Program-made: the position numbers and the translations under genes
Shown here: piece after piece, positions 1 to 64,000 of the stretch
Numbering within the stretch: position 1 is the first letter of the stretch
Layout of the letters: each line of letters starts with the position of its first letter
The notes under the pieces: model-generated
The model's database searches: none
What the model was told of the DNA's origin: nothing
What the model saw: the letters and a program-made list of their open reading frames with translations, nothing else
Source: Saprospiraceae bacterium
Lineage (GTDB): Bacteria; Bacteroidota; Bacteroidia; Chitinophagales; Saprospiraceae
Assembly: GCA_020630435.1 (NCBI GenBank)
Contig: JAHDBJ010000002.1
Coordinates: 1 to 64,000 of the forward strand
DNA: 64,000 nt
Direction of reading: 5' to 3'

Positions 1-17
1 CAACCAAATTATAGTAA

Positions 18-50
18 AAGCTCAATCTAATCCTAGATTGAGCTTTTTTA
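18..50. terminator. Hairpin terminator at window edge
   Basis: A perfect 12-bp stem (positions 18-29 and 34-45, loop of 4) is followed on the plus strand by a run of T residues. It would terminate a plus-strand gene left of the window, and may also serve the minus-strand kinase gene whose stop lies at 51-53. Confidence 0.8.
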
Positions 51-3000
51 TTATGACGTGGCAGCTAGAGCTAGTGTAAAGGTTGTTCCTTCATTAAGCT
101 GGCTATCTACACTAATTTTTCCACCATTAAGTTTTACTAATTCGTGTACCAAGTGTAAACCTAAGCCTGTGCCTTTTTCGCCAGCAGTTCCCATTTTGCT
201 TTTATTTTTCTTTAATTCAAATAAAGAGTTTAATTTTTCTTTTGGTATACCTGTTCCTGAATCAGATACCATAATGTGTATATTCCCATTTTCTTTTTGT
301 GCTGAAATAGTGACATTACCATCTTTGTCAGTATATTTTAGAGCATTGTCGACAAGATTTCTAAGAACTGTCAAAAAGCCATTTCTATCTACCCAAACTT
401 TGAGATCATTTTGAATATCCAATTCAAGATCAATTTTTTTATCTATTGCTATTTGTGAAAAGAGAATGTTTACTTCTTCTATTGCAGGTTTTATAGATAC
501 ATATTCAGGATTATGTGGTAAAGCATTTTTTTGAGTAAGTGCCCAATTCAGTAGATTATCAACTAGTTTGTTCAGAGCAAAGGCATTTTTTTCAATATTT
601 TCTCCAATTAAGGTAACGGTATCATAGTCTTTTCTTTTAAGAAGGTAATTTACTTTTTTAGCTATTCCTCTAAAAGCAATTGCAGGCTTTCTCAAGTCGT
701 GACCTAAAATTGCAAAAATTCTATCTTTAGTATGGTTTAGTTCTTGTAGCTGTTGTGTTCGTTCTTCAACGACTTGTTCTAGATTTTCATACACTCTTGA
801 ATTATTAATCGATATTGCCATTTGGGAAGAAAGTAGTTCGAGAACTTGAATCCTATCATTTGTAAATGCACCTATAGATAAATTATTCTCAAGGTAGATA
901 ATACCATAAAGTTCGTTTAATAACACAATTGGAATGCATAGAATTGATTTATTTTTAAATTTTTTAATATAAGGATCGGTTGTGAATTCCCCTTCTTTAG
1001 AGGCATTATCTAAAACAATAGGTTCTTTTAGTCTTGCTACATAATTTATAATGCTAGTAGGTAGGGAATCAAGATTGGTTAAGGATAAATTAGTTAATGT
1101 TTCGATTTTTTCTTCAATAGCTTTTGCTTGAATAATGAATTTATCATTTTGAACAATTAAGAGCATACCTTTTTCTGCTCCAGCGGTCATCATAGTAATT
1201 CGCATCATCTTTTCTAATAATGCTTTAAACTCAATCTCTCCCGAAATTGCTTGATATGCTTTTACCAATGCCAATACATCCAGATTTTGAAAAGAACCTG
1301 TTTTAGTAGAGGAATAAGTCGTGGAGTTTAAAGTAGTAGTTCGAAAAGAGGGAGTAGTTTCTATTAGTGATTCTCTGGCTTTACTAATTACATTGGGGAA
1401 GTTAGCTTCTAAAACATCAATTTTAGCCATAGCTCCCCTTCTTTTATATAAATAGATGGCTTCTTTAAAATATGCAGTTGAAGACGTTAATATATTATTT
1501 CTATAATAAAACTTAGCAGCTAATTCACAGGCAAAAGCTTCATTATATAACCATTTATTTGTTTTAGCAGTCTGAATAGCTTGTTCATATAAACTAGCAG
1601 CTTCTTTAAATTTATTTTCAAGCGCAGCCCATTCAGCCTCCATTAATAATTGCCAATGAAGATAATTTTCTGGATTATGTGCTGCCCAAGTTTTCATTTT
1701 TTCTAACTCTTTACTCATTCGTTCTTTTAGCACATCTTTTGGAGGATTTTTACCATAGTTTAAATAACCAGCACAAGTAAAATAGGAAATATGACATAAG
1801 TATGTAAGGTAGATTAAACTGAACATCGCAGGCGCAAGAGGATCTGCTTGTTGTATTGTTTCCCAACTTTTTTCATAGTTGTCATTAGCCAAGTAAAGCT
1901 CAGCTTTTCTAACATGATAAAAACCTATTCCAGAATAAAAATTACGGGTGGCCATATTAGTTAAACATTCTACTTCGTCGAATTCTTCATCACTTAAAGA
2001 TTCTAAATTAGGAGAAATACCACTAAGCTTTTTATTGACTTGGAGGTTAAACATTGTAGTATCAATGGCATCTTGATATGCTGTATTGGTGACAATTTTT
2101 AGATATTTTCGCTGTTGTGTTATCATCTCTTCTAAATGCATTTCGGGTTCCCATCCAGCACAATATTTAGCACACCAAGCCAACATAAAACGATCCCCTG
2201 CTGCGTATCCTGCTTGAATTCCTTTTTTAAAAAAATCATGAAACTTACTCCAATGCATATTATGATGTCCAGTTACTACACCATAGGTAGCTATAGCACG
2301 ACACCTGTAAGCTACACTATTTAATTTTTCGATAATGTCTAATCCAAGTAATCCAAGAACATTAGCAGATTTCATATCACCAAAAAGATTACCTAACATA
2401 GCACCTATTGTAATACAGCCACTAGAGGATTCTGGACAAAGCCCTTTTTCTAATGTTAATCGAAATACTTCTAATGAAGTTAATGTATATAAATTAGCAT
2501 TTCCTAATACATAAGCACCGAGACCGCATTCTATTAGTAAGTTTGCAGCTAGTTTTTTTTCTGGTTCTGAAATTACAGGTCCATTTAAAATGGATTCTGG
2601 AGTACGAGCAAGATACATTTGATATAATTCTTGTAATGTTGCTCCTATTTGAGCATCATCTGGATTTTCTGGAATTTCGTATCCTAGTAGTGCTAATGCT
2701 TCTAGCCCTTTTCGTAAGCCTAAATCGGGTTCATATGTAACATAATGTTTGGCAGACATTGAAATAATTCTAGCTTTATCATATTTATTCTGAGCTTCTT
2801 TTATTAATTCTAATCTGCATTTTTCAGCATATTCAAAATCATGGGTTAGATAACAACTTCGAGCTAGACCAAACGCTAGTGAAAAAGCAAGTGTATAATT
2901 ATTTTGCCAGTAGTTTTTTGGCAATAGGTCTAATCCTGTTTGGTAATAATTTCTAGCGACTTTATAAGCAATAGAAGTCTCTGCTTTTTTAGCGGCTTCA

Positions 3001-5240
3001 AGGTTTAAGTTAGCTAATTCAAGAATTTCTTTTTCTGTTGTTAAAAAACTTCTACCATTGTTTAAATGTCGTACAAGCTCTATTAGATCTGCTTTTTGAT
3101 CTTCAGTATGATAATGTTTTTTTAAAATAGTCCCAATCTTAAAATGGCGTTTTGCTCTTTGTTTTTCATTCCCTAAAAAATAGGCAGATTGCTGAATTTT
3201 ATCGTGAACAAATTGATAGACTACACCAAAATCTTCATCATCATGTACAATTCTATATAAATTGTTGAGAGGATAAATGATTTCTTTTTCTATAGCAGAA
3301 TATAATTGGTTGGCTATAAAAGAAGCAGATTTATTCGTAATGATAGCTAAGGTTCTTAGTTCAAAGTGTTCGCCTATTGTTGCAGCTAGTTGTAGAAGAT
3401 TTTGAGATTCTTGAGGGAGTTCTTTCAACTGTTGAATCATAAACTCCACAACATTTTTAGAAATCTTAAGTGTTTTAATTTTTGTAATATCCCATTGCCA
3501 TTTTTGTGTATTAATATCAAAAGAGATTAAACCATTATGATAAATTTTTTTTAATAACTCGTTAATATAAAAAGGATTACCAGCGGTATTTTTATATAAT
3601 ATTGAAGTAAGTTCTTTAACGTTTTCTAAATTATCATTGAAGGTGTCAGCAAGCATTTGGTTGACGGCGGTTTCTGGGAGAGGATTTAAATTGGCTTCAT
3701 AAATAGCTTTTTTATTTTTTATATCGTCAATTGCAAGTGTCAATGGATGTCCTTCATTAACTTCATTATCACGATAAGCTCCAATTATTAATAAGTAAGG
3801 TATTTCTTTTAGTATTAGCTCTTTAATTAAGTGAAGGGAGGAATCATCAGACCATTGTAGATCGTCAATGAATATAGTTAGTGGATGTTCTTCTTTAGCA
3901 AAGACCTCGATAAATTTGATAAGTGCGTAGAAGAAGCGATTTTGGGCTTCTGTTGGATTTAAACTTACAAGGGTGTCTTGTTCCTCTAAAATGGTTTTTA
4001 ATTCAGGGACTTGTTCTAATAATAATGCAGCGTTGAGTCCTAGAGTATTTCCTAACTCTTGCTTGATGTTTTTTACTTTTTCTGATGCTTCTCCTGCTAA
4101 ATATCGTACTAAACCTTTAAAAGCTTCTGTAAAAGCATAAAAAGGCATATCTGTTTTAAATTGATCAAATTTGCCCGATATAAAATATCCATTTTTACTA
4201 ACGATTGGTTTATGTATTTCTTTTACGAGAGCTGTTTTGCCAATACCTGCGGAACCATTGATTAAAAATAAGTTGCTTTTTCCCCTTTCGGTACTAGCAA
4301 AAGCATTCATTAAAGCTTTGATCTCTTGTGTTCTACCGTAAAGATTTTGAGGAATTTGAAAACGATGGTTTATATCTTTCTTCCCAATTTCAAACAAAGG
4401 AATAGTTTCTGTGGTTTCAAGATAATTGTAACACTTTTCGAGATCATGCTTTAGCCCTGAGGCACTTTGATACCTTTCGTCAGCAGTTTTAGAACATAGT
4501 TTTAAAATTATATTAGATAAGACTTTAGGAATTGCCCTATTAACCAAAGTAGGAGGACTCATCTTACCTGCTATATGATAATGAACAATCTCCATAGGAT
4601 CATTGGTTTGGAAAGGATGGTTTCCTGTAAGTGCCTCATAAAAACTAATGCCGAGTGAATAAAGATCTGAACGATAATCAATAGATCGATTCACCCTTCC
4701 TGTTTGCTCAGGAGACATATAAGGAAGCGTGCCTTCCATTACATTTGGATTATGAAGAGCAGCTCTTTCGGTAGATAGTTTTGTAGAAATCCCAAAGTCT
4801 GAAATCTTAATCTCATTGGTTTGGCGATTGATTAAAATATTACTAGGATTAATATCCTTATGTATAATATTAGCAGCGTGGATCTCTGTTAGTATTTCTG
4901 TTATTGTTATTGCTTTTTGAAGAAAATCTTTTAGGTTAAGTTGATGATCTTTGAGGTAACTAGAAAAGGATTGCCCCCCAAAATCTTCCAAGATGATGAC
5001 AGGTTTATTTTTATCATCAATTAAACCTATAGCTTTATAGACACCTGAGCTATTTAAGCTCGAAATAATATCATATTCTCTCTTAATCTGTGCTATTTCG
5101 GCTATCTCTGGATAGTCATTTTGCAAAGTTTTAAGAATAACTTTTTTATTATTAATATTATCAAAAGCTCTATATACAATAGTGTATTTTCCTTGATGTA
5201 AGGTTTCTTTAATAGAGTAGTTGGATATTGCGTTTTTCAT
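51..5240 (-). CDS. Trifunctional Ser/Thr protein kinase / AAA ATPase / sensor histidine kinase
   Basis: Very large (1729 residues) cytoplasmic signalling protein. An N-terminal Ser/Thr kinase domain (about 8-270) has the catalytic Lys37 in VILK, HKD at 127-129, Asn134 and DFG at 148-150, so it looks active, although the glycine loop is poor. An AAA-type ATPase follows, with a P-loop GSAGIGKT at 329-336 and an acidic Walker B (FIDDLQWSD). A long helical TPR-like region (about 700-1250) leads to a GAF domain (about 1335-1480) and a C-terminal histidine kinase with H-box LGHDLRKP (His1514), N-box and two glycine boxes (DSGTGIP, GTGLGL). No membrane segments are seen. The architecture matches the known trifunctional kinase family of cyanobacteria and Bacteroidota, which resembles HstK-type proteins. 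No response regulator is adjacent in the window, so the output is unknown. The signal sensed by the GAF domain is also unknown. Confidence 0.93.
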   Translation of the reverse strand: MKNAISNYSIKETLHQGKYTIVYRAFDNINNKKVILKTLQNDYPEIAEIAQIKREYDIISSLNSSGVYKAIGLIDDKNKPVIILEDFGGQSFSSYLKDHQLNLKDFLQKAITITEILTEIHAANIIHKDINPSNILINRQTNEIKISDFGISTKLSTERAALHNPNVMEGTLPYMSPEQTGRVNRSIDYRSDLYSLGISFYEALTGNHPFQTNDPMEIVHYHIAGKMSPPTLVNRAIPKVLSNIILKLCSKTADERYQSASGLKHDLEKCYNYLETTETIPLFEIGKKDINHRFQIPQNLYGRTQEIKALMNAFASTERGKSNLFLINGSAGIGKTALVKEIHKPIVSKNGYFISGKFDQFKTDMPFYAFTEAFKGLVRYLAGEASEKVKNIKQELGNTLGLNAALLLEQVPELKTILEEQDTLVSLNPTEAQNRFFYALIKFIEVFAKEEHPLTIFIDDLQWSDDSSLHLIKELILKEIPYLLIIGAYRDNEVNEGHPLTLAIDDIKNKKAIYEANLNPLPETAVNQMLADTFNDNLENVKELTSILYKNTAGNPFYINELLKKIYHNGLISFDINTQKWQWDITKIKTLKISKNVVEFMIQQLKELPQESQNLLQLAATIGEHFELRTLAIITNKSASFIANQLYSAIEKEIIYPLNNLYRIVHDDEDFGVVYQFVHDKIQQSAYFLGNEKQRAKRHFKIGTILKKHYHTEDQKADLIELVRHLNNGRSFLTTEKEILELANLNLEAAKKAETSIAYKVARNYYQTGLDLLPKNYWQNNYTLAFSLAFGLARSCYLTHDFEYAEKCRLELIKEAQNKYDKARIISMSAKHYVTYEPDLGLRKGLEALALLGYEIPENPDDAQIGATLQELYQMYLARTPESILNGPVISEPEKKLAANLLIECGLGAYVLGNANLYTLTSLEVFRLTLEKGLCPESSSGCITIGAMLGNLFGDMKSANVLGLLGLDIIEKLNSVAYRCRAIATYGVVTGHHNMHWSKFHDFFKKGIQAGYAAGDRFMLAWCAKYCAGWEPEMHLEEMITQQRKYLKIVTNTAYQDAIDTTMFNLQVNKKLSGISPNLESLSDEEFDEVECLTNMATRNFYSGIGFYHVRKAELYLANDNYEKSWETIQQADPLAPAMFSLIYLTYLCHISYFTCAGYLNYGKNPPKDVLKERMSKELEKMKTWAAHNPENYLHWQLLMEAEWAALENKFKEAASLYEQAIQTAKTNKWLYNEAFACELAAKFYYRNNILTSSTAYFKEAIYLYKRRGAMAKIDVLEANFPNVISKARESLIETTPSFRTTTLNSTTYSSTKTGSFQNLDVLALVKAYQAISGEIEFKALLEKMMRITMMTAGAEKGMLLIVQNDKFIIQAKAIEEKIETLTNLSLTNLDSLPTSIINYVARLKEPIVLDNASKEGEFTTDPYIKKFKNKSILCIPIVLLNELYGIIYLENNLSIGAFTNDRIQVLELLSSQMAISINNSRVYENLEQVVEERTQQLQELNHTKDRIFAILGHDLRKPAIAFRGIAKKVNYLLKRKDYDTVTLIGENIEKNAFALNKLVDNLLNWALTQKNALPHNPEYVSIKPAIEEVNILFSQIAIDKKIDLELDIQNDLKVWVDRNGFLTVLRNLVDNALKYTDKDGNVTISAQKENGNIHIMVSDSGTGIPKEKLNSLFELKKNKSKMGTAGEKGTGLGLHLVHELVKLNGGKISVDSQLNEGTTFTLALAATS

Positions 5241-5282
5241 AATGGATTGATTGAAGAAATGGTCAAAGAAGTTATATTAATC

Positions 5283-5933
5283 TCAATTTGCTTTGTTAAA
5301 ATCGTTTACATCTTTCATCATTATCAATAACATATATTGGACACCACCAAAAAGAAACATGATAATATAAGTATTAGGATTTTTGGTGATAGGCCAAAGA
5401 TGTTCAAAAACGTCTTGTATTACTTCTAGTGGTTTGGTGAAAATATCCCAAGAATTAAGTCTAAGAATTCGACCCATAAAAAAACCAAGGCAGCTTAGAA
5501 GTAAGGCGGTGAAAATCGAGGCATTGGCTATCTTTTTCCCTTTTCTTTTTTCAAATAAATGATGCATTATTTTTAAAGATAAAAATCCATAAAAGGCTGA
5601 CAACATGGCAAAAGAAAAGATTATGAAGGTATCGTGTATTAAATCGGGTGCTTCAGCTACGTGTATTAAATCACTAATCATATAAGGAGCATTAGGATAG
5701 AAAATAAGCCAGATGAAGCTGCCCATCAAAAACAAAAACGGGCTTAGTTTTTCATCAAAATAATCGATAATCCAAGCAGCGAATAATGGCAAAAAGCCTA
5801 AAAATAAATTCCATGTTAAAAAATCGAATATATTGTTTTTAAGTATTAAATCTCTAATGAATAGTACTAGTAAATTTATAATAGTAATAATCGTTAAGAC
5901 TTTGATGTGCGAAGGTAATTTGTTGATTTTCAT
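5283..5933 (-). CDS. DUF1361-family integral membrane protein
   Basis: 216 residues with about six hydrophobic segments. The conserved WNLFLGFLPL motif in an early helix and the FYPNAPYMISDLIH motif in the middle are hallmarks of DUF1361 membrane proteins. Function of the family is unknown. It lies 42 bp upstream (in transcription order) of the large kinase gene and 38 bp downstream of another multi-pass membrane gene on the same strand, so the three could be co-transcribed. A role in membrane sensing for the kinase is only a guess. Confidence 0.8.
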   Translation of the reverse strand: MKINKLPSHIKVLTIITIINLLVLFIRDLILKNNIFDFLTWNLFLGFLPLFAAWIIDYFDEKLSPFLFLMGSFIWLIFYPNAPYMISDLIHVAEAPDLIHDTFIIFSFAMLSAFYGFLSLKIMHHLFEKRKGKKIANASIFTALLLSCLGFFMGRILRLNSWDIFTKPLEVIQDVFEHLWPITKNPNTYIIMFLFGGVQYMLLIMMKDVNDFNKAN

Positions 5934-5971
5934 AAAATTTAAAGCTTGTATTTTTTTTAAAAATACGTTGA

Positions 5972-7147
5972 TTATGTAGGTTCTGTTAGAGGTTTATTGT
6001 TTAGATATTGTCGTCCGAGGTTAGGGTCGAATCCAATCATATTAGCCATACTACACCACAAAATCCAACAACCTATACCAAAAAATAAGTAACCAAAATA
6101 TCCCAAGATGGGCATTTCGGAAAAGAAATGAAATTTGTCTAAATAGGGTATAGAATACTTCCAATAGTTAGGATTGGTTGGAGCAGTTTGATGAAACCAT
6201 TCACTACCAAAATTCCAAAACTCCCAGAAAAAACCATTGATTAATTCAGCTAATGCAATCAATACAATAAACGACCAATCGCCTTTTTTTCCCAATGGCG
6301 TAAACGGACTCCACACTTTTTTTAAATTTAAAGCAGGGACTAAGAGGGGGAGGTAAGCGATCCATAATACCCAGAATAATTCGAATGGGAAGTATCCCAT
6401 TAAGACTAATGCTATACTTCCTAGTATGATCATGCTGTATTGCCACCAGTCGCCAAGTGCAATCTTAGGTCCATTGGCATATCGTTCGCTTAATCTAGGA
6501 AATGTACGCAGCAACCAATACAATTCAAAAAGTGCAGGTAATACAGGAGAGTAGGAGAGTAGTTGCCATGCTATATTCCCATAGGGACTTAATATATCAT
6601 TGTTAGGATAATACCAATTTTCTATCACAAAAAAATTGAGGTATTCAAAAGAGAACCAGCAAATCGAAGAGGTTACGGCTAGTAGCTTCATCGTATTGGG
6701 CATCTTCGAAATTAGTGATGCGCCTTCATTTCGTTTATAAACGATGCCATCTATAGTAAATACAAAGCCCCACCATAGGGGAACAAACATAAAATGATCT
6801 AAGGGGACTAAGACGTCAAGCCTTGCCCACATAATAAACCAACTTAATAAGGTTATAATTAGAGCTGGTAAAAACCATTTTGGGTAGTTGGTTTTCTTTT
6901 TAGGGGTAAATTGCTTGGTGGAAGGCTTAAATCCAAATATTCTTGGGAATAGCAAAAATATTAAGATAAATAAAGCTACACCACAGCAAAATATGAAATA
7001 GGGTAGACAAAAACCAGGATCTTCCATTACTTTTTGAGCTGGAAATTCTCCATAACCAGGAGGAAATCCACCCCACTTAAAATAACTTCCAATTACAGGT
7101 AAAGTAAATAATAATAAAGACGAGATTAGGAGGATGTTTTTTCGCAT
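5972..7147 (-). CDS. Multi-pass membrane protein of unknown function
   Basis: 391 residues, with about ten hydrophobic segments rich in Trp, Phe and Tyr. The first (residues 4-22) may be an uncleaved signal anchor. The most family-like stretch is near the C-terminus (about 295-375), with ELINGFFWEFWNFGSEW followed by a PYLDKFHFFSEMP motif and a LGYFGYLFFG motif, which suggests a conserved buried pocket. I do not recognise a named family with confidence. It is the first gene of a possible minus-strand run with the DUF1361 gene and the trifunctional kinase. Confidence 0.7.
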   Translation of the reverse strand: MRKNILLISSLLLFTLPVIGSYFKWGGFPPGYGEFPAQKVMEDPGFCLPYFIFCCGVALFILIFLLFPRIFGFKPSTKQFTPKKKTNYPKWFLPALIITLLSWFIMWARLDVLVPLDHFMFVPLWWGFVFTIDGIVYKRNEGASLISKMPNTMKLLAVTSSICWFSFEYLNFFVIENWYYPNNDILSPYGNIAWQLLSYSPVLPALFELYWLLRTFPRLSERYANGPKIALGDWWQYSMIILGSIALVLMGYFPFELFWVLWIAYLPLLVPALNLKKVWSPFTPLGKKGDWSFIVLIALAELINGFFWEFWNFGSEWFHQTAPTNPNYWKYSIPYLDKFHFFSEMPILGYFGYLFFGIGCWILWCSMANMIGFDPNLGRQYLNNKPLTEPT

Positions 7148-7465
7148 TTGATTTTAAGATTTGGTGGTAAAAGTAGATTGGGTTTATGGGAAAAGTAGAA
7201 ATGCTTGAGTTAGAATTCAATATTTATCACTTCTCTGAAGTTAGGGGTTATATATCATTGTGATAATAAAAAATCTCTTTAATACTCGGACAATACTATC
7301 AAATATATAAAATTTTAGAGAATACATCATTTTAAATATTAAAAAAAATAATTAAGTTTTTGAAAAAGGATTACTAAAGAACGAAATATAACTTTTAATA
7401 GTCCTTTAAGTAACAAAAGTACCCTTTCAACCATCTTGGTGGAAACGACAAAACTAAAAGTTACT
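7148..7465. other. Intergenic, divergent between membrane gene and GT39 remnant
   Basis: 318 bp of AT-rich sequence that should hold the promoter of the minus-strand membrane-protein gene and whatever remains of the promoter of the glycosyltransferase remnant. A small palindrome (TATCATTGTGATA near 7255) and an imperfect inverted repeat around 7364-7408 are visible. No coding potential is seen, and no convincing -33/-7 pair. Confidence 0.4.
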
Positions 7466-7932
7466 ATGTTGCATATCACTAAAACAACTACCTTTGGAAT
7501 CATTCTAGCTCTAATTAAGGTCTTTCTACACCTTGTTTTTTATAATCAATTCGAATATCATCGGGACGAACTGCTCTATATGCCACTCGGTGAGTATCCT
7601 GCATGGGGATAGAGAATAAGACTTCAAGTTTGATTTACTGTGAAAATTATGGTCAAGCAGGAGTCATTGCTATTATTGGTCAACAATATGGTTTGCCTCA
7701 TTCTGTTAGCTTTGGTGATAGTTTTAGGTATCCTAGACAATTTGATCCAGATATTGAATCTTTTATTTATGTAAATGATGAAATAGGAGATGATGTGAAA
7801 ACATTATTTGAGGAGATTAAAATCATAGGAAGAATAGAAAATCCTCTAGCTAGAGAATCGCAAACACTAGTCTATTTTTGTAAGAAACCTAGAAGAAGTT
7901 TTAATGCGTTTTGGCAGGAAGTCACGCAATAA
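7466..7932 (+). pseudogene. Glycosyltransferase family 39 remnant with internal deletion
   Basis: Two separated pieces of a dolichyl-phosphate-mannose-protein mannosyltransferase-like (GT39) membrane enzyme are joined here. The first piece starts at ATG 7466 and encodes 48 residues. They include a hydrophobic helix and the N-terminal signature EYHRDELLYMPLGEYPAWG, whose conserved HRDELLY contains the acidic residue used by this family. It ends at TAG 7610-7612. The second piece, in another frame (open from 7603 to 7932), encodes the family C-terminus beginning YCENYGQAGVIAI and continuing through GLPHSVSFGDSF. The normal family is about 500 residues, so roughly 350 codons of membrane domain are missing and the junction shifts the frame. 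The 109-codon second ORF would otherwise look like a stand-alone gene. Calling both parts one dead gene is inference from motif order. Confidence 0.75.
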
Positions 7933-7940
7933 CATTAAAA

Positions 7941-7977
7941 AATAGAGAGATTTTATTTTATATAAAATCTCTCTATT
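7941..7977. terminator. Strong bidirectional terminator hairpin
   Basis: A perfect 16-bp stem (7941-7956 with 7962-7977, 5-nt loop) is flanked by T-rich sequence on the plus side and A-rich sequence (T-rich on the minus strand) on the other. It sits between the plus-strand GT39 remnant (stop at 7932) and the minus-strand lipoprotein gene (stop at 7985), and can terminate both. Confidence 0.9.
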
Positions 7978-7984
7978 AAGTTTT

Positions 7985-9808
7985 TTATTCTACGGGTAAT
8001 CGGAAACTACCTGATATTTGTACTTGTTCGATGGTTTCTCCTGTAGTAGGATTCATATTGGAGACAGTCCCTTCAAAGGAACCGGCTTTTAAGTCATCAT
8101 TACAGGTTGTAAAATTAATAGTGACATTATCTCCATTATTGCTATTAGATGTTAAATTGAGTAAAATATTATTATTAGTCGCATCTTCAGAACTATATTC
8201 AAAATGATCTAGACTATAATTTACATTTTCTTCAAATGGAGTATTTGTTTCTAATATCAAAATAATTGTATAGATTAAAGAATCAGAACTTACGTGGTAT
8301 CCCCCTATAAAACCACCAGTTGCTAAAAGACTATCAATATAAATCTGTTCCTTAACAAAAAGTACTTGTTCTTGCCCTTCGATATCTAGCAAAATATACT
8401 CAGAAAGTTCTTCACAAGTTGTAATCTCTCCGAGCTCTGTATTTGTCGATGCACCAGAAATAGTAATAGGGCTAGATGTAAGTTGATTGTCTAAATCAAC
8501 TACCGTTAATACAGGTTCTGCCCCTTCACAAAGATCCAAACTGATGTCAAAACTACCATCCTCCTCTAATGAGAAAGTTCTTGATTTATTCGAAAACGCA
8601 ATTTTTAAATAACCATTACTGACTGTATTCCCGTCGCAATCTACTACATTACCACTTACTGTAATGATATCCATATTGGTAGAGTTAACAGCAATTGTTC
8701 CTAGATCAGTATCGGTACTATAAGGACCATAAGTTTCTTGATAAATGGTTGTACCACATTCATCCACTATTTTTAGATCAAAAACCTCGTCCTTTGGAAA
8801 GTTATAAAATAAAAAACTTCCTTCTTCATCCAACCAGCCGCCTTTCTGTCCAAATTTTTGTCCACAAACATATACTGCCATATAAGAAGGCTGGGTCGTT
8901 TTGTTGCCCACATCAATCGTTACTTGCCCTTTAATTTCAATAGGATCGGTCATACAATCTACGTTCCAACTACTAAAGTGAGAAACATTACCAGTATAAA
9001 CACCATTGGCATAAGTGGCTTCTCCTTCTTGCATCCATGTGCCTTGTTCTTCATCATAGCTCCAAAGCGGGATTATGGTAGGCGCTTTGGATTGAAGAGA
9101 AGTAGGAACAGGAAAGACTAATGTAGATTCGGCACCTTCTGCTAGATTTAACTCATTACCACTAGCATCTAATAATTCGATTTGTAGCATTCCAAACGTA
9201 CCTAGTGTAACTGTTTCACCATCACTATTGATTCCACTAAGATCACCAACCATTTGTTGTGGGAGATCGTCTGCACTAGGATCGATCCAAGTCATAGCAA
9301 CATCTACTGTTCCACTATAGGCGTTACCGTTTGCATCTACAATACCCTGAGCAGGAAGAGAGATTTTAGCTCCAGAATTGTGGTTTAGTGTTCCTCCATT
9401 AGTACTATTAACTTGACCTAAGATTTGTTTGGTCTTCATCTTAATTTCTGTAAAATTAGCTTTATTCTCTATAACGGATAATCGTCTAAATGCTTCAAAT
9501 TTTCCGACCTGTTGCACCGATAAGAAAGCTGATTTTCCTTTGTTTCGGATATTCGAAAAATCAAAATTCCCATCTGCATCAGTTGTTGCCATTTCTAGTT
9601 GTTCACCCGATTTAAAGTGTACCATTGCCCCTTCAATAGCTTGATTATTTTCATCAATTACTCGACCTCTAACAGTTGTAGTGATCGTAATCTGTGGTTC
9701 TGGATTAGGAGGGGTGATTATGGTTGTACCATCATCTTCGCAAGCAAAGAAGGTTAGCATTAATGCTAGGATTAAAAAAAGTTGAATCTTCAATTTTGGA
9801 TTCTTCAT
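7985..9808 (-). CDS. Surface lipoprotein, carboxypeptidase-regulatory plus CILP/FAM171-like domains (paralog 1)
   Basis: 607 residues. The signal peptide ends in a lipobox TFFAC with Cys23, followed by acidic EDD, which is compatible with Bacteroidota surface export. Residues about 40-110 form a carboxypeptidase-regulatory-like beta-sandwich (VRGRVIDENNQAIEGAMV). Residues about 130-290 carry the fingerprint of CILP/FAM171-type domains: GAKISLPAQGIVD, an MVGDLSGIN motif, LGTFGMLQIELLD, then IPLWSYDEEQGTW and VSHFSSWNVD. Further Ig-like segments and a C-terminal module ending in SGSFRLPV follow. Two full paralogs at 14821-16638 and 16674-18479 share the whole architecture, and a relative with leucine-rich repeats is at 55753-57894. 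A 159-bp palindromic element begins 19 bp upstream of the start codon. The ligand and role are unknown; a structural or adhesive surface role is inference. Confidence 0.85.
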   Translation of the reverse strand: MKNPKLKIQLFLILALMLTFFACEDDGTTIITPPNPEPQITITTTVRGRVIDENNQAIEGAMVHFKSGEQLEMATTDADGNFDFSNIRNKGKSAFLSVQQVGKFEAFRRLSVIENKANFTEIKMKTKQILGQVNSTNGGTLNHNSGAKISLPAQGIVDANGNAYSGTVDVAMTWIDPSADDLPQQMVGDLSGINSDGETVTLGTFGMLQIELLDASGNELNLAEGAESTLVFPVPTSLQSKAPTIIPLWSYDEEQGTWMQEGEATYANGVYTGNVSHFSSWNVDCMTDPIEIKGQVTIDVGNKTTQPSYMAVYVCGQKFGQKGGWLDEEGSFLFYNFPKDEVFDLKIVDECGTTIYQETYGPYSTDTDLGTIAVNSTNMDIITVSGNVVDCDGNTVSNGYLKIAFSNKSRTFSLEEDGSFDISLDLCEGAEPVLTVVDLDNQLTSSPITISGASTNTELGEITTCEELSEYILLDIEGQEQVLFVKEQIYIDSLLATGGFIGGYHVSSDSLIYTIILILETNTPFEENVNYSLDHFEYSSEDATNNNILLNLTSNSNNGDNVTINFTTCNDDLKAGSFEGTVSNMNPTTGETIEQVQISGSFRLPVE

Positions 9809-9826
9809 ATTTAATTGATTTTTAAG

Positions 9827-9985
9827 TACGCTGTAAATTAAGTTAATTGATATTTTTGAACAATGAATTTTTATTCAAATTGAAGCGTGACACAGCCTGA
9901 TAGCTTTAGCTATCAAGGCGAGTACACAACGACAAGTTGGAGAAAAAAGCATGGTCAAAAGTTTAAAAATTTAGTTTACAGTATA
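9827..9985. repeat. Long palindromic element 1 (159 bp)
   Basis: The whole segment is an imperfect palindrome. The ends read tacgctgtaaattaa and, on the opposite strand, tatactgtaaactaa, and the centre is gatagctttagctatc at 9899-9914, within 1 bp of the midpoint. The two arms of about 70 bp align along their full length with mismatches. It shares size, symmetry and a GCTnnAGC-type centre with elements at 18499-18654 and 60986-61150, although its ends differ from those two. It lies just upstream of a lipoprotein gene and abuts the decayed paralog at 10000-10221. It could be a non-autonomous mobile element (MITE-like) or a very long RNA hairpin. Confidence 0.8.
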
Positions 9986-9999
9986 TTAAGTAATAAATT

Positions 10000-10221
10000 T
10001 TATAATTGAATTAAATTATTTTGTAGTTGGAGTTGCCCTTTAAATAATTCGATTTGTTGTATTTCAAATATTCTTAGTGTAACGCTTTTATTGTCATTAT
10101 TGATGTTGCTAAGGTCATCATTATCAGTTAGCATTAGCCTTATTTTTATTAAGATGCCAAGATATTTAAAAATGCTGTATTTGATTATTTTTTTATAATA
10201 ATTATAACCATCATTCTTCAA
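10000..10221 (-). pseudogene. Decayed fragment of a CILP-like lipoprotein paralog
   Basis: This 73-codon open frame is not a gene in its own right. Its second half reads DDLSNINNDNKSVTLRIFEI then QQIELF, which aligns with GDLSGINSDGETVTLGTFGM and LQIELLD of the neighbouring intact lipoproteins. At DNA level a stretch of about 75 bp (around 10050-10125) matches the intact copy at about 9170-9245 at roughly three bases in four. There is no signal peptide, no lipobox and none of the remaining 500 residues. The fragment ends against palindromic element 1. I read it as a relic of a fourth tandem copy. Confidence 0.75.
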
Positions 10222-10318
10222 TAGTTTTGAAGTAGTTTTAACAATAAAGCATTTTTGCTCTAGGAGTATAATTAGTATGGTAGGTATTTGGTTTTGAGGT
10301 AAAAATAAGTATTAATGA

Positions 10319-10354
10319 TAAGCGCCCAATTCGGTATACCAAATTGAGCGCTTA
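10319..10354. terminator. Imperfect 17-bp hairpin downstream of the modular T9SS gene
   Basis: Arms 10319-10335 and 10338-10354 pair at 15 of 17 positions (taagcgcccaattcggt against its partner). It lies 105 bp downstream of the minus-strand gene 10459-12051. No long T-run follows on either strand, so a terminator role is uncertain. A second small hairpin (agcata...tatgct) follows near 10364-10380. Confidence 0.4.
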
Positions 10355-10458
10355 CAAAATTTAAGCATAGAATTTATGCTAAATGATTTTGTATGACTAA
10401 AAAATTGTCTTTAATTTCTGTTGCATCAATAATAAGACAATTTATATTGACAATCATT

Positions 10459-12051
10459 TTATTTTATAATATTTATTTTATGACTAATTTTTGTTCCATT
10501 AACGTTCATTACTAGGATATACATACCTGTTTGAAGATTGTCCACATTAATATTATAATAATGGATGCCTTTTTCACGATACTCGTCTATGACAATGTCC
10601 TTAACTTTTCTTGCTGTTATATCAAAAAGTTGAAGATCTATATTTCCACTTGTGTTTAAATTTATTTTTACAGTTGCATTTTCTGTAACTGGATTAGGAT
10701 AAGTAGATATATTAGGTTGTACATTTATGTCATCTTGTTGTTTAGTTGCTAATCTATCAGCAAAAGAATTTGTAATCGCAAATGCTTCACTTTCGTCACG
10801 GATTTGAGATGGATTGACAACGCTGGCAATAATTAACCTATAATTATTACCGATAGGAGCGTTTTGAGGAACAACAAAAGTATAACTTCCATCACTTAAT
10901 GTAGGTTGTATTTGGTAAGTATATTCAATGAGCCCATTTGATTTTTTATATAAAATCATAAGAACATCTTCCTCGATATTATCTGTCCAATAGATATTAT
11001 AGGATTTTCCTTTTTCCCATTTTGTAAACGAATTAGGAACTGTTATATTAATAAATGGAGGTGTATTTTTAATTGTAAAATGGACACTCACAAAAACATC
11101 TAAAGGACAATCATGTTCATATATATTTATACGATAGCTACTTGAAAAAGGCAAGTTTGTGGGTAGAGTATATTCAAACACACCGTCATTTGGGGTGCTA
11201 CCAGCAATTGTAGAAACCAATCCGTCGGTTAGACTCCACAATTCGATTCGAACATTATTATTCGGATTTCCTCCTTCCCAATAAATATACTGAGTACTAC
11301 CTAAGCCCCATACATCAAGAAGAGAATATGGATTATTAATTTTAATAGGAGGAGCAATTTCAAACTTATCACTTATATCGGCATTATAAGTAGAACCATT
11401 GAGTTCTACTACAAGAACTTGGTAATCCTCTCCTAGGGGAATCGAACTCGGCAAAATGAGTTTAAAATTATTCTCATTCACTATTCCTTGTGCTAAGATA
11501 CTATGGAAATTCCCTCCTTTGTATAAAAGAATGACAACTTTATTAGTAGAGTAGCCTTCCCAACTAATATGTAATTGTCTAACAGATTGAGAGCCTGCAA
11601 ATAATTCTGTGTGAGCCTTTGTAGTTGATGTAGGACTAACAATTTTAAATATAGAAGATGGATTTTGAGGTGTTTTTATAGAAAAGAAATCACTATAATA
11701 TTTGGCATCACCAGAAATCGAAAATAAAAGCCGATAATCATTTCCAGAGATAAGTGTAGAAGGGACGACATAACCTGTGTATACGCCCATTTTATGCCTT
11801 GTGGAACCGACTGTGGTAATAAAAGTATTTCCTTTATATAAATCGATTTTAATGTTGTCACCATAGGATAAAAATAAACTGATTGAGCTTAATTCAACAT
11901 TAGAATCCCATATAATATCAACCTCACTACCTTTTGACCATATTGTTGAAGAATTGGGTTGATTAACAGTAAATGAAGAAGCACTAGCATTTACATTACT
12001 ATAAAAAATACTAGTTAAAAATAAGATAAAAATTAAGTTTGTTAACTTCAT
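10459..12051 (-). CDS. T9SS-secreted protein with Kre9/KNH-like repeat modules
   Basis: 530 residues with a signal peptide (residues 1-22, cleavage near NAS-AS). Four similar modules of about 100 residues follow, beginning near 27, 135, 235 and 335. Each has a W-x-x-G or equivalent near its start (IWSKGSEVDIIWDS, KWEKGKSYNIYWTD) and a late GNDYRLLF/GEDYQVLV/GNNYRLII strand motif. These resemble Kre9/KNH-type (GPI-anchored Ser-Thr-rich family) beta domains seen in many bacterial surface proteins. Residues about 450-530 form a type A T9SS sorting domain (YPNPVTENATVKI, then TGMYILVMNVNG). The protein should cross the outer membrane through T9SS and be released or anchored at the surface. It stands alone, with long gaps on both sides. 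Binding target unknown. Confidence 0.85.
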   Translation of the reverse strand: MKLTNLIFILFLTSIFYSNVNASASSFTVNQPNSSTIWSKGSEVDIIWDSNVELSSISLFLSYGDNIKIDLYKGNTFITTVGSTRHKMGVYTGYVVPSTLISGNDYRLLFSISGDAKYYSDFFSIKTPQNPSSIFKIVSPTSTTKAHTELFAGSQSVRQLHISWEGYSTNKVVILLYKGGNFHSILAQGIVNENNFKLILPSSIPLGEDYQVLVVELNGSTYNADISDKFEIAPPIKINNPYSLLDVWGLGSTQYIYWEGGNPNNNVRIELWSLTDGLVSTIAGSTPNDGVFEYTLPTNLPFSSSYRINIYEHDCPLDVFVSVHFTIKNTPPFINITVPNSFTKWEKGKSYNIYWTDNIEEDVLMILYKKSNGLIEYTYQIQPTLSDGSYTFVVPQNAPIGNNYRLIIASVVNPSQIRDESEAFAITNSFADRLATKQQDDINVQPNISTYPNPVTENATVKINLNTSGNIDLQLFDITARKVKDIVIDEYREKGIHYYNINVDNLQTGMYILVMNVNGTKISHKINIIK

Positions 12052-12643
12052 AGTTGTTTGTATTAAAAGGTTATAAATTTCTTATATTGAAAAGACAACA
12101 TACTTAGATAAAGACTCAAAATCTGAATGTTTTTATCTACATACCTTTCAACAATTCAACTCAAGAAGTTATGAATGTTGTAAATTTTTTCTAAATAAGA
12201 AAGGAGAATGCATCACAAAGTATCAACTCATTATAGAATCATTCTTTTTCTAAAGAAAAAATATGTAGGGACTTAAGGATTAATTTAAAAGGACTGGCAT
12301 TTAGAATTTTGAAAATTACCATAGTATGCTCTGCTTATGCTGAAAGCAGTAGACAATGTTAAATATAAAAAGAGGTTAAAGTTAATTATAATTAATAAGT
12401 GGTTGTTTTGAATGAATAAGTGTAGTATTGTATCAATAATTGTATAAATATATCGTGCTGTTTAAGACTGTTGAACCTAGGTATACATAAAGATTTAAAA
12501 AAATAATTCTCAGTTCTATTCATTAGGGATAATGAAGAAGAACCCTTAGAGATGAGGAATTAAAGAAGCGGTTTAATGGAAAAAATGTTGTATGTGTATT
12601 GTTGTTAATGTGTAATGAGTTATTCAATAATGGATTTTAAATT
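12052..12643. other. 592-bp intergenic region, no gene seen
   Basis: AT-rich DNA between the start of the modular T9SS gene and the stop of the anti-sigma-like gene, both on the minus strand. No open frame with family-like residues, RNA gene or direct repeat was recognised. A short inverted repeat (ctttttctaaagaaaaa) occurs near 12250. The promoter of 10459-12051 should lie in the lower part, but I cannot point to a good -7 box. Confidence 0.4.
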
Positions 12644-14242
12644 CTAAAAACGATAATTTATTCCAGCTCTAATATTCAAGAAGTTGTAATTAAGATTTAC
12701 ATTTGTGGACTTTTGTAAGTAAGATTGTCTATTTACTCTATAGTTAGGATTTAAATAGATTTCCCAATGTTTATTGACTAAATATCCCATGTGTAACCCA
12801 GTTGAGAAACTAAGCCCCACATTGGTACTCATAAATGCTTCTGTATTTTGTTCATTTATAAGAATTACATGATTATCCTTTTGTAAAAGATAACCATCAT
12901 ACTGTTTAGAAATATTCGCAAGTATTTCAACATTTATACCAACTCTATATTTGTCGTTATATGTATTGATATAACCTAGTTGGATTGGGATGTGCCAAAG
13001 TTTATGATTATTCGCTAAGGTATGCGTTTGGTTTTTAATCGTGATTTGAGTAATGGAATCCGCAAACCATAAAATCGAACCATTTATGTTGGAATAATAT
13101 GCCTGATCGCTCCAAATTCTATTTTCTTCAATCAGAGAATTCTTTTTAAAATGTTTAGTTTGAAAATGCTGATAGGCAATTCCTGTTGAGAGATAACCAT
13201 TCCACGAAAATTGATAACCTATTTGAATTCCGCCTCCATGCGATAAAAAAGGCTCGAACTGCTCTTTCCAATTATGGGCATAATTGGATTCAGGTTCGGA
13301 GATACTGATGGATTCAAAAGGAAGGGAGGTTTCTCCATAGAGCTTAACAAAAAATCCTTTTTTTGAGATAGGAGGAATTAATACTTTAGGATTTGGTTTT
13401 TGTAATTCTGGAAAAAATGTAAAATCTAGACTTCTAATAGGAGTGAGATTAGAAGTTATAGGGGCGGGGGTATTTTTTGTAGAAGGATATTTAATTTTAG
13501 TATTTGCTTCCTTTTTTTGATTAATATCTTCAAGTTTTTTGTTATTGATAATAGTATTTTTCGGGATAGTGTTTAATGAATTTTTAATAAAAGTGTTGTT
13601 CTCTTTTGTTGTTGATTTTACAAGATTATTTGGATTAAAAGGTTTAGAATAATCAACGTTATCTTTAAGCTCTTTTCTTTTTATCAAATTTGATTTAAAG
13701 GTAATTTTTGAACTATTCCTAATAGGTTCAATACCTTGATTAGAAAAGGTGTTTTTAGTGTAATTACGGGTTCGAACATCATTTTTTAGCAAATGATTGG
13801 TGTTGGGATTCTTTTTCTTAAGAGCTGTCTTTGTTGATGATTGCTTATTTTTCGTTTTACTACTAGAAGTTTTATTTAAATTATTTTGTGTTATAATTGT
13901 ATTTTCTTTTGTTTTTGAACTGGTATTATTTCTTTCGTTAGAAAGCTTATGATTTAAAATTTTTGTAGTATCGAATGAACTATTCTTAAGATGTGATTCA
14001 GATCTTATGGTGTTCGTGTTTGAGAATTGAAGATAAATGAAAATGGAAATAAAAAATAAGACAAAAGGAAGTAACCACCTCCATAGAAAGAAAGGGTTTC
14101 GCCTACCGTTGTTAGACTTATTGATATTATCCCACAAAAGCTCAGAATCTTCCATAGAAATCTCAACATTGTGAAAATGTTGTTTATATTGTTCGTCGAT
14201 ATGATGCTTATTTGATTCTTGCATATGGTTCATTTTTATCAA
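12644..14242 (-). CDS. Dual-membrane-spanning anti-sigma-like protein with outer-membrane barrel
   Basis: 532 residues with a three-compartment layout. Residues 1-50 are polar and carry a SELLWDNI helix typical of Bacteroidota anti-sigma heads. One hydrophobic helix (about 53-72, LLPFVLFFISIFIYLQF) is preceded by NGRRN, which puts the head in the cytoplasm. Residues about 75-320 are a low-complexity Asn/Lys/Thr-rich linker long enough to cross the periplasm. The C-terminal 200 residues look like an outer-membrane beta-barrel: alternating strands (GGGIQIGYQFSWNGYLSTGI, a WEIYLNPNYRV motif) and a terminal NYRF. The gene overlaps the ECF sigma gene by 35 bp (later in-frame ATGs at 14233 and 14224 would shorten this). 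Topology and coupling match the dual membrane-spanning anti-sigma (Dma) proteins reported from Bacteroides. Function here is inference. A plain OmpA/PorT-like barrel protein is the alternative, but the internal TM helix and sigma overlap argue against it. Confidence 0.75.
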   Translation of the reverse strand: MIKMNHMQESNKHHIDEQYKQHFHNVEISMEDSELLWDNINKSNNGRRNPFFLWRWLLPFVLFFISIFIYLQFSNTNTIRSESHLKNSSFDTTKILNHKLSNERNNTSSKTKENTIITQNNLNKTSSSKTKNKQSSTKTALKKKNPNTNHLLKNDVRTRNYTKNTFSNQGIEPIRNSSKITFKSNLIKRKELKDNVDYSKPFNPNNLVKSTTKENNTFIKNSLNTIPKNTIINNKKLEDINQKKEANTKIKYPSTKNTPAPITSNLTPIRSLDFTFFPELQKPNPKVLIPPISKKGFFVKLYGETSLPFESISISEPESNYAHNWKEQFEPFLSHGGGIQIGYQFSWNGYLSTGIAYQHFQTKHFKKNSLIEENRIWSDQAYYSNINGSILWFADSITQITIKNQTHTLANNHKLWHIPIQLGYINTYNDKYRVGINVEILANISKQYDGYLLQKDNHVILINEQNTEAFMSTNVGLSFSTGLHMGYLVNKHWEIYLNPNYRVNRQSYLQKSTNVNLNYNFLNIRAGINYRF

Positions 14243-14657
14243 TGATAGAAGCTAATCTTTTTCTTGCTCTTGTTAATAAAGAACGTGAGCTGCTTTCTAC
14301 AATTTGTAACTTTTGTGCAATTTCTTTGTGACTGTATCCTTCAATGGCATACATATTAAATACGACACGTTGATTTTCTGGTAATTTTAATAGATGGTGG
14401 AATAAATCATCTTCAAAAAGAGGATGACTTGCTGTAATAGTATCAGAACTTATAGTGTTATCACCTTGAGTCCAGCGTTTTTGTCGTTTAAGCCAACGAA
14501 TAGCTTCTCTAGCTGTAATTTGTCTCATCCACGCTAGTGTAGCATTATCATGTTGGTATTCGAAAGTATCTATTTTTTGAAAGATTCTAATATAGCTTTC
14601 TTGTAGGATATCTTTTGCAGTATCTCTATCAATAACATACCTTATCGCAACAGTCAT
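14208..14657 (-). CDS. ECF-type RNA polymerase sigma factor (start uncertain)
   Basis: From ATG 14657 the product has 149 residues. Region 2 is recognisable from RDTAKDILQESYIRIFQKI through LAWMRQITAREAIRWLKRQ, and region 4 from LPENQRVVFNMYAIEGYSHK through EIAQKL to SSRSLLTRARKRL (helix-turn-helix). The sequence in frame upstream of this ATG also reads as sigma region 2 (IKGGNKTAQKQLFSITVNHL), and the frame stays open to a stop at 14790-14792. No ATG, GTG or TTG exists in those 44 codons, so the true start may be a non-standard codon such as ATA, or the first helix is lost. It is co-encoded with and overlaps the anti-sigma-like gene. It probably directs envelope-related genes, but no target promoter motif could be derived. 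Confidence 0.85.
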   Translation of the reverse strand: MTVAIRYVIDRDTAKDILQESYIRIFQKIDTFEYQHDNATLAWMRQITAREAIRWLKRQKRWTQGDNTISSDTITASHPLFEDDLFHHLLKLPENQRVVFNMYAIEGYSHKEIAQKLQIVESSSRSLLTRARKRLASIIDKNEPYARIK

Positions 14658-14820
14658 AAGATGATTAACTGTTATGCTAAATAACTGTTTTTGGGCTGTT
14701 TTATTACCACCCTTTATGGCTGATATGACAGGTGCTAACTTATTTATAGCAAATAATATTTTAGATGTTATTGAATAGTTGTATTCCGTTTAAAAATTAT
14801 ACAAAAGACATTGTTTGTTT

Positions 14821-16638
14821 TTAGTCTATAGATATATAGAATTTCCCAAAGATTTGAACTTTCTTATGAGAATAAGAACAGGTAGCAACTCCAGAAAATG
14901 TTCCTTCAACCTCTCCTCCTGTTGTGGTTAAATCATATGTTGAAAATCGAATATTCATACTATCATCTTCAGCCAGATTCAATGTGAATCGGACATCTGT
15001 TGTGCTTTGAGAACTGCGAACATAATCGATTCGATCTATCGGGTAATCAGTATTTTCTTGAATATCTTTTGGGAAAAAGATTGTAAATGCATCTATAATA
15101 GGATTCGTAAAAGATAAGTAGGAAATTCTGTTATGATCTTGCCGCTTTTTAAAAAGAACGTCTTTTTGATAAATGATATTAAAATCACCTTCTATTTCGG
15201 GGAAATCGCCTTTTAAAGTCATTGAGATATAGTTTGTCAACACTTCACATATTATTACTTGACCAAGCTCAATATTCGGTTTGGTGCTAGAAATCGTGAC
15301 AGGATTGGAAGTCAATTGATTGTCTAAATTGGTAACAGTTAGTTCAGGCATTGAATTTTCACATAGTTCTAAGTTGAAATTAAAACTGCCATCTTCTTCT
15401 AAGGGGAAAGTATACGTTTTATTAGGAAAGGTAATGGTAACAAAACCATTATTAACACTATTATCATCACAGTCTACTGTATTACCATTAATTGTTATTA
15501 TATTGGTATAATTAGAATCAATTACAATATTTCCTAAGTCAGTATTATTTGCACCATAAGTTTGTTGATAAATGGTACTACCACACTCATCGACTATCCT
15601 TAAATCAAAAATTTCATTCTTAGGAAAATTGTAGAAAAAGAAACTCCCATCTTCATTCAACCACCCACCATTAAGTCCAAATTGTTGGGTAGAAGCATAA
15701 ATAGCAAGATGTGAGGGTTGAATTATTGTTGTTCCAAAGTCAATACTAACATTTCCGATGAGTTCTTTAGGAATTGTTGCACGGCTAATATTCCAGTTAC
15801 TAATATGACTAATATTTCCTGTATAAGTACCATTAGAGTAGATTGCTTCCCCTTCTTGAAGCCACATACCTTGCTCTTCATCATAGCTCCAAAGGGGAAT
15901 AGTATTAGTCGCTATATTTTGTAAAGAAGTTGGGACAGGAAATACTAATGTAGATTCGATATCTTCCGCTAGGTTTAATTGATTCCCATTACTGTCTAAT
16001 AATTCGATTTGTAGTATTCCAAAAGTTCCTAGAGATACGATTTCTTGTGCATTATTTTTACCGCTTAGATCCCCTACAATTTGTTGAGGAAGTTCATCTA
16101 CATTAGGAGCTATCCAAGTCATTGCTATATCTATAATTCCAGTATAAAAAGAACCATTGACATCAACAACACTACTAGGAGGAAGGGAAATTTTAGCACC
16201 AGAGCTATGGTTTACAGTGCCACCACTATTTGAATTAATTTGGCCTATAATTTGCTTGTCGAACATTCTTATTTTTGTGAAACTTACCTTATTTTCTAAT
16301 ACAGATAAACGTCTGAAGGCTTCAAATTTCCCAACTTTTTGTATAGTTAAAAAAGCTGATTTACCTTTATTATGAACATTAGAAAAATGAAAAGCTCCAT
16401 TTTCATCAGTCGTTGATGTTTTTAGCTGTTCACCAGATTTATAAGTAACAATCGCCCCTTCAATCGCTTGATTAAGTTCATCAAGAACATGCCCTTTTAC
16501 AGTAGTCGTAATCGTAATTTGAGACTCTTCTGAAGGAGAGGGAGTGAAAAGCCCTGTTCCTTCTTCTTCACAGGCAAAAAATATTAAGATTAATATTAAA
16601 AAGATACTCTGTTGTGTTTTGATTTTTAAATGCGACAT
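14821..16638 (-). CDS. Surface lipoprotein, CILP/FAM171-like (paralog 2)
   Basis: 605 residues. The lipobox IFFAC gives Cys23, followed by EEE. The order of parts equals paralog 1: carboxypeptidase-regulatory domain (VKGHVLDELNQAIEGAIV), GAKISLPPSSVVD, IVGDLSGKN, LGTFGILQIELLD, IPLWSYDEEQGMW, ISHISNWN, Ig-like parts, and a C-terminal module ending FGKFYISID. The N-terminal 300 residues are close to paralogs 1 and 3, while the last 120 differ most. It starts 35 bp downstream of the stop of paralog 3 (16674-18479), so the two form an operon. The ECF sigma gene begins 163 bp further on. Function unknown. Confidence 0.85.
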   Translation of the reverse strand: MSHLKIKTQQSIFLILILIFFACEEEGTGLFTPSPSEESQITITTTVKGHVLDELNQAIEGAIVTYKSGEQLKTSTTDENGAFHFSNVHNKGKSAFLTIQKVGKFEAFRRLSVLENKVSFTKIRMFDKQIIGQINSNSGGTVNHSSGAKISLPPSSVVDVNGSFYTGIIDIAMTWIAPNVDELPQQIVGDLSGKNNAQEIVSLGTFGILQIELLDSNGNQLNLAEDIESTLVFPVPTSLQNIATNTIPLWSYDEEQGMWLQEGEAIYSNGTYTGNISHISNWNISRATIPKELIGNVSIDFGTTIIQPSHLAIYASTQQFGLNGGWLNEDGSFFFYNFPKNEIFDLRIVDECGSTIYQQTYGANNTDLGNIVIDSNYTNIITINGNTVDCDDNSVNNGFVTITFPNKTYTFPLEEDGSFNFNLELCENSMPELTVTNLDNQLTSNPVTISSTKPNIELGQVIICEVLTNYISMTLKGDFPEIEGDFNIIYQKDVLFKKRQDHNRISYLSFTNPIIDAFTIFFPKDIQENTDYPIDRIDYVRSSQSTTDVRFTLNLAEDDSMNIRFSTYDLTTTGGEVEGTFSGVATCSYSHKKVQIFGKFYISID

Positions 16639-16673
16639 AGATTATTTTTAATAACAGTTAAAATGAATATGAC

Positions 16674-18479
16674 TTATAGATGAGGAATTATAAAATTACC
16701 AGATACATTAACCTTTTCTACAACTTGACCAGATACCATTTTAGAAGCTGTACCCTCAAAAGTGCCAGCCCAGATTATATTTTTAGCTGAAAAATTGATG
16801 TGAATAGTATCAGTAGAGTCTAAATTAATGATCTCAAAATCAGTTTCTCCTGCTACATTGAAACCATAATAGAAACTAGGTATTAAATAATCGACATTTT
16901 CTTCTGTCATAGCATTACCAAGATTTAAGACTAGAGTATATACTAAAGAATTAAGTATTTTATTATTATTTATATCATAGGAAGGAGGTGAAGACAATGG
17001 AGAAAGTATATTCGTTTCATCATCTATAAAAGTAACTTCTTCACTTCCGTTTATGTTTAAAGTAAAGAAGTCTATTAAATCATTACAGGTTAATACATAT
17101 TCTAGATCAACCCAATTATCTGTTGAGGGGACTATTTCATTAGTATTAGATACTTGTTGGTTATCTAAATCAGTTACAATTAGTTCAATATTGTCAGTTT
17201 GACAAACACTAAATGAGATATTAAATGTTCCATCAGATTCTAATGAGAATTTGTGAATTCCATTCATTAAATGGATAGTGATGTATCCATTCTTTACAGG
17301 TGTCCCATCACAGCTAATCGCAGTGCCACGAATAGATGCAAGATTAGCTTCGGGAGCATATACATTGATAAGACCTAGATCTGTATCTGAATTATACGGA
17401 CCAAATGTTTGCTGATAAATGATTTCGTCGCATTCGTCTATAATTTTCAAATCAAATACCTCGTCTTTAGGAAAATTGTAAAATAAAAAATGCCCTTCTT
17501 CATTTAGCCAGCCTCCGATTTGACTAAACTTTTCTCCAGTAGTATGGATTTCTAAATAGGAAGGTGTAATAACTCTACTACCCATATTTATACTTACTCT
17601 TCCTTTTAATTCTATTGGTTCTACGATAGAATTAACACTCCAATTATTGAAATGAGAAATTTTTCCAGCATAAGTACCATTTTCATATACAGCTTCACCT
17701 TCTTGAATCCAAGTCCCTAGAGTTTTATTATAACTCGATAAAGGAATCACTCGTGGAGCTTCACTTTGAAGAGCAATAGGGACTGGGAATACCAATGTAC
17801 ATTCGGTGTCCTCGGCTAGATTTAGCTCATTGCCACTAGCATCGAGTAATTCGACTTGCAACATTCCAAATGTATTTAATGCTACGCTTTCACTATTATT
17901 ATTTATACCACTAAAATCGCCAATCATTTGTTGAGATAGATCTGTTGCTGTTGGATCTACCCATGCCATAGCAATATTAATTAGACCATTATAGGGCGTT
18001 CCATTAGAATTAATAATGCCTCTAGCTGGAATCCAAATACTTGCACCAGTAACATCCTCTATAAGACCACCAGTATTACTATTAACTTGACCAATAATAT
18101 TCTTTGTCTTCATCCTAATTTCAGTATAATTAGATTGATTCTCTATTACAGATAATCTCCTATAGGCTTCAAATTTGTCTGCTTTTTCTACTGATATATA
18201 TGCAGAATTTCCCTTATTATTGACATCGATAAACTCAAAACAACCATTCTCATCTGTTATAATCAAAGCATTTTGTTCCCCTGATCTATATTTTACGATA
18301 GCTTCTGAAATTGGGTTCATATTTTCATCTATTACAATTCCACGAACACTTACTGAAATTATTTCTTGTGGTTGGGGCGTAATGATAGTAGTATCTTCGA
18401 TAATGTCCTCTTTTACACAACTTGAACAAAAGAAAATAAGTATAATAGTAATCCCCAAATAACTTCTTAAAGTGAACAT
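16674..18479 (-). CDS. Surface lipoprotein, CILP/FAM171-like (paralog 3)
   Basis: 601 residues, signal peptide with FFCSSC (Cys21 the likely lipidated residue), then VKED. The body follows the other paralogs: VRGIVIDENMNPISEAIV, GASIWIPARGIIN, MIGDFSGIN, LNTFGMLQVELLD, IPLSSYNKTLGTW, ISHFNNWSVN, and a C-terminal module ending in VSGNFIIPHL. The normally conserved Trp in IPLW is Ser here (IPLSSY). First gene of a two-gene operon with paralog 2. A 156-bp palindromic element starts 19 bp upstream of its start codon, the same arrangement as at paralog 1. Confidence 0.85.
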   Translation of the reverse strand: MFTLRSYLGITIILIFFCSSCVKEDIIEDTTIITPQPQEIISVSVRGIVIDENMNPISEAIVKYRSGEQNALIITDENGCFEFIDVNNKGNSAYISVEKADKFEAYRRLSVIENQSNYTEIRMKTKNIIGQVNSNTGGLIEDVTGASIWIPARGIINSNGTPYNGLINIAMAWVDPTATDLSQQMIGDFSGINNNSESVALNTFGMLQVELLDASGNELNLAEDTECTLVFPVPIALQSEAPRVIPLSSYNKTLGTWIQEGEAVYENGTYAGKISHFNNWSVNSIVEPIELKGRVSINMGSRVITPSYLEIHTTGEKFSQIGGWLNEEGHFLFYNFPKDEVFDLKIIDECDEIIYQQTFGPYNSDTDLGLINVYAPEANLASIRGTAISCDGTPVKNGYITIHLMNGIHKFSLESDGTFNISFSVCQTDNIELIVTDLDNQQVSNTNEIVPSTDNWVDLEYVLTCNDLIDFFTLNINGSEEVTFIDDETNILSPLSSPPSYDINNNKILNSLVYTLVLNLGNAMTEENVDYLIPSFYYGFNVAGETDFEIINLDSTDTIHINFSAKNIIWAGTFEGTASKMVSGQVVEKVNVSGNFIIPHL

Positions 18480-18498
18480 GCCTATGATGTTTTAATAT

Positions 18499-18654
18499 GA
18501 AGTCGTTTAAAAATAGCTTAAGGGCATCTGAAAAAACCTTTTCGCTTCCATTTTTATTTTTTTCGCTCTGTAGCTCGGTTACGCAACTCTAAAAAAGTGC
18601 AATGGAAACAAAATTGAATTTTAATAAGTTCAGCAGCTATTCTTGAACAACTTC
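18499..18654. repeat. Long palindromic element 2 (156 bp)
   Basis: The ends read gaagtcgtttaaaaatagct and, on the opposite strand, gaagttgttcaagaatagct (16 of 20 identical). The centre gtagctcggttac (18570-18582) falls at the exact midpoint. Internal matches such as ttttcgcttcca against ttttgtttccat support pairing along the arms. The end sequence is shared with element 3 at 60986-61150. It lies 19 bp upstream of the paralog 3 start codon and would be in its 5' untranslated region or overlap its promoter. Confidence 0.85.
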
Positions 18655-19002
18655 TATTTATGTATTTCAAAAAAATATTTTGAAATTGTAAATTTTGACA
18701 ATAAGATGCAATGTTTGAGCTTTCAATTTTACTTTATTAAACCTTATGAGTTGAAAAACGCTGCAATTAATCTTATTTTTTTTAAAAAATATTTATACTG
18801 AATTTTCAGTAAGGTGAAAATTGTGATATTTAGTTTTTAGATTACGGTTTGATGTGAACACCGTAAAGCTAATTATTACAATGCTTTGAACTTCTTTCTA
18901 GTATTTATTTTTTCTTAGCTTTCCAACAGTACAGATTAGGTTATTTGTCTTCCATATTTTTTCCTTAAATTAGCGATTCATTAGTATAGTTTAACAAATC
19001 GT
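18655..19002. other. Intergenic with several short hairpins
   Basis: 348 bp between palindromic element 2 and the helicase gene. Perfect short inverted repeats are at 18664-18686 (atttcaaaa...ttttgaaat), 18796-18811 (tactgaattttcagta) and 18842-18866 (ttacggt...accgtaa). No coding sequence was recognised. The plus-strand helicase promoter must lie here, but only weak TATAGTTTA-like sequence near 18985 is seen. Confidence 0.4.
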
Positions 19003-22000
19003 ATGCCCGATAAACAGACTCGTCAGTATTATACTTCAGCATTTGAATCTGTTATTGCTCAACTCAATAAAGAACAAGAACTAGCTGTCAATCATATTGA
19101 AGGTCCAATGTTGGTTATAGCAGGACCTGGTACAGGGAAAACGCATATTCTTACTGCCAGAATAGGGCGAATACTCCAACAAACAGATGCCGCCCCATAT
19201 AATATTCTTTGTCTGACCTTTACAGATGCAGGAGTATTGGCGATGCGAGAGCGATTATTAGAATTCATCGGCCCAGATGCACATAAAGTACATATATACA
19301 CTTACCATTCCTTTTGTAATACTGTTATTCAGGAGAATTTAGAGTATTTTGGACGACACGATTTAGAACCATTATCAGATCTAGAACGAGTAGAAATTAT
19401 TCGTAGGTTATTGGAACAATTGCCACAGGAGCATCCACTCATAAAAGGGAAACGAGATATTTATTATCATGAAGGTGCATTATATGATTTGTTTAAGCGA
19501 ATGAAAACAGAGAATTGGACGAGTGAATTCATTTACAATAAAATTGATGCTTACCTCAAAGCGCTGCCAGAGAGAGAAGACTATATCTACAAACGAAAAT
19601 TTAAAGATTTTGTTAAGGGAGATATAAAGGAAGCAAAGTTACAAGAAGAAGTAGAGCGAATGAAGAAATTAAGATCGGCAGCAGCATTATTTCCGATTTA
19701 TAAAGAAGCAATGTATAAAGCAAGGCGCTATGATTTTGATGATATGGTGCTTTGGGTCTTAAAAGCTTTCCAAGAAAATGAAGCACTATTGCGCAATTAC
19801 CAAGAGCAATATTTGTACCTATTGGTTGACGAATATCAAGATACGAATGGAACGCAAAATCAAGTCATTCAACATTTAATAGAATATTGGGATAAACCGA
19901 ATATTTTTGTAGTAGGGGATGATGATCAATCTATATTTGAATTTCAAGGAGCTAGATTGAAAAATATTTTAGATTTTTATCAAAAATATGAAAAGTCAAT
20001 AGAGTTAGTCCTATTGAAAGATAATTATCGCTCTTCTCAAAATATATTAGATACTTCTATAGCGGTTATTAATAATAATGAAAAGAGAATGGTGGTTACT
20101 CTAGAAAATCTTGAAAAAAAACTAGCCGCTCAAAATCAATTTTTTGCAACATCAACGATAAAACCACACCTTTTTGAATATCATAATCGCCTAGCAGAAA
20201 ATACAGATATTGTTAATCGTATAGAAGCATTACACCAAGAAGGGTTTCCATTGAATGAAATTGCAATTATTTATGCAAAACATAAGCAGGCTAGGGCAAT
20301 TATTGCTTTATTAGAAAAGAAAAAAATTCCATATAATACAAAACGGCGCATCAATATTTTGGATTTGCCAATGCTTCAAAATTTGCGTTTATTCTTACAA
20401 TATATAGCAAAAGAATATCGCCAACCTCATAGCGCAGAGGAAGAATTATTCCAAATTTTACACTTTGACTTTTTAGGAATTTCAGCCCAAGATATTGGTC
20501 GATTGAGTTTATATATGGCAAAGCATCAGGCAAGTGAAGACTTATACTGGCGGAGTATTTTACAGGATAAAAAATTGTTTAAACTCCTAAAAATAGAAAA
20601 ACCTGATACGATATTAGAATTTGGGAAATTAGTTGACGAACTGATTATCCATTTTAATAATTATACCACTCTAAAATTATTAGAAAAACTCATCAATCGA
20701 AGCGGACTGCTTAAAAAAATTATTCATCATGATGATAAAACATGGTTGTTACAAGTGGTTGCTACATTTTTTGATTTTGTTAAAAAAGAAACAGAACGTC
20801 ACCCAAGATTAACAATTTATCGTTTGTTGGAAACCTTACGAAATATGGATGCCAATCGTATTGCTTTGGGGGTCAATAAGACGATATACTCCGATAATGG
20901 GGTAAATATGTTGACGGCATTTGGAGCAAAAGGATTAGAGTTTCAGTATGTCTTTTTATTAGATTGTGTAAAAGAAAACTGGGAACCTACCACAAAAGGG
21001 ATGCAAGGTCGATTTACTTATCCTGATACCTTGACCTATTCGAATATTGAAGATGCTATGGAAGCAAGGAGACGGCTATTTTATGTGGGGATGACGAGAG
21101 CTAAAGAACAGCTTTATATTTCCTATAGTAAAAAAGATAATAAAGGGAAGCCTTTAGGAAGGGCTGTTTTTATAGATGAAATTCTAGAAGATACGACGTT
21201 AAAAATAGAAGAAAAAATATTAGATAAAACAGCTTTATTTGAAGCTCAAGTCTTGCTTCTCAAAGAATTGCAGGTAGCTCAAGTAGAGCGATTGGATGAA
21301 GCAACAGTAAACGGGTTATTAGCAAATTTTGCTTTGAGTGCTTCTAGTTTAAATCGCTTTTTAAACTGTCCACTAAGTTTTTATTATCAATATATTTTGC
21401 GTATTCCTTCCTCCTCAAGCGAAGCAGCAAGTTATGGTACTGCGATGCATTTCGCTCTTCGGCGTTTGTTTGATAAAATGTTATTATCCGAAACCAAGAC
21501 TTTTCCTACAGAGCAGGTTTTTATTGAAGATTTTGAGTGGGAAATGAAGCGCCAAAAAGGGAATTTTACCAAGAAAGAATACCAGCGTCGACTAAAAGCG
21601 GGGCGCAGTTTTTTGTCTAAATATTATCAATATTACATTGATGAATTTCCGAAAAAAGTAAAACCAGAATTGGATATTCGAAATGTAGTTTATAAGGATG
21701 TTCCATTAAAAGGGGCAATAGATTTGGTCGAATATTTAGACAAAAATTATGTGCATCTCATCGATTATAAGACAGGAAGTCTAGATGATAAAAAACTAAA
21801 AATGCCGACTAAAGCAAAGCCCTATGGTGGGAATTATTGGCGACAATTGGTATTTTATAAAATCCTTTTTGACAATTACAAAAGTAGTAATTCCATCGCT
21901 CAATCTGGGGAGATTGCCTACCTTGAAACAGATAAAACGTCACAATTTGTAAAGGAAAAAAGAACATTAAGCAGTAAAGAAGTAGACGTCGTTGGAGGAA

Positions 22001-22149
22001 TGATAACAGCAGTTTGGCAAAAAATAAAAAAGCATGATTTTTACCAAGGATGTGAGGATAAGAATTGTAAATGGTGCAATTTTGTGAAGCGTAACATTAT
22101 GTCAGACACGTACAATGATATTGAAGCAGAAGAGTTGGATGATTTATAA
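19003..22149 (+). CDS. UvrD/Rep-type DNA helicase fused to PD-(D/E)XK nuclease with Fe-S cysteines
   Basis: 1048 residues. The N-terminal two-thirds is a superfamily 1A helicase: Walker A AGPGTGKTHIL, CLTFTDAGVLAMRERL, Walker B LLVDEYQDT, VVGDDDQSIFEFQGA, TAFGAKGLEFQYVFLLD (motif V) and RRLFYVGMTRAKEQLYIS (motif VI). From about residue 775 a RecB/AddB-type nuclease follows: SASSLNRFLNCPLSFYY, YGTAMHFALRRLF, catalytic GAIDLVEY...LIDYKTGS (D, D-x-K) and the QLVFYKIL (Q-x-x-x-Y) motif. Four cysteines, one in FLNC and three in CEDKNCKWC near the C-terminus, form the Fe-S staple seen in AddB/AdnB-type nucleases. The protein should unwind and degrade DNA ends. It stands alone, with no AddB or RecC partner in the window. 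Confidence 0.93.
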   Translation: MPDKQTRQYYTSAFESVIAQLNKEQELAVNHIEGPMLVIAGPGTGKTHILTARIGRILQQTDAAPYNILCLTFTDAGVLAMRERLLEFIGPDAHKVHIYTYHSFCNTVIQENLEYFGRHDLEPLSDLERVEIIRRLLEQLPQEHPLIKGKRDIYYHEGALYDLFKRMKTENWTSEFIYNKIDAYLKALPEREDYIYKRKFKDFVKGDIKEAKLQEEVERMKKLRSAAALFPIYKEAMYKARRYDFDDMVLWVLKAFQENEALLRNYQEQYLYLLVDEYQDTNGTQNQVIQHLIEYWDKPNIFVVGDDDQSIFEFQGARLKNILDFYQKYEKSIELVLLKDNYRSSQNILDTSIAVINNNEKRMVVTLENLEKKLAAQNQFFATSTIKPHLFEYHNRLAENTDIVNRIEALHQEGFPLNEIAIIYAKHKQARAIIALLEKKKIPYNTKRRINILDLPMLQNLRLFLQYIAKEYRQPHSAEEELFQILHFDFLGISAQDIGRLSLYMAKHQASEDLYWRSILQDKKLFKLLKIEKPDTILEFGKLVDELIIHFNNYTTLKLLEKLINRSGLLKKIIHHDDKTWLLQVVATFFDFVKKETERHPRLTIYRLLETLRNMDANRIALGVNKTIYSDNGVNMLTAFGAKGLEFQYVFLLDCVKENWEPTTKGMQGRFTYPDTLTYSNIEDAMEARRRLFYVGMTRAKEQLYISYSKKDNKGKPLGRAVFIDEILEDTTLKIEEKILDKTALFEAQVLLLKELQVAQVERLDEATVNGLLANFALSASSLNRFLNCPLSFYYQYILRIPSSSSEAASYGTAMHFALRRLFDKMLLSETKTFPTEQVFIEDFEWEMKRQKGNFTKKEYQRRLKAGRSFLSKYYQYYIDEFPKKVKPELDIRNVVYKDVPLKGAIDLVEYLDKNYVHLIDYKTGSLDDKKLKMPTKAKPYGGNYWRQLVFYKILFDNYKSSNSIAQSGEIAYLETDKTSQFVKEKRTLSSKEVDVVGGMITAVWQKIKKHDFYQGCEDKNCKWCNFVKRNIMSDTYNDIEAEELDDL

Positions 22150-22156
22150 AATAAAA

Positions 22157-22195
22157 AATGTCCAACAATAAGATATTTTCATACTGTTGGACATT
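22157..22195. terminator. Bidirectional terminator between convergent genes
   Basis: An 11-bp perfect stem (22157-22167 with 22185-22195: aatgtccaaca and its complement) lies between the stop of the helicase gene (22149) and the stop of the M13 peptidase gene (22215), with A/T runs on both flanks. Confidence 0.85.
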
Positions 22196-22214
22196 CAATT
22201 TTATAAATAATACC

Positions 22215-24251
22215 TTACCAAATTTTGACTCTTTCCTTAGGTTCTAGATACAATTCGTTTTCTTTATTGACCTCAAAAGCATCATAAAATTCAGGAATAT
22301 TTCTGACCACACCATTTACCCTAAACAGAGCAGGGGAGTGAGGATCGGTGTTGATTTGCATTCTTAAGGTTTCATCTCTCGATTTGTCTCTCCAAGCTTG
22401 CGCCCAACCTAAGAACACACGTTGTATTCCTGTAAAACCATCCATTGTGGGAGCTTCGGCATCTCCTAAGCTCATTTGATAGGCTTTTAAGGCGATGCTT
22501 AACCCTCCTAAATCCCCAATATTTTCACCTAGTGTAAATTCGCCATTGACATTTAAATCATCAAATACTTTGAATGCATTATATTGATCGATTAAGGCTT
22601 GTGTTCGCTTTTTAAATTCTTCTCTATCTTGGTCTGTCCACCAGTTTCTCAATACACCGTCTCCATCAAAAGTACTTCCTTGATCATCAAAACCATGTCC
22701 GATTTCATGTCCAATAACACCACCAATAGCACCATAATTGACGGCATCGTCTGCATTAAGATCAAAGAAAGGTGGTTGAAGGATAGCTGCAGGAAAGACA
22801 ATTTCATTTAAAGAAGGATTGTAGTAAGCATTAACGGTTTGAGGATTCATTCCCCATTCTTTTTTGTCAACAGGTTTGTCGAGTTTTTCGAGTTGACGTT
22901 TATATTCTGCCATTTCAGAACGACGCAAGTTGCCAAAAAGGTCATCTGACTTTATGGCAAAATCATATGCTTTCCATTTATCAGGATAACCAATTTTAGG
23001 CGTAAATTTACTTAATTTGTCTAAGGCTTCTTTCTTTGTTTCTTCTCCCATCCAATCCAATTCTTTGATACTTACTTCATAGGCTTTTAGAAGATTATCT
23101 ACTAATTTGACCATTCTTTCCTTCGCTTCTGGGGGGAAATGTTTTTTGACGTAAACCTTTCCAATGACCTCTCCAAGATTAGCATTTACAGTTCCAATTG
23201 CTCTTCGCCAAAGCGGAAGTTGCTGTTTTGTACCACGCATGGTTTTACCATAAAATTCAAAATTCTGATCATTAAAATCCATACTCAACCGATTGGCAGT
23301 ATGATTAATAGCAGACCATTTTAGATAAGTTTTCCAAGTATCCAAATCTGTTTTGTGGATAATATCATTCAACTGCTTTGTATAATTCAATTGCGGAACA
23401 ACAACACGCTCAATTTTATCTACTCCAAGTGCAGTCATAAAGTCATTCCACGCAAAATCAGGCATAAGTTCATCTAAAGAATCTTTGGCAATAGAATTGT
23501 ATAATTTTACAATGTCTCTAGTATCTTCTTTTTTCATATGCTGCTTTGCCATCTTAGTTTCTAGTGCCATAATTTTCTTGGCAGCATTTTTAGTATCTTC
23601 CACCTCAGCGAGTGCTAGCATTTTACGAATATGTACCTCATATGCTTTTCGGAGTTCTTCGGATTTTTCATCTTCTTTTAAGTAGTACTCTCTATCAGGT
23701 AAACCAAGCCCATTTTGCCAAGTATAAAGGGCATGTTGAGTTGGTTTTTTCAAATCTGACATTACAAACATTCCAAAAGGCACATCATATCCCACTTTGA
23801 TACCATAAGCAAAATATTTCGCCAAATCAGAATAACTACGAATATCTTCAATTTTATCAAATTCTTCTTTGATAGGCATATTGCCAAGATTATTTCTAGC
23901 CAATGTATCCATATAAGATGCATATAAATCACCAACTTTCTGTTCGTCAGATCCTTTTTCATTCTCTGTAGCAGCCGATGACTCTATGATTTCTTTTACA
24001 TCATCTTGCGAATTGTCCCTCAAAATGGTAAAAATACCATAACGTGATTTATCTTCAGGAATTTTAGTCTCGTTAAGCCATTTTCCGTTGACATACATTT
24101 GAAAATTATCTCCTGCTTGTATTGTAGTATCCATATTTTCCAAGTACAATCCAGAAGAAAGTGCTGTTGTTTTGGGGTCTGTTGTCTTACAGGAAAATAT
24201 ATAAATTAATAGACCTGTAACTGTTAGTATAGAATAGACTAAACGTTTCAT
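22215..24251 (-). CDS. M13-family (neprilysin/PepO-like) zinc metallopeptidase lipoprotein
   Basis: 678 residues. The signal peptide has a lipobox YIFSC (Cys21), so the enzyme is membrane-anchored, in the periplasm or at the surface. The catalytic zinc site GVIGHEIGHGFDDQG gives HExxH, and the third ligand lies in GENIGDLGGL. The substrate strand motif VNAYYNPSLNEIVFPA and the C-terminal signature with VNGVVRNIPEFYDAF are typical of M13. Length agrees with bacterial PepO-type enzymes (630-690). It should cleave peptides of up to a few dozen residues. A promoter match lies 38 bp upstream. The AlkC-like gene is 113 bp further upstream on the same strand but probably transcribed separately. Confidence 0.95.
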   Translation of the reverse strand: MKRLVYSILTVTGLLIYIFSCKTTDPKTTALSSGLYLENMDTTIQAGDNFQMYVNGKWLNETKIPEDKSRYGIFTILRDNSQDDVKEIIESSAATENEKGSDEQKVGDLYASYMDTLARNNLGNMPIKEEFDKIEDIRSYSDLAKYFAYGIKVGYDVPFGMFVMSDLKKPTQHALYTWQNGLGLPDREYYLKEDEKSEELRKAYEVHIRKMLALAEVEDTKNAAKKIMALETKMAKQHMKKEDTRDIVKLYNSIAKDSLDELMPDFAWNDFMTALGVDKIERVVVPQLNYTKQLNDIIHKTDLDTWKTYLKWSAINHTANRLSMDFNDQNFEFYGKTMRGTKQQLPLWRRAIGTVNANLGEVIGKVYVKKHFPPEAKERMVKLVDNLLKAYEVSIKELDWMGEETKKEALDKLSKFTPKIGYPDKWKAYDFAIKSDDLFGNLRRSEMAEYKRQLEKLDKPVDKKEWGMNPQTVNAYYNPSLNEIVFPAAILQPPFFDLNADDAVNYGAIGGVIGHEIGHGFDDQGSTFDGDGVLRNWWTDQDREEFKKRTQALIDQYNAFKVFDDLNVNGEFTLGENIGDLGGLSIALKAYQMSLGDAEAPTMDGFTGIQRVFLGWAQAWRDKSRDETLRMQINTDPHSPALFRVNGVVRNIPEFYDAFEVNKENELYLEPKERVKIW

Positions 24252-24288
24252 TAGGTAAAATTTTGATTAGCGTGTTATGAAAATTTAC

Positions 24289-24323
24289 CAAAAGTAAATA
24301 TTATATTGTGAAGTAGTGCAAAA
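24289..24323 (-). promoter_or_regulatory. Bacteroidota-type promoter of the M13 peptidase gene
   Basis: On the minus strand TTTTG (24319-24323) is followed after 22 bp by TACTTTTG (24289-24296). This fits the phylum's -33 TTTG / -7 TAnnTTTG consensus, though the spacer is slightly long. The start codon is 38 bp downstream. Confidence 0.5.
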
Positions 24324-24364
24324 ACTAGATGTTAGGTATAAAATCCTCTATTAAATGACCGCTT

Positions 24365-25450
24365 TTAAGGGATTAGTTCAAAACTGGTGGATGCTTTTGT
24401 AATACCATTGACAACGATATCCAGTTGATGGCTGCCTTTATAATGTTTTCGAGTCGTTAAATTTTTAAAAGATTGTTTTTTATAAATTTTAAAGTCACCT
24501 TTCGGAAAATATTGTTCTTTTAATTGGAAAATTTTTTTTGAAATCCCGTTGGTTTTAGTGATAAAATGGATTCGATACTCTAGCCTCAACTTCGATTTCC
24601 GATAAGTATTTTGAAGTAGGAACTCAAACTCGAGTGAACTCCCAATCTTAATAATTTGAGGATTTAGGTTTAAATCAATGATCTCAATATTTTTAGGATT
24701 TTCAAAACCAAAAAGTATAAGTGCTCGTGTATCTCCTTTTTTTAAAAGTGTTCTTAAAGCGTGTTTGAGAATACGGTCAGTTTTTTCATGTTTACCATGC
24801 CATCGCTCTGCTATATCTAAAACGATTTCAGGATGGTCTTTAGAAATATCATTTAGGTTGTTGGCAACACTTCGACGAACATATTCGGAGCTATCGTTTT
24901 TTAAATTTTCTAAAATGGGTAAAATAAGAGTTGGATCTTTTTTTAATCTGGGTAGCCCCATTCCCCAAGGCAGTCTAGGACGACAACCCTCACTAGCTAA
25001 TCTTCGAGTATGCTCATTTGTATCTTCTGACCATTGGAGCAGTTGTTCCATAGTTTTTTGTTCATATTTTAGAATAAAGGGTCTAATTGCAAATTCTGCA
25101 GAAGAATATATTGTAAAAAAAGAGAGTGCATCCATTGAGGCATTCCAATCTTTTATTCCATAACATGACACATAGTGATTAAAAAATAAATATTCGAGTC
25201 CAAGGTTTTCTCTTTTTACAATAACTTTTTTGAAAAGTCGAATAGTTTCGCTGAATGTTAAATCCAAAATGTCATGTAGAGTGTAACAAATATGCCTCAT
25301 TCGTTCTAGGAGTGCCTTTTCCTCCCATTCTTCATTAAATATTTGTTGGGTGAAAATGTTTCTATCAAAATTAGAGTATTCCATTTTGAAATCATTGGAT
25401 AGATTATTTATAAAATCTATGCTATATAAATCTTTTAAAGCGTAGGACAT
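24365..25450 (-). CDS. AlkC/AlkD-like DNA alkylation repair glycosylase
   Basis: 361 residues. The N-terminal 250 residues are a HEAT-like helical repeat solenoid, with the subfamily signature RRLASEGCRPRLPWGMGLPR and repeat helices such as YVRRSVANNLNDISKDHPE. The C-terminal 100 residues are a beta-rich Ig-like domain (IIKIGSSLEFEFLLQNTYRK onwards), the feature that separates AlkC from AlkD. Such enzymes excise N3- and N7-alkylated purines from DNA. No other alkylation-repair gene is adjacent. Start ATG 25450 fits the family N-terminus. Confidence 0.85.
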   Translation of the reverse strand: MSYALKDLYSIDFINNLSNDFKMEYSNFDRNIFTQQIFNEEWEEKALLERMRHICYTLHDILDLTFSETIRLFKKVIVKRENLGLEYLFFNHYVSCYGIKDWNASMDALSFFTIYSSAEFAIRPFILKYEQKTMEQLLQWSEDTNEHTRRLASEGCRPRLPWGMGLPRLKKDPTLILPILENLKNDSSEYVRRSVANNLNDISKDHPEIVLDIAERWHGKHEKTDRILKHALRTLLKKGDTRALILFGFENPKNIEIIDLNLNPQIIKIGSSLEFEFLLQNTYRKSKLRLEYRIHFITKTNGISKKIFQLKEQYFPKGDFKIYKKQSFKNLTTRKHYKGSHQLDIVVNGITKASTSFELIP

Positions 25451-25481
25451 AGAGAGACAATGAGTTTAATTTTTTGAATAG

Positions 25482-25518
25482 TTTGACACAAATAAAAAAT
25501 ATTCTACTATAATTTTTG
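25482..25518 (+). promoter_or_regulatory. Candidate promoter of the PLP decarboxylase gene
   Basis: TTTGACA (25482-25488) and TATAATTTTTG (25508-25518) are spaced like a promoter and lie 35 bp before the ATG. The upstream element fits both TTTG and TTGACA. The downstream one only partly matches TAnnTTTG. Confidence 0.35.
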
Positions 25519-25552
25519 ATTTTTAAAGAACATTTTTGATCTTCATCAAGCT

Positions 25553-26971
25553 ATGAATAACATTGATGAATTTAGACAATATGCACACGAATTGGTAGAT
25601 TGGATGGCGAATTACTTGGAAAACATTGAATCCTATCCTGTCAAATCTCAAGTCCAACCTGGTGATATATACTCATCACTTCCCGATAATGCTCCTGTAC
25701 AAGGAGAACCTTTTGACCAAATATTCTCAGATTTTAAACAACTTATTATCCCTGGAATAACCCATTGGCAAAGCCCTAACTTTTTTGCTTATTTCCCAGC
25801 TAATTCTAGCCTGCCGTCTGTGTTAGGAGAGATGTTAACCGCAACGCTTGGCGCACAATGTATGTTATGGGAAACTTCTCCTGCGGCGGCTGAATTGGAA
25901 GAAAAATGTATGGAATGGATAAAAGAGATGTTGGCATTACCAGCGCATTTTATCGGACATCTCCAAGATACGGCTTCTACTGCTACACTTTGTGCTATAT
26001 TAACCGCTCGGGAAAAACAAACAGACTTTAAAATAAATCAGAGGGGCTTCAAATCCAATCACTATAGAGTATATTGTTCTACCCAGACCCACTCGTCGAT
26101 AGAAAAGGCAACAAAGATTGCAGGGATAGGACGGGAGAATGTAGTACAGATTGAGGTAGACGAAGATTTGCGGTTAAAACCTGAAGCATTAATAGATGCC
26201 ATAGAAAAAGATATTGAAGAGGGAAAACAACCGACTTGTGTAGTAGCAACTTTAGGTACAACAGGAACGACTGCCATTGATCCTTTAAGACCAATAGCTA
26301 ATATTTGTAAAAAATATACTATCTGGCTACACGTGGATGCAGCCCTAGCAGGAACAGCACTTATTCTGCCTGAATTTCGATGGATGAATGATGGACTAGA
26401 AGAAGCTGATAGTTTCGTATTTAATCCGCACAAGTGGATGTTGACGAACTTTGATTGTACAGCGTATTATGTGAAAGATAAAGACACGCTACTTCGCACT
26501 TTTTCAATATTACCAGAATACTTAAAAACACAACAGCAAGGACTAGTCAATGACTACAGAGATTGGGGAATTCCCTTAGGAAGGAGATTTAGAGCATTGA
26601 AGTTATGGTTTGTTATTCGTTCGTTTGGGATAGAAGGGATTCAAAATATCATTAGAAACCATATAACGATAGCACAAAAACTCTCTGTTGAAATTGCTGC
26701 TCATCCAAATTTTGAAGTGCTTACTCCGACAGTACTTAATCTAATTTGTTTTAGGTATATCCATAAAAAAATGCTAACACCCAAAACAATTAATGCATTT
26801 AATCAAAAAGTGTTAGAAAAGGTAAATGCTTCTGGAAAAGCCTATATGACACATACTAAGATTAATGGCCGCTTTGCGATTCGCTTAGTGGTTGGACAAG
26901 CGAATACAACAGAGCAGCATGCAAGGAATGCTTGGAAACTAGTAGAACATTTTGCTATGGAATGTTTATGA
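25553..26971 (+). CDS. PLP-dependent amino acid decarboxylase (aromatic-L-amino-acid type)
   Basis: 472 residues, the usual length of group II decarboxylases. Motifs: TASTATLCAILTARE (cofactor phosphate), STQTHSSIEKATKIAGI with the stacking His, HVDAALAGTALILPEF with the Asp that binds the pyridine nitrogen, and FNPHKWMLTNFDC with the Schiff-base Lys. The N-terminal WQSPNFFAYFPANSS stretch matches aromatic amino acid (Dopa/Trp/Phe) decarboxylases better than glutamate decarboxylases. The exact substrate cannot be read off. An asparaginase-like gene begins 83 bp downstream on the same strand. Confidence 0.92.
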   Translation: MNNIDEFRQYAHELVDWMANYLENIESYPVKSQVQPGDIYSSLPDNAPVQGEPFDQIFSDFKQLIIPGITHWQSPNFFAYFPANSSLPSVLGEMLTATLGAQCMLWETSPAAAELEEKCMEWIKEMLALPAHFIGHLQDTASTATLCAILTAREKQTDFKINQRGFKSNHYRVYCSTQTHSSIEKATKIAGIGRENVVQIEVDEDLRLKPEALIDAIEKDIEEGKQPTCVVATLGTTGTTAIDPLRPIANICKKYTIWLHVDAALAGTALILPEFRWMNDGLEEADSFVFNPHKWMLTNFDCTAYYVKDKDTLLRTFSILPEYLKTQQQGLVNDYRDWGIPLGRRFRALKLWFVIRSFGIEGIQNIIRNHITIAQKLSVEIAAHPNFEVLTPTVLNLICFRYIHKKMLTPKTINAFNQKVLEKVNASGKAYMTHTKINGRFAIRLVVGQANTTEQHARNAWKLVEHFAMECL

Positions 26972-27054
26972 AAAAAACTTACAAGGTAATATTTATTGCT
27001 CAAACTGTTTATAAGAACACGACAATTTCTAGTTTATTTTTAATAATTTTTTTT

Positions 27055-27543
27055 ATGATTCAGGTATTTGTGACAGGCGGAACTTTTGATAAAGAATATA
27101 ATTTCATTACTGGGGAATTATATTTTAAAGATACGCATTTAAAAAGTATGTTTGAATTGGGGCGTTGCTCTTTGGATATAGACATCAAGACGTTGATGAT
27201 GGTGGATAGCCTAGAAATGACAGAGGAAGATAGAGGTATCATTGTTTTAAACTGTAAAAAAACAAAGTCAAAATCTATCATTATTACACATGGGACAGAT
27301 AAAATGGTCGAAACTGCTGCTGTTCTAGCCAAAGCAAATATAGAAGGAAAAACAATAGTATTGACAGGGGCTATGATCCCATATGCTTTTGGTACATCTT
27401 CAGACGGGTTTTTTAATTTAGGTGCAGCATTAGCTTTTGTGCAAACGCTTCCAACAGGGGTGTATATAGCGATGAATGGAAGGTATTTTAATTGGGACGA
27501 AGTACAAAAGAATCGCCAAACTGGCTTTTTTGAAGCTTGTTGA
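27055..27543 (+). CDS. Single-domain asparaginase-like protein
   Basis: From ATG 27055 the product is 162 residues and starts directly with IQVFVTGGTFDKEYN, the first catalytic Thr loop of type I/II L-asparaginases. The second site, IITHGTDKMVETA (Thr-Asp-Lys), and LTGAMIPYAFGTSDG-like sequence (GTSSDGFFNLGAAL) are present. The C-terminal domain of normal asparaginases (about 330 residues) is absent; the protein ends at QTGFFEAC. Short proteins of this kind exist in several phyla as asparaginase-domain proteins, so this need not be a truncation. The frame is open further upstream (ATG 26968, or into the decarboxylase gene), but that extension is unlike the family, so I prefer 27055. Activity is unproven. 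Confidence 0.8.
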   Translation: MIQVFVTGGTFDKEYNFITGELYFKDTHLKSMFELGRCSLDIDIKTLMMVDSLEMTEEDRGIIVLNCKKTKSKSIIITHGTDKMVETAAVLAKANIEGKTIVLTGAMIPYAFGTSSDGFFNLGAALAFVQTLPTGVYIAMNGRYFNWDEVQKNRQTGFFEAC

Positions 27544-28208
27544 TTATCTGTGTTTTATAAATATAAAATTATATTCAATTGAAATAAGGGGAGATATCAT
27601 AGATGTTGTTATAAAATGATTTTTCAATTTTTAAGATAAGATATAAGGCTTTATTTTTCATCAATTATGTATTGAAAATTATTGTTTATATGTTTTAAGT
27701 TGATTATTACAAACTTTTTATGCAAAGTATGTGACATTTTTTTTTAAATTATTTTGTGAATTAAAAATATATTTTCTATTTTTACGATAAGCAAAGGAGA
27801 ATAAGTAGGTTCTCTATTCTTTTAAGCTAGTTTTATTTTACCAAAATATATATTAGATTTCGTTTTGATCAAATGAGTCTATAATAAGTTACAAACACAT
27901 CAGTTTAACAATACAGTCAATTAGGCGTCCCCTTTGATTTTTATGCCTGAGTTTCTGATCATTTTTGTGAAACATTCTTACTTAATTTAAAACAACCAAA
28001 TACTATGCAGCTACTTTTATGCTACTCTTTTAAAATTCATCTATAAGTACATTATTGGTTTTCTATGTAATTAACTTATGTTGTAAGTTAGTTACAGCAT
28101 TATTGATATACAGTGTTATATAACAGTATAGAGTTTTCTTTAGATGCTGTTATATTTCATTAATATATATATTTACAATTTTAATTTCTTAAACTTAAAC
28201 TTTTTTTT
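27544..28208. other. 665-bp intergenic region, very AT-rich
   Basis: No gene was recognised. A 9-bp perfect inverted repeat (atataacag at 28118-28126 with 28147-28155) lies 54 bp before the next start codon. The rest is T-rich and could carry a promoter and long leader for the small secreted protein at 28209, but no convincing consensus is seen (closest TATGTTTT near 27688). Confidence 0.35.
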
Positions 28209-28637
28209 ATGAAACTTAAATACTATGTAATGTGTGTCCTGATGTTTTTTATGGGGTATACAGTTATTTACGGGCAAAGTGTTAAAAAACACAAATTTAA
28301 TTCTAAGGAAATCCAAAGTGCCAAAAAAACTCAGGCTAACTTTTATCAGAGCCAAAAAGATTTGGTAAAGCAATTATTAACAACTAGTAGTGAGCTCAAT
28401 TTCAAGACTAAGGAAAAGAAAAATATAGCTCGTTTAAATTTGAGTGAAGATGCAGTTGTTGATTTTAAAAAAATAACTACTGTAACAAAGAGAGTAAGGA
28501 CTACACAAAAAGCCAAAAAAGAAGCATTTTCTATGAAGGAAAATAGCAATGTTAGAATTTTAACGCAGGATAAAAGAACTAGTCCGAAAATAAAAACAAA
28601 AGAGCAAGTTGGGAAAAGGGAGCGATTAGAAAAATAG
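28209..28637 (+). CDS. Small secreted lysine-rich protein, unknown
   Basis: 142 residues with a clear signal peptide (MKLKYYVMCVLMFFMGYTV, cleavage near YGQ-S). The mature part is about a quarter Lys and Arg, strongly basic and probably helical or disordered (KKTQANFYQSQKDLVKQLL, then TTQKAKKEAF). I do not recognise it. It precedes the large T9SS-secreted protein at 28791 by 153 bp on the same strand, so a shared envelope role is possible, but no sequence feature proves it. Confidence 0.65.
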   Translation: MKLKYYVMCVLMFFMGYTVIYGQSVKKHKFNSKEIQSAKKTQANFYQSQKDLVKQLLTTSSELNFKTKEKKNIARLNLSEDAVVDFKKITTVTKRVRTTQKAKKEAFSMKENSNVRILTQDKRTSPKIKTKEQVGKRERLEK

Positions 28638-28790
28638 GTGCAGACTAAGACTAGTGATTAATTAATTGATTTGTGAAAATCAAAAACTAAATTTTTAAAA
28701 CTCATTAATAGGTAGGTTTTAGAATGGTTATGTGTTGTTTGATTATTTAATTAGAAAATCTATCTCATAAATATAATAAAACAAGAAAGT

Positions 28791-31700
28791 ATGAAAAGTA
28801 TACTTACAAATTTAATATTGTTATTATCCTTTTTAGGATTGGGACTTTCTGCTAATGCAGATTGTACAACTTGTCCCGCTGGGCAGTCAGAAATCATTAT
28901 ATATGTATGGGGCGATCAGTGGGTAGATACTGAAGGCTCACTTGGGGTTACGGTAGGGGGTGTTGCTGTAAACGTAACTAACATACGTACAGGTACAGTT
29001 GGTGACCCAGTAGCTTTTAATGGTGCGAATATTACAGGAAATAACGAGTGGTGGACTTTTTCTTTAGGCTGTCAAACAGATGGAGCTTCAGTTGTTGTTA
29101 CTTATTTTGATTCTGCGTCAGATGGTAACGATGCAGCTTTAGCAGAGTCTGGTGAACTACAAATATATTCAGATGGAATTATTTTAGGAGAGTATGATAT
29201 GAGTGGTTGTGTGGCGTCTTGTAGTACTCCAGGTGACAATGTAACCAATAATTGTCCATTAGATAATTCTACGTGTGCTGATCCTGGGGGAAATATAGCT
29301 TTACTTAGTGCTGGAATAACGACTGCGCCTACAGATATGGACACTCAAGGTGGAAATAATATATTTGGAAGAGCTATTCAAGAATATAATCCTTATACTC
29401 AATGTGCAACTTTTACAGCTACTGCAACGGAGATGAATATGTTTTTAGGAGGAACTTCTATTAACGAGCCAAATGTTGGGGGATGTGGTTATACAGGTTT
29501 TAATATGGAATTATTTGATGCTGCTTGTACTTCTCTAGCAAGTAGTACAAATGTTTTAGATTTGAACTATGCATCTTTTATAGAAGGGAATACATATATT
29601 TTATGTGGTTCTTATTCATATGAAGATGCGCTTGCAACACCAGATTTTCCAGATACGGGCTGTTTCCCTGAAGAAATTCATTTAGGTGTTTCTGCAGCTA
29701 AGTGTACAAATGTTAGCTATTGGATAGGAGGAAGTCCCGCAGCAGGAGAAGGCTTTGGTACATGTCAAAATGCAGTATTGACGGATACTATAGGCTGTTA
29801 CTTTGATAGTGGAGGACCAAGTGGTAATTATATACCAGGAGGTGGAGCAGGGTCAGATCGTCATGTGACAAATGTATGTCCAGGAGGAGCTTGTACTGTT
29901 AATATAACAATATCATACGATTTAGATCCAGTTACTTGTATCGTAGGTGGTGATACTGATATAGATGCTTTATATGTATTTGATGGAGTATCTAGAGATG
30001 ATTATGATGGTACGTTACTAACAACTTTAACAGGTTCAGGGACGTACTCATTTACATCTACTGGAGAGTGTTTTTCTATCTACTCTCAACCATTCTGTGG
30101 AGATGGAACATACTCTGGATTTTGTGTGTCTTGGGAACCTGCTACGACGGGTTGTGAATTCGTATGGACACCAGGGGATGATTGTGCTGATCCTATTATA
30201 CTTCAACCAGGAGACAATGCTTCAAGTAATATCGATGCTACTTCAGGACCAAGATATTTTGAAGGTCAAATAATAGCAGGTACTTCGGATGCTTGTGAAC
30301 CTGCCTCAACTTCTACTACTGGTCTATGTACTACCACTTATGAGAGTACAGTTTATCATCAATTTACGGCTTGTAGTTCAGGAACAATTTCTGCTCAAAT
30401 GATTGCTGAAGCTGGCTGTCCACAAGATCCTCAATTTTCTGTTTGGGAAATTACAGATACGTCTGATCCTTGTAATAATCTATCTTCCATAGATTGTAAT
30501 GCGTCTGGGGGAGTGATTTCATTTACGGCTCTAGCTGGTACAGAATATATGCTTGTGGTTGATGGATTTGCTGGTGCAGAATGTTTATATAATCTAGAAT
30601 TATTGGGAGCTATTTGTCCTACACCAACTTGTCCTACTATGGTAGAATTTGGTACGGAGTTCAATAATTTGAATGATGTAGAAGGTACTTTTGTATGCGA
30701 AAATGACGTAATTGCCTTAGATGCAAGTAATGCTGACGTAATTCCAAGTTTATCAGCAGCAAATTATGGAGAGTTTGTTTCTCCTGGATTTAGATGGATA
30801 ATAGAAGGAGATGGGTTCTCAGGTGCTGAAACTTATACCAATATCTATTCTTCAGGTGATCCATTTACATCTGATCCTGCTGATCCTGCTGATGCTGTTT
30901 ATGGTACAGGTAGTGTTCCAGATGATGGTGTTGGAGAGTTTACGAGAATTCACTGTTCTGTTGATTTGTCTTATACTATATCCATCTGTGATGTGTGGGG
31001 TGATGGTCAAATTCCTTATTCAATTTATGATTTAAATGGTAATCTAGTAGCTTCTGGGATAGCAGACTTCGATGCAATTCCAGGTACAGGAAGTAATGAA
31101 TGTATACCTGTTTTAGTTGGCTCTCCTGCAGGAACTGGAGGGTTCTTTAGTGGTACTGGAGTTACTAATACATATTCAGGTGATGCATCTTATGTTAATT
31201 CATCTCTAGGAACGTTTGATGCAAGTGCCGTAGCTGCTTCTTGCACAGGTACTCCAGTAGATATTACATATACATGGAATAATGAAAATGGATGTGAAGG
31301 TACACAAACACAGGTGGTTACTGTTATACAAGATATAACAGCAACACAAACAGGGGATCTTTGCGATCCAACAATTACTCAAGATTGTACAAACTTTGAA
31401 GTATCTTGGACAGTAAGTTCTGATGGTCCTAATAATGGTGCTACAGGAACGGGTTTTGATGGACCAACCTTAGATGATGGACAAGAGTCAGGTACTATAA
31501 CGTATACTATTACGAATCCAAATGCTCCTGCTGCTTTAGCTGGTTCATCTTGTGCAACTCTAGATGTGGTTGTTCCGTTTGATTGTTTCTTTGTACCTGT
31601 AGAGTTATTATCTTTTGAAGGAAAAGAAGATGGGCGAACAAATATATTAAATTGGGTTACAGTATCTGAAACTAATAATAGTCACTTCATGTTGCAACGT

Positions 31701-32141
31701 TCTGCAGATGGTACTCGTTTTAGTGATATTGCTAAAATAGAAGGAAACGGTACGAGTTCAAATCGTCATGATTATAACTTTGTAGACCAAGAACCTTTAA
31801 CTCTAAGTTACTATAGATTGAAGCAAGTTGATTTTGATGGTACTTTCGAATATTCTGAAGTCGTTAGTATCCAAAGAAGATCAGATAAATTCAGCATCGT
31901 TAGCTTATTCCCTAATCCTACATCTGATAATATTCAACTTAACTATCATGTTAATAAAGCATCGAAAGTTAATATTCAATTGACTGATGTGCTGGGTAGA
32001 GTTATTAGTAGCAATACGCACTCTGCAGATAAAGGTATTAATAACTATACAATTGATATGAATGCTTATGCTGTTGGCGTGTATTTTGTGAAATTGCAAA
32101 ATGGAGGCGAGAACATCGTAAGAAAGATTGTTAAAGAATAG
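28791..32141 (+). CDS. Large T9SS-secreted protein, cysteine-rich
   Basis: 1116 residues, signal peptide residues 1-23 (ending SANA-DC). The mature part is acidic and rich in Gly, Thr, Asp and Cys. Several beta-sandwich modules of about 120-150 residues repeat phrases such as ITISYDLDPVTC, TGCEFVWTPGDDCADPIIL, YMLVVDGFAGAECLYNL and VDLSYTISICDVWGDGQIPY, typical of pre-peptidase-like and CUB-like secreted domains. Residues about 940-1030 form the usual linker before sorting (PVELLSFEGKEDGRTNILNW, FMLQRSADG, YYRLKQVDFDG). Residues about 1035-1116 are a type A T9SS sorting domain (LFPNPTSDNIQLNY, GVYFVKLQNGGENIVRKIVK). No catalytic motif is visible. A strong terminator follows. Confidence 0.85.
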   Translation: MKSILTNLILLLSFLGLGLSANADCTTCPAGQSEIIIYVWGDQWVDTEGSLGVTVGGVAVNVTNIRTGTVGDPVAFNGANITGNNEWWTFSLGCQTDGASVVVTYFDSASDGNDAALAESGELQIYSDGIILGEYDMSGCVASCSTPGDNVTNNCPLDNSTCADPGGNIALLSAGITTAPTDMDTQGGNNIFGRAIQEYNPYTQCATFTATATEMNMFLGGTSINEPNVGGCGYTGFNMELFDAACTSLASSTNVLDLNYASFIEGNTYILCGSYSYEDALATPDFPDTGCFPEEIHLGVSAAKCTNVSYWIGGSPAAGEGFGTCQNAVLTDTIGCYFDSGGPSGNYIPGGGAGSDRHVTNVCPGGACTVNITISYDLDPVTCIVGGDTDIDALYVFDGVSRDDYDGTLLTTLTGSGTYSFTSTGECFSIYSQPFCGDGTYSGFCVSWEPATTGCEFVWTPGDDCADPIILQPGDNASSNIDATSGPRYFEGQIIAGTSDACEPASTSTTGLCTTTYESTVYHQFTACSSGTISAQMIAEAGCPQDPQFSVWEITDTSDPCNNLSSIDCNASGGVISFTALAGTEYMLVVDGFAGAECLYNLELLGAICPTPTCPTMVEFGTEFNNLNDVEGTFVCENDVIALDASNADVIPSLSAANYGEFVSPGFRWIIEGDGFSGAETYTNIYSSGDPFTSDPADPADAVYGTGSVPDDGVGEFTRIHCSVDLSYTISICDVWGDGQIPYSIYDLNGNLVASGIADFDAIPGTGSNECIPVLVGSPAGTGGFFSGTGVTNTYSGDASYVNSSLGTFDASAVAASCTGTPVDITYTWNNENGCEGTQTQVVTVIQDITATQTGDLCDPTITQDCTNFEVSWTVSSDGPNNGATGTGFDGPTLDDGQESGTITYTITNPNAPAALAGSSCATLDVVVPFDCFFVPVELLSFEGKEDGRTNILNWVTVSETNNSHFMLQRSADGTRFSDIAKIEGNGTSSNRHDYNFVDQEPLTLSYYRLKQVDFDGTFEYSEVVSIQRRSDKFSIVSLFPNPTSDNIQLNYHVNKASKVNIQLTDVLGRVISSNTHSADKGINNYTIDMNAYAVGVYFVKLQNGGENIVRKIVKE

Positions 32142-32172
32142 CAGACATCCTATTTTCATAGATAAAATTATG

Positions 32173-32208
32173 AAGGCAGACTTGATTTCAAGTCTGCCTT
32201 TTTTTCTT
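32173..32208 (+). terminator. Strong rho-independent terminator
   Basis: A perfect 13-bp stem (32173-32185 with 32188-32200, 2-nt loop) is followed by a long T-run, 31 bp after the stop codon of the T9SS-secreted protein gene. Confidence 0.95.
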
Positions 32209-32409
32209 TTTTTAAAAAAAAGAATATTTTCGTAGTTCATTTTGATTCTTATTTTGTGTTGTGTCGTCATAATAATGGAATATTGATAAACACAAAAAAA
32301 TCATTATTAATGAAACGTTCATGATTCAATAATTTTTAAACATATAAGGGAATGATTATTTTATCATGGTAAGTTCCATCTGATCTTAACAGATAATAAA
32401 AATAAATAA

Positions 32410-33957
32410 ATGAAAGAAAAATTTATACAAACTGTAGCAGAGGGGTATACTTTTGAGGGAAGCTCTATTGTATTAGGAGGAGCTATGCTAAATGGAGAGT
32501 GTCAGACGAATTCACTCGTAAAAATACCCATGAAAACATTAAACCGTCATGGCTTAATTGCTGGAGCAACGGGTTCAGGGAAAACGAAGACTCTACAAAT
32601 TTTAGCAGAACAACTTTCCGCCAATAGTGTGCCTGTATTATTAATGGATATAAAGGGAGATTTGAGTGGTATTGCCGCAGCTAGTAATGGTCATCCTAAA
32701 ATAGATGAACGCCATAAAAAAATAGGTATTCCCTTTGAAGCGGGAACAAGCCCAGTAGAGTTTTTATCCCTTTCAGATGAAAAGGGTGTAAGGTTAAGAG
32801 CAACAGTTTCAGAATTCGGACCAGTGCTTTTTTCTAAAATTTTAGATTTAAATGATAATCAATCAGGTGTTGTAGCAGTCGTATTTAAGTATTGTGATGA
32901 TAAAGGATTACCCTTATTGGATTTAAAAGATTTTAAAAAGACCTTACAATATTTAACCAATGAAGGAAAAGAAGAGATAGAAGGAGAATATGGTCGATTA
33001 TCAACAGCATCAGTGGGTGCGATTATGCGTAAAATAATCGAGATAGAACAACAAGGAGCAGAGCGGTTTTTTGGTGAGGTCTCTTTTGATGTAGAAGATT
33101 TATTACGATTGAATGAGGAAGGAAAAGGTAGGGTTTCTATCATACGATTAACAGATATACAAGATAGACCAAAGTTGTTTTCAACATTTATGCTCCAAAT
33201 GCTAGCAGAAATATATGCTTCCTTTCCTGAAGAAGGTGATGTGAATGAACCGAAATTAGTAATTTTTATTGACGAAGCACATTTAGTTTTTGAAGAGGCT
33301 TCTAAAGCTCTTTTGAATCAAATCGAATCCATTATTAAGCTAATTCGTTCTAAAGGGGTAGGGCTATTTTTTGTGACTCAAAATCCTGCAGATATTCCTG
33401 ATGATGTTCTAGGGCAACTAGGGATGAAAATCCAACACGCACTTCGAGCATTCACGGCTAAAGATCGTAAAGCTATAAAGCTAGCTGCTCAAAATTATCC
33501 GCTGACAGATTTTTATGATGTAGAACAACTATTGACAGAGCTAGGAATCGGTGAAGCCTTAGTTACGGCATTAAATGAAAAAGGTATTCCGACGCCTTTA
33601 GTACACACCTTATTGAGAGCACCGCAATCTAGAATGGATGTATTAGCAGCCCATGAAATAGATACAATCATAGCTTCTTCGAGCCTAATTTCTAAGTATA
33701 ATAAGGAATTGGATAGGGAGAGTGCTTACGAGGTGCTTAATGGCAAAATTGAACAATTACAATCAGAAGAACATCAAGAGGAATTAAAGAAACAAAAAGC
33801 AAAAGCCAGCAAATCGAGTTCTAGACGTCGAGAAAAATCAGCGATTGAAAAAGTGATGGATAGTACCTTGACCAAGCAAATGGGAAGAACTGTAATGCGT
33901 GAATTAACGAGGGGATTACTAGGAGCTTTTGGTTTAGGAGGAAAACGGAGACGGTAA
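32410..33957 (+). CDS. HerA-like ATPase (DUF853 family)
   Basis: 515 residues. Walker A GATGSGKTKTLQILAEQ near residue 51, DIKGDLSGIAAASNG soon after, and Walker B LVIFIDEAHLVFEEASK near 280 followed by GLFFVTQNPADIPDDVLGQL. This is the pattern of the DUF853/HerA-like hexameric ATPases related to FtsK and VirB4. The C-terminal 60 residues are a charged coiled coil (KIEQLQSEEHQEELKKQKAK) and end in basic GGKRRR. The family's substrate is not known in most bacteria. Some relatives work with nucleases, but no NurA-like gene is adjacent. Confidence 0.88.
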   Translation: MKEKFIQTVAEGYTFEGSSIVLGGAMLNGECQTNSLVKIPMKTLNRHGLIAGATGSGKTKTLQILAEQLSANSVPVLLMDIKGDLSGIAAASNGHPKIDERHKKIGIPFEAGTSPVEFLSLSDEKGVRLRATVSEFGPVLFSKILDLNDNQSGVVAVVFKYCDDKGLPLLDLKDFKKTLQYLTNEGKEEIEGEYGRLSTASVGAIMRKIIEIEQQGAERFFGEVSFDVEDLLRLNEEGKGRVSIIRLTDIQDRPKLFSTFMLQMLAEIYASFPEEGDVNEPKLVIFIDEAHLVFEEASKALLNQIESIIKLIRSKGVGLFFVTQNPADIPDDVLGQLGMKIQHALRAFTAKDRKAIKLAAQNYPLTDFYDVEQLLTELGIGEALVTALNEKGIPTPLVHTLLRAPQSRMDVLAAHEIDTIIASSSLISKYNKELDRESAYEVLNGKIEQLQSEEHQEELKKQKAKASKSSSRRREKSAIEKVMDSTLTKQMGRTVMRELTRGLLGAFGLGGKRRR

Positions 33958-34022
33958 AATATATCGTATTGAATAGAACGACTTAATCTGATTTATAGAG
34001 GAAAATACATCAAATAAAACGA

Positions 34023-35183
34023 ATGAAAAGAAGGAAATTATTAATGATACCTGGACCGATAGAGTTCGAACCAGAGGTGTTACGGGCTATGGGCGCCAAT
34101 ACGACAAGTCATGTTGCGCCAAATTTTATAGAAACTTTTGGACACAGCATAGAATTGATGCGGAAGGTATGGATGGCACCCACAGGACAGCCATTTATTG
34201 TGGCAGGAAGCGGAACTTTGGCAATGGATATGGCAGCGTGTAATTTGATAGAAAAAGGCGATAATGCGCTTGTTATTTCAAGTGGATATTTTGGAAAACG
34301 TTTTCAAAAAATATTGGATTGCTATGGTGCAAATACAACTATATTAGAAGTAGCCCCTGGTGAGGTAGTAAATTTGGAGTTTATAGAAAAGAATTTAAAA
34401 GAAAAATCGTACAAACTCCTTACGTTTACACACGTAGACACTTCAACAGGAGTAAAAGTAGACGCTAAGGCTATAGCCGCTTTAGCAAAAAAATACAATG
34501 TATTGAGTATTTTAGATGGAGTATGTTCTGTAGTAGGAGAGGAGATTAGACAAGAAGAATGGGGTATAGATATAGCCTTGACTGGATCACAAAAAGCAGT
34601 TGGTGTCCCTCCAGGCTTGGCTTTATTAGTAGCTTCTCAAAAAGCGATGGATGTTTGGAAAAATAGAAAAACACCCGTTCAGAATTATTATGGAGATTGG
34701 GCAAATTGGATTTCTATTATGACTGCTTATGAGGAGCGTCGTCCGTCGTATTTTGGAACGCCCGCCGTCAACTTAGTAGCAGCACTTGAAGTTAGTTTAA
34801 GATTGATTGATGAGGATGGAATACTCAATAGAGTGCAACGCCATGAGAAATTAGCAGATGCTTTCAGAAAAGCAATGAGTGCCTTAAAGCTAGAGCTTTT
34901 ACCAAATACAACTAAAAATGCAGCCAATACCTTAACCGCAGTATATTATCCAGAGGGAATTGATGGAGCAGCTTTTCGCAAAAAGGTATCAGAATATGGA
35001 GTGATTATAGCAGGAGGTTTATTACCCGAATTAAAGACAAAGTATTTCCGAGTAGGGCATATGGGAGCGATAGCCCCCCAAGATCTTATTACGACCATAA
35101 GCGCCATCGAATACGGTTTAAAAACTGTAGGATATGGATTTGAAGATGGCGTGGCACTAAAAACGTTTCAAGCCTGTTTATAA
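34023..35183 (+). CDS. Alanine-glyoxylate / serine-pyruvate-type aminotransferase
   Basis: 386 residues. Class V PLP aminotransferase: opening MIPGPIEFEPEVLRAMG, AGSGTLAMDMAACNL, FTHVDTSTGVKVDAKAIA, SILDGVCSVVGEEI with the PLP-binding Asp, and LTGSQKAVGVPPGLALLV with the Schiff-base Lys. C-terminal FRVGHMGAIAPQDLI is typical of the AGXT group. It probably transfers the amino group of alanine or serine to glyoxylate. It lies 65 bp downstream of the HerA-like gene on the same strand and ends 17 bp from the convergent copper ATPase gene. Confidence 0.9.
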   Translation: MKRRKLLMIPGPIEFEPEVLRAMGANTTSHVAPNFIETFGHSIELMRKVWMAPTGQPFIVAGSGTLAMDMAACNLIEKGDNALVISSGYFGKRFQKILDCYGANTTILEVAPGEVVNLEFIEKNLKEKSYKLLTFTHVDTSTGVKVDAKAIAALAKKYNVLSILDGVCSVVGEEIRQEEWGIDIALTGSQKAVGVPPGLALLVASQKAMDVWKNRKTPVQNYYGDWANWISIMTAYEERRPSYFGTPAVNLVAALEVSLRLIDEDGILNRVQRHEKLADAFRKAMSALKLELLPNTTKNAANTLTAVYYPEGIDGAAFRKKVSEYGVIIAGGLLPELKTKYFRVGHMGAIAPQDLITTISAIEYGLKTVGYGFEDGVALKTFQACL

Positions 35184-35200
35184 GGTTTTGTTTTGATGGT

Positions 35201-37303
35201 TTATTCCAATTTTTTAGTTTTTAATCGTAATGAATTTCCGATAACAACAACATCAGAAAACGCCATAAACAATGCTCCCCACATAGGGTTTAGAAAACCT
35301 AATGCAGCAATGGGAATAGCAACTATATTATAGGCAAATGCCCAGAAAAGATTTTGTTTGATGGTTGTAAGGGTAGCTTTGCTGATATTTAATGCATCTA
35401 TCAATGCATCCAGTTTTCCTTTAAGTAAGACAATATCAGCAGATTGGATAGCAATTTGAGAAGCATCACTTAGGGATATACCAACATGAGCAGAGGCTAA
35501 AGCAGGAGCGTCGTTAATTCCATCACCAACCATTGCTGTAGTTGCTTGTTCTTGGTGATTCTTTAAAATATTTAGCTTTTCGTCAGGCATTTTTTCAGCA
35601 TACCATTGGGGTATTCCGAGCTTTTTGGCAGTAGACTCTGTTTTGATACGATTATCACCGCTTAGAAGCGTAACCCCTATGTTCTGTTTTTTTAGTTGAG
35701 TTATAATTCTAGTTGTTTCGGGCTTAAGCCGATCCTCAATATCAACACCTGCTAGAAGCTTTCCATTTTTAGTTAAATATAAATCAAATGTTTTGTCTAG
35801 TTTATTGCTATCCATAATTTTTCTAGAACCAAATAAATAGATATTTCCATCGGCATCAATTCCTTTCATACCTATTCCTTTTTCCTCTTCAATTTCTTTA
35901 AAATAAAAGAATTTAGTTCCTTCAAAATAAGTGGTTAAAGATTGGGCAATAGGGTGGGAAGAATGTTTTTCTAAAGTATAAATGATTGAATGAATCATTG
36001 TTTTTTGATCTACAAAGTATTTTAACGCTTTGACAGTAAACTCTCCTGTTGTTAATGTTCCTGTTTTATCAAAAATAATATTTTTAACTTGGGCAAAACT
36101 TTCTAAGGTCTGCCCTCCTTTTATAAGTATACCGTTTTTGGCGACTCTTCCAACCCCAACCATAACAGCTGTAGGAGTAGCCAATCCCATGGCACAAGGA
36201 CAAGAAATGACTAAAACAGCAATGCTATTCATTAAAGCATTATGAAAAGGAATTTGGAAAACGAAAAAAGAAAGCGTAAAGGTTAAAAATGAGATGCCAA
36301 TTACTATAGGGACAAAAATAGCTGATATTTTGTCGGCTAGCCGTTGAATATTAGGTTTTTCACTTTGAGCGGATTTAACGAGTTCAATAATCTGTTGAAG
36401 TACAGTTTCTTTACCAATTTTTGTTACTTGAAGTTGTATGTTACCCGAAATTAAGGTAGAACCACCAATGAGTTTATCACCTTGATTTTTTTCAATAGGT
36501 AGACTTTCACCTGTCAGCATACTTTCATCTATGGTACATTTTCCATTCATTATTTTACCATCTGTAGGAATGCTATCACCTTCGTTGACTTGAAGTATAT
36601 CCCCTTTTTTTATGTCTTGGTGAGGTATTGAAATTGTAGTACCCGAAGGCATTAGTTTTTGAGCATTTTGAGGTTGAAGTTTTCCGAGTTCATCAATAGC
36701 TGTTGTAGTTTGTTGTACAGAGCGTTTTTCTATCAGATTACCAAGGAGAACTAACGTTATGATTGTAGCAGCAGTTTCATAAAAAATATAATCATGATGA
36801 TGCAAAACAGTACCAATGAAGCTATATATAAACGCAGCCGTACTGCCTATAAAAATGAGTACATCCATATTGGGGAAGCCTTCTCGAATAGAATGAAAAG
36901 CACTAGTTCCAAAATGCCAAACTCCGAGTATGAAAACAGGGAGGCAAATAAAAAATTGAACCCAGAAATTATCTAAAATCGGAAAAGGATTGATACCAAT
37001 CATCATAAAAATATGCTGGAAAAAAAGCGGAAGTGTAAAGAATAAACAAAAATAAAACTTACGTTCAATCGTCCACCATTTCTGTTTTACGCCTTGTTCT
37101 AATACCGTAAAACCTAGGCGATTTATACCAGTTTTAATTTCCGAGAGTTTACTCGAATTAACTTGTTCGAAACGGACTTCACCAGTAGAGAAATTTACAG
37201 AGATTTTATTTAGACCTTTTTTATGTAAAAATTTCTCAACACTCCCTGCACAATTTGTACAAGTCATACCATCAACGTGAAGCTCAATTATATTCTTATT
37301 CAT
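35201..37303 (-). CDS. copA: Copper-exporting P1B-type ATPase
   Basis: 700 residues. One N-terminal heavy-metal domain with GMTCTNCAGSVEKFL (CxxC), then membrane helices, the actuator motif MLTGESLPIEKN, the ion-binding SCPCAMGLATPTA in a helix near 366, phosphorylation site FDKTGTLTTGEF near 410, KHSSHPIAQS (HP motif of heavy-metal pumps) and GDGINDAPALASAHVG. The last membrane part, NPMWGALFMAFSDVVVIGNSL, agrees with Cu(I) rather than Zn/Cd pumps. It sits in the inner membrane and exports Cu(I). No copper regulator or chaperone gene is adjacent. Convergent with the aminotransferase gene. Confidence 0.93.
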   Translation of the reverse strand: MNKNIIELHVDGMTCTNCAGSVEKFLHKKGLNKISVNFSTGEVRFEQVNSSKLSEIKTGINRLGFTVLEQGVKQKWWTIERKFYFCLFFTLPLFFQHIFMMIGINPFPILDNFWVQFFICLPVFILGVWHFGTSAFHSIREGFPNMDVLIFIGSTAAFIYSFIGTVLHHHDYIFYETAATIITLVLLGNLIEKRSVQQTTTAIDELGKLQPQNAQKLMPSGTTISIPHQDIKKGDILQVNEGDSIPTDGKIMNGKCTIDESMLTGESLPIEKNQGDKLIGGSTLISGNIQLQVTKIGKETVLQQIIELVKSAQSEKPNIQRLADKISAIFVPIVIGISFLTFTLSFFVFQIPFHNALMNSIAVLVISCPCAMGLATPTAVMVGVGRVAKNGILIKGGQTLESFAQVKNIIFDKTGTLTTGEFTVKALKYFVDQKTMIHSIIYTLEKHSSHPIAQSLTTYFEGTKFFYFKEIEEEKGIGMKGIDADGNIYLFGSRKIMDSNKLDKTFDLYLTKNGKLLAGVDIEDRLKPETTRIITQLKKQNIGVTLLSGDNRIKTESTAKKLGIPQWYAEKMPDEKLNILKNHQEQATTAMVGDGINDAPALASAHVGISLSDASQIAIQSADIVLLKGKLDALIDALNISKATLTTIKQNLFWAFAYNIVAIPIAALGFLNPMWGALFMAFSDVVVIGNSLRLKTKKLE

Positions 37304-37834
37304 CTAGCTCATTTTATCAGAAGAACAATATAAAACTAAAAAAGTTAGAAGCTCAATTTAATAATCAATTCTTCTATTATTGTTCCAAAACAAGTAAAAA
37401 AAATAAGATTCTAAATTTAAGAGTTATTTGAAAATTTATATGAAGGATTGTAAAGTTAGATTAAACTAAATATTCTTAGAAGTCAAATTATTTGAATTTC
37501 AAAAGCATTAATACTTAGATAGTGTAAAATGAAAAAAATCAAATGGATTAGAATATTCTTTTAATAGTAAATGTAGTGAACAATAAGGTTTTTACATAAA
37601 ATTTGAATTATAGAAATTGTTTATTGTAAAATAAATCAGATAAATAAGATGTTTATAGATTTATAAAATATCATAGATGAATAGCATATTTAGACATACT
37701 TTAATATAAAAAGTCCTGACTAAATTATTTTAAACGCTAAAAATTGAGGATATTGCACTAATATTTAAAAATCTTCCCATCTTAGTATTTATTAAATTTA
37801 AACGTGTTATTTTGATAACAATCGCTTTAAACCT
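37304..37834. other. 531-bp divergent intergenic region
   Basis: Very AT-rich region between the divergent starts of the copper ATPase and the giant adhesin. No open frame, stable hairpin or repeat was recognised. Both promoters should be here; the sequence tgttattttgataaca just before the adhesin start only weakly resembles a -7 box and is itself a small palindrome. Confidence 0.4.
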
Positions 37835-40800
37835 ATGTTATACAAAAAATATTATCTGCTAGGGCTTCTATTATTAAGTTCATATCAAGTTTTTTGTCAA
37901 AATACTATTGAGACTACAAATATTAACATTTGTAGTGGTCGCTTCTTCGACTCAGGAGGAGAAACCGTGAATTATGGCTTTAACGAAGATTTTACATCTA
38001 CGATTTGTTCTGATGATCCCACACAAACTCATATTAATATAATATTCAGAACGATAGATATACGGAGTGGTGATCAACTCTGTTTTTTTGATGGAACAAA
38101 TACATCTGCGCCTTCTTTAGGGTGTAATGGAAATTATCCTACACAGGAATCTTTTTCATTACGAGCTTCAGCAAATAATGCTTCAGGTTGTATCACTTTA
38201 CGGTTTACTTCAGATAATTTAAATAATGGTGCAGGTTGGAAAGCAGATGTGTTTTGCGCTGTTGTTTGTCAAACAGTAGAAGCAAGATTAGTAAGTACAG
38301 ATCCTGTAAGCGTAGGCGGTTATATTGATATCTGTCAGGGAGAATCAGTAACATTTACAGGAAGAGGTATTTATCCCGAAAATAATACAATTTATAACCA
38401 ATCAGATGCAACTTCTACCTTTAACTGGTCATTTGGAGACGGGGGATCTGCTATTGGCAGAACGGTAACATACACGTATAACGAACCAGGAGGCTATAAT
38501 GTCCAATTATTTATTTCTGATCTTAATTCTTGTAATAATTCAAATTTAATCAATCAAAAGATAAGAGTAGCCCCAGAGCCTAAAGTGAAAATATCAAATA
38601 GTATTCCTAAACAGATATGTTCTGGTGATTTGGTAAAGATTAGCGCTGGACTTAATTCTTCAGATGATATATTTATACAAACAGGAGAGCAATCATTTAC
38701 AGCAGGGGGAATTAGAGCAGACTCCATCGGGATTCCTGATGGAACGGGTGTTACTTATGAAACAGATATACTAATTTCTGATTTTTCATCTGGACAAACA
38801 TTGCAAAATGTAAACGACTTGTTAAGTGTTTGTATTAATATGGAACATTCTTTTTTAGGCGATTTGGAAATTATCCTGACTTGTCCTTCTGGAAATTCAA
38901 TTATTCTTCATAATTATTCTAATCGAACAGGTGGGAACGCTTTTCTTGGTGAACCAATAGAAGGAGATGAAGGTGTAGGGCAGGATCCAATTCCTGGTGT
39001 AGGATATAATTATTGTTGGACACCTGATGCAGCAAGAGGAACATGGTTAGAGTATACTAGTGAGAATTCTTTAGATAAAACGCTGCCAGCAGGAGATTAT
39101 TCATCATTTCAAGATTTATCAGAACTTATAGGCTGTCCTTTAAATGGAAACTGGAAAATCTCGATTCTAGATGATTGGCCAGATGATAATGGAATTATAT
39201 TTTCTTGGTCTATTGATTTTGATGCGTCTATATTTCCTGAAATTGAACGATTTACTGTTCCTATTGTACAGTCAAGTTGGGAAAATAGTTCAACAGTTAT
39301 TGAATACCAAAAAGATACTATTTGTGCTCAACCAGATTTAACGGGAAATATTCTATATTCTTATAATGTAGAAGATGCTTTTGGTTGTACGAATGATATA
39401 GGCTTTAATATCATAGTATCTTCACCCTTTGATGAAGAATGCAGAACTTGTAATGATACTATACCAGTTTTTGATGATATAGTTTATTGTGATGGAGATG
39501 TTATTCCCCTTAGTACAGATTATTCAGGAGTAGATATGGATACAATCACTTTTGAAAAGCATTTAAATAAACCAGTTTCTAACACTGAAACACCTCCAGG
39601 AGGGAGTAATGTATCGAGTTTTGTAGTTGAAAATATCATTCCTAAAAATATTGAAATTGGCTTTATAGAGTCCATCTGTTTAGATCTAGATCATGAAAGA
39701 GTTAGTGATTTATCAATATATGTGAGATTATTAGGCTCTACAGCGCCCAATTTTATATTAATGGATAGAAATGGAGGGAATGGAAAAAATCTCTCAAAAG
39801 TTTGTTTTACACCCCAAGCATCTAGAATGATTACCGATGCAGGAACTTCTGATGCACCCTATACAGGCAACTGGCTTCCTGTAAGTGATTGGAATAGTTT
39901 AAATGGGATAGCCTCCAATCTTAGGTGGGGACTTTATGTTGAAGATTATGAATCGAATAACGATGGAATTTTAAAATCATGGTCTTTAACCTTTAAACAT
40001 AAAAATGAATTAACTTATCAATGGGAATCTACTTCTGGCACTTTATCCTGCTTGGACTGCCCAGACCCTATTCTTACACCCGTAGGCTCAGGAAAATATG
40101 ATTTAACAGTTAGTGATTCTTACGGTTGTGATTTATTCGAAACGGGATATTATTATTTAGATCCCTGTTTGCCTTGTACAATGACTGATGCTAGTCTTGT
40201 CTCAATTACTCCAACAGCTTGTAAAGGAATTTCTAGTGGTGGAGTTAATGTTACAACAGGAGGAACTTCTCCTGTTACATATGTATTAGATGATGTAATA
40301 ACACAAATGGATAATGGTACTTTTAGTAATTTATCATTTGGAGGGCATTCTGTGTATATCAGAGATGCAAACGATTGTGATACGACAATTACTTTTTTTA
40401 TAAGGACGCTATCTGAATTATCAATTGATTTTAATGTTAATAATGTAGAATGTGCAGGAGAGACTACAGGAAGTATTCAAGTAATTCCATCAGGCGGAAC
40501 GGGAGCATATTCTTATCAATGGGCGCATGACAACCAATTAAATAGTAGTGAAATTACGAACCTAGGGAAAGGGATTTATTCGGTTACTGTAACAGATTCT
40601 AATAGTTGTTTTGCTATTGGAGAGGCAGAAGTTACAGAAGCGGGTAGCCTATCTTTACGTTTACAAAAAACGGATGTCTCCTGTTATGGAAAAGAGGATG
40701 GTCGAATTGCAATAAATGTTAACGGAGGAGAGCGACCTTTTAGATATAATTGGAGTAATGGAAGTAGGAAATCATCTATAAGTAATTTATCAGCAGGAGT

Positions 40801-43777
40801 ATATTCCCTAACATTAATGGATGCTAATGGCTGTGCAGTTATTCAAGAAGAAATGATCAATGAACCAGATTCAATTATCCTTGATCTTATTGTAGATAAT
40901 GTAGATTGCATAGGAGATTCTACTGGTGTTGCTAGAGTGGTGCCGTCAGGAGGCGTAGGAAATTTTTCTTATTTATGGACAGATCAAAACAAACAAAGTG
41001 ATAGTATTGCTATAGACTTATCTGTAGGAGAATACCCTATTCAAGTTATAGACATTTCAGGCTGTGTTGGGGTTGATACTGTAAATGTTGGGTATTCTTT
41101 TGATACATTGAAAGTATCTACTCAACAGACTTTTATAAGTTGTTTTAATGAATCAAAAGGGGTACTTCAAACAAATGTTGAAGGTGGTAATTATCCGTAT
41201 CAATATTCATGGAGTAATGGATATGATGTTGATTCTATAAATATGGATCTTGATATTGGTGCATATTATTTAACGGTAACTGATGAAAGTGGGTGTACAC
41301 AGTTTGATACAGTTAGCATTGTCCAGTATGATTCCTTACAATTAAGGATTATGTCAACTCCTGCTACTTGTTTCTTAGGTAGTAATGGAACAGCTACAAT
41401 TATAGAGGCCTCAGGGGGGAATGGTATGGGAAATCTAAATGATTATTCATATTATTGGGAATCTAATCCTACTCAATCTTCTACGATCCAAATAGGCTTA
41501 AAAGGAGGGGAATATCATCGAGTTACTATAGTCGATAAAGTAGGTTGTATGAATGTTGATTCAGTTTACGTTGACCATCCTGATGGTGTTATGATTGTTG
41601 AGGAAGGTTTTCCTACAACCTGTAATGGCGATTCTGATGGAATGGTACTATTAAATGTTACAGGAGGAACACTCCCATATAATATCATTTGGGATGCAGA
41701 AACAGGCAGTGCAACTACCGATACCGTTCGTAATTTATCTGCAGGAACATATGCTTATACGCTTACAGATGGCGGCAATTGTGTATATGAAGGCAATGTG
41801 ACAGTAGAGGAAAATCCACCGTTAGACTTTATATTTAATTCTAAAAATAATGATTGTTTTGGAGATTCAAATGGTAATATTGAAATAATCCCTGAAGGTG
41901 GCTCAGGAATATATGGCTATATTTGGGATACTGGTGAAACGGATTCTTTACGTACAAATTTGAACAATGGAGATTATAGCATTACTATTAGTGATTCTAA
42001 CAACTGTATGTTAGATACGACATTCACAATTGTATCACCAGATTCTTTAGCACTTGATTTACAACAAACAGCAATTAGTTGCCATCGTGAAGATACAAAT
42101 GTAGCAGAGGTTAAGGTAGGAGGAGGGGTATATCCGTACAATTATGAATGGGAGAACAATACTGCACAAGATTCCATTATTTCAAATGTAACTCCAGGGA
42201 TATATCCATTGACTGTTACAGATGCCAATTTATGTTTTAGATTAGATACAATAAGATTAGTCGAATATGATTCTTTAGCCTTAGAATTAAGCTCAACACC
42301 TTCTTTTTGTTTTGAAGGAGATGATGGTACAGCAACCGTCATAACTGCTATGGGAGGAGTTGGTACGGGGCAGCTTTCAGATTATAATTTTTATTGGGAC
42401 ATAAATCCTACACAATCTTCAATTAGTCAAACAGGCTTGAAAGGAGGGCAATATCATACAATTCGAATTGAAGATGCGGTAGGTTGCTCGAATATGGATT
42501 CGGTATATGTCGACCACCCTCCTGGTGTTGAAATTGTAGAATCTTCTACCCCTACAATTTGTAATGGAGATTCAAATGGTACTTTAAATTTGGATATTTC
42601 AGGAGGTACTGCACCTTATGATGTTATATGGGGAAATCCTCTAAATCTTACAGGAGATACCTTATCAAATCTATTGTCAGGTACTTATAATTATATAGTT
42701 AGAGATGGGCAGGGATGTGAGCGTTCAGGAATGGTAGAAGTCGGTGAAAACCCTCCAATAGATTTTACACATGAGCTTCGTAATAATAGTTGTTTTGGCA
42801 GCCAAGATGGTGCAATAAAAATATTGCCAATGGGAGGGACAGGAATGTATACGTATTTATGGAATACAGGACAGACAGATTCATTACTTACTACTTTGAC
42901 AAATGGAGTGTACAATATTACGATAACAGATTCTAATAATTGTTCAATAAATGATAGTTTCCAAATTAATTCTCCTGATTCAATAGGAATAGTAGCAGAT
43001 ATTAAAAATTTAGGTTGTAATGGAGGAAAAGATGGAGCAATTACAGTATTTTCTTCAGGAGGTATTGCTCCTTATGAATATAGTGTTGATGGGATAAATT
43101 ACCAAACTGAATCTTTAATAGAACATCTAGAAATGGGGGCTTATACTGTTTTTGTAAGGGACTCAAATTTATGTGTACAGACCTTAGATAGCCAAAATGT
43201 TAATGCACCATTACCTATAGATATACAAATAGGAGATGGTGAAGAACGAATAGAAGTAGAATATGGAACAGAGGTAGATTTATTTACGGTCGTTAACGAT
43301 GCTGTTGGTAATATAGAATATATGTGGAGTAGTTTTACAGGAGATGTAGATAGTTTACTGAGTTGCACAAACTGTCTAGATCCGATGACTATACCTATGG
43401 AGAAAAGCAATGGTTTTATTATTGTTGTTAGAGATGATAATAATTGTACAGCACGGCAAGATATTACAATTAGTGTAGTGTTTAATAAAGAGATTTATGT
43501 TCCTTCTGCCTTTACGCCTAATGAAGATGGTATCAATGATGGTATATCTGTATATGGAAAAACAGGTACTAAGATTATAGCTTTTCAAATATTTGATAGG
43601 TGGGGAGGAAAGGTGTTCAATGCCGAAAATTTTGTTACGAATGACGAAACTATTTTTTGGGATGGTTCAAGAAACGGAGAAGCTCTAAATAGTGGTGTCT
43701 TTGTGTGGAAACTTGTTGCAGAGTTTGTAGATGGAGAGCAGCGAACATTTACAGGGAATATTACACTTATCAGATAA
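37835..43777 (+). CDS. Giant SprB-like surface adhesin, T9SS type B cargo
   Basis: 1980 residues, signal peptide to about residue 22 (YQVFCQ). In order: a CUB-like domain (about 28-145), a PKD domain (about 170-247), two proprotein-convertase P-domain-like modules (about 285-470 with MEHSFLGDLEIILTCPSGNS and NGNWKISILDDWPDDNG; about 590-735 with LDHERVSDLSIYVRLL), then 13 SprB-type repeats (about 794-1785). Each repeat follows a pattern C-x-G-x3-G...GG-x2-PY-x-Y-x-W...G-x-Y-x(3)-V-x-D-x(2)-x-C. Repeats 5-8 and 9-12 are a duplicated block with a period of 313 residues. The C-terminus is a CHU_C gliding-motility-type sorting domain (YVPSAFTPNEDGINDGISVY, FQIFDRWGGKVF). It is secreted through T9SS and acts as a cell-surface adhesin, possibly for gliding. 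The PorP/SprF-like gene follows 38 bp downstream. Confidence 0.92.
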   Translation: MLYKKYYLLGLLLLSSYQVFCQNTIETTNINICSGRFFDSGGETVNYGFNEDFTSTICSDDPTQTHINIIFRTIDIRSGDQLCFFDGTNTSAPSLGCNGNYPTQESFSLRASANNASGCITLRFTSDNLNNGAGWKADVFCAVVCQTVEARLVSTDPVSVGGYIDICQGESVTFTGRGIYPENNTIYNQSDATSTFNWSFGDGGSAIGRTVTYTYNEPGGYNVQLFISDLNSCNNSNLINQKIRVAPEPKVKISNSIPKQICSGDLVKISAGLNSSDDIFIQTGEQSFTAGGIRADSIGIPDGTGVTYETDILISDFSSGQTLQNVNDLLSVCINMEHSFLGDLEIILTCPSGNSIILHNYSNRTGGNAFLGEPIEGDEGVGQDPIPGVGYNYCWTPDAARGTWLEYTSENSLDKTLPAGDYSSFQDLSELIGCPLNGNWKISILDDWPDDNGIIFSWSIDFDASIFPEIERFTVPIVQSSWENSSTVIEYQKDTICAQPDLTGNILYSYNVEDAFGCTNDIGFNIIVSSPFDEECRTCNDTIPVFDDIVYCDGDVIPLSTDYSGVDMDTITFEKHLNKPVSNTETPPGGSNVSSFVVENIIPKNIEIGFIESICLDLDHERVSDLSIYVRLLGSTAPNFILMDRNGGNGKNLSKVCFTPQASRMITDAGTSDAPYTGNWLPVSDWNSLNGIASNLRWGLYVEDYESNNDGILKSWSLTFKHKNELTYQWESTSGTLSCLDCPDPILTPVGSGKYDLTVSDSYGCDLFETGYYYLDPCLPCTMTDASLVSITPTACKGISSGGVNVTTGGTSPVTYVLDDVITQMDNGTFSNLSFGGHSVYIRDANDCDTTITFFIRTLSELSIDFNVNNVECAGETTGSIQVIPSGGTGAYSYQWAHDNQLNSSEITNLGKGIYSVTVTDSNSCFAIGEAEVTEAGSLSLRLQKTDVSCYGKEDGRIAINVNGGERPFRYNWSNGSRKSSISNLSAGVYSLTLMDANGCAVIQEEMINEPDSIILDLIVDNVDCIGDSTGVARVVPSGGVGNFSYLWTDQNKQSDSIAIDLSVGEYPIQVIDISGCVGVDTVNVGYSFDTLKVSTQQTFISCFNESKGVLQTNVEGGNYPYQYSWSNGYDVDSINMDLDIGAYYLTVTDESGCTQFDTVSIVQYDSLQLRIMSTPATCFLGSNGTATIIEASGGNGMGNLNDYSYYWESNPTQSSTIQIGLKGGEYHRVTIVDKVGCMNVDSVYVDHPDGVMIVEEGFPTTCNGDSDGMVLLNVTGGTLPYNIIWDAETGSATTDTVRNLSAGTYAYTLTDGGNCVYEGNVTVEENPPLDFIFNSKNNDCFGDSNGNIEIIPEGGSGIYGYIWDTGETDSLRTNLNNGDYSITISDSNNCMLDTTFTIVSPDSLALDLQQTAISCHREDTNVAEVKVGGGVYPYNYEWENNTAQDSIISNVTPGIYPLTVTDANLCFRLDTIRLVEYDSLALELSSTPSFCFEGDDGTATVITAMGGVGTGQLSDYNFYWDINPTQSSISQTGLKGGQYHTIRIEDAVGCSNMDSVYVDHPPGVEIVESSTPTICNGDSNGTLNLDISGGTAPYDVIWGNPLNLTGDTLSNLLSGTYNYIVRDGQGCERSGMVEVGENPPIDFTHELRNNSCFGSQDGAIKILPMGGTGMYTYLWNTGQTDSLLTTLTNGVYNITITDSNNCSINDSFQINSPDSIGIVADIKNLGCNGGKDGAITVFSSGGIAPYEYSVDGINYQTESLIEHLEMGAYTVFVRDSNLCVQTLDSQNVNAPLPIDIQIGDGEERIEVEYGTEVDLFTVVNDAVGNIEYMWSSFTGDVDSLLSCTNCLDPMTIPMEKSNGFIIVVRDDNNCTARQDITISVVFNKEIYVPSAFTPNEDGINDGISVYGKTGTKIIAFQIFDRWGGKVFNAENFVTNDETIFWDGSRNGEALNSGVFVWKLVAEFVDGEQRTFTGNITLIR

Positions 43778-43815
43778 TTATTGAAGTAAATTTATTACAA
43801 TATAATTTTATATTT

Positions 43816-44871
43816 ATGAAAAGTAGGGGAATATATCTTTTTATAATAGTTGTTATTTTATTTATTGCGAATAAATCAGAAGCTCAAGACTTTCACTTTT
43901 CTCAATTTTATGCTGCTCCATTGTATCTAAATCCAGCTATGACAGGGACATTTGAAGGACAATTTAGAGTAGGTGCAATCTATAGAGGGCAATGGTCAAG
44001 TATTCTAACAGATGTTCCTTTTAGAACGTATGGCTTTAGCGCAGATTATCGTTATAATATTCTAGGAAACGACTATATAGCAGGAGGGCTGAATTTACAA
44101 AGAGATGAAGCAGGAACTTCTAGATTTTATCAGACCAAAGGGAGTATAAGCTTGTCATATATGAAACAATTGTCGGGAGGTCGTTTTCAAAAAACAGCTC
44201 AATACCTTATAGCGGGAGCACAATTGGGGATTGCGCAAAATGAAATCAACTGGAATAACTTAAGATTCAGCCGTCAATTTAATGCTACAACAGAATTATT
44301 TGATCCGACACTTTCTACAGATGAAATTATAGGTAATGAAATGACAAGGTACTTAGATTTTAATGCTGGGGTTCTATGGTATTCCGTTTTTGGAGAAAAT
44401 GCAAGTATATATGCAGGAGGTGCTTTAAATCACCTAAATGCTCCTAATTATTCTTTTTATGATAATGTAGAAGATATACTTAAAATTAGATGGATTGGTC
44501 ATGCAGGAGGCGAAGTTTCTATAAGCAATGGTCTTAGTTTATTGCCTGCGTTTATTTTAATGGGACAAGGAAATACTTTCGAAACTAACTTTGGTGCAAA
44601 TTTTAGATTTTCTGGGGAAGATTGGAATGAGGTTGCCCTACGAATTGGAAGCTGGGCTAGACTAACTAGTGATGTCGAGCAATCAGTAGTATTTGAGTCG
44701 GTTATTGTCACTACAATGTTAGAATTAAATCGTTGGCTACTCGGCATTAGCTATGATCTTAATACCTCAAATTTGATGGATATTACAAACTCTAGAGGAG
44801 CAGTCGAAATTTCACTACAATATATTCACCCAGAGAATACTCGATATGGAGTATCCTGCCCAAAATTTTAG
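43816..44871 (+). CDS. PorP/SprF-family T9SS outer-membrane protein
   Basis: 351 residues from ATG 43816; this start gives a clean signal peptide (GIYLFIIVVILFIANKSEAQ). An ORF open from 43705 overlaps the adhesin and is not used. The mature N-terminus DFHFSQFYAAPLYLNPAMTG is the family signature. The rest is amphipathic strands of an outer-membrane barrel (FRVGAIYRGQWSSI, YRYNILGNDYIAGGLNLQRD, and a C-terminal GAVEISLQYIHPE). In Flavobacterium, SprF encoded just after sprB is needed to deliver SprB to the surface. The same gene order here predicts a dedicated partner for the giant adhesin. Confidence 0.92.
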   Translation: MKSRGIYLFIIVVILFIANKSEAQDFHFSQFYAAPLYLNPAMTGTFEGQFRVGAIYRGQWSSILTDVPFRTYGFSADYRYNILGNDYIAGGLNLQRDEAGTSRFYQTKGSISLSYMKQLSGGRFQKTAQYLIAGAQLGIAQNEINWNNLRFSRQFNATTELFDPTLSTDEIIGNEMTRYLDFNAGVLWYSVFGENASIYAGGALNHLNAPNYSFYDNVEDILKIRWIGHAGGEVSISNGLSLLPAFILMGQGNTFETNFGANFRFSGEDWNEVALRIGSWARLTSDVEQSVVFESVIVTTMLELNRWLLGISYDLNTSNLMDITNSRGAVEISLQYIHPENTRYGVSCPKF

Positions 44872-45520
44872 ATCCCTTAATTTCATTTAAGTTAAGAGTA
44901 TCTTTAAAATTGACTTTTGGAGATATAAAAAGAGCATTTTTAACCTAAAGTGTTAAATTTAACATCCTAAAGCCATGGTTTATGGAGTATTAAATACAAT
45001 GAGAAATACATTTTCCTGAAAAAAAATTGTTTGACAAAAAAATGACTAATTCTAGCTTATTATCTTCAAATTGTATACCCCAAACTCAAAATGGCAAGAA
45101 ATTTGTGCTGTCACAATTAATGTAAAAATGATCTTTTACTTTTTGATTCTAAAAAGTTATTGTGTAGCTTTGCACAATTTTGAAGCTGCAATTCCTAAAC
45201 ATCTTTTAGAATCACCTATAAGCAAAATACTATATCATATTTTATCCTTTTTGAAGGTGAATCTTTTTGTGTTTAAAATTATTGAAAATTTAAATATATC
45301 TTTGTTAAACAAAAATGAGTATTTTTTTAATATAAGATATTTGATCTTTATACATTAAAATCAGATTACGATTAAATTAAGTTTTTTTGTAATAAAAAAT
45401 AGACATTTTTGCTAAAAAAAACACTTTTTATTTGAAAAGTGACATTATAATATTATATTGTAATGTAAGAAATCACTACTTTTATAATTGAATTACTAGA
45501 ATACCCAACGTTTAGATATA
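44872..45520. other. 649-bp intergenic region, no supported gene
   Basis: AT-rich. A 95-codon open frame (45071-45358) has no recognisable motif and is made of Ile/Leu/Phe/Lys/Asn as expected of translated AT-rich DNA, so I do not call it. A small hairpin (cactttt...aaaagtg, 45422-45441) lies 79 bp before the next gene. No clear terminator follows the PorP/SprF gene. Confidence 0.4.
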
Positions 45521-47242
45521 ATGATAGATAACTCAACAAAAAACACAGGTCATTTGCTTGAAGAAGCAAGGATGTATGAGGGTATCTTGCCAGATTTATA
45601 TTTAAAACAATTACAAGAGATAAGAAGACAAGCTAAAAAAGAAGCAAACCGTGTCTTATATCTTCAAACACTTCAGAGCATTGGGTATGAATATTTCAAG
45701 AAAGGACAATTTGTTCAAGCTCGGAAATATTATCAAAAAGGAGTTAAGCAGAGTTTAGAAATTAAAGATTATATCTTCTATCAAAAATTCCAAAATAAAA
45801 TAGGAGAATTAAATGCTTGTAGGGGGTTTACAGAGTTAGCTGTTAACCAATTATTTGAAGTACTTACCTATAATACTGAAACAGAAAAAAGCGTTAGCTA
45901 TAATCATCTAGCAACAATCTGCATTAATAAAAATGAATTAGAAAAAGGGAAAGATTATCTACAAAAATCACAAGATTTTAATCGAAGCAATCACAATTCA
46001 AAGCTCAATGCACTAAATCTAATAAATCAAGGTAGGCTGATTTTGAACGATGGAGATTATATTCGTTCCTTACAGCATTATAATGAAGCGCTCTTATGTG
46101 CAAGAGAAGAACAATTTTCCTATGCGGAGATAGTAGTACTTATTGAGTCTGGTGACCTTTTTATGGAAATAACAGAGTATAAAGAGGCTACTCGAATTTA
46201 CAGAGAGGCATTCCATTTTGCCGAAAAACTGGGCTATCAATATCTTTATACTGTTGCTAAAATAAAATTCATAGAAAGTTTAGAATATGATGGTAATATT
46301 TTTCTAGCAAATTCAAATTATCGTAATTTAGAAAAGCTAACCCTTGAAATGGATTACGAAGATTTGAAATTGCGTTGTATGGAAGGACAATATCGTTGTA
46401 TGCAAAAAGAAGGTAAACTTAAAAAAGCTGAAAAATTGCAAAGTGCTATTAATAGTTTTAAAGTTACGGTGCAAAGTAAGAAAGAAAAGTTTACCTTATC
46501 TACCTTATTGGATACTAAAGAACGAGAACTAAGGTATCATACACTCAAAAATAATTCAATTGCTCGTCAGCAAATTGATATAGCAGAGCTAAAGCAAGTA
46601 ATAGAAGAAAAACTAAAGCCTTCTGCGGATACACTAGGCAGTCGTTTGCTTCAGCTTGAAGAAAAATTTAAAAAGGCTGGAGATACAGAGAATCAAAACG
46701 AACTTAAAGAGGTCATCGAAAAACAAAGAGAATTAGATGCCTATTTTTCTGGTCTAATGAATTACTTTGATTCAGGTACCCAATCGGAACCAGTAAAAGA
46801 AATCGAGATAATAAATATTGTTCGTCGAGCTTTATCTTTACTAGAACAAGAAATTGCCCAGTCTGGAGCCATCATTGAACATAAGGTATCTGGTCTAATT
46901 TATGGGCAAGAAAAATCAATAGTCAAAGTTTTTCGAGAACTTATTTTAAACGCAATTAAATACTCTAGGAAAGATACTCCTATACACATCAATATTGCAT
47001 CGGTGGAAGAAAATAATCGCTATTTATTCAGCATAAATGATAATGGCATTGGTATTCCCTCCGAAAGCCTAGACAAAATTTTCAAACTTTTTTATAAAGT
47101 AAATACAATCCAAAATAATGATGTCGGGATTGGATTAACTGTTTGTAAAAAAATAATCCAAGAGCATGGCTCGTCTATATGGGTGAAATCAGAAGAAGGA
47201 AAAGGGACAACTTTCTTTTTTACACTTCCAATTATCCTTTAA
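45521..47242 (+). CDS. TPR-containing histidine-kinase-like protein lacking the H-box histidine
   Basis: 573 residues, cytoplasmic (no signal or membrane segment). Residues about 30-310 form seven or so TPR-like helix pairs (YEYFKKGQFVQARKYYQKGV, HLATICINKNELEKGKDYLQ). A coiled coil leads to a dimerisation-like region (about 345-420). The C-terminal ATPase domain has an N-box RELILNAIKYS, G1 box NDNGIGIPSE and G2 box DVGIGLTVCKKI, all intact. Where related kinases carry SHDLQEPL, this protein has EEKLKPSADTL, so the phospho-acceptor His appears replaced. No response regulator is adjacent. It could still bind ATP, act as a partner of another kinase, or be an atypical kinase. The gene ends with an 11-bp stop-to-stop overlap with the convergent Kdo transferase gene. 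Confidence 0.82.
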   Translation: MIDNSTKNTGHLLEEARMYEGILPDLYLKQLQEIRRQAKKEANRVLYLQTLQSIGYEYFKKGQFVQARKYYQKGVKQSLEIKDYIFYQKFQNKIGELNACRGFTELAVNQLFEVLTYNTETEKSVSYNHLATICINKNELEKGKDYLQKSQDFNRSNHNSKLNALNLINQGRLILNDGDYIRSLQHYNEALLCAREEQFSYAEIVVLIESGDLFMEITEYKEATRIYREAFHFAEKLGYQYLYTVAKIKFIESLEYDGNIFLANSNYRNLEKLTLEMDYEDLKLRCMEGQYRCMQKEGKLKKAEKLQSAINSFKVTVQSKKEKFTLSTLLDTKERELRYHTLKNNSIARQQIDIAELKQVIEEKLKPSADTLGSRLLQLEEKFKKAGDTENQNELKEVIEKQRELDAYFSGLMNYFDSGTQSEPVKEIEIINIVRRALSLLEQEIAQSGAIIEHKVSGLIYGQEKSIVKVFRELILNAIKYSRKDTPIHINIASVEENNRYLFSINDNGIGIPSESLDKIFKLFYKVNTIQNNDVGIGLTVCKKIIQEHGSSIWVKSEEGKGTTFFFTLPIIL

Positions 47243-48479
47243 ATATATCTTTATGGATATAGCTTACAATCTGTCTAGTAGCTCCTAAGTTTATTTCTAC
47301 ATATCTTTTAGCATTTTTAGAACACTTTTGGTAAAAGGGACTATCAGATAATTTGTCCATAGTAGACATAAAATCTAATTTGTTTTGTACTGAAAACCCA
47401 CCTTGTGATTCGACTAAATAGCAGGCTTCTCTAAACTTATTATACCTAGGACCAAAAATAACGGGAAGACCAAACGCAATGGGTTCTAGTGTATTGTGTA
47501 TGCCTTTACCAAAACCACCACCAATATAAGCAACTTTCCCGTATTGATATATAGAGGAAAGCATACCGATATTATCAATTATAAGAACATTCGTATCTTC
47601 AATATTTTCTAGGGAAGCTTTAGAATATCGTATATTTTTCCTTTTGAGTAATTTAACCAGTCGTAAAACATTTTTTTCACTAATATCGTGTGGTGCAATG
47701 ATGATTTTCCATTGTTTATATTTATCATTATGAATAAATGATTCTAGAATGAGTTCATCTTTTTCCCACGTGCTTCCACAAATAAGAGTAGCCTGATTTT
47801 GTGAGAATTTTTCTATAATTGGAAATGACTTTGCTTGTTGAGCTATCTGAAAAACCCTATCTATTCTTGAATCCCCAGAAGCTTCTAAATTTGTAAATCC
47901 TTTCTCTAGAAGAAAGGTAGTACTATCCGTTTCTTGCAAAAAAATCTTATCTATTTTTTTTAAAAGAGGAAGAAAAAACTGACCATACCATTTAAAATAA
48001 AATTGACCTCGATTAAATATGGCCGAGATTAGTATTATTGGGATATTTTTTGTTTGAAGCGTTCTCAATAAATTATACCAAAGATCATATTTTACTAAAA
48101 TTAATAATGAGGGATTGACAAGTGAGATAAATTGTTCTACGTTTTTAGGGGTATCAAGAGGTAAATAAAAAATATAGTCAGCATAGGGATAGTCTTTTCG
48201 AATTGTATAGCCAGAGGGCGAAAAAAAAGTGAGTAAGATTTTATATGAAAAATCTTTTTTCAAAGATTCAATGATAGGACGCCCTTGTTCAAACTCTCCT
48301 AAAGAAGAACAATGTATCCATATCAATTTTGAATTAGAATCAATTCCAGATTGTTTGACCTTACTCAATAAATCACGTCTTCCTTCTATAAATTGTTTCG
48401 TTTTAGGATTTATTTGTTTCCAAATAAAAGAAGTGTATTGAATGAGCTGAATGATTAGATTGTAAAGTGATCGTTGCAT
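47232..48479 (-). CDS. waaA: 3-deoxy-D-manno-octulosonic acid (Kdo) transferase
   Basis: 415 residues. An N-terminal membrane-associated helix is followed by the family motif WIHCSSLGEFEQGRPIIESL, whose Glu is the catalytic base, then LTFFSPSGYTIRKDYPYADY, and in the C-terminal half ICGSTWEKDELILESF and AYIGGGFGKGIHNTLEPIAFG. These are hallmarks of GT30 WaaA/KdtA, which adds Kdo from CMP-Kdo to lipid A at the inner membrane. Length fits (405-430). Its 3' end overlaps the convergent TPR protein gene by 11 bp. It is divergent from the exopolysaccharide operon. Confidence 0.95.
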   Translation of the reverse strand: MQRSLYNLIIQLIQYTSFIWKQINPKTKQFIEGRRDLLSKVKQSGIDSNSKLIWIHCSSLGEFEQGRPIIESLKKDFSYKILLTFFSPSGYTIRKDYPYADYIFYLPLDTPKNVEQFISLVNPSLLILVKYDLWYNLLRTLQTKNIPIILISAIFNRGQFYFKWYGQFFLPLLKKIDKIFLQETDSTTFLLEKGFTNLEASGDSRIDRVFQIAQQAKSFPIIEKFSQNQATLICGSTWEKDELILESFIHNDKYKQWKIIIAPHDISEKNVLRLVKLLKRKNIRYSKASLENIEDTNVLIIDNIGMLSSIYQYGKVAYIGGGFGKGIHNTLEPIAFGLPVIFGPRYNKFREACYLVESQGGFSVQNKLDFMSTMDKLSDSPFYQKCSKNAKRYVEINLGATRQIVSYIHKDIFKG

Positions 48480-48727
48480 AAATTGCAGATAGACTAATTA
48501 TTAATGTACTAATAAGTAGCTATAAAATGTATTTTTGATTATGGATAACAGAAAATTAAAGTACTATTCATATTTATTAATGTTTGTAAATCAGGAGAGT
48601 TAGTAATCCTATTTTTACCAAAACTAAATAAGTTAAAAATTAGACATTTTATATTAAAAAACTAGAGAAAACGGTTAACAAAAGTAATCTTTTTTATAAA
48701 AAATAGTCTTATAGACAAGGTATTCTT

Positions 48728-48735
48728 TATATTTG
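48728..48735 (+). promoter_or_regulatory. Candidate -7 box for the exopolysaccharide operon
   Basis: TATATTTG is an exact match to the Bacteroidota -7 consensus TAnnTTTG, followed by GCAGCC as is common at transcription starts. The -33 region upstream is T-rich without a clean TTTG. If used, it gives a leader of about 300 nt before the SLBB gene. Confidence 0.45.
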
Positions 48736-48739
48736 CAGC

Positions 48740-49045
48740 CAACTTTAAAGTAAGCAGGTTGAATCGGGTCAATTTTATCTAGAGGGCTACTAGATTGAAA
48801 ATATGATGAGACAATAATATCCATTATTTAGCCTTAGTTTTAGTATGATTTTATAATTAAAAAAGATCATATTATGACTTAAAAAAGCTGTATTGAAATA
48901 AAAAGCATACAGCAATATGTTTCAATATAGTACCTTCAAATATTGGGTAGTTTAGCACCCAATATTCAGAACATTTTTAACATTGTAATATATCAGGTTT
49001 TAGGATTAAAACCTGTATATATAATAAACAAGACAAAATAAGCAC
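48740..49045 (+). promoter_or_regulatory. Structured leader ahead of the exopolysaccharide operon
   Basis: About 300 nt without coding signs but with dense inverted repeats. Stem A: gctgtat 48887-48893 with atacagc 48907-48913. Stem B: tattgaaa 48891-48898 with tttcaata 48920-48927; A and B share bases and exclude each other. Stem C: aatattgggt with acccaatatt, 48939-48966, 10 bp perfect. Stem D: caggtttta with taaaacctg, 48994-49015, 9 bp perfect. Stem D lies 31 nt before the start codon. The pattern resembles a switching or attenuating leader, but no known riboswitch class was recognised. Confidence 0.5.
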
Positions 49046-52000
49046 ATGAAAAAGCTGATTCTCAGTTTATCCATACTATTATTGTATACATTTCAAGTAA
49101 ATGCGCAACAACCTCCCATTAGTCCTGAAGAAGCTAGGAAGAAACTAGAAGAACGTGGAATAAGTGAAGATGAAGTGCTTCAAAAAATTGAAAAAAAGGG
49201 CATTGATGTAGATAATATTAATCCTAATAACGTAGATGAAGTAGAGAGAGCATTGGAAGAAGCAGTAGAAGAAATTGAAAACGAAAATGAAAGTGAGGTT
49301 GATAAAGCCATTAAAGAGGTGGAAGAAGCTGCGCAAAATGCGATAGAAGAAGCAGGTGATGAAGCAGCAGAAGAAGCTATAAAAGATGAAGCTAAACTCT
49401 CAGCAGATGAAATTAAAAAAGAAGTAGAAAAAGGGAAAAGCTTAGAAGAAGCAATCTCGGAAGAGTTAGTAGAAAATCAAGAAGATTTGCCCCCTTCTAA
49501 AATTTGGGGACAGCACATATTTAGAGATCAAAACCTAAAGCAATATAATCAATCTAATGATATTCGGCCACCAAAATCCTATATACTAGGAGTCGGAGAT
49601 GAAGTTGTTATTTCAATATGGGGACCTTCTGACTTTACTCAAAAATTTGTAATTGATGATTCTGGATATATAAAGCCAACTCGTATGCAGCGGATTTACC
49701 TTAAAGGTATTTCATTAGGTAAGGCTGAAGAATTATTGAGGAGTCGATTTTCTAATTTCTATAGTTTTGATAGGGGAGAGTTTGAAGTAACGCTAAATTT
49801 TGCTCGAACAATTTCAATCAATTTTATTGGCGAAGTTAATAATATGGGAACGATTACTATTCCTGCAACCAATACAGCGTTTAATGCTTTAGTTGCTGCA
49901 GGAGGTCCTTCAAATATTGGTAGTGTCCGTAATATTTCACTATATAGAGATGGAGAATCTCCTCAAAATATAGACATCTACGAGTACTTAAATAATCCAT
50001 CAATTGGAGAAAGTTATTTCTTGCAAAATGGAGATAATATTCATATACCCATATCGGAACGTTTAGTATCTATTAATGGTGCCGTTAAAAAGCCATTTAC
50101 ATATGAATTAAAAAGAGGTGAAGAATTGAAAAAATTAGTTGAATGGGCTGGTGGTTTTAAAGACGAAGCTTATCAATCCAAAATTCAGATAAAAAGATAT
50201 TTAAACGATAAAGAAATTATTGAGGATGTTAATTATAGAGACTTAGTAAAATCAGGAAAAGATTTTCAATTACTAAGTGGTGATGTTGTATCAGTATTAA
50301 ATATTCCTAAGGAATATAGAAATTTTGTAAAAATTGATGGGGCGGTTGATCTAGGCGGTACATATGAACTTTCTCCCAATATGAAGTTGACGGATTTGGT
50401 TCAACAAGGAATTCTTTCGGAAGATGCAAGAACGGATGTTGCTTATATTTTTAGAGAACGTTCCGACAAAAAACTAAAACCGATTAGAGTAAATATTGAT
50501 CAAGCATTGGCAAATCCATCAAGTTCAAGTAACATTACCTTACAAGCAAGAGATAGATTAAAGGTTTTTTCTAAGACTTATTTTATCAATAATAATGAAA
50601 AAGTACAGATTAGTGGTTCTGTAAGAAATCCAGGAGCGTTTAATTATGAAGATTCTTATAGAGTAAGCGATGTTATTAATCTTTCAGGAGGTTTGAAAGA
50701 CAATGCTACTAAATTCGCATATATCTTAAGAAAAGATCCTAGTGGTGTTCGTAAAAAAGAATATATAAAGCTCGATCTTCCCCAAATTATAAGACAGCAA
50801 TATTCAAATGCCGATTTAGTACTGCGTCCTAATGATGAAATTGTTGTGTTTAATAACGAATTTTATCTAGAAGAAGGAACGGTATCCATCGCAGGTGCTG
50901 TGAGAAAACCCATTACTTTAGAATATGACTCCACACTAACGATACAAGATATATTGAAGTTTGCTGGAGGTCTTAAAGATAATGCAAAGTATGCTTACAT
51001 CAAAAGGAAAGATCCTACTAAAATTAGGCAAACTGAATATATAGATTTGAATATTACTAGGATAAGTGATACAGCATATCGGGATGAAGGTTTGCTTCGA
51101 CCAAATGATCAGATAGTGGTATTGAAGAATGAAGATTATATCGATAAAGCGACTATTGAGATAGAAGGAGAAGTTAGAAGCCCAACGGTACTAGAATACG
51201 ATAGAAGTTTATCTTTGCAAGACGCTTTAATTTTTGCAGGAGGTTTAAAAATTCAAGCAGATAATAGCAAAATTGAAGTCTATAGAGTGCTTGTAGAAGA
51301 TACTAAGGAAACTAGGGTTGTTGTTGCTACACTAGAAGTTGATGAAACGCTTAATATAATTAATTCTGATGAGGATTTTGTCCTAGCTCCTTTTGATCAA
51401 ATCATTGTACGACCAGTTAGAGGATATGAGTTGCAACGTAATATTACATTAAGAGGTGAGGTAGAAAGACCAGGAAGGTATCCTATCCTAAATAATAATG
51501 AGACCATTTCTAGTATTATAGAAAGGGCTGGTGGATTGACTGAGGAAGCATTTGCAGAAGGTGCAAATTATTTTAGAAAAAAAGATGGTGTAGGGTATAT
51601 TGTATTTGATTTGAAAGATGCGGTTAACAATAAAGAATCTGTGTATGATTTTATCGTAAGAGAAGGAGATGTGATAGAGATTCCAAAACTTAAAAACTTT
51701 GTGACGATACAGGGAGCTGTTAATGTTGATGAAACGTACACTAAAACAATAGCTGATCAAAAAGGTCTTAATGTACCTTATCATGAAGGGAAAAATGCCA
51801 AATGGTATGTGGATGAATATGCGGCAGGGGTAGACAAAGAGGTTGGTGGAAAAGATAGATTGATTACAGTAGAGCATCCTAGTGGGAAAATTGAAAAATC
51901 TACAAGAGTTTTGTTCTATACAAATTACCCTGAAGTAACAAAAGGTTCGATCATAAAGGTGGGACAAAAAACGAAAAAAGATAAAGACAAAGAAAAAAAT

Positions 52001-52099
52001 AATAATGAAGAAGTCAACTGGGGAGAAGTATTTGCAACAACCTTGTCTCAGGTGACAGCAATTGTTACCCTTATTGTATTAATTCAACGAATTGATTAG
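49046..52099 (+). CDS. Polysaccharide export protein with SLBB repeat array (Wza-like)
   Basis: 1017 residues, signal peptide to QVNAQ (about 20). Residues 25-150 are a highly acidic helical segment (VERALEEAVEEIENENES). Residues about 175-260 are the Poly_export domain (YILGVGDEVVISIWGPSDFT). Seven to eight SLBB beta-grasp modules follow, each with a V-x-I-x-G-x-V-x-x-P pattern and an AGGLKDNA-type helix end (VSINGAVKKPFTYEL, VSIAGAVRKPITLEY, IEIEGEVRSPTVLEY, ITLRGEVERPGRYPI). A C-terminal helix (TTLSQVTAIVTLIVLIQ) may insert in the outer membrane as in Wza. Wza has only about 380 residues and two or three SLBB units, so this is a long form. First gene of an operon with Wzz-like and glycosyltransferase genes; gap to the next gene 13 bp. 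Confidence 0.9.
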   Translation: MKKLILSLSILLLYTFQVNAQQPPISPEEARKKLEERGISEDEVLQKIEKKGIDVDNINPNNVDEVERALEEAVEEIENENESEVDKAIKEVEEAAQNAIEEAGDEAAEEAIKDEAKLSADEIKKEVEKGKSLEEAISEELVENQEDLPPSKIWGQHIFRDQNLKQYNQSNDIRPPKSYILGVGDEVVISIWGPSDFTQKFVIDDSGYIKPTRMQRIYLKGISLGKAEELLRSRFSNFYSFDRGEFEVTLNFARTISINFIGEVNNMGTITIPATNTAFNALVAAGGPSNIGSVRNISLYRDGESPQNIDIYEYLNNPSIGESYFLQNGDNIHIPISERLVSINGAVKKPFTYELKRGEELKKLVEWAGGFKDEAYQSKIQIKRYLNDKEIIEDVNYRDLVKSGKDFQLLSGDVVSVLNIPKEYRNFVKIDGAVDLGGTYELSPNMKLTDLVQQGILSEDARTDVAYIFRERSDKKLKPIRVNIDQALANPSSSSNITLQARDRLKVFSKTYFINNNEKVQISGSVRNPGAFNYEDSYRVSDVINLSGGLKDNATKFAYILRKDPSGVRKKEYIKLDLPQIIRQQYSNADLVLRPNDEIVVFNNEFYLEEGTVSIAGAVRKPITLEYDSTLTIQDILKFAGGLKDNAKYAYIKRKDPTKIRQTEYIDLNITRISDTAYRDEGLLRPNDQIVVLKNEDYIDKATIEIEGEVRSPTVLEYDRSLSLQDALIFAGGLKIQADNSKIEVYRVLVEDTKETRVVVATLEVDETLNIINSDEDFVLAPFDQIIVRPVRGYELQRNITLRGEVERPGRYPILNNNETISSIIERAGGLTEEAFAEGANYFRKKDGVGYIVFDLKDAVNNKESVYDFIVREGDVIEIPKLKNFVTIQGAVNVDETYTKTIADQKGLNVPYHEGKNAKWYVDEYAAGVDKEVGGKDRLITVEHPSGKIEKSTRVLFYTNYPEVTKGSIIKVGQKTKKDKDKEKNNNEEVNWGEVFATTLSQVTAIVTLIVLIQRID

Positions 52100-52112
52100 A
52101 TATTAATTTATT

Positions 52113-53192
52113 ATGAGTACTACAAATACAAATCATGGAATTGAGGAAGATGAAATAAGTCTAAGAGATATTATCCTTGTAGTAAAAGATTATATACAAG
52201 AAGTAAAACAATATTGGTGGATTCTTTTAATTTTTATATTATTATTATGTAGCTATAATCTATATAAATGGTATAAAACCGAGACTATATATAATGCAGA
52301 ACTTACCTTTACACTAAATGATGGAGATTCAGGATCAGGAGGAGTATCTAGTCTTTTAGGCAACTTTGGTTTGGGAGGAATGACTGGAGGAGGAGGTAAT
52401 TTACTATTGATAGGAGAGTTAGTGAGATCCAGATTAATAATTAGGGATGTGTTATTTCACAAAGTTAAAGTAAAGAATAGGAATGATTATTTAGCAAACT
52501 ATTTAATCGATGCTTATGAGCTTCAAGAGAAATGGAGAGAGAATAGTAATAATGAAAAACTATGGGATTATCATTTTGCAAATGATAATATAGAATCATT
52601 TGAATTGTATGAAAAATCAATATTTAAGCAATTATTTAATCTTATTGTCAATAACAAAAGAGGTATTTTAAAAATAGAATTAGACGAATTTTCTAAGGTG
52701 ATAAAGATTAATGCTAAGTCAAAATCTTCTATGTTAGCTTATGAAATTGCGAATCAAACATTTAACGCTCTAAGTAAATATTATATACGAAAAACAATAG
52801 AAAAACAGGAGTATACCTATAAAATATCAAAACATCGCTTAGATTCTCTTTCTCAATTGTTATTAGAAGCTGAATATGCACTTGCTAAGTTCAAAGAGTC
52901 TCATAGAAATCTTCAACTAGAGACACATTACCTAAAACAACAAAGACTAGATAGAACAGTCACACGACTGAGTATTATTCAATCAGAAGCTGCACGAAAT
53001 GTAGAAGTTTCTAAATTTGCTCTTAACGAAGCAACACCATTTGTACAAATTATAGATAGACCATTATATCCTTTAAGAGCAACAAGTGCTTCACTTGTTG
53101 ATGCTATAATATTTGGTGTAGCGGTTGGTTTATTTCTAGGGATTGTATTTTTATGTCTGAGAAAGCTTTATAGAGATATAATGAGTGATTAA
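52113..53192 (+). CDS. Wzz-family polysaccharide chain-length / copolymerase protein
   Basis: 359 residues. A short cytoplasmic N-terminus is followed by a membrane helix at about 39-57 (YWWILLIFILLLCSYNLY), a Gly-rich loop (GLGGMTGGGGNLLLIGELVRS), a long periplasmic helical hairpin (YKISKHRLDSLSQLLLEAEY) and a second membrane helix near 330-350 (DAIIFGVAVGLFLGIVFLCL) preceded by the Pro-rich IDRPLYPLRAT motif. This is the polysaccharide copolymerase pattern. There is no BY-kinase domain, so it is a PCP-1-like form. It should sit in the inner membrane and set chain length with the SLBB exporter encoded just before it. Confidence 0.9.
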   Translation: MSTTNTNHGIEEDEISLRDIILVVKDYIQEVKQYWWILLIFILLLCSYNLYKWYKTETIYNAELTFTLNDGDSGSGGVSSLLGNFGLGGMTGGGGNLLLIGELVRSRLIIRDVLFHKVKVKNRNDYLANYLIDAYELQEKWRENSNNEKLWDYHFANDNIESFELYEKSIFKQLFNLIVNNKRGILKIELDEFSKVIKINAKSKSSMLAYEIANQTFNALSKYYIRKTIEKQEYTYKISKHRLDSLSQLLLEAEYALAKFKESHRNLQLETHYLKQQRLDRTVTRLSIIQSEAARNVEVSKFALNEATPFVQIIDRPLYPLRATSASLVDAIIFGVAVGLFLGIVFLCLRKLYRDIMSD

Positions 53193-53323
53193 GTGATATT
53201 TTAATTTGGACACTTTGTCATCATTCTGTTTAAGGTATATTTTTATCTTGAGACTAGATTTAAAAGACTATTCTGTTAGAATGTTAAACGTATCTTTTAG
53301 CCTTATCATATTATTTGTTTAAA

Positions 53324-54424
53324 GTGAAAAAAAAAATCATCTGTACAGTTACAAATGATCTGACTTATGATCAACGGATGATTAGAATTTGTACCTCACT
53401 TTCTAAATATTATGAAGTTGAATTAATTGGAAGGATCAAGAAGAATACTATCCCAACAAGTAAACAACCCTTTAGTCAAACTCGCCTTAAATGCTTTTTT
53501 AATAAAGGGAAATTATTTTATATAGAATATAATATCAGATTGTTATTTTATTTATTAAAAATAAAGAATAATAATTTGATATGTAGTATTGATTTAGATA
53601 CAATCCTTGCAGGATATATTGCTTCAAAAGTGAAAGCTATTCCCTTCGTTTATGATGCACATGAATATTTCCCTCAAATGCCCGAAGTTGTAAATCGAAC
53701 TGTAGTACGAAAAATATGGGAGACAGTAGAAAAATGGATAGTACCCAAAATCTCAGGAGGGTATACTGTAAATCAAAGTATTGCTGATATTTTCTATAAA
53801 AAATATAAAGTCAATTTTGATGTAGTGAGGAATGTACCTTTTAAGAGAGATATTCCTAAAAATAAATTTGTCGCTGGGAAAAAAATTTTATTGTATCAAG
53901 GGGCACTTAATGTAGGTAGAGGGATAGAACAATTGATTGATGTAATGACGAATATTAAAAATGCAGAACTTTGGCTCGCAGGCGAAGGGGATTTATCTCA
54001 GGAGTTAAGGCTTAAGGTAGATCGCAAAAATCTACAAGCAAAAGTTAAATTTCTTGGCTATCTAAATCCTGAAACCTTACATGATTTAACGCCAAAAGCT
54101 ACCATAGGATTGAACCTTCTTGAAAATCTAGGACTCAACTATTACTACTCACTTGCCAATAAGTTTTTTGATTATATCCAAGCAGGAGTACCATCTATAA
54201 ACATGGCATTTCCTGAATATCAGCGAATCAACGAAGATTATCCTGTGGCAGTATTGATTCCAGAGTTGTCAGCAGAAGCTATTTCGAATGCAATAAATTT
54301 ATTATTAGAAGATAAAGATAAATATCAATCCCTAGTAGATGGTTGTTTAAAGGCAAAAGAGGAATTTATATGGGAGAAAGAAGAAATTCGATTACTCGAT
54401 TTTTATAAAGGATTATTGGATTAG
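53324..54424 (+). CDS. Glycosyltransferase family 4 protein
   Basis: About 366 residues. No ATG fits: the family start (KKKIICTVTNDLTYDQRMIR) is reached from GTG 53324 or TTG 53315, and GTG is preferred. The N-terminal domain has PFVYDAHEYFPQMPEV, a GT4 acceptor-side signature. The C-terminal Rossmann domain has KILLYQGALNVGRGIEQLID, LWLAGEGDL, VKFLGYLNPETLHDL and, in place of a classic E-x7-E, YYYSLANKFFDYIQAGVPSI. It probably adds a sugar during exopolysaccharide assembly. It follows the Wzz-like gene by 131 bp and ends with a 4-bp stop-to-stop overlap with the convergent WG-repeat gene. Confidence 0.85.
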   Translation: MKKKIICTVTNDLTYDQRMIRICTSLSKYYEVELIGRIKKNTIPTSKQPFSQTRLKCFFNKGKLFYIEYNIRLLFYLLKIKNNNLICSIDLDTILAGYIASKVKAIPFVYDAHEYFPQMPEVVNRTVVRKIWETVEKWIVPKISGGYTVNQSIADIFYKKYKVNFDVVRNVPFKRDIPKNKFVAGKKILLYQGALNVGRGIEQLIDVMTNIKNAELWLAGEGDLSQELRLKVDRKNLQAKVKFLGYLNPETLHDLTPKATIGLNLLENLGLNYYYSLANKFFDYIQAGVPSINMAFPEYQRINEDYPVAVLIPELSAEAISNAINLLLEDKDKYQSLVDGCLKAKEEFIWEKEEIRLLDFYKGLLD

Positions 54425-55443
54425 TCTTTTTCTTGCCAAATTGTTTTCCCGTATCTATCTATATATGCCCACCGACCGTTTTTTTCTACCCATGCCAGCC
54501 CCTTTTTGAAAGGACGTACCCTATCATATTGAGGCGGAATTTCAATATTCCCATCAGTATTGATAAAGCCCCATTTTTCGGCTTTAACCTGCGCTCGACC
54601 CTCTGAAAATAAACCTGCATCTTCCCATACAGGATCGATAATAATTGCACCGCCTTTATTAATATATCCAAAACGTTTATTCCATTCTACGAGTGCAAAA
54701 CCTTCAAGAAAATCTCCCGCAAAATCAAATTTCGGCTTAATAACGATTTCGCCTCTTTGATTCAAAAATCCATATTTATTTTCCTTTAAAACCCTTGCTA
54801 ATCCTTCATAAAATTGACCCTCAATATGGTCTTCAATAAAGTCAAACACAGGCGGGCAAAGTATCATACCTGTATGATCTATAACGCCCCATTTTTCATC
54901 TTTTATCACAATAGCGATGCCCCCATCTTGAAAAACAGTACATAAATCATAGGAGGGATCTATAATATAATCTCCTTCGGGATTAATAAAACCATAACGA
55001 CCTCTGATTTTTGCAGGAGCTAGGTGGTTTTTGAAAGCCCATGCTGCTTCAAATTTAGGTTCTATTTCATATCTTCCGTCTTTATTAATGTAGCCTACTT
55101 TACCCTCTTCCCTCACAGCAGCAAGCCCTTCGCTAAAATCGTCCGCTTCATCAAATTGAACATCAATAACAAGATTACACTTCGTATCAATATATCCCCA
55201 TTTTCTGACAAGTTGTACCCTTGCTAGATTCTCCTCAAATTCTCCTATATTATTAAATAAATGCCTCAATAATAAACGTCCCTTCCGATCAATGAAAACA
55301 GGTTTATTATTGAATTGTATTTTTGCAAAATTATTATAAAATTCTTCGGCTTGATAGTACTGAGCCTCAATAACAATTTGTCCTTCAGCATTCATGTAGC
55401 CGTACTTTCCATGCTCTCGTATTATGTAAAGCTGTTTTTTCAT
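54421..55443 (-). CDS. WG-repeat protein
   Basis: 340 residues composed almost wholly of about ten tandem WG repeats of 30-35 residues, each with a [KR]-[YWF]-G-[YFV]-[IM]-[ND] core followed by G-x-[IV]-x-I-x-P (KYGYMNAEGQIVIEAQY, KWGYIDTKCNLVIDVQF, KYGFLNQRGEIVIKPKFDF, KWGFINTDGNIEIPPQYD). No signal peptide, so it is probably cytoplasmic. WG/KWG repeat proteins are abundant in Bacteroidota and Leptospira with no settled function. A possible -7 box (TAGATTTG on the minus strand, 55467-55474) lies 23 bp before the start codon but lacks a -33 partner. Confidence 0.9.
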   Translation of the reverse strand: MKKQLYIIREHGKYGYMNAEGQIVIEAQYYQAEEFYNNFAKIQFNNKPVFIDRKGRLLLRHLFNNIGEFEENLARVQLVRKWGYIDTKCNLVIDVQFDEADDFSEGLAAVREEGKVGYINKDGRYEIEPKFEAAWAFKNHLAPAKIRGRYGFINPEGDYIIDPSYDLCTVFQDGGIAIVIKDEKWGVIDHTGMILCPPVFDFIEDHIEGQFYEGLARVLKENKYGFLNQRGEIVIKPKFDFAGDFLEGFALVEWNKRFGYINKGGAIIIDPVWEDAGLFSEGRAQVKAEKWGFINTDGNIEIPPQYDRVRPFKKGLAWVEKNGRWAYIDRYGKTIWQEKD

Positions 55444-55752
55444 GTTGATTTGAAATTAATCCATTACAAATCTAGACTCTCATCTTAGAAGTAGTGTGCC
55501 TGAATTACAGGTTTTATTACAACTTTGTGAGAAGGATAATTTCTGGTTTTCTTATAAAAATGTTTTGCTTTCAACCTAAAAATTTACAACTAGATTGATT
55601 CTATTCATTGCTGTAAATAAACAACGATTGCAAAAGTACCATTTTTTAAACAACTTTACTATTATTTAGATAATGTATTATGCTAAATCAGAATACTAAA
55701 ATAAAGCACTATCCAACTTTACTTTATACTAAAATTGGATAGTGTAACAACT
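55444..55752. other. 309-bp intergenic region with terminator
   Basis: Lies between the start of the WG-repeat gene and the stop of the LRR lipoprotein gene, both on the minus strand. It holds a hairpin at 55707-55744 (listed separately) and a possible -7 box at 55467-55474. Nothing else was recognised. Confidence 0.4.
55707..55744 (-). terminator. Terminator of the LRR lipoprotein gene
   Basis: A 10-bp perfect stem (cactatccaa 55707-55716 with 55735-55744) starts 8 bp after the stop codon of the minus-strand gene and is followed on that strand by a T-rich stretch. Confidence 0.7.
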
Positions 55753-57894
55753 TTAAAAAGTGAGCGTAGCATCAGGAAGACAGCTTCTGACTAAATCAAT
55801 ATCGGATTGATCTAATGGATTATTACTTAAGTTTAATTCTGTATCATAAGTTTTTCCAGAGGTGTCCCAAGAGCAGAACACAAAAACCTCACTAATATTA
55901 TTATCTTTTAAATTGAGTACATCTATTTCTTGAAGTCCTATCAGAGGTGAAATATCCTCTATATTGTTGTTATTTAATATGAGATAGTCAATATTTTCAA
56001 GCTTTTTAAAAGCACTAATATCGCTAATGTTATTATGATTAAGATATAGATTAGGTAATGTAGAGTAACCTGAAAATATGCTAATATCGCTAATGTTATT
56101 ATGGCTTAAATCCATTACTGGAAGGTATGGCATGTCCGCTAAGAAGCTAATATCCGTGATTTCATTATAACTTAGTTCGAGGTAATCTAAATATTTTAAA
56201 TTCCTTAAAGGACTAGAATCTGTAATAGAATTTTTATAAAAAGAAAGAAGAACTAAGTGTTCAAAATATTCAATCCCAGATATATCTGTTATAGATAGTT
56301 CAGATAAAACTAATTCATAGATATACCTTACATCTTCATAGACTATTGTTCCAGTAGGTTTATTGATGGCGTCTCTTACCCCTTGTTCAAAATTGCTATC
56401 AACAAAAGGAATAGGAAAATTATGGGGTATGGTATCTGGAACTTCTTCTTCTTCAATATTGCAATAGTTAATATCTAAAGTTTGACTATTCCCTTGAAAT
56501 ATAATTGAAAGGATACTATCCTTTAATTCAGTATTGGATAAAAATAAAGAAGCTGTTAAATTATAGGATGTTGTTTCATCAACACTACAAAGAGTCGTAC
56601 TGATTTGGAAGTTTCCAGTCTCATCTGTAACTCCTGCAAAGGCTAATTCATTAGGATTATTAACTTCATTGATGGTAAAATAGGTATTGTTATAAAATGT
56701 TTCAGTACCATCTTCTTGGCAGTCTGAAAATTGTCCTTCTAAGATGTAGGTTCTAAGTTGAATATTAGAGAAATCTGCGCTTACTGTAAGTTCTCCACTA
56801 CTAATATTAACAGGGATTTCTATACGTTCACAGTTAAGGATTTTTATTTTAAATGCTAAATTCTCAGGGACGCTGACTAATCTGAATTTACCGTTGTCAT
56901 CCGTAAATATTGTATTTAAAAAACGATTTTCGCTACTGTAAATTTCAACTGCTTGGTTACTAATGGGATTTCCGTTTTGGTCTACTAATGTAATGTTTGC
57001 ATTGACCCCATCTATGGGAAGGTCCAAATTCCATGTTGAAAAATGAGTCACATTTCCTATATAATGGTCGGCTGTTTTTGTAGCGATTCCAGCTTCTACC
57101 CATACACCATATGTTTCGTTAAAATGCCAAAGTGGTATAGTCGAAGGAGCATTATCTTCGGCAGGAAGTTTAATTTGTACCTGTTGATTTTTAGCAATTT
57201 CTAGAGGATTACCTGAGTCATCTGTCAGTTCCACATTCAACATACCGTAAGAAATTAAGGCTTGGAGTTGATTGTCTTCATTAAGTCCAACCAATGTACC
57301 AGGCATAATTTGGCTTAGGTTTTCTGCAGTAGGGGATAAATAACGTCCTTGAACATTGACATTATCTGTATAAGGTTCACCATTTTCTGTAATGATTATA
57401 TTTTCGGGAAAATTGAGTGCCACTTCATTATCAATAATTAACGTTCCACCACTGCTAGCCAGAAAATTTTTAGCTGCAGGTTTTTCCAAAAGCTGAATGC
57501 TAATCGTATTTATGGCATCAAGAGTAGGAGCAAAAGTGCGAAATCCTGTAAAATAACCTTGTTTGTTGGCTTTAATTAAGGCATATTGCTCATTCACAGT
57601 TATATTTCCAAATAAAAAACGTCCATTGACATCTGTTATGGTGGATGTATCATCATAAATTACAGTTACCCCTTCTAAAGGATTACCATGCTCATCTTGG
57701 ATGCTACCTTTAAGAAAGGTAGAAATTTCATTTGTAGGGATAACGGTCGATAAGGCTTGGTTCTCAGTCTGAATAATATCATTTTTAGTTAGAGGTTCAG
57801 GTTGTTCAGGGACAGGTACAGGGATATTTTCTTGACAAGCAGATACTAGACATACAAATATAAAGATTATCAATCTTGCATTGAGGGCTTTCAT
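55753..57894 (-). CDS. CILP/FAM171-like lipoprotein with C-terminal leucine-rich repeats
   Basis: 713 residues, lipobox LVSAC (Cys20). The N-terminal half matches the lipoprotein family at 8-18 kb: carboxypeptidase-regulatory domain (LKGSIQDEHGNPLEGVTV), GGTLIIDNEVALNFPEN, MPGTLVGLNEDN, ISYGMLNVELTD, IPLWHFNETYGVWVEAG and VTHFSTWNLD. Additional Ig-like units follow. The C-terminal 210 residues differ: six or so short leucine-rich repeats of about 22 residues with the internalin-like pattern L-x-L-x-x-N-x-I-x-D-I-S-x-L (LDYLELSYNEITDISFLADM, LPNLYLNHNNISDISAFKKL), capped by LSNNPLDQSDIDLVRSCLP. Surface-exposed binding protein is the likely role; partner unknown. Confidence 0.88.
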   Translation of the reverse strand: MKALNARLIIFIFVCLVSACQENIPVPVPEQPEPLTKNDIIQTENQALSTVIPTNEISTFLKGSIQDEHGNPLEGVTVIYDDTSTITDVNGRFLFGNITVNEQYALIKANKQGYFTGFRTFAPTLDAINTISIQLLEKPAAKNFLASSGGTLIIDNEVALNFPENIIITENGEPYTDNVNVQGRYLSPTAENLSQIMPGTLVGLNEDNQLQALISYGMLNVELTDDSGNPLEIAKNQQVQIKLPAEDNAPSTIPLWHFNETYGVWVEAGIATKTADHYIGNVTHFSTWNLDLPIDGVNANITLVDQNGNPISNQAVEIYSSENRFLNTIFTDDNGKFRLVSVPENLAFKIKILNCERIEIPVNISSGELTVSADFSNIQLRTYILEGQFSDCQEDGTETFYNNTYFTINEVNNPNELAFAGVTDETGNFQISTTLCSVDETTSYNLTASLFLSNTELKDSILSIIFQGNSQTLDINYCNIEEEEVPDTIPHNFPIPFVDSNFEQGVRDAINKPTGTIVYEDVRYIYELVLSELSITDISGIEYFEHLVLLSFYKNSITDSSPLRNLKYLDYLELSYNEITDISFLADMPYLPVMDLSHNNISDISIFSGYSTLPNLYLNHNNISDISAFKKLENIDYLILNNNNIEDISPLIGLQEIDVLNLKDNNISEVFVFCSWDTSGKTYDTELNLSNNPLDQSDIDLVRSCLPDATLTF

Positions 57895-58125
57895 TATGTA
57901 ATGATTTTTATTAAAAATAGTGTACTAAAAAAAACTTCTTTGTAAGTATATTTGGTCAGCAGGAAAAAGGTAACCTAGTTGGAATATTAAGAGGGCATAA
58001 ATCAGTGAATTATAAATGAATAGGAAGTAAGTAAACAAGTCAATGTAATCTTAGTTTACACTTTTTGTAAAACAGATTTTTCAAAAAATAAATTTATTTT
58101 GTTTAAAGATTAAGTAAATAGTTAT

Positions 58126-59253
58126 TTAGATAACTTCATATTTAACCTGATGCGCTTCTTTATAAGAGGGGATTTCGAGTTTAGAAAGCATTTTATGGAT
58201 GACTTTTTCGGGCACTTTATAAGAGCGATTGTGATTTTGTGCAAGTAATTTTTTGTAAGGAACTTCGATATAGATAATTTTGACACAGCCGCCGTAATCC
58301 GTAAATATGTCAATCCATTTTTTCCTGAGATCGGAAGTGAGGTTTGTAGCATTAAATACAAATGATTGTCTTTTACGCATATACACTTTTGCTTTTTCTT
58401 TCGCCATTTGTATAATTTGCCCACCACCCTTTCTATCTATAGGCTTAATACCATGCTCTCTCCTCAAATCATCTAATGATAAAACAGGCAATTCCAAATT
58501 CTTTTTTATATAAGTATCTTTACCACTACCAGGCAAAGCACTCATCATATAAACATCAAACTTTAGATCATTATAAGGTTCATAATCAGGAGACATTTCA
58601 GGTTTTGTCAAAAATAAAAATCGACCATGATCAGATTTGAAAGGGTAGGGGATACCATAGCAATTATGCTCTTTACATAATTCCTTAAAAAGTTCTATTC
58701 TCAATAACATCTCCTCCTTATCTAGACATATCCGACCAAGCATATCGGCTTTTGCAAAAATGGCTAATAAATGTGTATTTAATAATAAACTAACTTCAAT
58801 AACTGACTTTCTAGGATCAGGTTTTTCCAATGCCCAAATGGGTAATCCATGATAACGAACAAGTTTCGCAATTTGCTCTCGAATTTGAAATGGTGTCGGA
58901 ATATCTTTATATAAAATGCTACGAGTTGTGTATTCTCCTTTTAGGGCGTGTCTAGCAGATGTTATTCGTTCTACCCCATCTATTATTTCAACTTTTGAGG
59001 TTGATCTTTTTTCAATATCATGGAACATCGCTGTTGCAAAAAGAATATGTTTTTTTTGCTCATCTAGTGCTTGAAATTCAGGCAAAGTGATCAAGGCTTC
59101 TACAACCATTTTGGTATGGTTGTAAACATTGCCTTCTCCATGCCAGTATTTATCCTGCTCCACCGATTTCATCTCCGAAAACCAATCAAAGTGGTTTTCT
59201 AAAGCTGCCCAATCAATGGCTTGTCCAACTTCATAAAAAGGAAATTTCCACAT
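58126..59253 (-). CDS. HD-Pnk: HD phosphoesterase fused to polynucleotide kinase
   Basis: 375 residues. The N-terminal half is an HD phosphohydrolase: NVYNHTKMVVEALITLP, ATAMFHDIEKRST (the HD pair) and SARHALKGEYTTRS, RYHGLPIW supplying further metal ligands. The C-terminal half is a P-loop kinase: MMSALPGSGKDTYIKKN, LSLDDLRREHG, the FNATNLTSDLRKKWI motif and VPYKKLLAQNHNR. This combination and length match Runella slithyformis HD-Pnk, which heals broken RNA or DNA ends by removing 2',3' (cyclic) phosphate and phosphorylating 5'-OH. No ligase gene is adjacent. Start ATG 59253 gives MWKFPFYEVGQAIDW, a plausible beginning. Confidence 0.88.
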   Translation of the reverse strand: MWKFPFYEVGQAIDWAALENHFDWFSEMKSVEQDKYWHGEGNVYNHTKMVVEALITLPEFQALDEQKKHILFATAMFHDIEKRSTSKVEIIDGVERITSARHALKGEYTTRSILYKDIPTPFQIREQIAKLVRYHGLPIWALEKPDPRKSVIEVSLLLNTHLLAIFAKADMLGRICLDKEEMLLRIELFKELCKEHNCYGIPYPFKSDHGRFLFLTKPEMSPDYEPYNDLKFDVYMMSALPGSGKDTYIKKNLELPVLSLDDLRREHGIKPIDRKGGGQIIQMAKEKAKVYMRKRQSFVFNATNLTSDLRKKWIDIFTDYGGCVKIIYIEVPYKKLLAQNHNRSYKVPEKVIHKMLSKLEIPSYKEAHQVKYEVI

Positions 59254-59337
59254 GACTAATCAGATTTATTTTCTAAAATAGATCAACCAAATACTAGAAA
59301 AATAAGTTTCTAGATAGAAAAGAAAAACTATAAAAAG

Positions 59338-59372
59338 AGACTTTAAACATATGCTTGAATAAAGTCTAACCA
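59338..59372 (-). terminator. Terminator of the Tas-like reductase gene
   Basis: An 8-bp perfect stem (agacttta 59338-59345 with taaagtct 59360-59367) begins 12 bp after the stop codon on the minus strand and is followed there by ctctttttat. Confidence 0.7.
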
Positions 59373-59378
59373 TTGATA

Positions 59379-60419
59379 TTATGGCGCAGGATTTGGAATA
59401 GTATTATGTACCGTTTCTATTTCTTTAAGTATTTCAGAAGATAATTGTAAATCGGCACTACCTATATTTTCTTTTAACTGTTCCATTGTGGTCGCCCCAA
59501 TAATATTGGAAGTTACAAAATCACGACTATTGACAAATGCCAGAGACATTTGAGCAAGGCTGATATTGTGTTTTTCTGCTATTTTAAGGTATTCAGCAGT
59601 AGCTTTTTTTGACAATTCACCATTATAGCGAGAAAGATTTTTAAATTGATTTACACGATCGGCTGGTTTGTCAATTCCTTTATGATACTTACCAGAGAGC
59701 CAACCAAATGCCATAGGAGAATAGACCAATAAACTCAAATCTTCTCTTAGACTGACTTCGGATAATCCCACTTCGTAGGTACGATTTAGTAAGCTGTATG
59801 GATTTTGAATGCTAATCATTCTTGGAAGTCCCTGCTGTTCTGCTAAGTAAAGCCAGCGCATAGCTCCCCACGGTGTTTCATTAGAAATGCCAACATGACG
59901 CACTTTACCTGAAGCAATGAGATCTTTCAGCACTTCTAGTACTTCAAGGAAATTATCTTCCCAAGGATCATTCGGATCATGTTTGTATCCTAATTTGCCA
60001 AAAAAATTAGTCTTACGCTCAGGCCAGTGTAACTGGTATAAATCGACATAGTCAGTCTGCAACCGTTTAAGGCTACCTTCTAGAGCCGTATTGATTTGTT
60101 CTCTTGTAAATTTAAGAGGGTTGCGAATATATGATAATCCAACTGATGGCCCTGTAACTTTTGTAGCTAAAATGATTTTATCTCTATCTGATCGATTTTT
60201 TATCCAAGTACCAATGATACGTTCCGTACTTCCTTGGGTTTCTGCACGACCAGGAACAGAGTATAATTCAGCCGTATCAATAAAATTGACCCCATGTTCT
60301 ATTGCATAATCTAATTGTTCGTGTCCCTCTTTTTCTGAATTTTGTTCCCCAAAGGTCATTGTCCCTAAACAAATCTCACTAACTTCAATATCCGTTCTTC
60401 CTAATTTATAATATTTCAT
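59379..60419 (-). CDS. Aldo/keto reductase, Tas-like
   Basis: 346 residues from ATG 60419 (MKYYKLGRTDIEVSEICLG), the same length as E. coli Tas. The frame is open up to 60515, but a promoter match at 60460-60489 lies inside that extension, so 60419 is the start. Motifs: GVNFIDTAELYSVPG (catalytic Asp and Tyr), KIILATKVTG (Lys), VDLYQLHWPE (His), and C-terminal VTSNIIGATTMEQLKENI for NADPH binding. The insertion NFFGKLGYKHDPNDPWED is also typical of Tas proteins. It reduces carbonyl compounds; the physiological substrate is unknown. Confidence 0.92.
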   Translation of the reverse strand: MKYYKLGRTDIEVSEICLGTMTFGEQNSEKEGHEQLDYAIEHGVNFIDTAELYSVPGRAETQGSTERIIGTWIKNRSDRDKIILATKVTGPSVGLSYIRNPLKFTREQINTALEGSLKRLQTDYVDLYQLHWPERKTNFFGKLGYKHDPNDPWEDNFLEVLEVLKDLIASGKVRHVGISNETPWGAMRWLYLAEQQGLPRMISIQNPYSLLNRTYEVGLSEVSLREDLSLLVYSPMAFGWLSGKYHKGIDKPADRVNQFKNLSRYNGELSKKATAEYLKIAEKHNISLAQMSLAFVNSRDFVTSNIIGATTMEQLKENIGSADLQLSSEILKEIETVHNTIPNPAP

Positions 60420-60459
60420 ATTATTCGTATTATTTAATAAAACTGTCGCATATCGGCTA

Positions 60460-60490
60460 CAAATATAAATTTTCCTTTCTCTATTCAAAA
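60460..60490 (-). promoter_or_regulatory. Promoter of the Tas-like reductase gene
   Basis: On the minus strand TTTTG (60486-60490) and TATATTTG (60460-60467) are separated by 18 bp and lie 40 bp before the start codon. They fit the Bacteroidota -33/-7 consensus. Confidence 0.55.
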
Positions 60491-60520
60491 AAAGAATTCG
60501 TTTTATACCAATCAATTACA

Positions 60521-60528
60521 TAATTTTG
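60521..60528 (+). promoter_or_regulatory. -7 box of the small lipoprotein gene
   Basis: TAATTTTG matches TAnnTTTG exactly, 32 bp before ATG 60561. A near-match TTCG lies 20 bp upstream. Transcription from here would start at about 60535, which excludes the TTG at 60534 as translation start. Confidence 0.45.
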
Positions 60529-60560
60529 TACGGTTGAGAAAATTTAATAGCATACATAAT

Positions 60561-60986
60561 ATGAGAAGTACTTTTATATTAAGCATTGTATTTTTGTTGC
60601 TTTTTGCCTGCAAAACGCCATTCGTTAATTCAAGTCAAAAGGACACTGTTCCTTGTAAACCTCTCCTACAAGTTGATAATGAAGCGTTTAATCAAGCTAC
60701 GTCGATGTTTTATGAATTAATTCGTGTCGAAAAAAAGGAATCCTGCCTTGTGATTGATGTACAGATAGAAGGTAAAGCTATTTTAGAACATGAGCTGATA
60801 TGGTCTGGAGCAGTTGCGAAGAGTTATCCTCCTCAAGCAACCTTTAACCTTTTGGTAAAGAATATCAAAAAAGGAAACCGCTCAACAATGCATCGGCTTC
60901 GCTACGATCTTTCTTCTATAAAGGAAATGGATAAATTAATGCTATACTTTTTGGATGATGAGCAGGCGTTTTTATATGAATTCTAA
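60561..60986 (+). CDS. Small lipoprotein, unknown
   Basis: 141 residues from ATG 60561. Signal peptide with lipobox LLLFAC (Cys17). The mature part has no family I recognise. It contains a predicted beta-rich core (KESCLVIDVQIEGKAILEHE, ATFNLLVKNIKKGN) ending in LMLYFLDDEQAFLYEF. It is monocistronic, divergent from the Tas-like gene, and its stop codon overlaps the first base of palindromic element 3, which might act as its terminator. Confidence 0.7.
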   Translation: MRSTFILSIVFLLLFACKTPFVNSSQKDTVPCKPLLQVDNEAFNQATSMFYELIRVEKKESCLVIDVQIEGKAILEHELIWSGAVAKSYPPQATFNLLVKNIKKGNRSTMHRLRYDLSSIKEMDKLMLYFLDDEQAFLYEF

Positions 60987-61150
60987 GAAGTTGTTTAATA
61001 ATGAAGGTTGATTTTAATTATAAGTGCTTGTATTTCAAGATAAAGCTCCATTCTTTTTTCGTAGCCTTAGCTACGGTGAAAAGAATTAGCTGAAATATTG
61101 AGATACAATGACTTGTAAATAATTCATCATTCTATTTTTAAACAGCTTCT
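60986..61150. repeat. Long palindromic element 3 (165 bp)
   Basis: The ends read agaagttgtttaataat and, on the opposite strand, agaagctgtttaaaaat. The centre cgtagccttagctacg (61060-61075) is at the midpoint. The arms pair along their length, for example gcttgtatttcaa with cattgtatctcaa. The end sequence is the same as in element 2. It lies directly after the small lipoprotein gene and next to the terminator of the convergent secreted-protein gene. Confidence 0.85.
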
Positions 61151-61155
61151 AAAAA

Positions 61156-61191
61156 AAACTGCTTTGAAGTAATAAAACTCCAAAGCAGTTT
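61156..61191 (-). terminator. Terminator of the basic secreted protein gene
   Basis: An 11-bp stem (aaactgctttg 61156-61166 with its complement at 61181-61191) lies 21 bp after the minus-strand stop codon, followed on that strand by eight T residues. Confidence 0.85.
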
Positions 61192-61212
61192 ATAAGTCAA
61201 TCTAAAGTTGAA

Positions 61213-61821
61213 TTAGAATTTATAACACTGTGCTTTTTTTCCTTTTCGACTACCGCCACCACCTTTATTTCCAGATTTAAATAGTTTAAAACTTTTTTTG
61301 TGTTTGTACACTTTGCCTGAACTTGAGCTAGATACACTAACTCTAGTTGCAGATTTTCCTGTTGGGATTCTTTTTTGGACGGAAGGTTTAGCGGCTTCTT
61401 CTATAGTTTCTTCTTGTTCAGGTATCGGTTTCCTTACTGGTTTCTTTCGGATAGTGACTCGATTGGCTTTATTACTGACAGTTTTTGTTGGTTTAGGCAA
61501 ATTTTCTACAGCTACAGAGACATCTGCTGATGCAGTAGGATTATTTTTAGAAGCCTCCTGCTCTGCAAATGCAGCATCAATTCTAGCTCGCCTTTCTTCT
61601 GCTAAGCGAATCTCTTCACGCATTTCTTGAGTAATCTTGACATGTTCTCCAACAGAGTAACCATCAATATTCAACTGCCCAAGTATTTCTTGGTCTGTTG
61701 TTTTTTTATCTCGAATAATTGTAGTTTCTTGGTTGCCACTTCTGTAGACATCTTTAATTTCTTGTGCATACGACAAGAAAACTATAAAAGTGAACAATGA
61801 CAATAAAATAGTTCGTTTCAT
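61213..61821 (-). CDS. Secreted basic protein, unknown
   Basis: 202 residues, signal peptide MKRTILLSLFTFIVFLSYAQ. The mature part starts EIKDVYRSGNQETTIIRDKK and contains a short acidic helix (EMREEIRLAEERRARIDAAF). The rest is low-complexity Pro/Lys/Ser/Gly-rich sequence ending with SGNKGGGGSRKGKKAQCYKF. No domain was recognised and no T9SS sorting domain is present. It may be a periplasmic or loosely surface-bound basic protein. It has its own terminator and no close partner gene. Confidence 0.7.
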   Translation of the reverse strand: MKRTILLSLFTFIVFLSYAQEIKDVYRSGNQETTIIRDKKTTDQEILGQLNIDGYSVGEHVKITQEMREEIRLAEERRARIDAAFAEQEASKNNPTASADVSVAVENLPKPTKTVSNKANRVTIRKKPVRKPIPEQEETIEEAAKPSVQKRIPTGKSATRVSVSSSSSGKVYKHKKSFKLFKSGNKGGGGSRKGKKAQCYKF

Positions 61822-62505
61822 AATCTAAAAATTTATAACCATATATTGTTTAATAAATACAACATATAAGGCTATGGGGATTTTGAATATTTATTTTATG
61901 GGGGGTGTTCTTAATAAATAGGATTGGTTATTAAAATTGTAAACACTCTTCACATATTAGACGTAAAATTTCATAAAAAGGTGTCATTTTGCCCTTAAAT
62001 TTATTTTAAAATAGTGTTAAATATTTACATTTTAAAGTTTTTTGAACTGTTTTAATATGTACATATTAAACATAAATGTTGTTCAGAAATTCTTTTTTGA
62101 AGTGCTTATGAAAGGTGTATTTATAGGGAGATAGGGCTAATATTTTTTAAATCAACTTCTTAGACTTTTGAATTGGTAATAATGTATTTTTAGGAGGGAG
62201 AGAAAAAAAAGAAAAGGAACATTGAAAAAAACAAAAAACTAACTTAACTACTACCCCAAGTTTAGTTTATTTTACAGCTTAACTCAAACAAAAAAACCTA
62301 TTTTTAAATTGTTCTTTCTTTGTCCCTTTCTCTTATCAAAAAATGTTTGTGTAAAATTATTATGATAAAATATTCACTCTAGTCTTAAGGACTTTTGTCA
62401 TTAAATCTATAAGTACAAATTTATACCAAGATCTTTTATATTGCATTGCTGCTTTTATAAACGCAATGGATTAGCTTATAAACGTGGATTGATTATTTAT
62501 GCTGC
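61822..62505. other. 684-bp intergenic region, no gene seen
   Basis: AT-rich DNA between the start of the basic secreted protein gene and the stop of the LytTR regulator gene, both on the minus strand. A purine-rich run (62198-62225) and a pyrimidine-rich run (62311-62336) form an imperfect, low-complexity inverted repeat. No terminator with a clear stem was found after the regulator gene. Confidence 0.35.
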
Positions 62506-63243
62506 TTACTTTAAGTCTAGTCTCTTTAAAACTTCGGATTTTTTTCTAGAAGATACAGGAATTGTCATCTTGGAGTCACTCAATATGAGATAGTTGTCTT
62601 TATGGTATCCTATAATATAGTCAAGATTTACGAGATAAGAACGATGACAGCGTATAAAACCATCAGATAATAAATCAACATACTCTTTTAGAGGTTTAGA
62701 GACTATCATAGGCTTTTCCTTATTTTTAATATTAAATTCTGTGTATGCACCGTCCGATTTGATAGAGATAATATTCTTAATTGCTATAATGTTGTATATA
62801 TCATCACTAAATAAGGCTATTTTATCAAGACTTTCTTTGGATAAAGATTCTATTAAAAGATTTTGTTGTTGTTGAGATAAATTCGCCCTTCTAGCAACAA
62901 TTTTTTGCATTAATATTTCAAAATCTTCATCTTCTACAGGTTTGAGTAAATAATCTATAGCTCCTACCTTAATAGCCTTTAGTGCAAAATGGCTATAAGC
63001 TGTAATAAATGCTAACTGAAAGTCAATTTTGGGTAATCGTTTTAATAATTCAAAACTATTTCCATCGGGTAATTGAATGTCAAATAGTGCTACATCAGGG
63101 GAATATTCCTTTATATTATTATAGGCTTCTTTTAGATTTTTACAAGCAATTATTTTAGTAAAAAGATTACTATAGTCTCTTTTCAATCTGAAGACTAAAT
63201 CTTCTCTAATAATAGCTTCATCTTCTAGAATAAGTATTTTCAT
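62506..63243 (-). CDS. LytTR-family response regulator
   Basis: 245 residues. The receiver domain (1-120) is complete: acidic pair in LILEDEAIIRED, phospho-acceptor Asp in VALFDIQLPDGNSF, Thr in AFITAYSHFA and Lys in DYLLKPVED. The C-terminal LytTR DNA-binding domain (about 140-245) has IISIKSDGAYTEFNI, MIVSKPLKEYVDLL, FIRCHRSYLVNLDYIIGY and IPVSSRKKSEVLKRL. It should bind direct repeats in target promoters. It follows the LytS-like gene by 21 bp, so the two are a pair, although the kinase looks inactive. Confidence 0.95.
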   Translation of the reverse strand: MKILILEDEAIIREDLVFRLKRDYSNLFTKIIACKNLKEAYNNIKEYSPDVALFDIQLPDGNSFELLKRLPKIDFQLAFITAYSHFALKAIKVGAIDYLLKPVEDEDFEILMQKIVARRANLSQQQQNLLIESLSKESLDKIALFSDDIYNIIAIKNIISIKSDGAYTEFNIKNKEKPMIVSKPLKEYVDLLSDGFIRCHRSYLVNLDYIIGYHKDNYLILSDSKMTIPVSSRKKSEVLKRLDLK

Positions 63244-63264
63244 GCTTTGCTATATTTTGGATTT

Positions 63265-64000
63265 TTATAGTATATAACGGTGGGGGATTGTAATCTTTAC
63301 AATAGAATCTTCTCTAGTACTTCCTCGGGTTTCAATCTTAATATCACTTGATGTATTATAATGGACTTCTAGATACTTCAATTTTTGTTTGTTCATTATC
63401 TCAAACAAGTGCTTCTCACTAGCATTTTTATGTTTTTTAAGCCAGTTTACTCCTCCAACTGAAATGTCACAAAATATATTTTCTTGTTCTTCATAGATAC
63501 GTATTTCTAATATTCCATAATCTTTACCAGATTGTCGCATCTCTTTGAAATAATATTCTACAAAAGGTTGAATAATCATTGGAGGAATAATAATTATATC
63601 TGCTGTTTCTATTTCATTTTTAATGATATAATTAAAAGGCTTATCAATTAAAATACTTTGTAAAGTAATATAGTTCTCTAAAGCTTTAATTTCTTTTTCT
63701 AATAGAACACCTTTTTGTGTACTATTGTCTAAAGTAATTCTCAATAAACTAGAAAATTTACCAAGATACTTAGTTGCTAAAGCATTTTTTCCGCTGCCTA
63801 CAAGTTGTCTAATATTCTTTAGTGTTTGAAATATAAAATCTGCATTGATTTGACTTCTAAGTATTTGTTGTTCTAACAACATGGTTTCTTGGAGCTTTTT
63901 TCGCTTTTGAATATTGAAATAAAAGAAAAGCAAGATAATACCTAAGCCAAATATGATACTGATTAAAACAGCATAAATTGTTTTTGTTTGATAGGCTTGT
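63265..64000 (-). CDS. LytS-like histidine kinase, degenerate, 5' end outside window
   Basis: The frame continues past the window edge. The visible N-terminal part is one membrane helix (TIYAVLISIIFGLGIILLFF) and a coiled coil, then the His_kinase region and an ATPase-like domain. A TTG at 63933 is not the real start. The phospho-acceptor motif, normally QINPHFLFNTLNSI, reads QINADFIFQTLKNI, so the His is Asp. The N-box, normally QPLVENAIKHG, reads QPFVEYYFKEM and lacks the Asn. The first glycine box reads VGGVNWLKK and no second glycine box is seen. This is probably a pseudokinase or a sensor that works through another kinase, while its partner regulator is intact. The missing upstream part probably carries TPR or Y_Y_Y sensor repeats, by analogy with relatives. 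Confidence 0.85.
   Translation of the reverse strand, partial: QAYQTKTIYAVLISIIFGLGIILLFFYFNIQKRKKLQETMLLEQQILRSQINADFIFQTLKNIRQLVGSGKNALATKYLGKFSSLLRITLDNSTQKGVLLEKEIKALENYITLQSILIDKPFNYIIKNEIETADIIIIPPMIIQPFVEYYFKEMRQSGKDYGILEIRIYEEQENIFCDISVGGVNWLKKHKNASEKHLFEIMNKQKLKYLEVHYNTSSDIKIETRGSTREDSIVKITIPHRYIL

Follow-up and report, generated by a model that had tools for sequence, protein, structure and literature searches.

Gene organization of the locus

In this work, a 64,000-nt stretch of DNA from a Saprospiraceae bacterium (GCA_020630435.1, contig JAHDBJ010000002.1, positions 1-64,000 of the forward strand; hereafter the window) was analysed. A gene encoding an ECF sigma factor overlaps the gene of a putative Dma-type anti-sigma protein, and two tandem copies of a lipoprotein gene are located upstream of the sigma gene, with one further copy downstream (Table 1). 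The sigma factor matched the Pfam families Sigma70_r2 (E 3e-10) and Sigma70_r4_2 (E 8e-15). An earlier note on this DNA had described a 532-residue protein whose gene overlaps that of an ECF sigma factor. Both frames are present, the 532-codon open reading frame at 12644-14242 (reverse strand) and the ECF sigma frame, which is open over 14208-14789. With 532 codons the anti-sigma gene would begin at TTG 14242 and the overlap would be 35 bp. This start was revised to ATG 14224 (MQESN...) because the alignment with relatives suggests it, which shortens the overlap to 17 bp. Downstream of the anti-sigma gene, a gene at 10459-12051 (-) encodes Kre9/KNH-like Ig repeats followed by a type IX secretion sorting tail; the gap between the two genes is about 590 bases, and the gene may be part of the operon. 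At 51-5240 (-), the window also encodes a protein of 1729 aa with serine/threonine kinase, ATPase, sensor, and histidine kinase parts, as judged by eye.

Table 1. Positions of the genes, protein segments, and promoter-like motif in the window.
Feature	Position	Strand	Remarks
Third lipoprotein, same family	7985-9808	(-)	downstream of the sigma/anti-sigma pair; 54% identity with lipoprotein A
Dma-type anti-sigma gene	12644-14224	(-)	526 aa from ATG 14224; alternative upstream starts ATG 14233 and TTG 14242
Outer-membrane barrel, 8-stranded (predicted)	12647-13366	(-)	residues 290-529
Disordered linker (predicted)	13367-14020	(-)	residues 72-289; N/K/T/S-rich, pLDDT <50
Inner-membrane helix (predicted)	14021-14092	(-)	residues 48-71; hydropathy and AlphaFold2 model
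Cytoplasmic head (predicted)	14096-14224	(-)	contains Trp34 (529-aa form), which at least 90% of homologs share
ECF sigma factor gene	14208-14747	(-)	start uncertain; frame open up to 14789
Lipoprotein A, surface-type	14821-16638	(-)	605 aa; lipobox followed by C-EEE; immediately upstream of the sigma gene
Lipoprotein B, surface-type	16674-18479	(-)	601 aa; C-VKED; the operon starts with this gene
Promoter-like motif TGCAGCGTTTTTCAACTCATAAGGTTTA	18738-18765	(-)	286 bases before lipoprotein B, at the operon head

Architecture and predicted structure of the anti-sigma protein

The anti-sigma protein had no Pfam match above the cut-off, and neither Pfam nor NCBIfam provided a name for it. In an AlphaFold2 model built with six homologs, the head contains two helices (residues 9-20 and 30-39) of low confidence, the linker comprises about 218 residues with pLDDT under 50 (residues 71-289), and the C-terminal part forms a barrel of eight strands (residues 293-529), mostly with pLDDT of 75-95 and with weaker loops. 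The best PDB match of the barrel in VIA-align was NspA (Z 18.1 over 153 residues, rmsd 2.6), and it was also superposed on OmpA and OmpW. Prediction of the full chain had been proposed in the earlier note as a check, and the model does contain a barrel. The architecture given in that note (anti-sigma-like head, one helix, disordered linker, and C-terminal barrel) was recovered as well, except that the linker is shorter than the roughly 250 residues it had reported. The 15 residues before the helix contain 5.2 K/R versus 1.4 after it, and the number before exceeds that after in 42 of 45 homologs. According to the positive-inside rule, the head is thus predicted to be cytoplasmic, which agrees with the expectation that the N-terminus is not exported. 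The linkers of Saprospiraceae homologs have 133-251 residues and are probably long enough to cross the periplasm.

Membership in the Dma/Reo kind

The Dma proteins were described as an N-terminal sigma-binding domain, a transmembrane helix, a disordered tether, and a C-terminal barrel, encoded beside an ECF21 sigma factor (PMC13088901). For the homology test, genomes with NigD (PF12667) were chosen and their family was searched with the Saprospiraceae profile; among 14 control genomes, NigD matches were found only in Bacteroides ihuae. The Bacteroidaceae matches consist of sigma genes with partners of approximately 361-445 residues and of single chains of approximately 500-570 residues that fuse an ECF sigma factor with a helix, a disordered linker, and a barrel, as published for Dma3. 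The Saprospiraceae barrel profile matched that of the Bacteroidaceae set (99.5%, E 2e-22) and that of the fused Dma3-type chains (98.4%, E 8e-15), and the profile of head and helix matched the Bacteroidaceae set at 97% (E 2e-11), or 96% for the head alone. The sigma domain of the Dma3-type fused chains is also homologous to the sigma factor of the window. Chains with the Dma3 layout were seen at the Bacteroidaceae loci L157, L161, L162, L165, L170, L171, and L179, the last being shorter when counted from its first ATG. In a tree of 114 sigma factors, a branch with support 100/99 separated every Dma-linked sigma from 12 other ECF sigma factors and from the second sigma of locus L128. One Bacteroidaceae locus (L216) encodes, in this order, a sigma factor, a 361-aa partner, a 181-aa lipoprotein, a 326-aa protein, and a 315-aa protein that we read as nitronate-monooxygenase-like. 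Since this is the gene order reported for BT_1559 to BT_1555, L216 can be regarded as a das2-dma2-like locus. By its domain order, profile homology, and common sigma clade, the pair in the window was filed with the Dma (Reo) proteins known from Bacteroides. The earlier note had already pointed to this match, and the sequence comparison supports it.

Occurrence in Saprospiraceae

Direct pattern and tblastn searches of genome contigs with the anti-sigma protein of the window gave no match, and an alignment was needed. A search with a single sequence matched 127 of 298 Saprospiraceae genomes, and the profile search found a Dma-type protein in all 31 sampled genera of the family. The occurrence in a different part of the phylum, which the earlier note had pointed out, is thus not rare, and the Dma proteins have already been called a Bacteroidota class in published work. 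An ECF sigma gene directly upstream and one transmembrane helix at approximately residues 40-78 were found at 37 of the 40 fetched homolog loci; the other three, without a visible pair, are short contigs. In a second set, the pair was seen at 20/20 loci. Such constant pairing is far beyond chance.

Linked surface-type lipoproteins

The lipoproteins of about 600 residues have a transthyretin-like N-terminal domain and a FAM171-like region and are all beta. In the fold search, the N-terminal domain was matched to the SusC NTE (9hfj, Z 11.2) and to carboxypeptidase D (5aq0, Z 11.7). This transthyretin-like domain is the only clear part of the fold. A distant relative with a leucine-rich-repeat-like C-terminus is encoded at 55753-57894 (-) in the window, with no sigma gene beside it. 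At the mature N-termini, which are mostly acidic, C-x-K-(D/E) is frequent and similar to K-(D/E)2, the surface export signal described in the literature.

At 21 of the 37 Saprospiraceae loci, the gene directly upstream of the sigma gene belongs to the 600-residue family; at six others, with one weak match among them, such a gene directly follows the anti-sigma gene. In the held-out set, it is present at 9 of 20 loci. The linkage, upstream or downstream of the pair, occurs in both large Saprospiraceae sigma subclades. The neighbouring lipoprotein is of another kind in two other families, one from the same order (approximately 320-412 residues) and a large one from the same class (approximately 135-420 residues), and in Bacteroidaceae it has 181 residues or is NigD-like. 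Lipobox lipoproteins account for 44 of the 68 same-strand genes adjacent to the pairs, as against 45 of 565 among the remaining genes of these loci (odds ratio 21, p 8e-26, a statistic that ignores common ancestry). Of the earlier note, the mention of surface lipoprotein genes nearby proved the most informative part.

The same sigma/anti-sigma pair could also work with the neighbouring lipoproteins as sensor parts that bind the barrel, and not only as output. RcsF with OmpA would be a loose parallel. The linkage in both subclades and the different lipoproteins found in the same place in other families would fit such a role, although co-regulation by itself accounts for the linkage. Moreover, expression of the dma2 operon, with BT_1557 and its neighbours, rises when dma2 is deleted (PMC13088901), and the NigD surface lipoproteins depend on EcfO (PMC9308784, PMC13114119). 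In the published relatives, the lipoproteins are thus regulon outputs, and the NigD genes need not be adjacent to the pair. A sensor role of the lipoproteins is rather unlikely, and we prefer to see them as output of the sigma factor.

Promoter-like motif

The motif at the head of the window operon has the form TGCAGCG-N17/18-TTTA. By unbiased counting of spaced words, CAGCG-N18-TTTA was found in 9 of 22 operon-head upstream regions, with shuffled maxima of 4-5 for words of equal length. The form TGCA(A/G)CG-N17/18-TTTA occurs at 10 of 41 Dma operons, where shuffles expect 0.01 and the reverse strand gave 0, and at 0 of 13 other ECF loci of the same genome. Because the pattern had been learned on these first data, 20 fresh loci were tested, and three of them carry the motif (expected 0.013). 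All three are among the loci with an upstream lipoprotein, and at one of the held-out loci (L226) the site falls at the assigned gene start. An independent search of the Bacteroidaceae operons gave CAGTA-N15-CATT in 6 of 13 (shuffled maximum 3); its full form, TGCAGTA ... CATTTA, is a close variant of the Saprospiraceae motif. For the fused Dma3-type genes, TGCAGT is located ahead of the start in five of the six upstream regions examined. In the large family of the same class, a de novo motif search gave nothing clearly above shuffles. At one Saprospiraceae operon (L074), a second TGCAGCG copy at 6622 (+) lies at the junction of the lipoprotein and sigma genes and is perhaps an internal promoter.

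Within the genome of the window, no TGCAGCG-type motif was seen before the third lipoprotein gene (7985-9808). Two paralog operons (L098 and L105) contain a lipoprotein gene and no motif, so the other paralogs probably use other promoters. The relaxed pattern has nine sites in the genome, six of them inside ORFs. The remaining three are at the window operon, before a trigger-factor-like gene (L193 1501-1556, C44:116129; a TGCAACG-type copy 55 bases ahead of the gene), and toward the end of a convergent gene. The last site (L198 5270, C46:57269) is the sole other copy of the tight form; it faces the 3' end of that gene and has no ORF just downstream. The tight form occurs only twice in the whole genome, with zero control matches. 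On the basis of these sites, we propose autoregulation of the window operon and put forward no regulon beyond it.

Start codon of the sigma gene

In the sigma gene of the window (14745-14820, reverse strand), region 2 is preceded by neither ATG nor GTG nor TTG. By alignment with relatives, the best candidate for its start is ATA 14747 (MNKLAPVISAIKGGN...). In the closest relative (L056), these standard codons are likewise missing, and translation would begin at CTG. Several other Saprospiraceae sigma factors of the same clade appear to begin with TTG or GTG, so weak starts may keep the sigma factor scarce. The odd start in the window may be such a weak start or a sequence error. Decay or truncation of the gene, which would leave the system dead or nearly so in this genome, could also explain why a frame that otherwise aligns well has none of these starts. 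We regard this as improbable, since the frame runs without a break through the two sigma regions and on into the overlapping part, L056 is a similar case, the start list of genetic code table 11 includes ATA and CTG, and the anti-sigma gene, the lipoprotein genes, and the promoter-like motif are all intact.

Related anti-sigma proteins in the same genome

The genome of the window contains 35 sigma-like stretches, and 20 of these loci were inspected. Seven partners of the same architecture were found beyond the window (L097, L098, L099, L101, L104, L105, and L107). Profile comparison showed a homologous barrel in six of them, with a weak match for L104 (E 0.0015), and left L101 uncertain, so that at least seven Dma-type barrel proteins are encoded in this genome. 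The same head without the Dma-type barrel occurs beside the sigma genes at L096, L100, L102, and L103, which means that the head behaves as a module. The partner at L096 (4259-5062 (+), contig C24) has 268 aa with two tandem heads, one helix, and no barrel. The protein at L103 (4391-6961 (+), contig C23) has 857 aa, with the same anti-sigma head and helix and a large non-barrel part resembling a macroglobulin-type and carboxypeptidase-regulatory-like region; it can be read as a different sensor on the same head. It is very improbable that the chain is an envelope tether or a porin co-transcribed with an unrelated sigma gene and that its small, weakly predicted head binds no sigma factor, because the same head is present in the barrel-less partners, the paired sigma factors always come from a single clade, and the heads of a family with genetic support for an anti-sigma role (PMC13088901) are homologs of this one.

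Proposed mechanism and significance

We hypothesize that the system in the window is an outer-membrane stress switch of the Dma/Reo type, and we consider this likely. It builds on the gene order, architecture, predicted fold, homology with the Bacteroidaceae Dma proteins, sigma clade, lipoprotein linkage, and motif observed here. The head would hold the ECF sigma factor at the cytoplasmic face of the inner membrane, and the chain would pass through one helix and the disordered linker to the barrel in the outer membrane. The need to insert its own barrel there would enable the chain to report the state of this membrane. Disturbed insertion of the barrel, or a disturbed outer membrane, would make the head release the sigma factor, and the freed sigma would transcribe its own operon from the TGCAGCG-type promoter. 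The two lipoproteins, presumably exposed on the surface, would then increase together with the sigma and anti-sigma proteins, closing the loop. The Reo anti-sigma was placed across all five compartments, and the EcfO-Reo pair is induced by outer-membrane-damaging toxins, including the BamA-binding Bd-A (PMC9308784, PMC13114119). Points against a stress switch are the low confidence of the head, the lack of a standard sigma start, the presence of the motif at only 10/41 and 3/20 loci, and its absence before the paralog operons of the same genome.

The Dma kind was already known. Added here are its conserved link with lipoproteins and a promoter-like motif, which are the parts worth following. 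The published work found on single chains from the outer membrane to transcription concerns a few gut Bacteroidales only, and the literature search found no paper joining Saprospiraceae with an anti-sigma factor and the outer membrane. Dma chains were present in every sampled Saprospiraceae genus, often several per genome, together with surface lipoproteins and the promoter-like sequence. This suggests that the production of surface lipoproteins is a common output of Dma systems, and the motif and the lipoprotein link would offer a way to read a Dma regulon from the sequence alone. A more tentative and somewhat doubtful idea is that, throughout the Bacteroidota, a Dma chain and a lineage-specific surface lipoprotein form an outer-membrane sensor-effector unit with a conserved TGCAG-type promoter. 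It would mean that the Dma unit is the general stress pathway of the phylum from the outer membrane to RNA polymerase, a functional counterpart of sigma-E or Rcs, and that the lipoproteins are its replaceable client or sensor parts.

Comparison with known systems

In FecI-FecR-FecA, an outer-membrane event likewise controls an ECF sigma factor. However, that system depends on a FecR-type anti-sigma together with a TonB-dependent receptor. No such receptor was recognised among the proteins neighbouring the pair, and the anti-sigma protein of the window gave no match to a FecR domain in Pfam/NCBIfam at E up to 1. In Bacteroides fragilis and Phocaeicola vulgatus, the EcfO-Reo system has an ECF sigma gene upstream of an anti-sigma that reaches an outer-membrane barrel, and its regulon includes surface lipoproteins (NigD) (PMC9308784, PMC13114119). 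The window lipoproteins come from another family, and their genes share the operon of the pair. In Dma3, the sigma factor and the barrel are fused, whereas the window has two overlapping genes for the sigma and anti-sigma proteins. Dma1/Das1 and Dma2/Das2 of B. thetaiotaomicron resemble the window in that a single chain with head, one helix, disordered tether, and barrel is encoded next to an ECF sigma gene, and a lipoprotein gene is also adjacent in the dma2-like locus L216. The differences are that the Saprospiraceae linkers are longer than those of the Bacteroidaceae Dma proteins (133-251 versus 56-137 residues), that the sigma and anti-sigma genes of the window are located behind genes of 600-residue lipoproteins, and that the single genome of the window has at least seven such barrel proteins.
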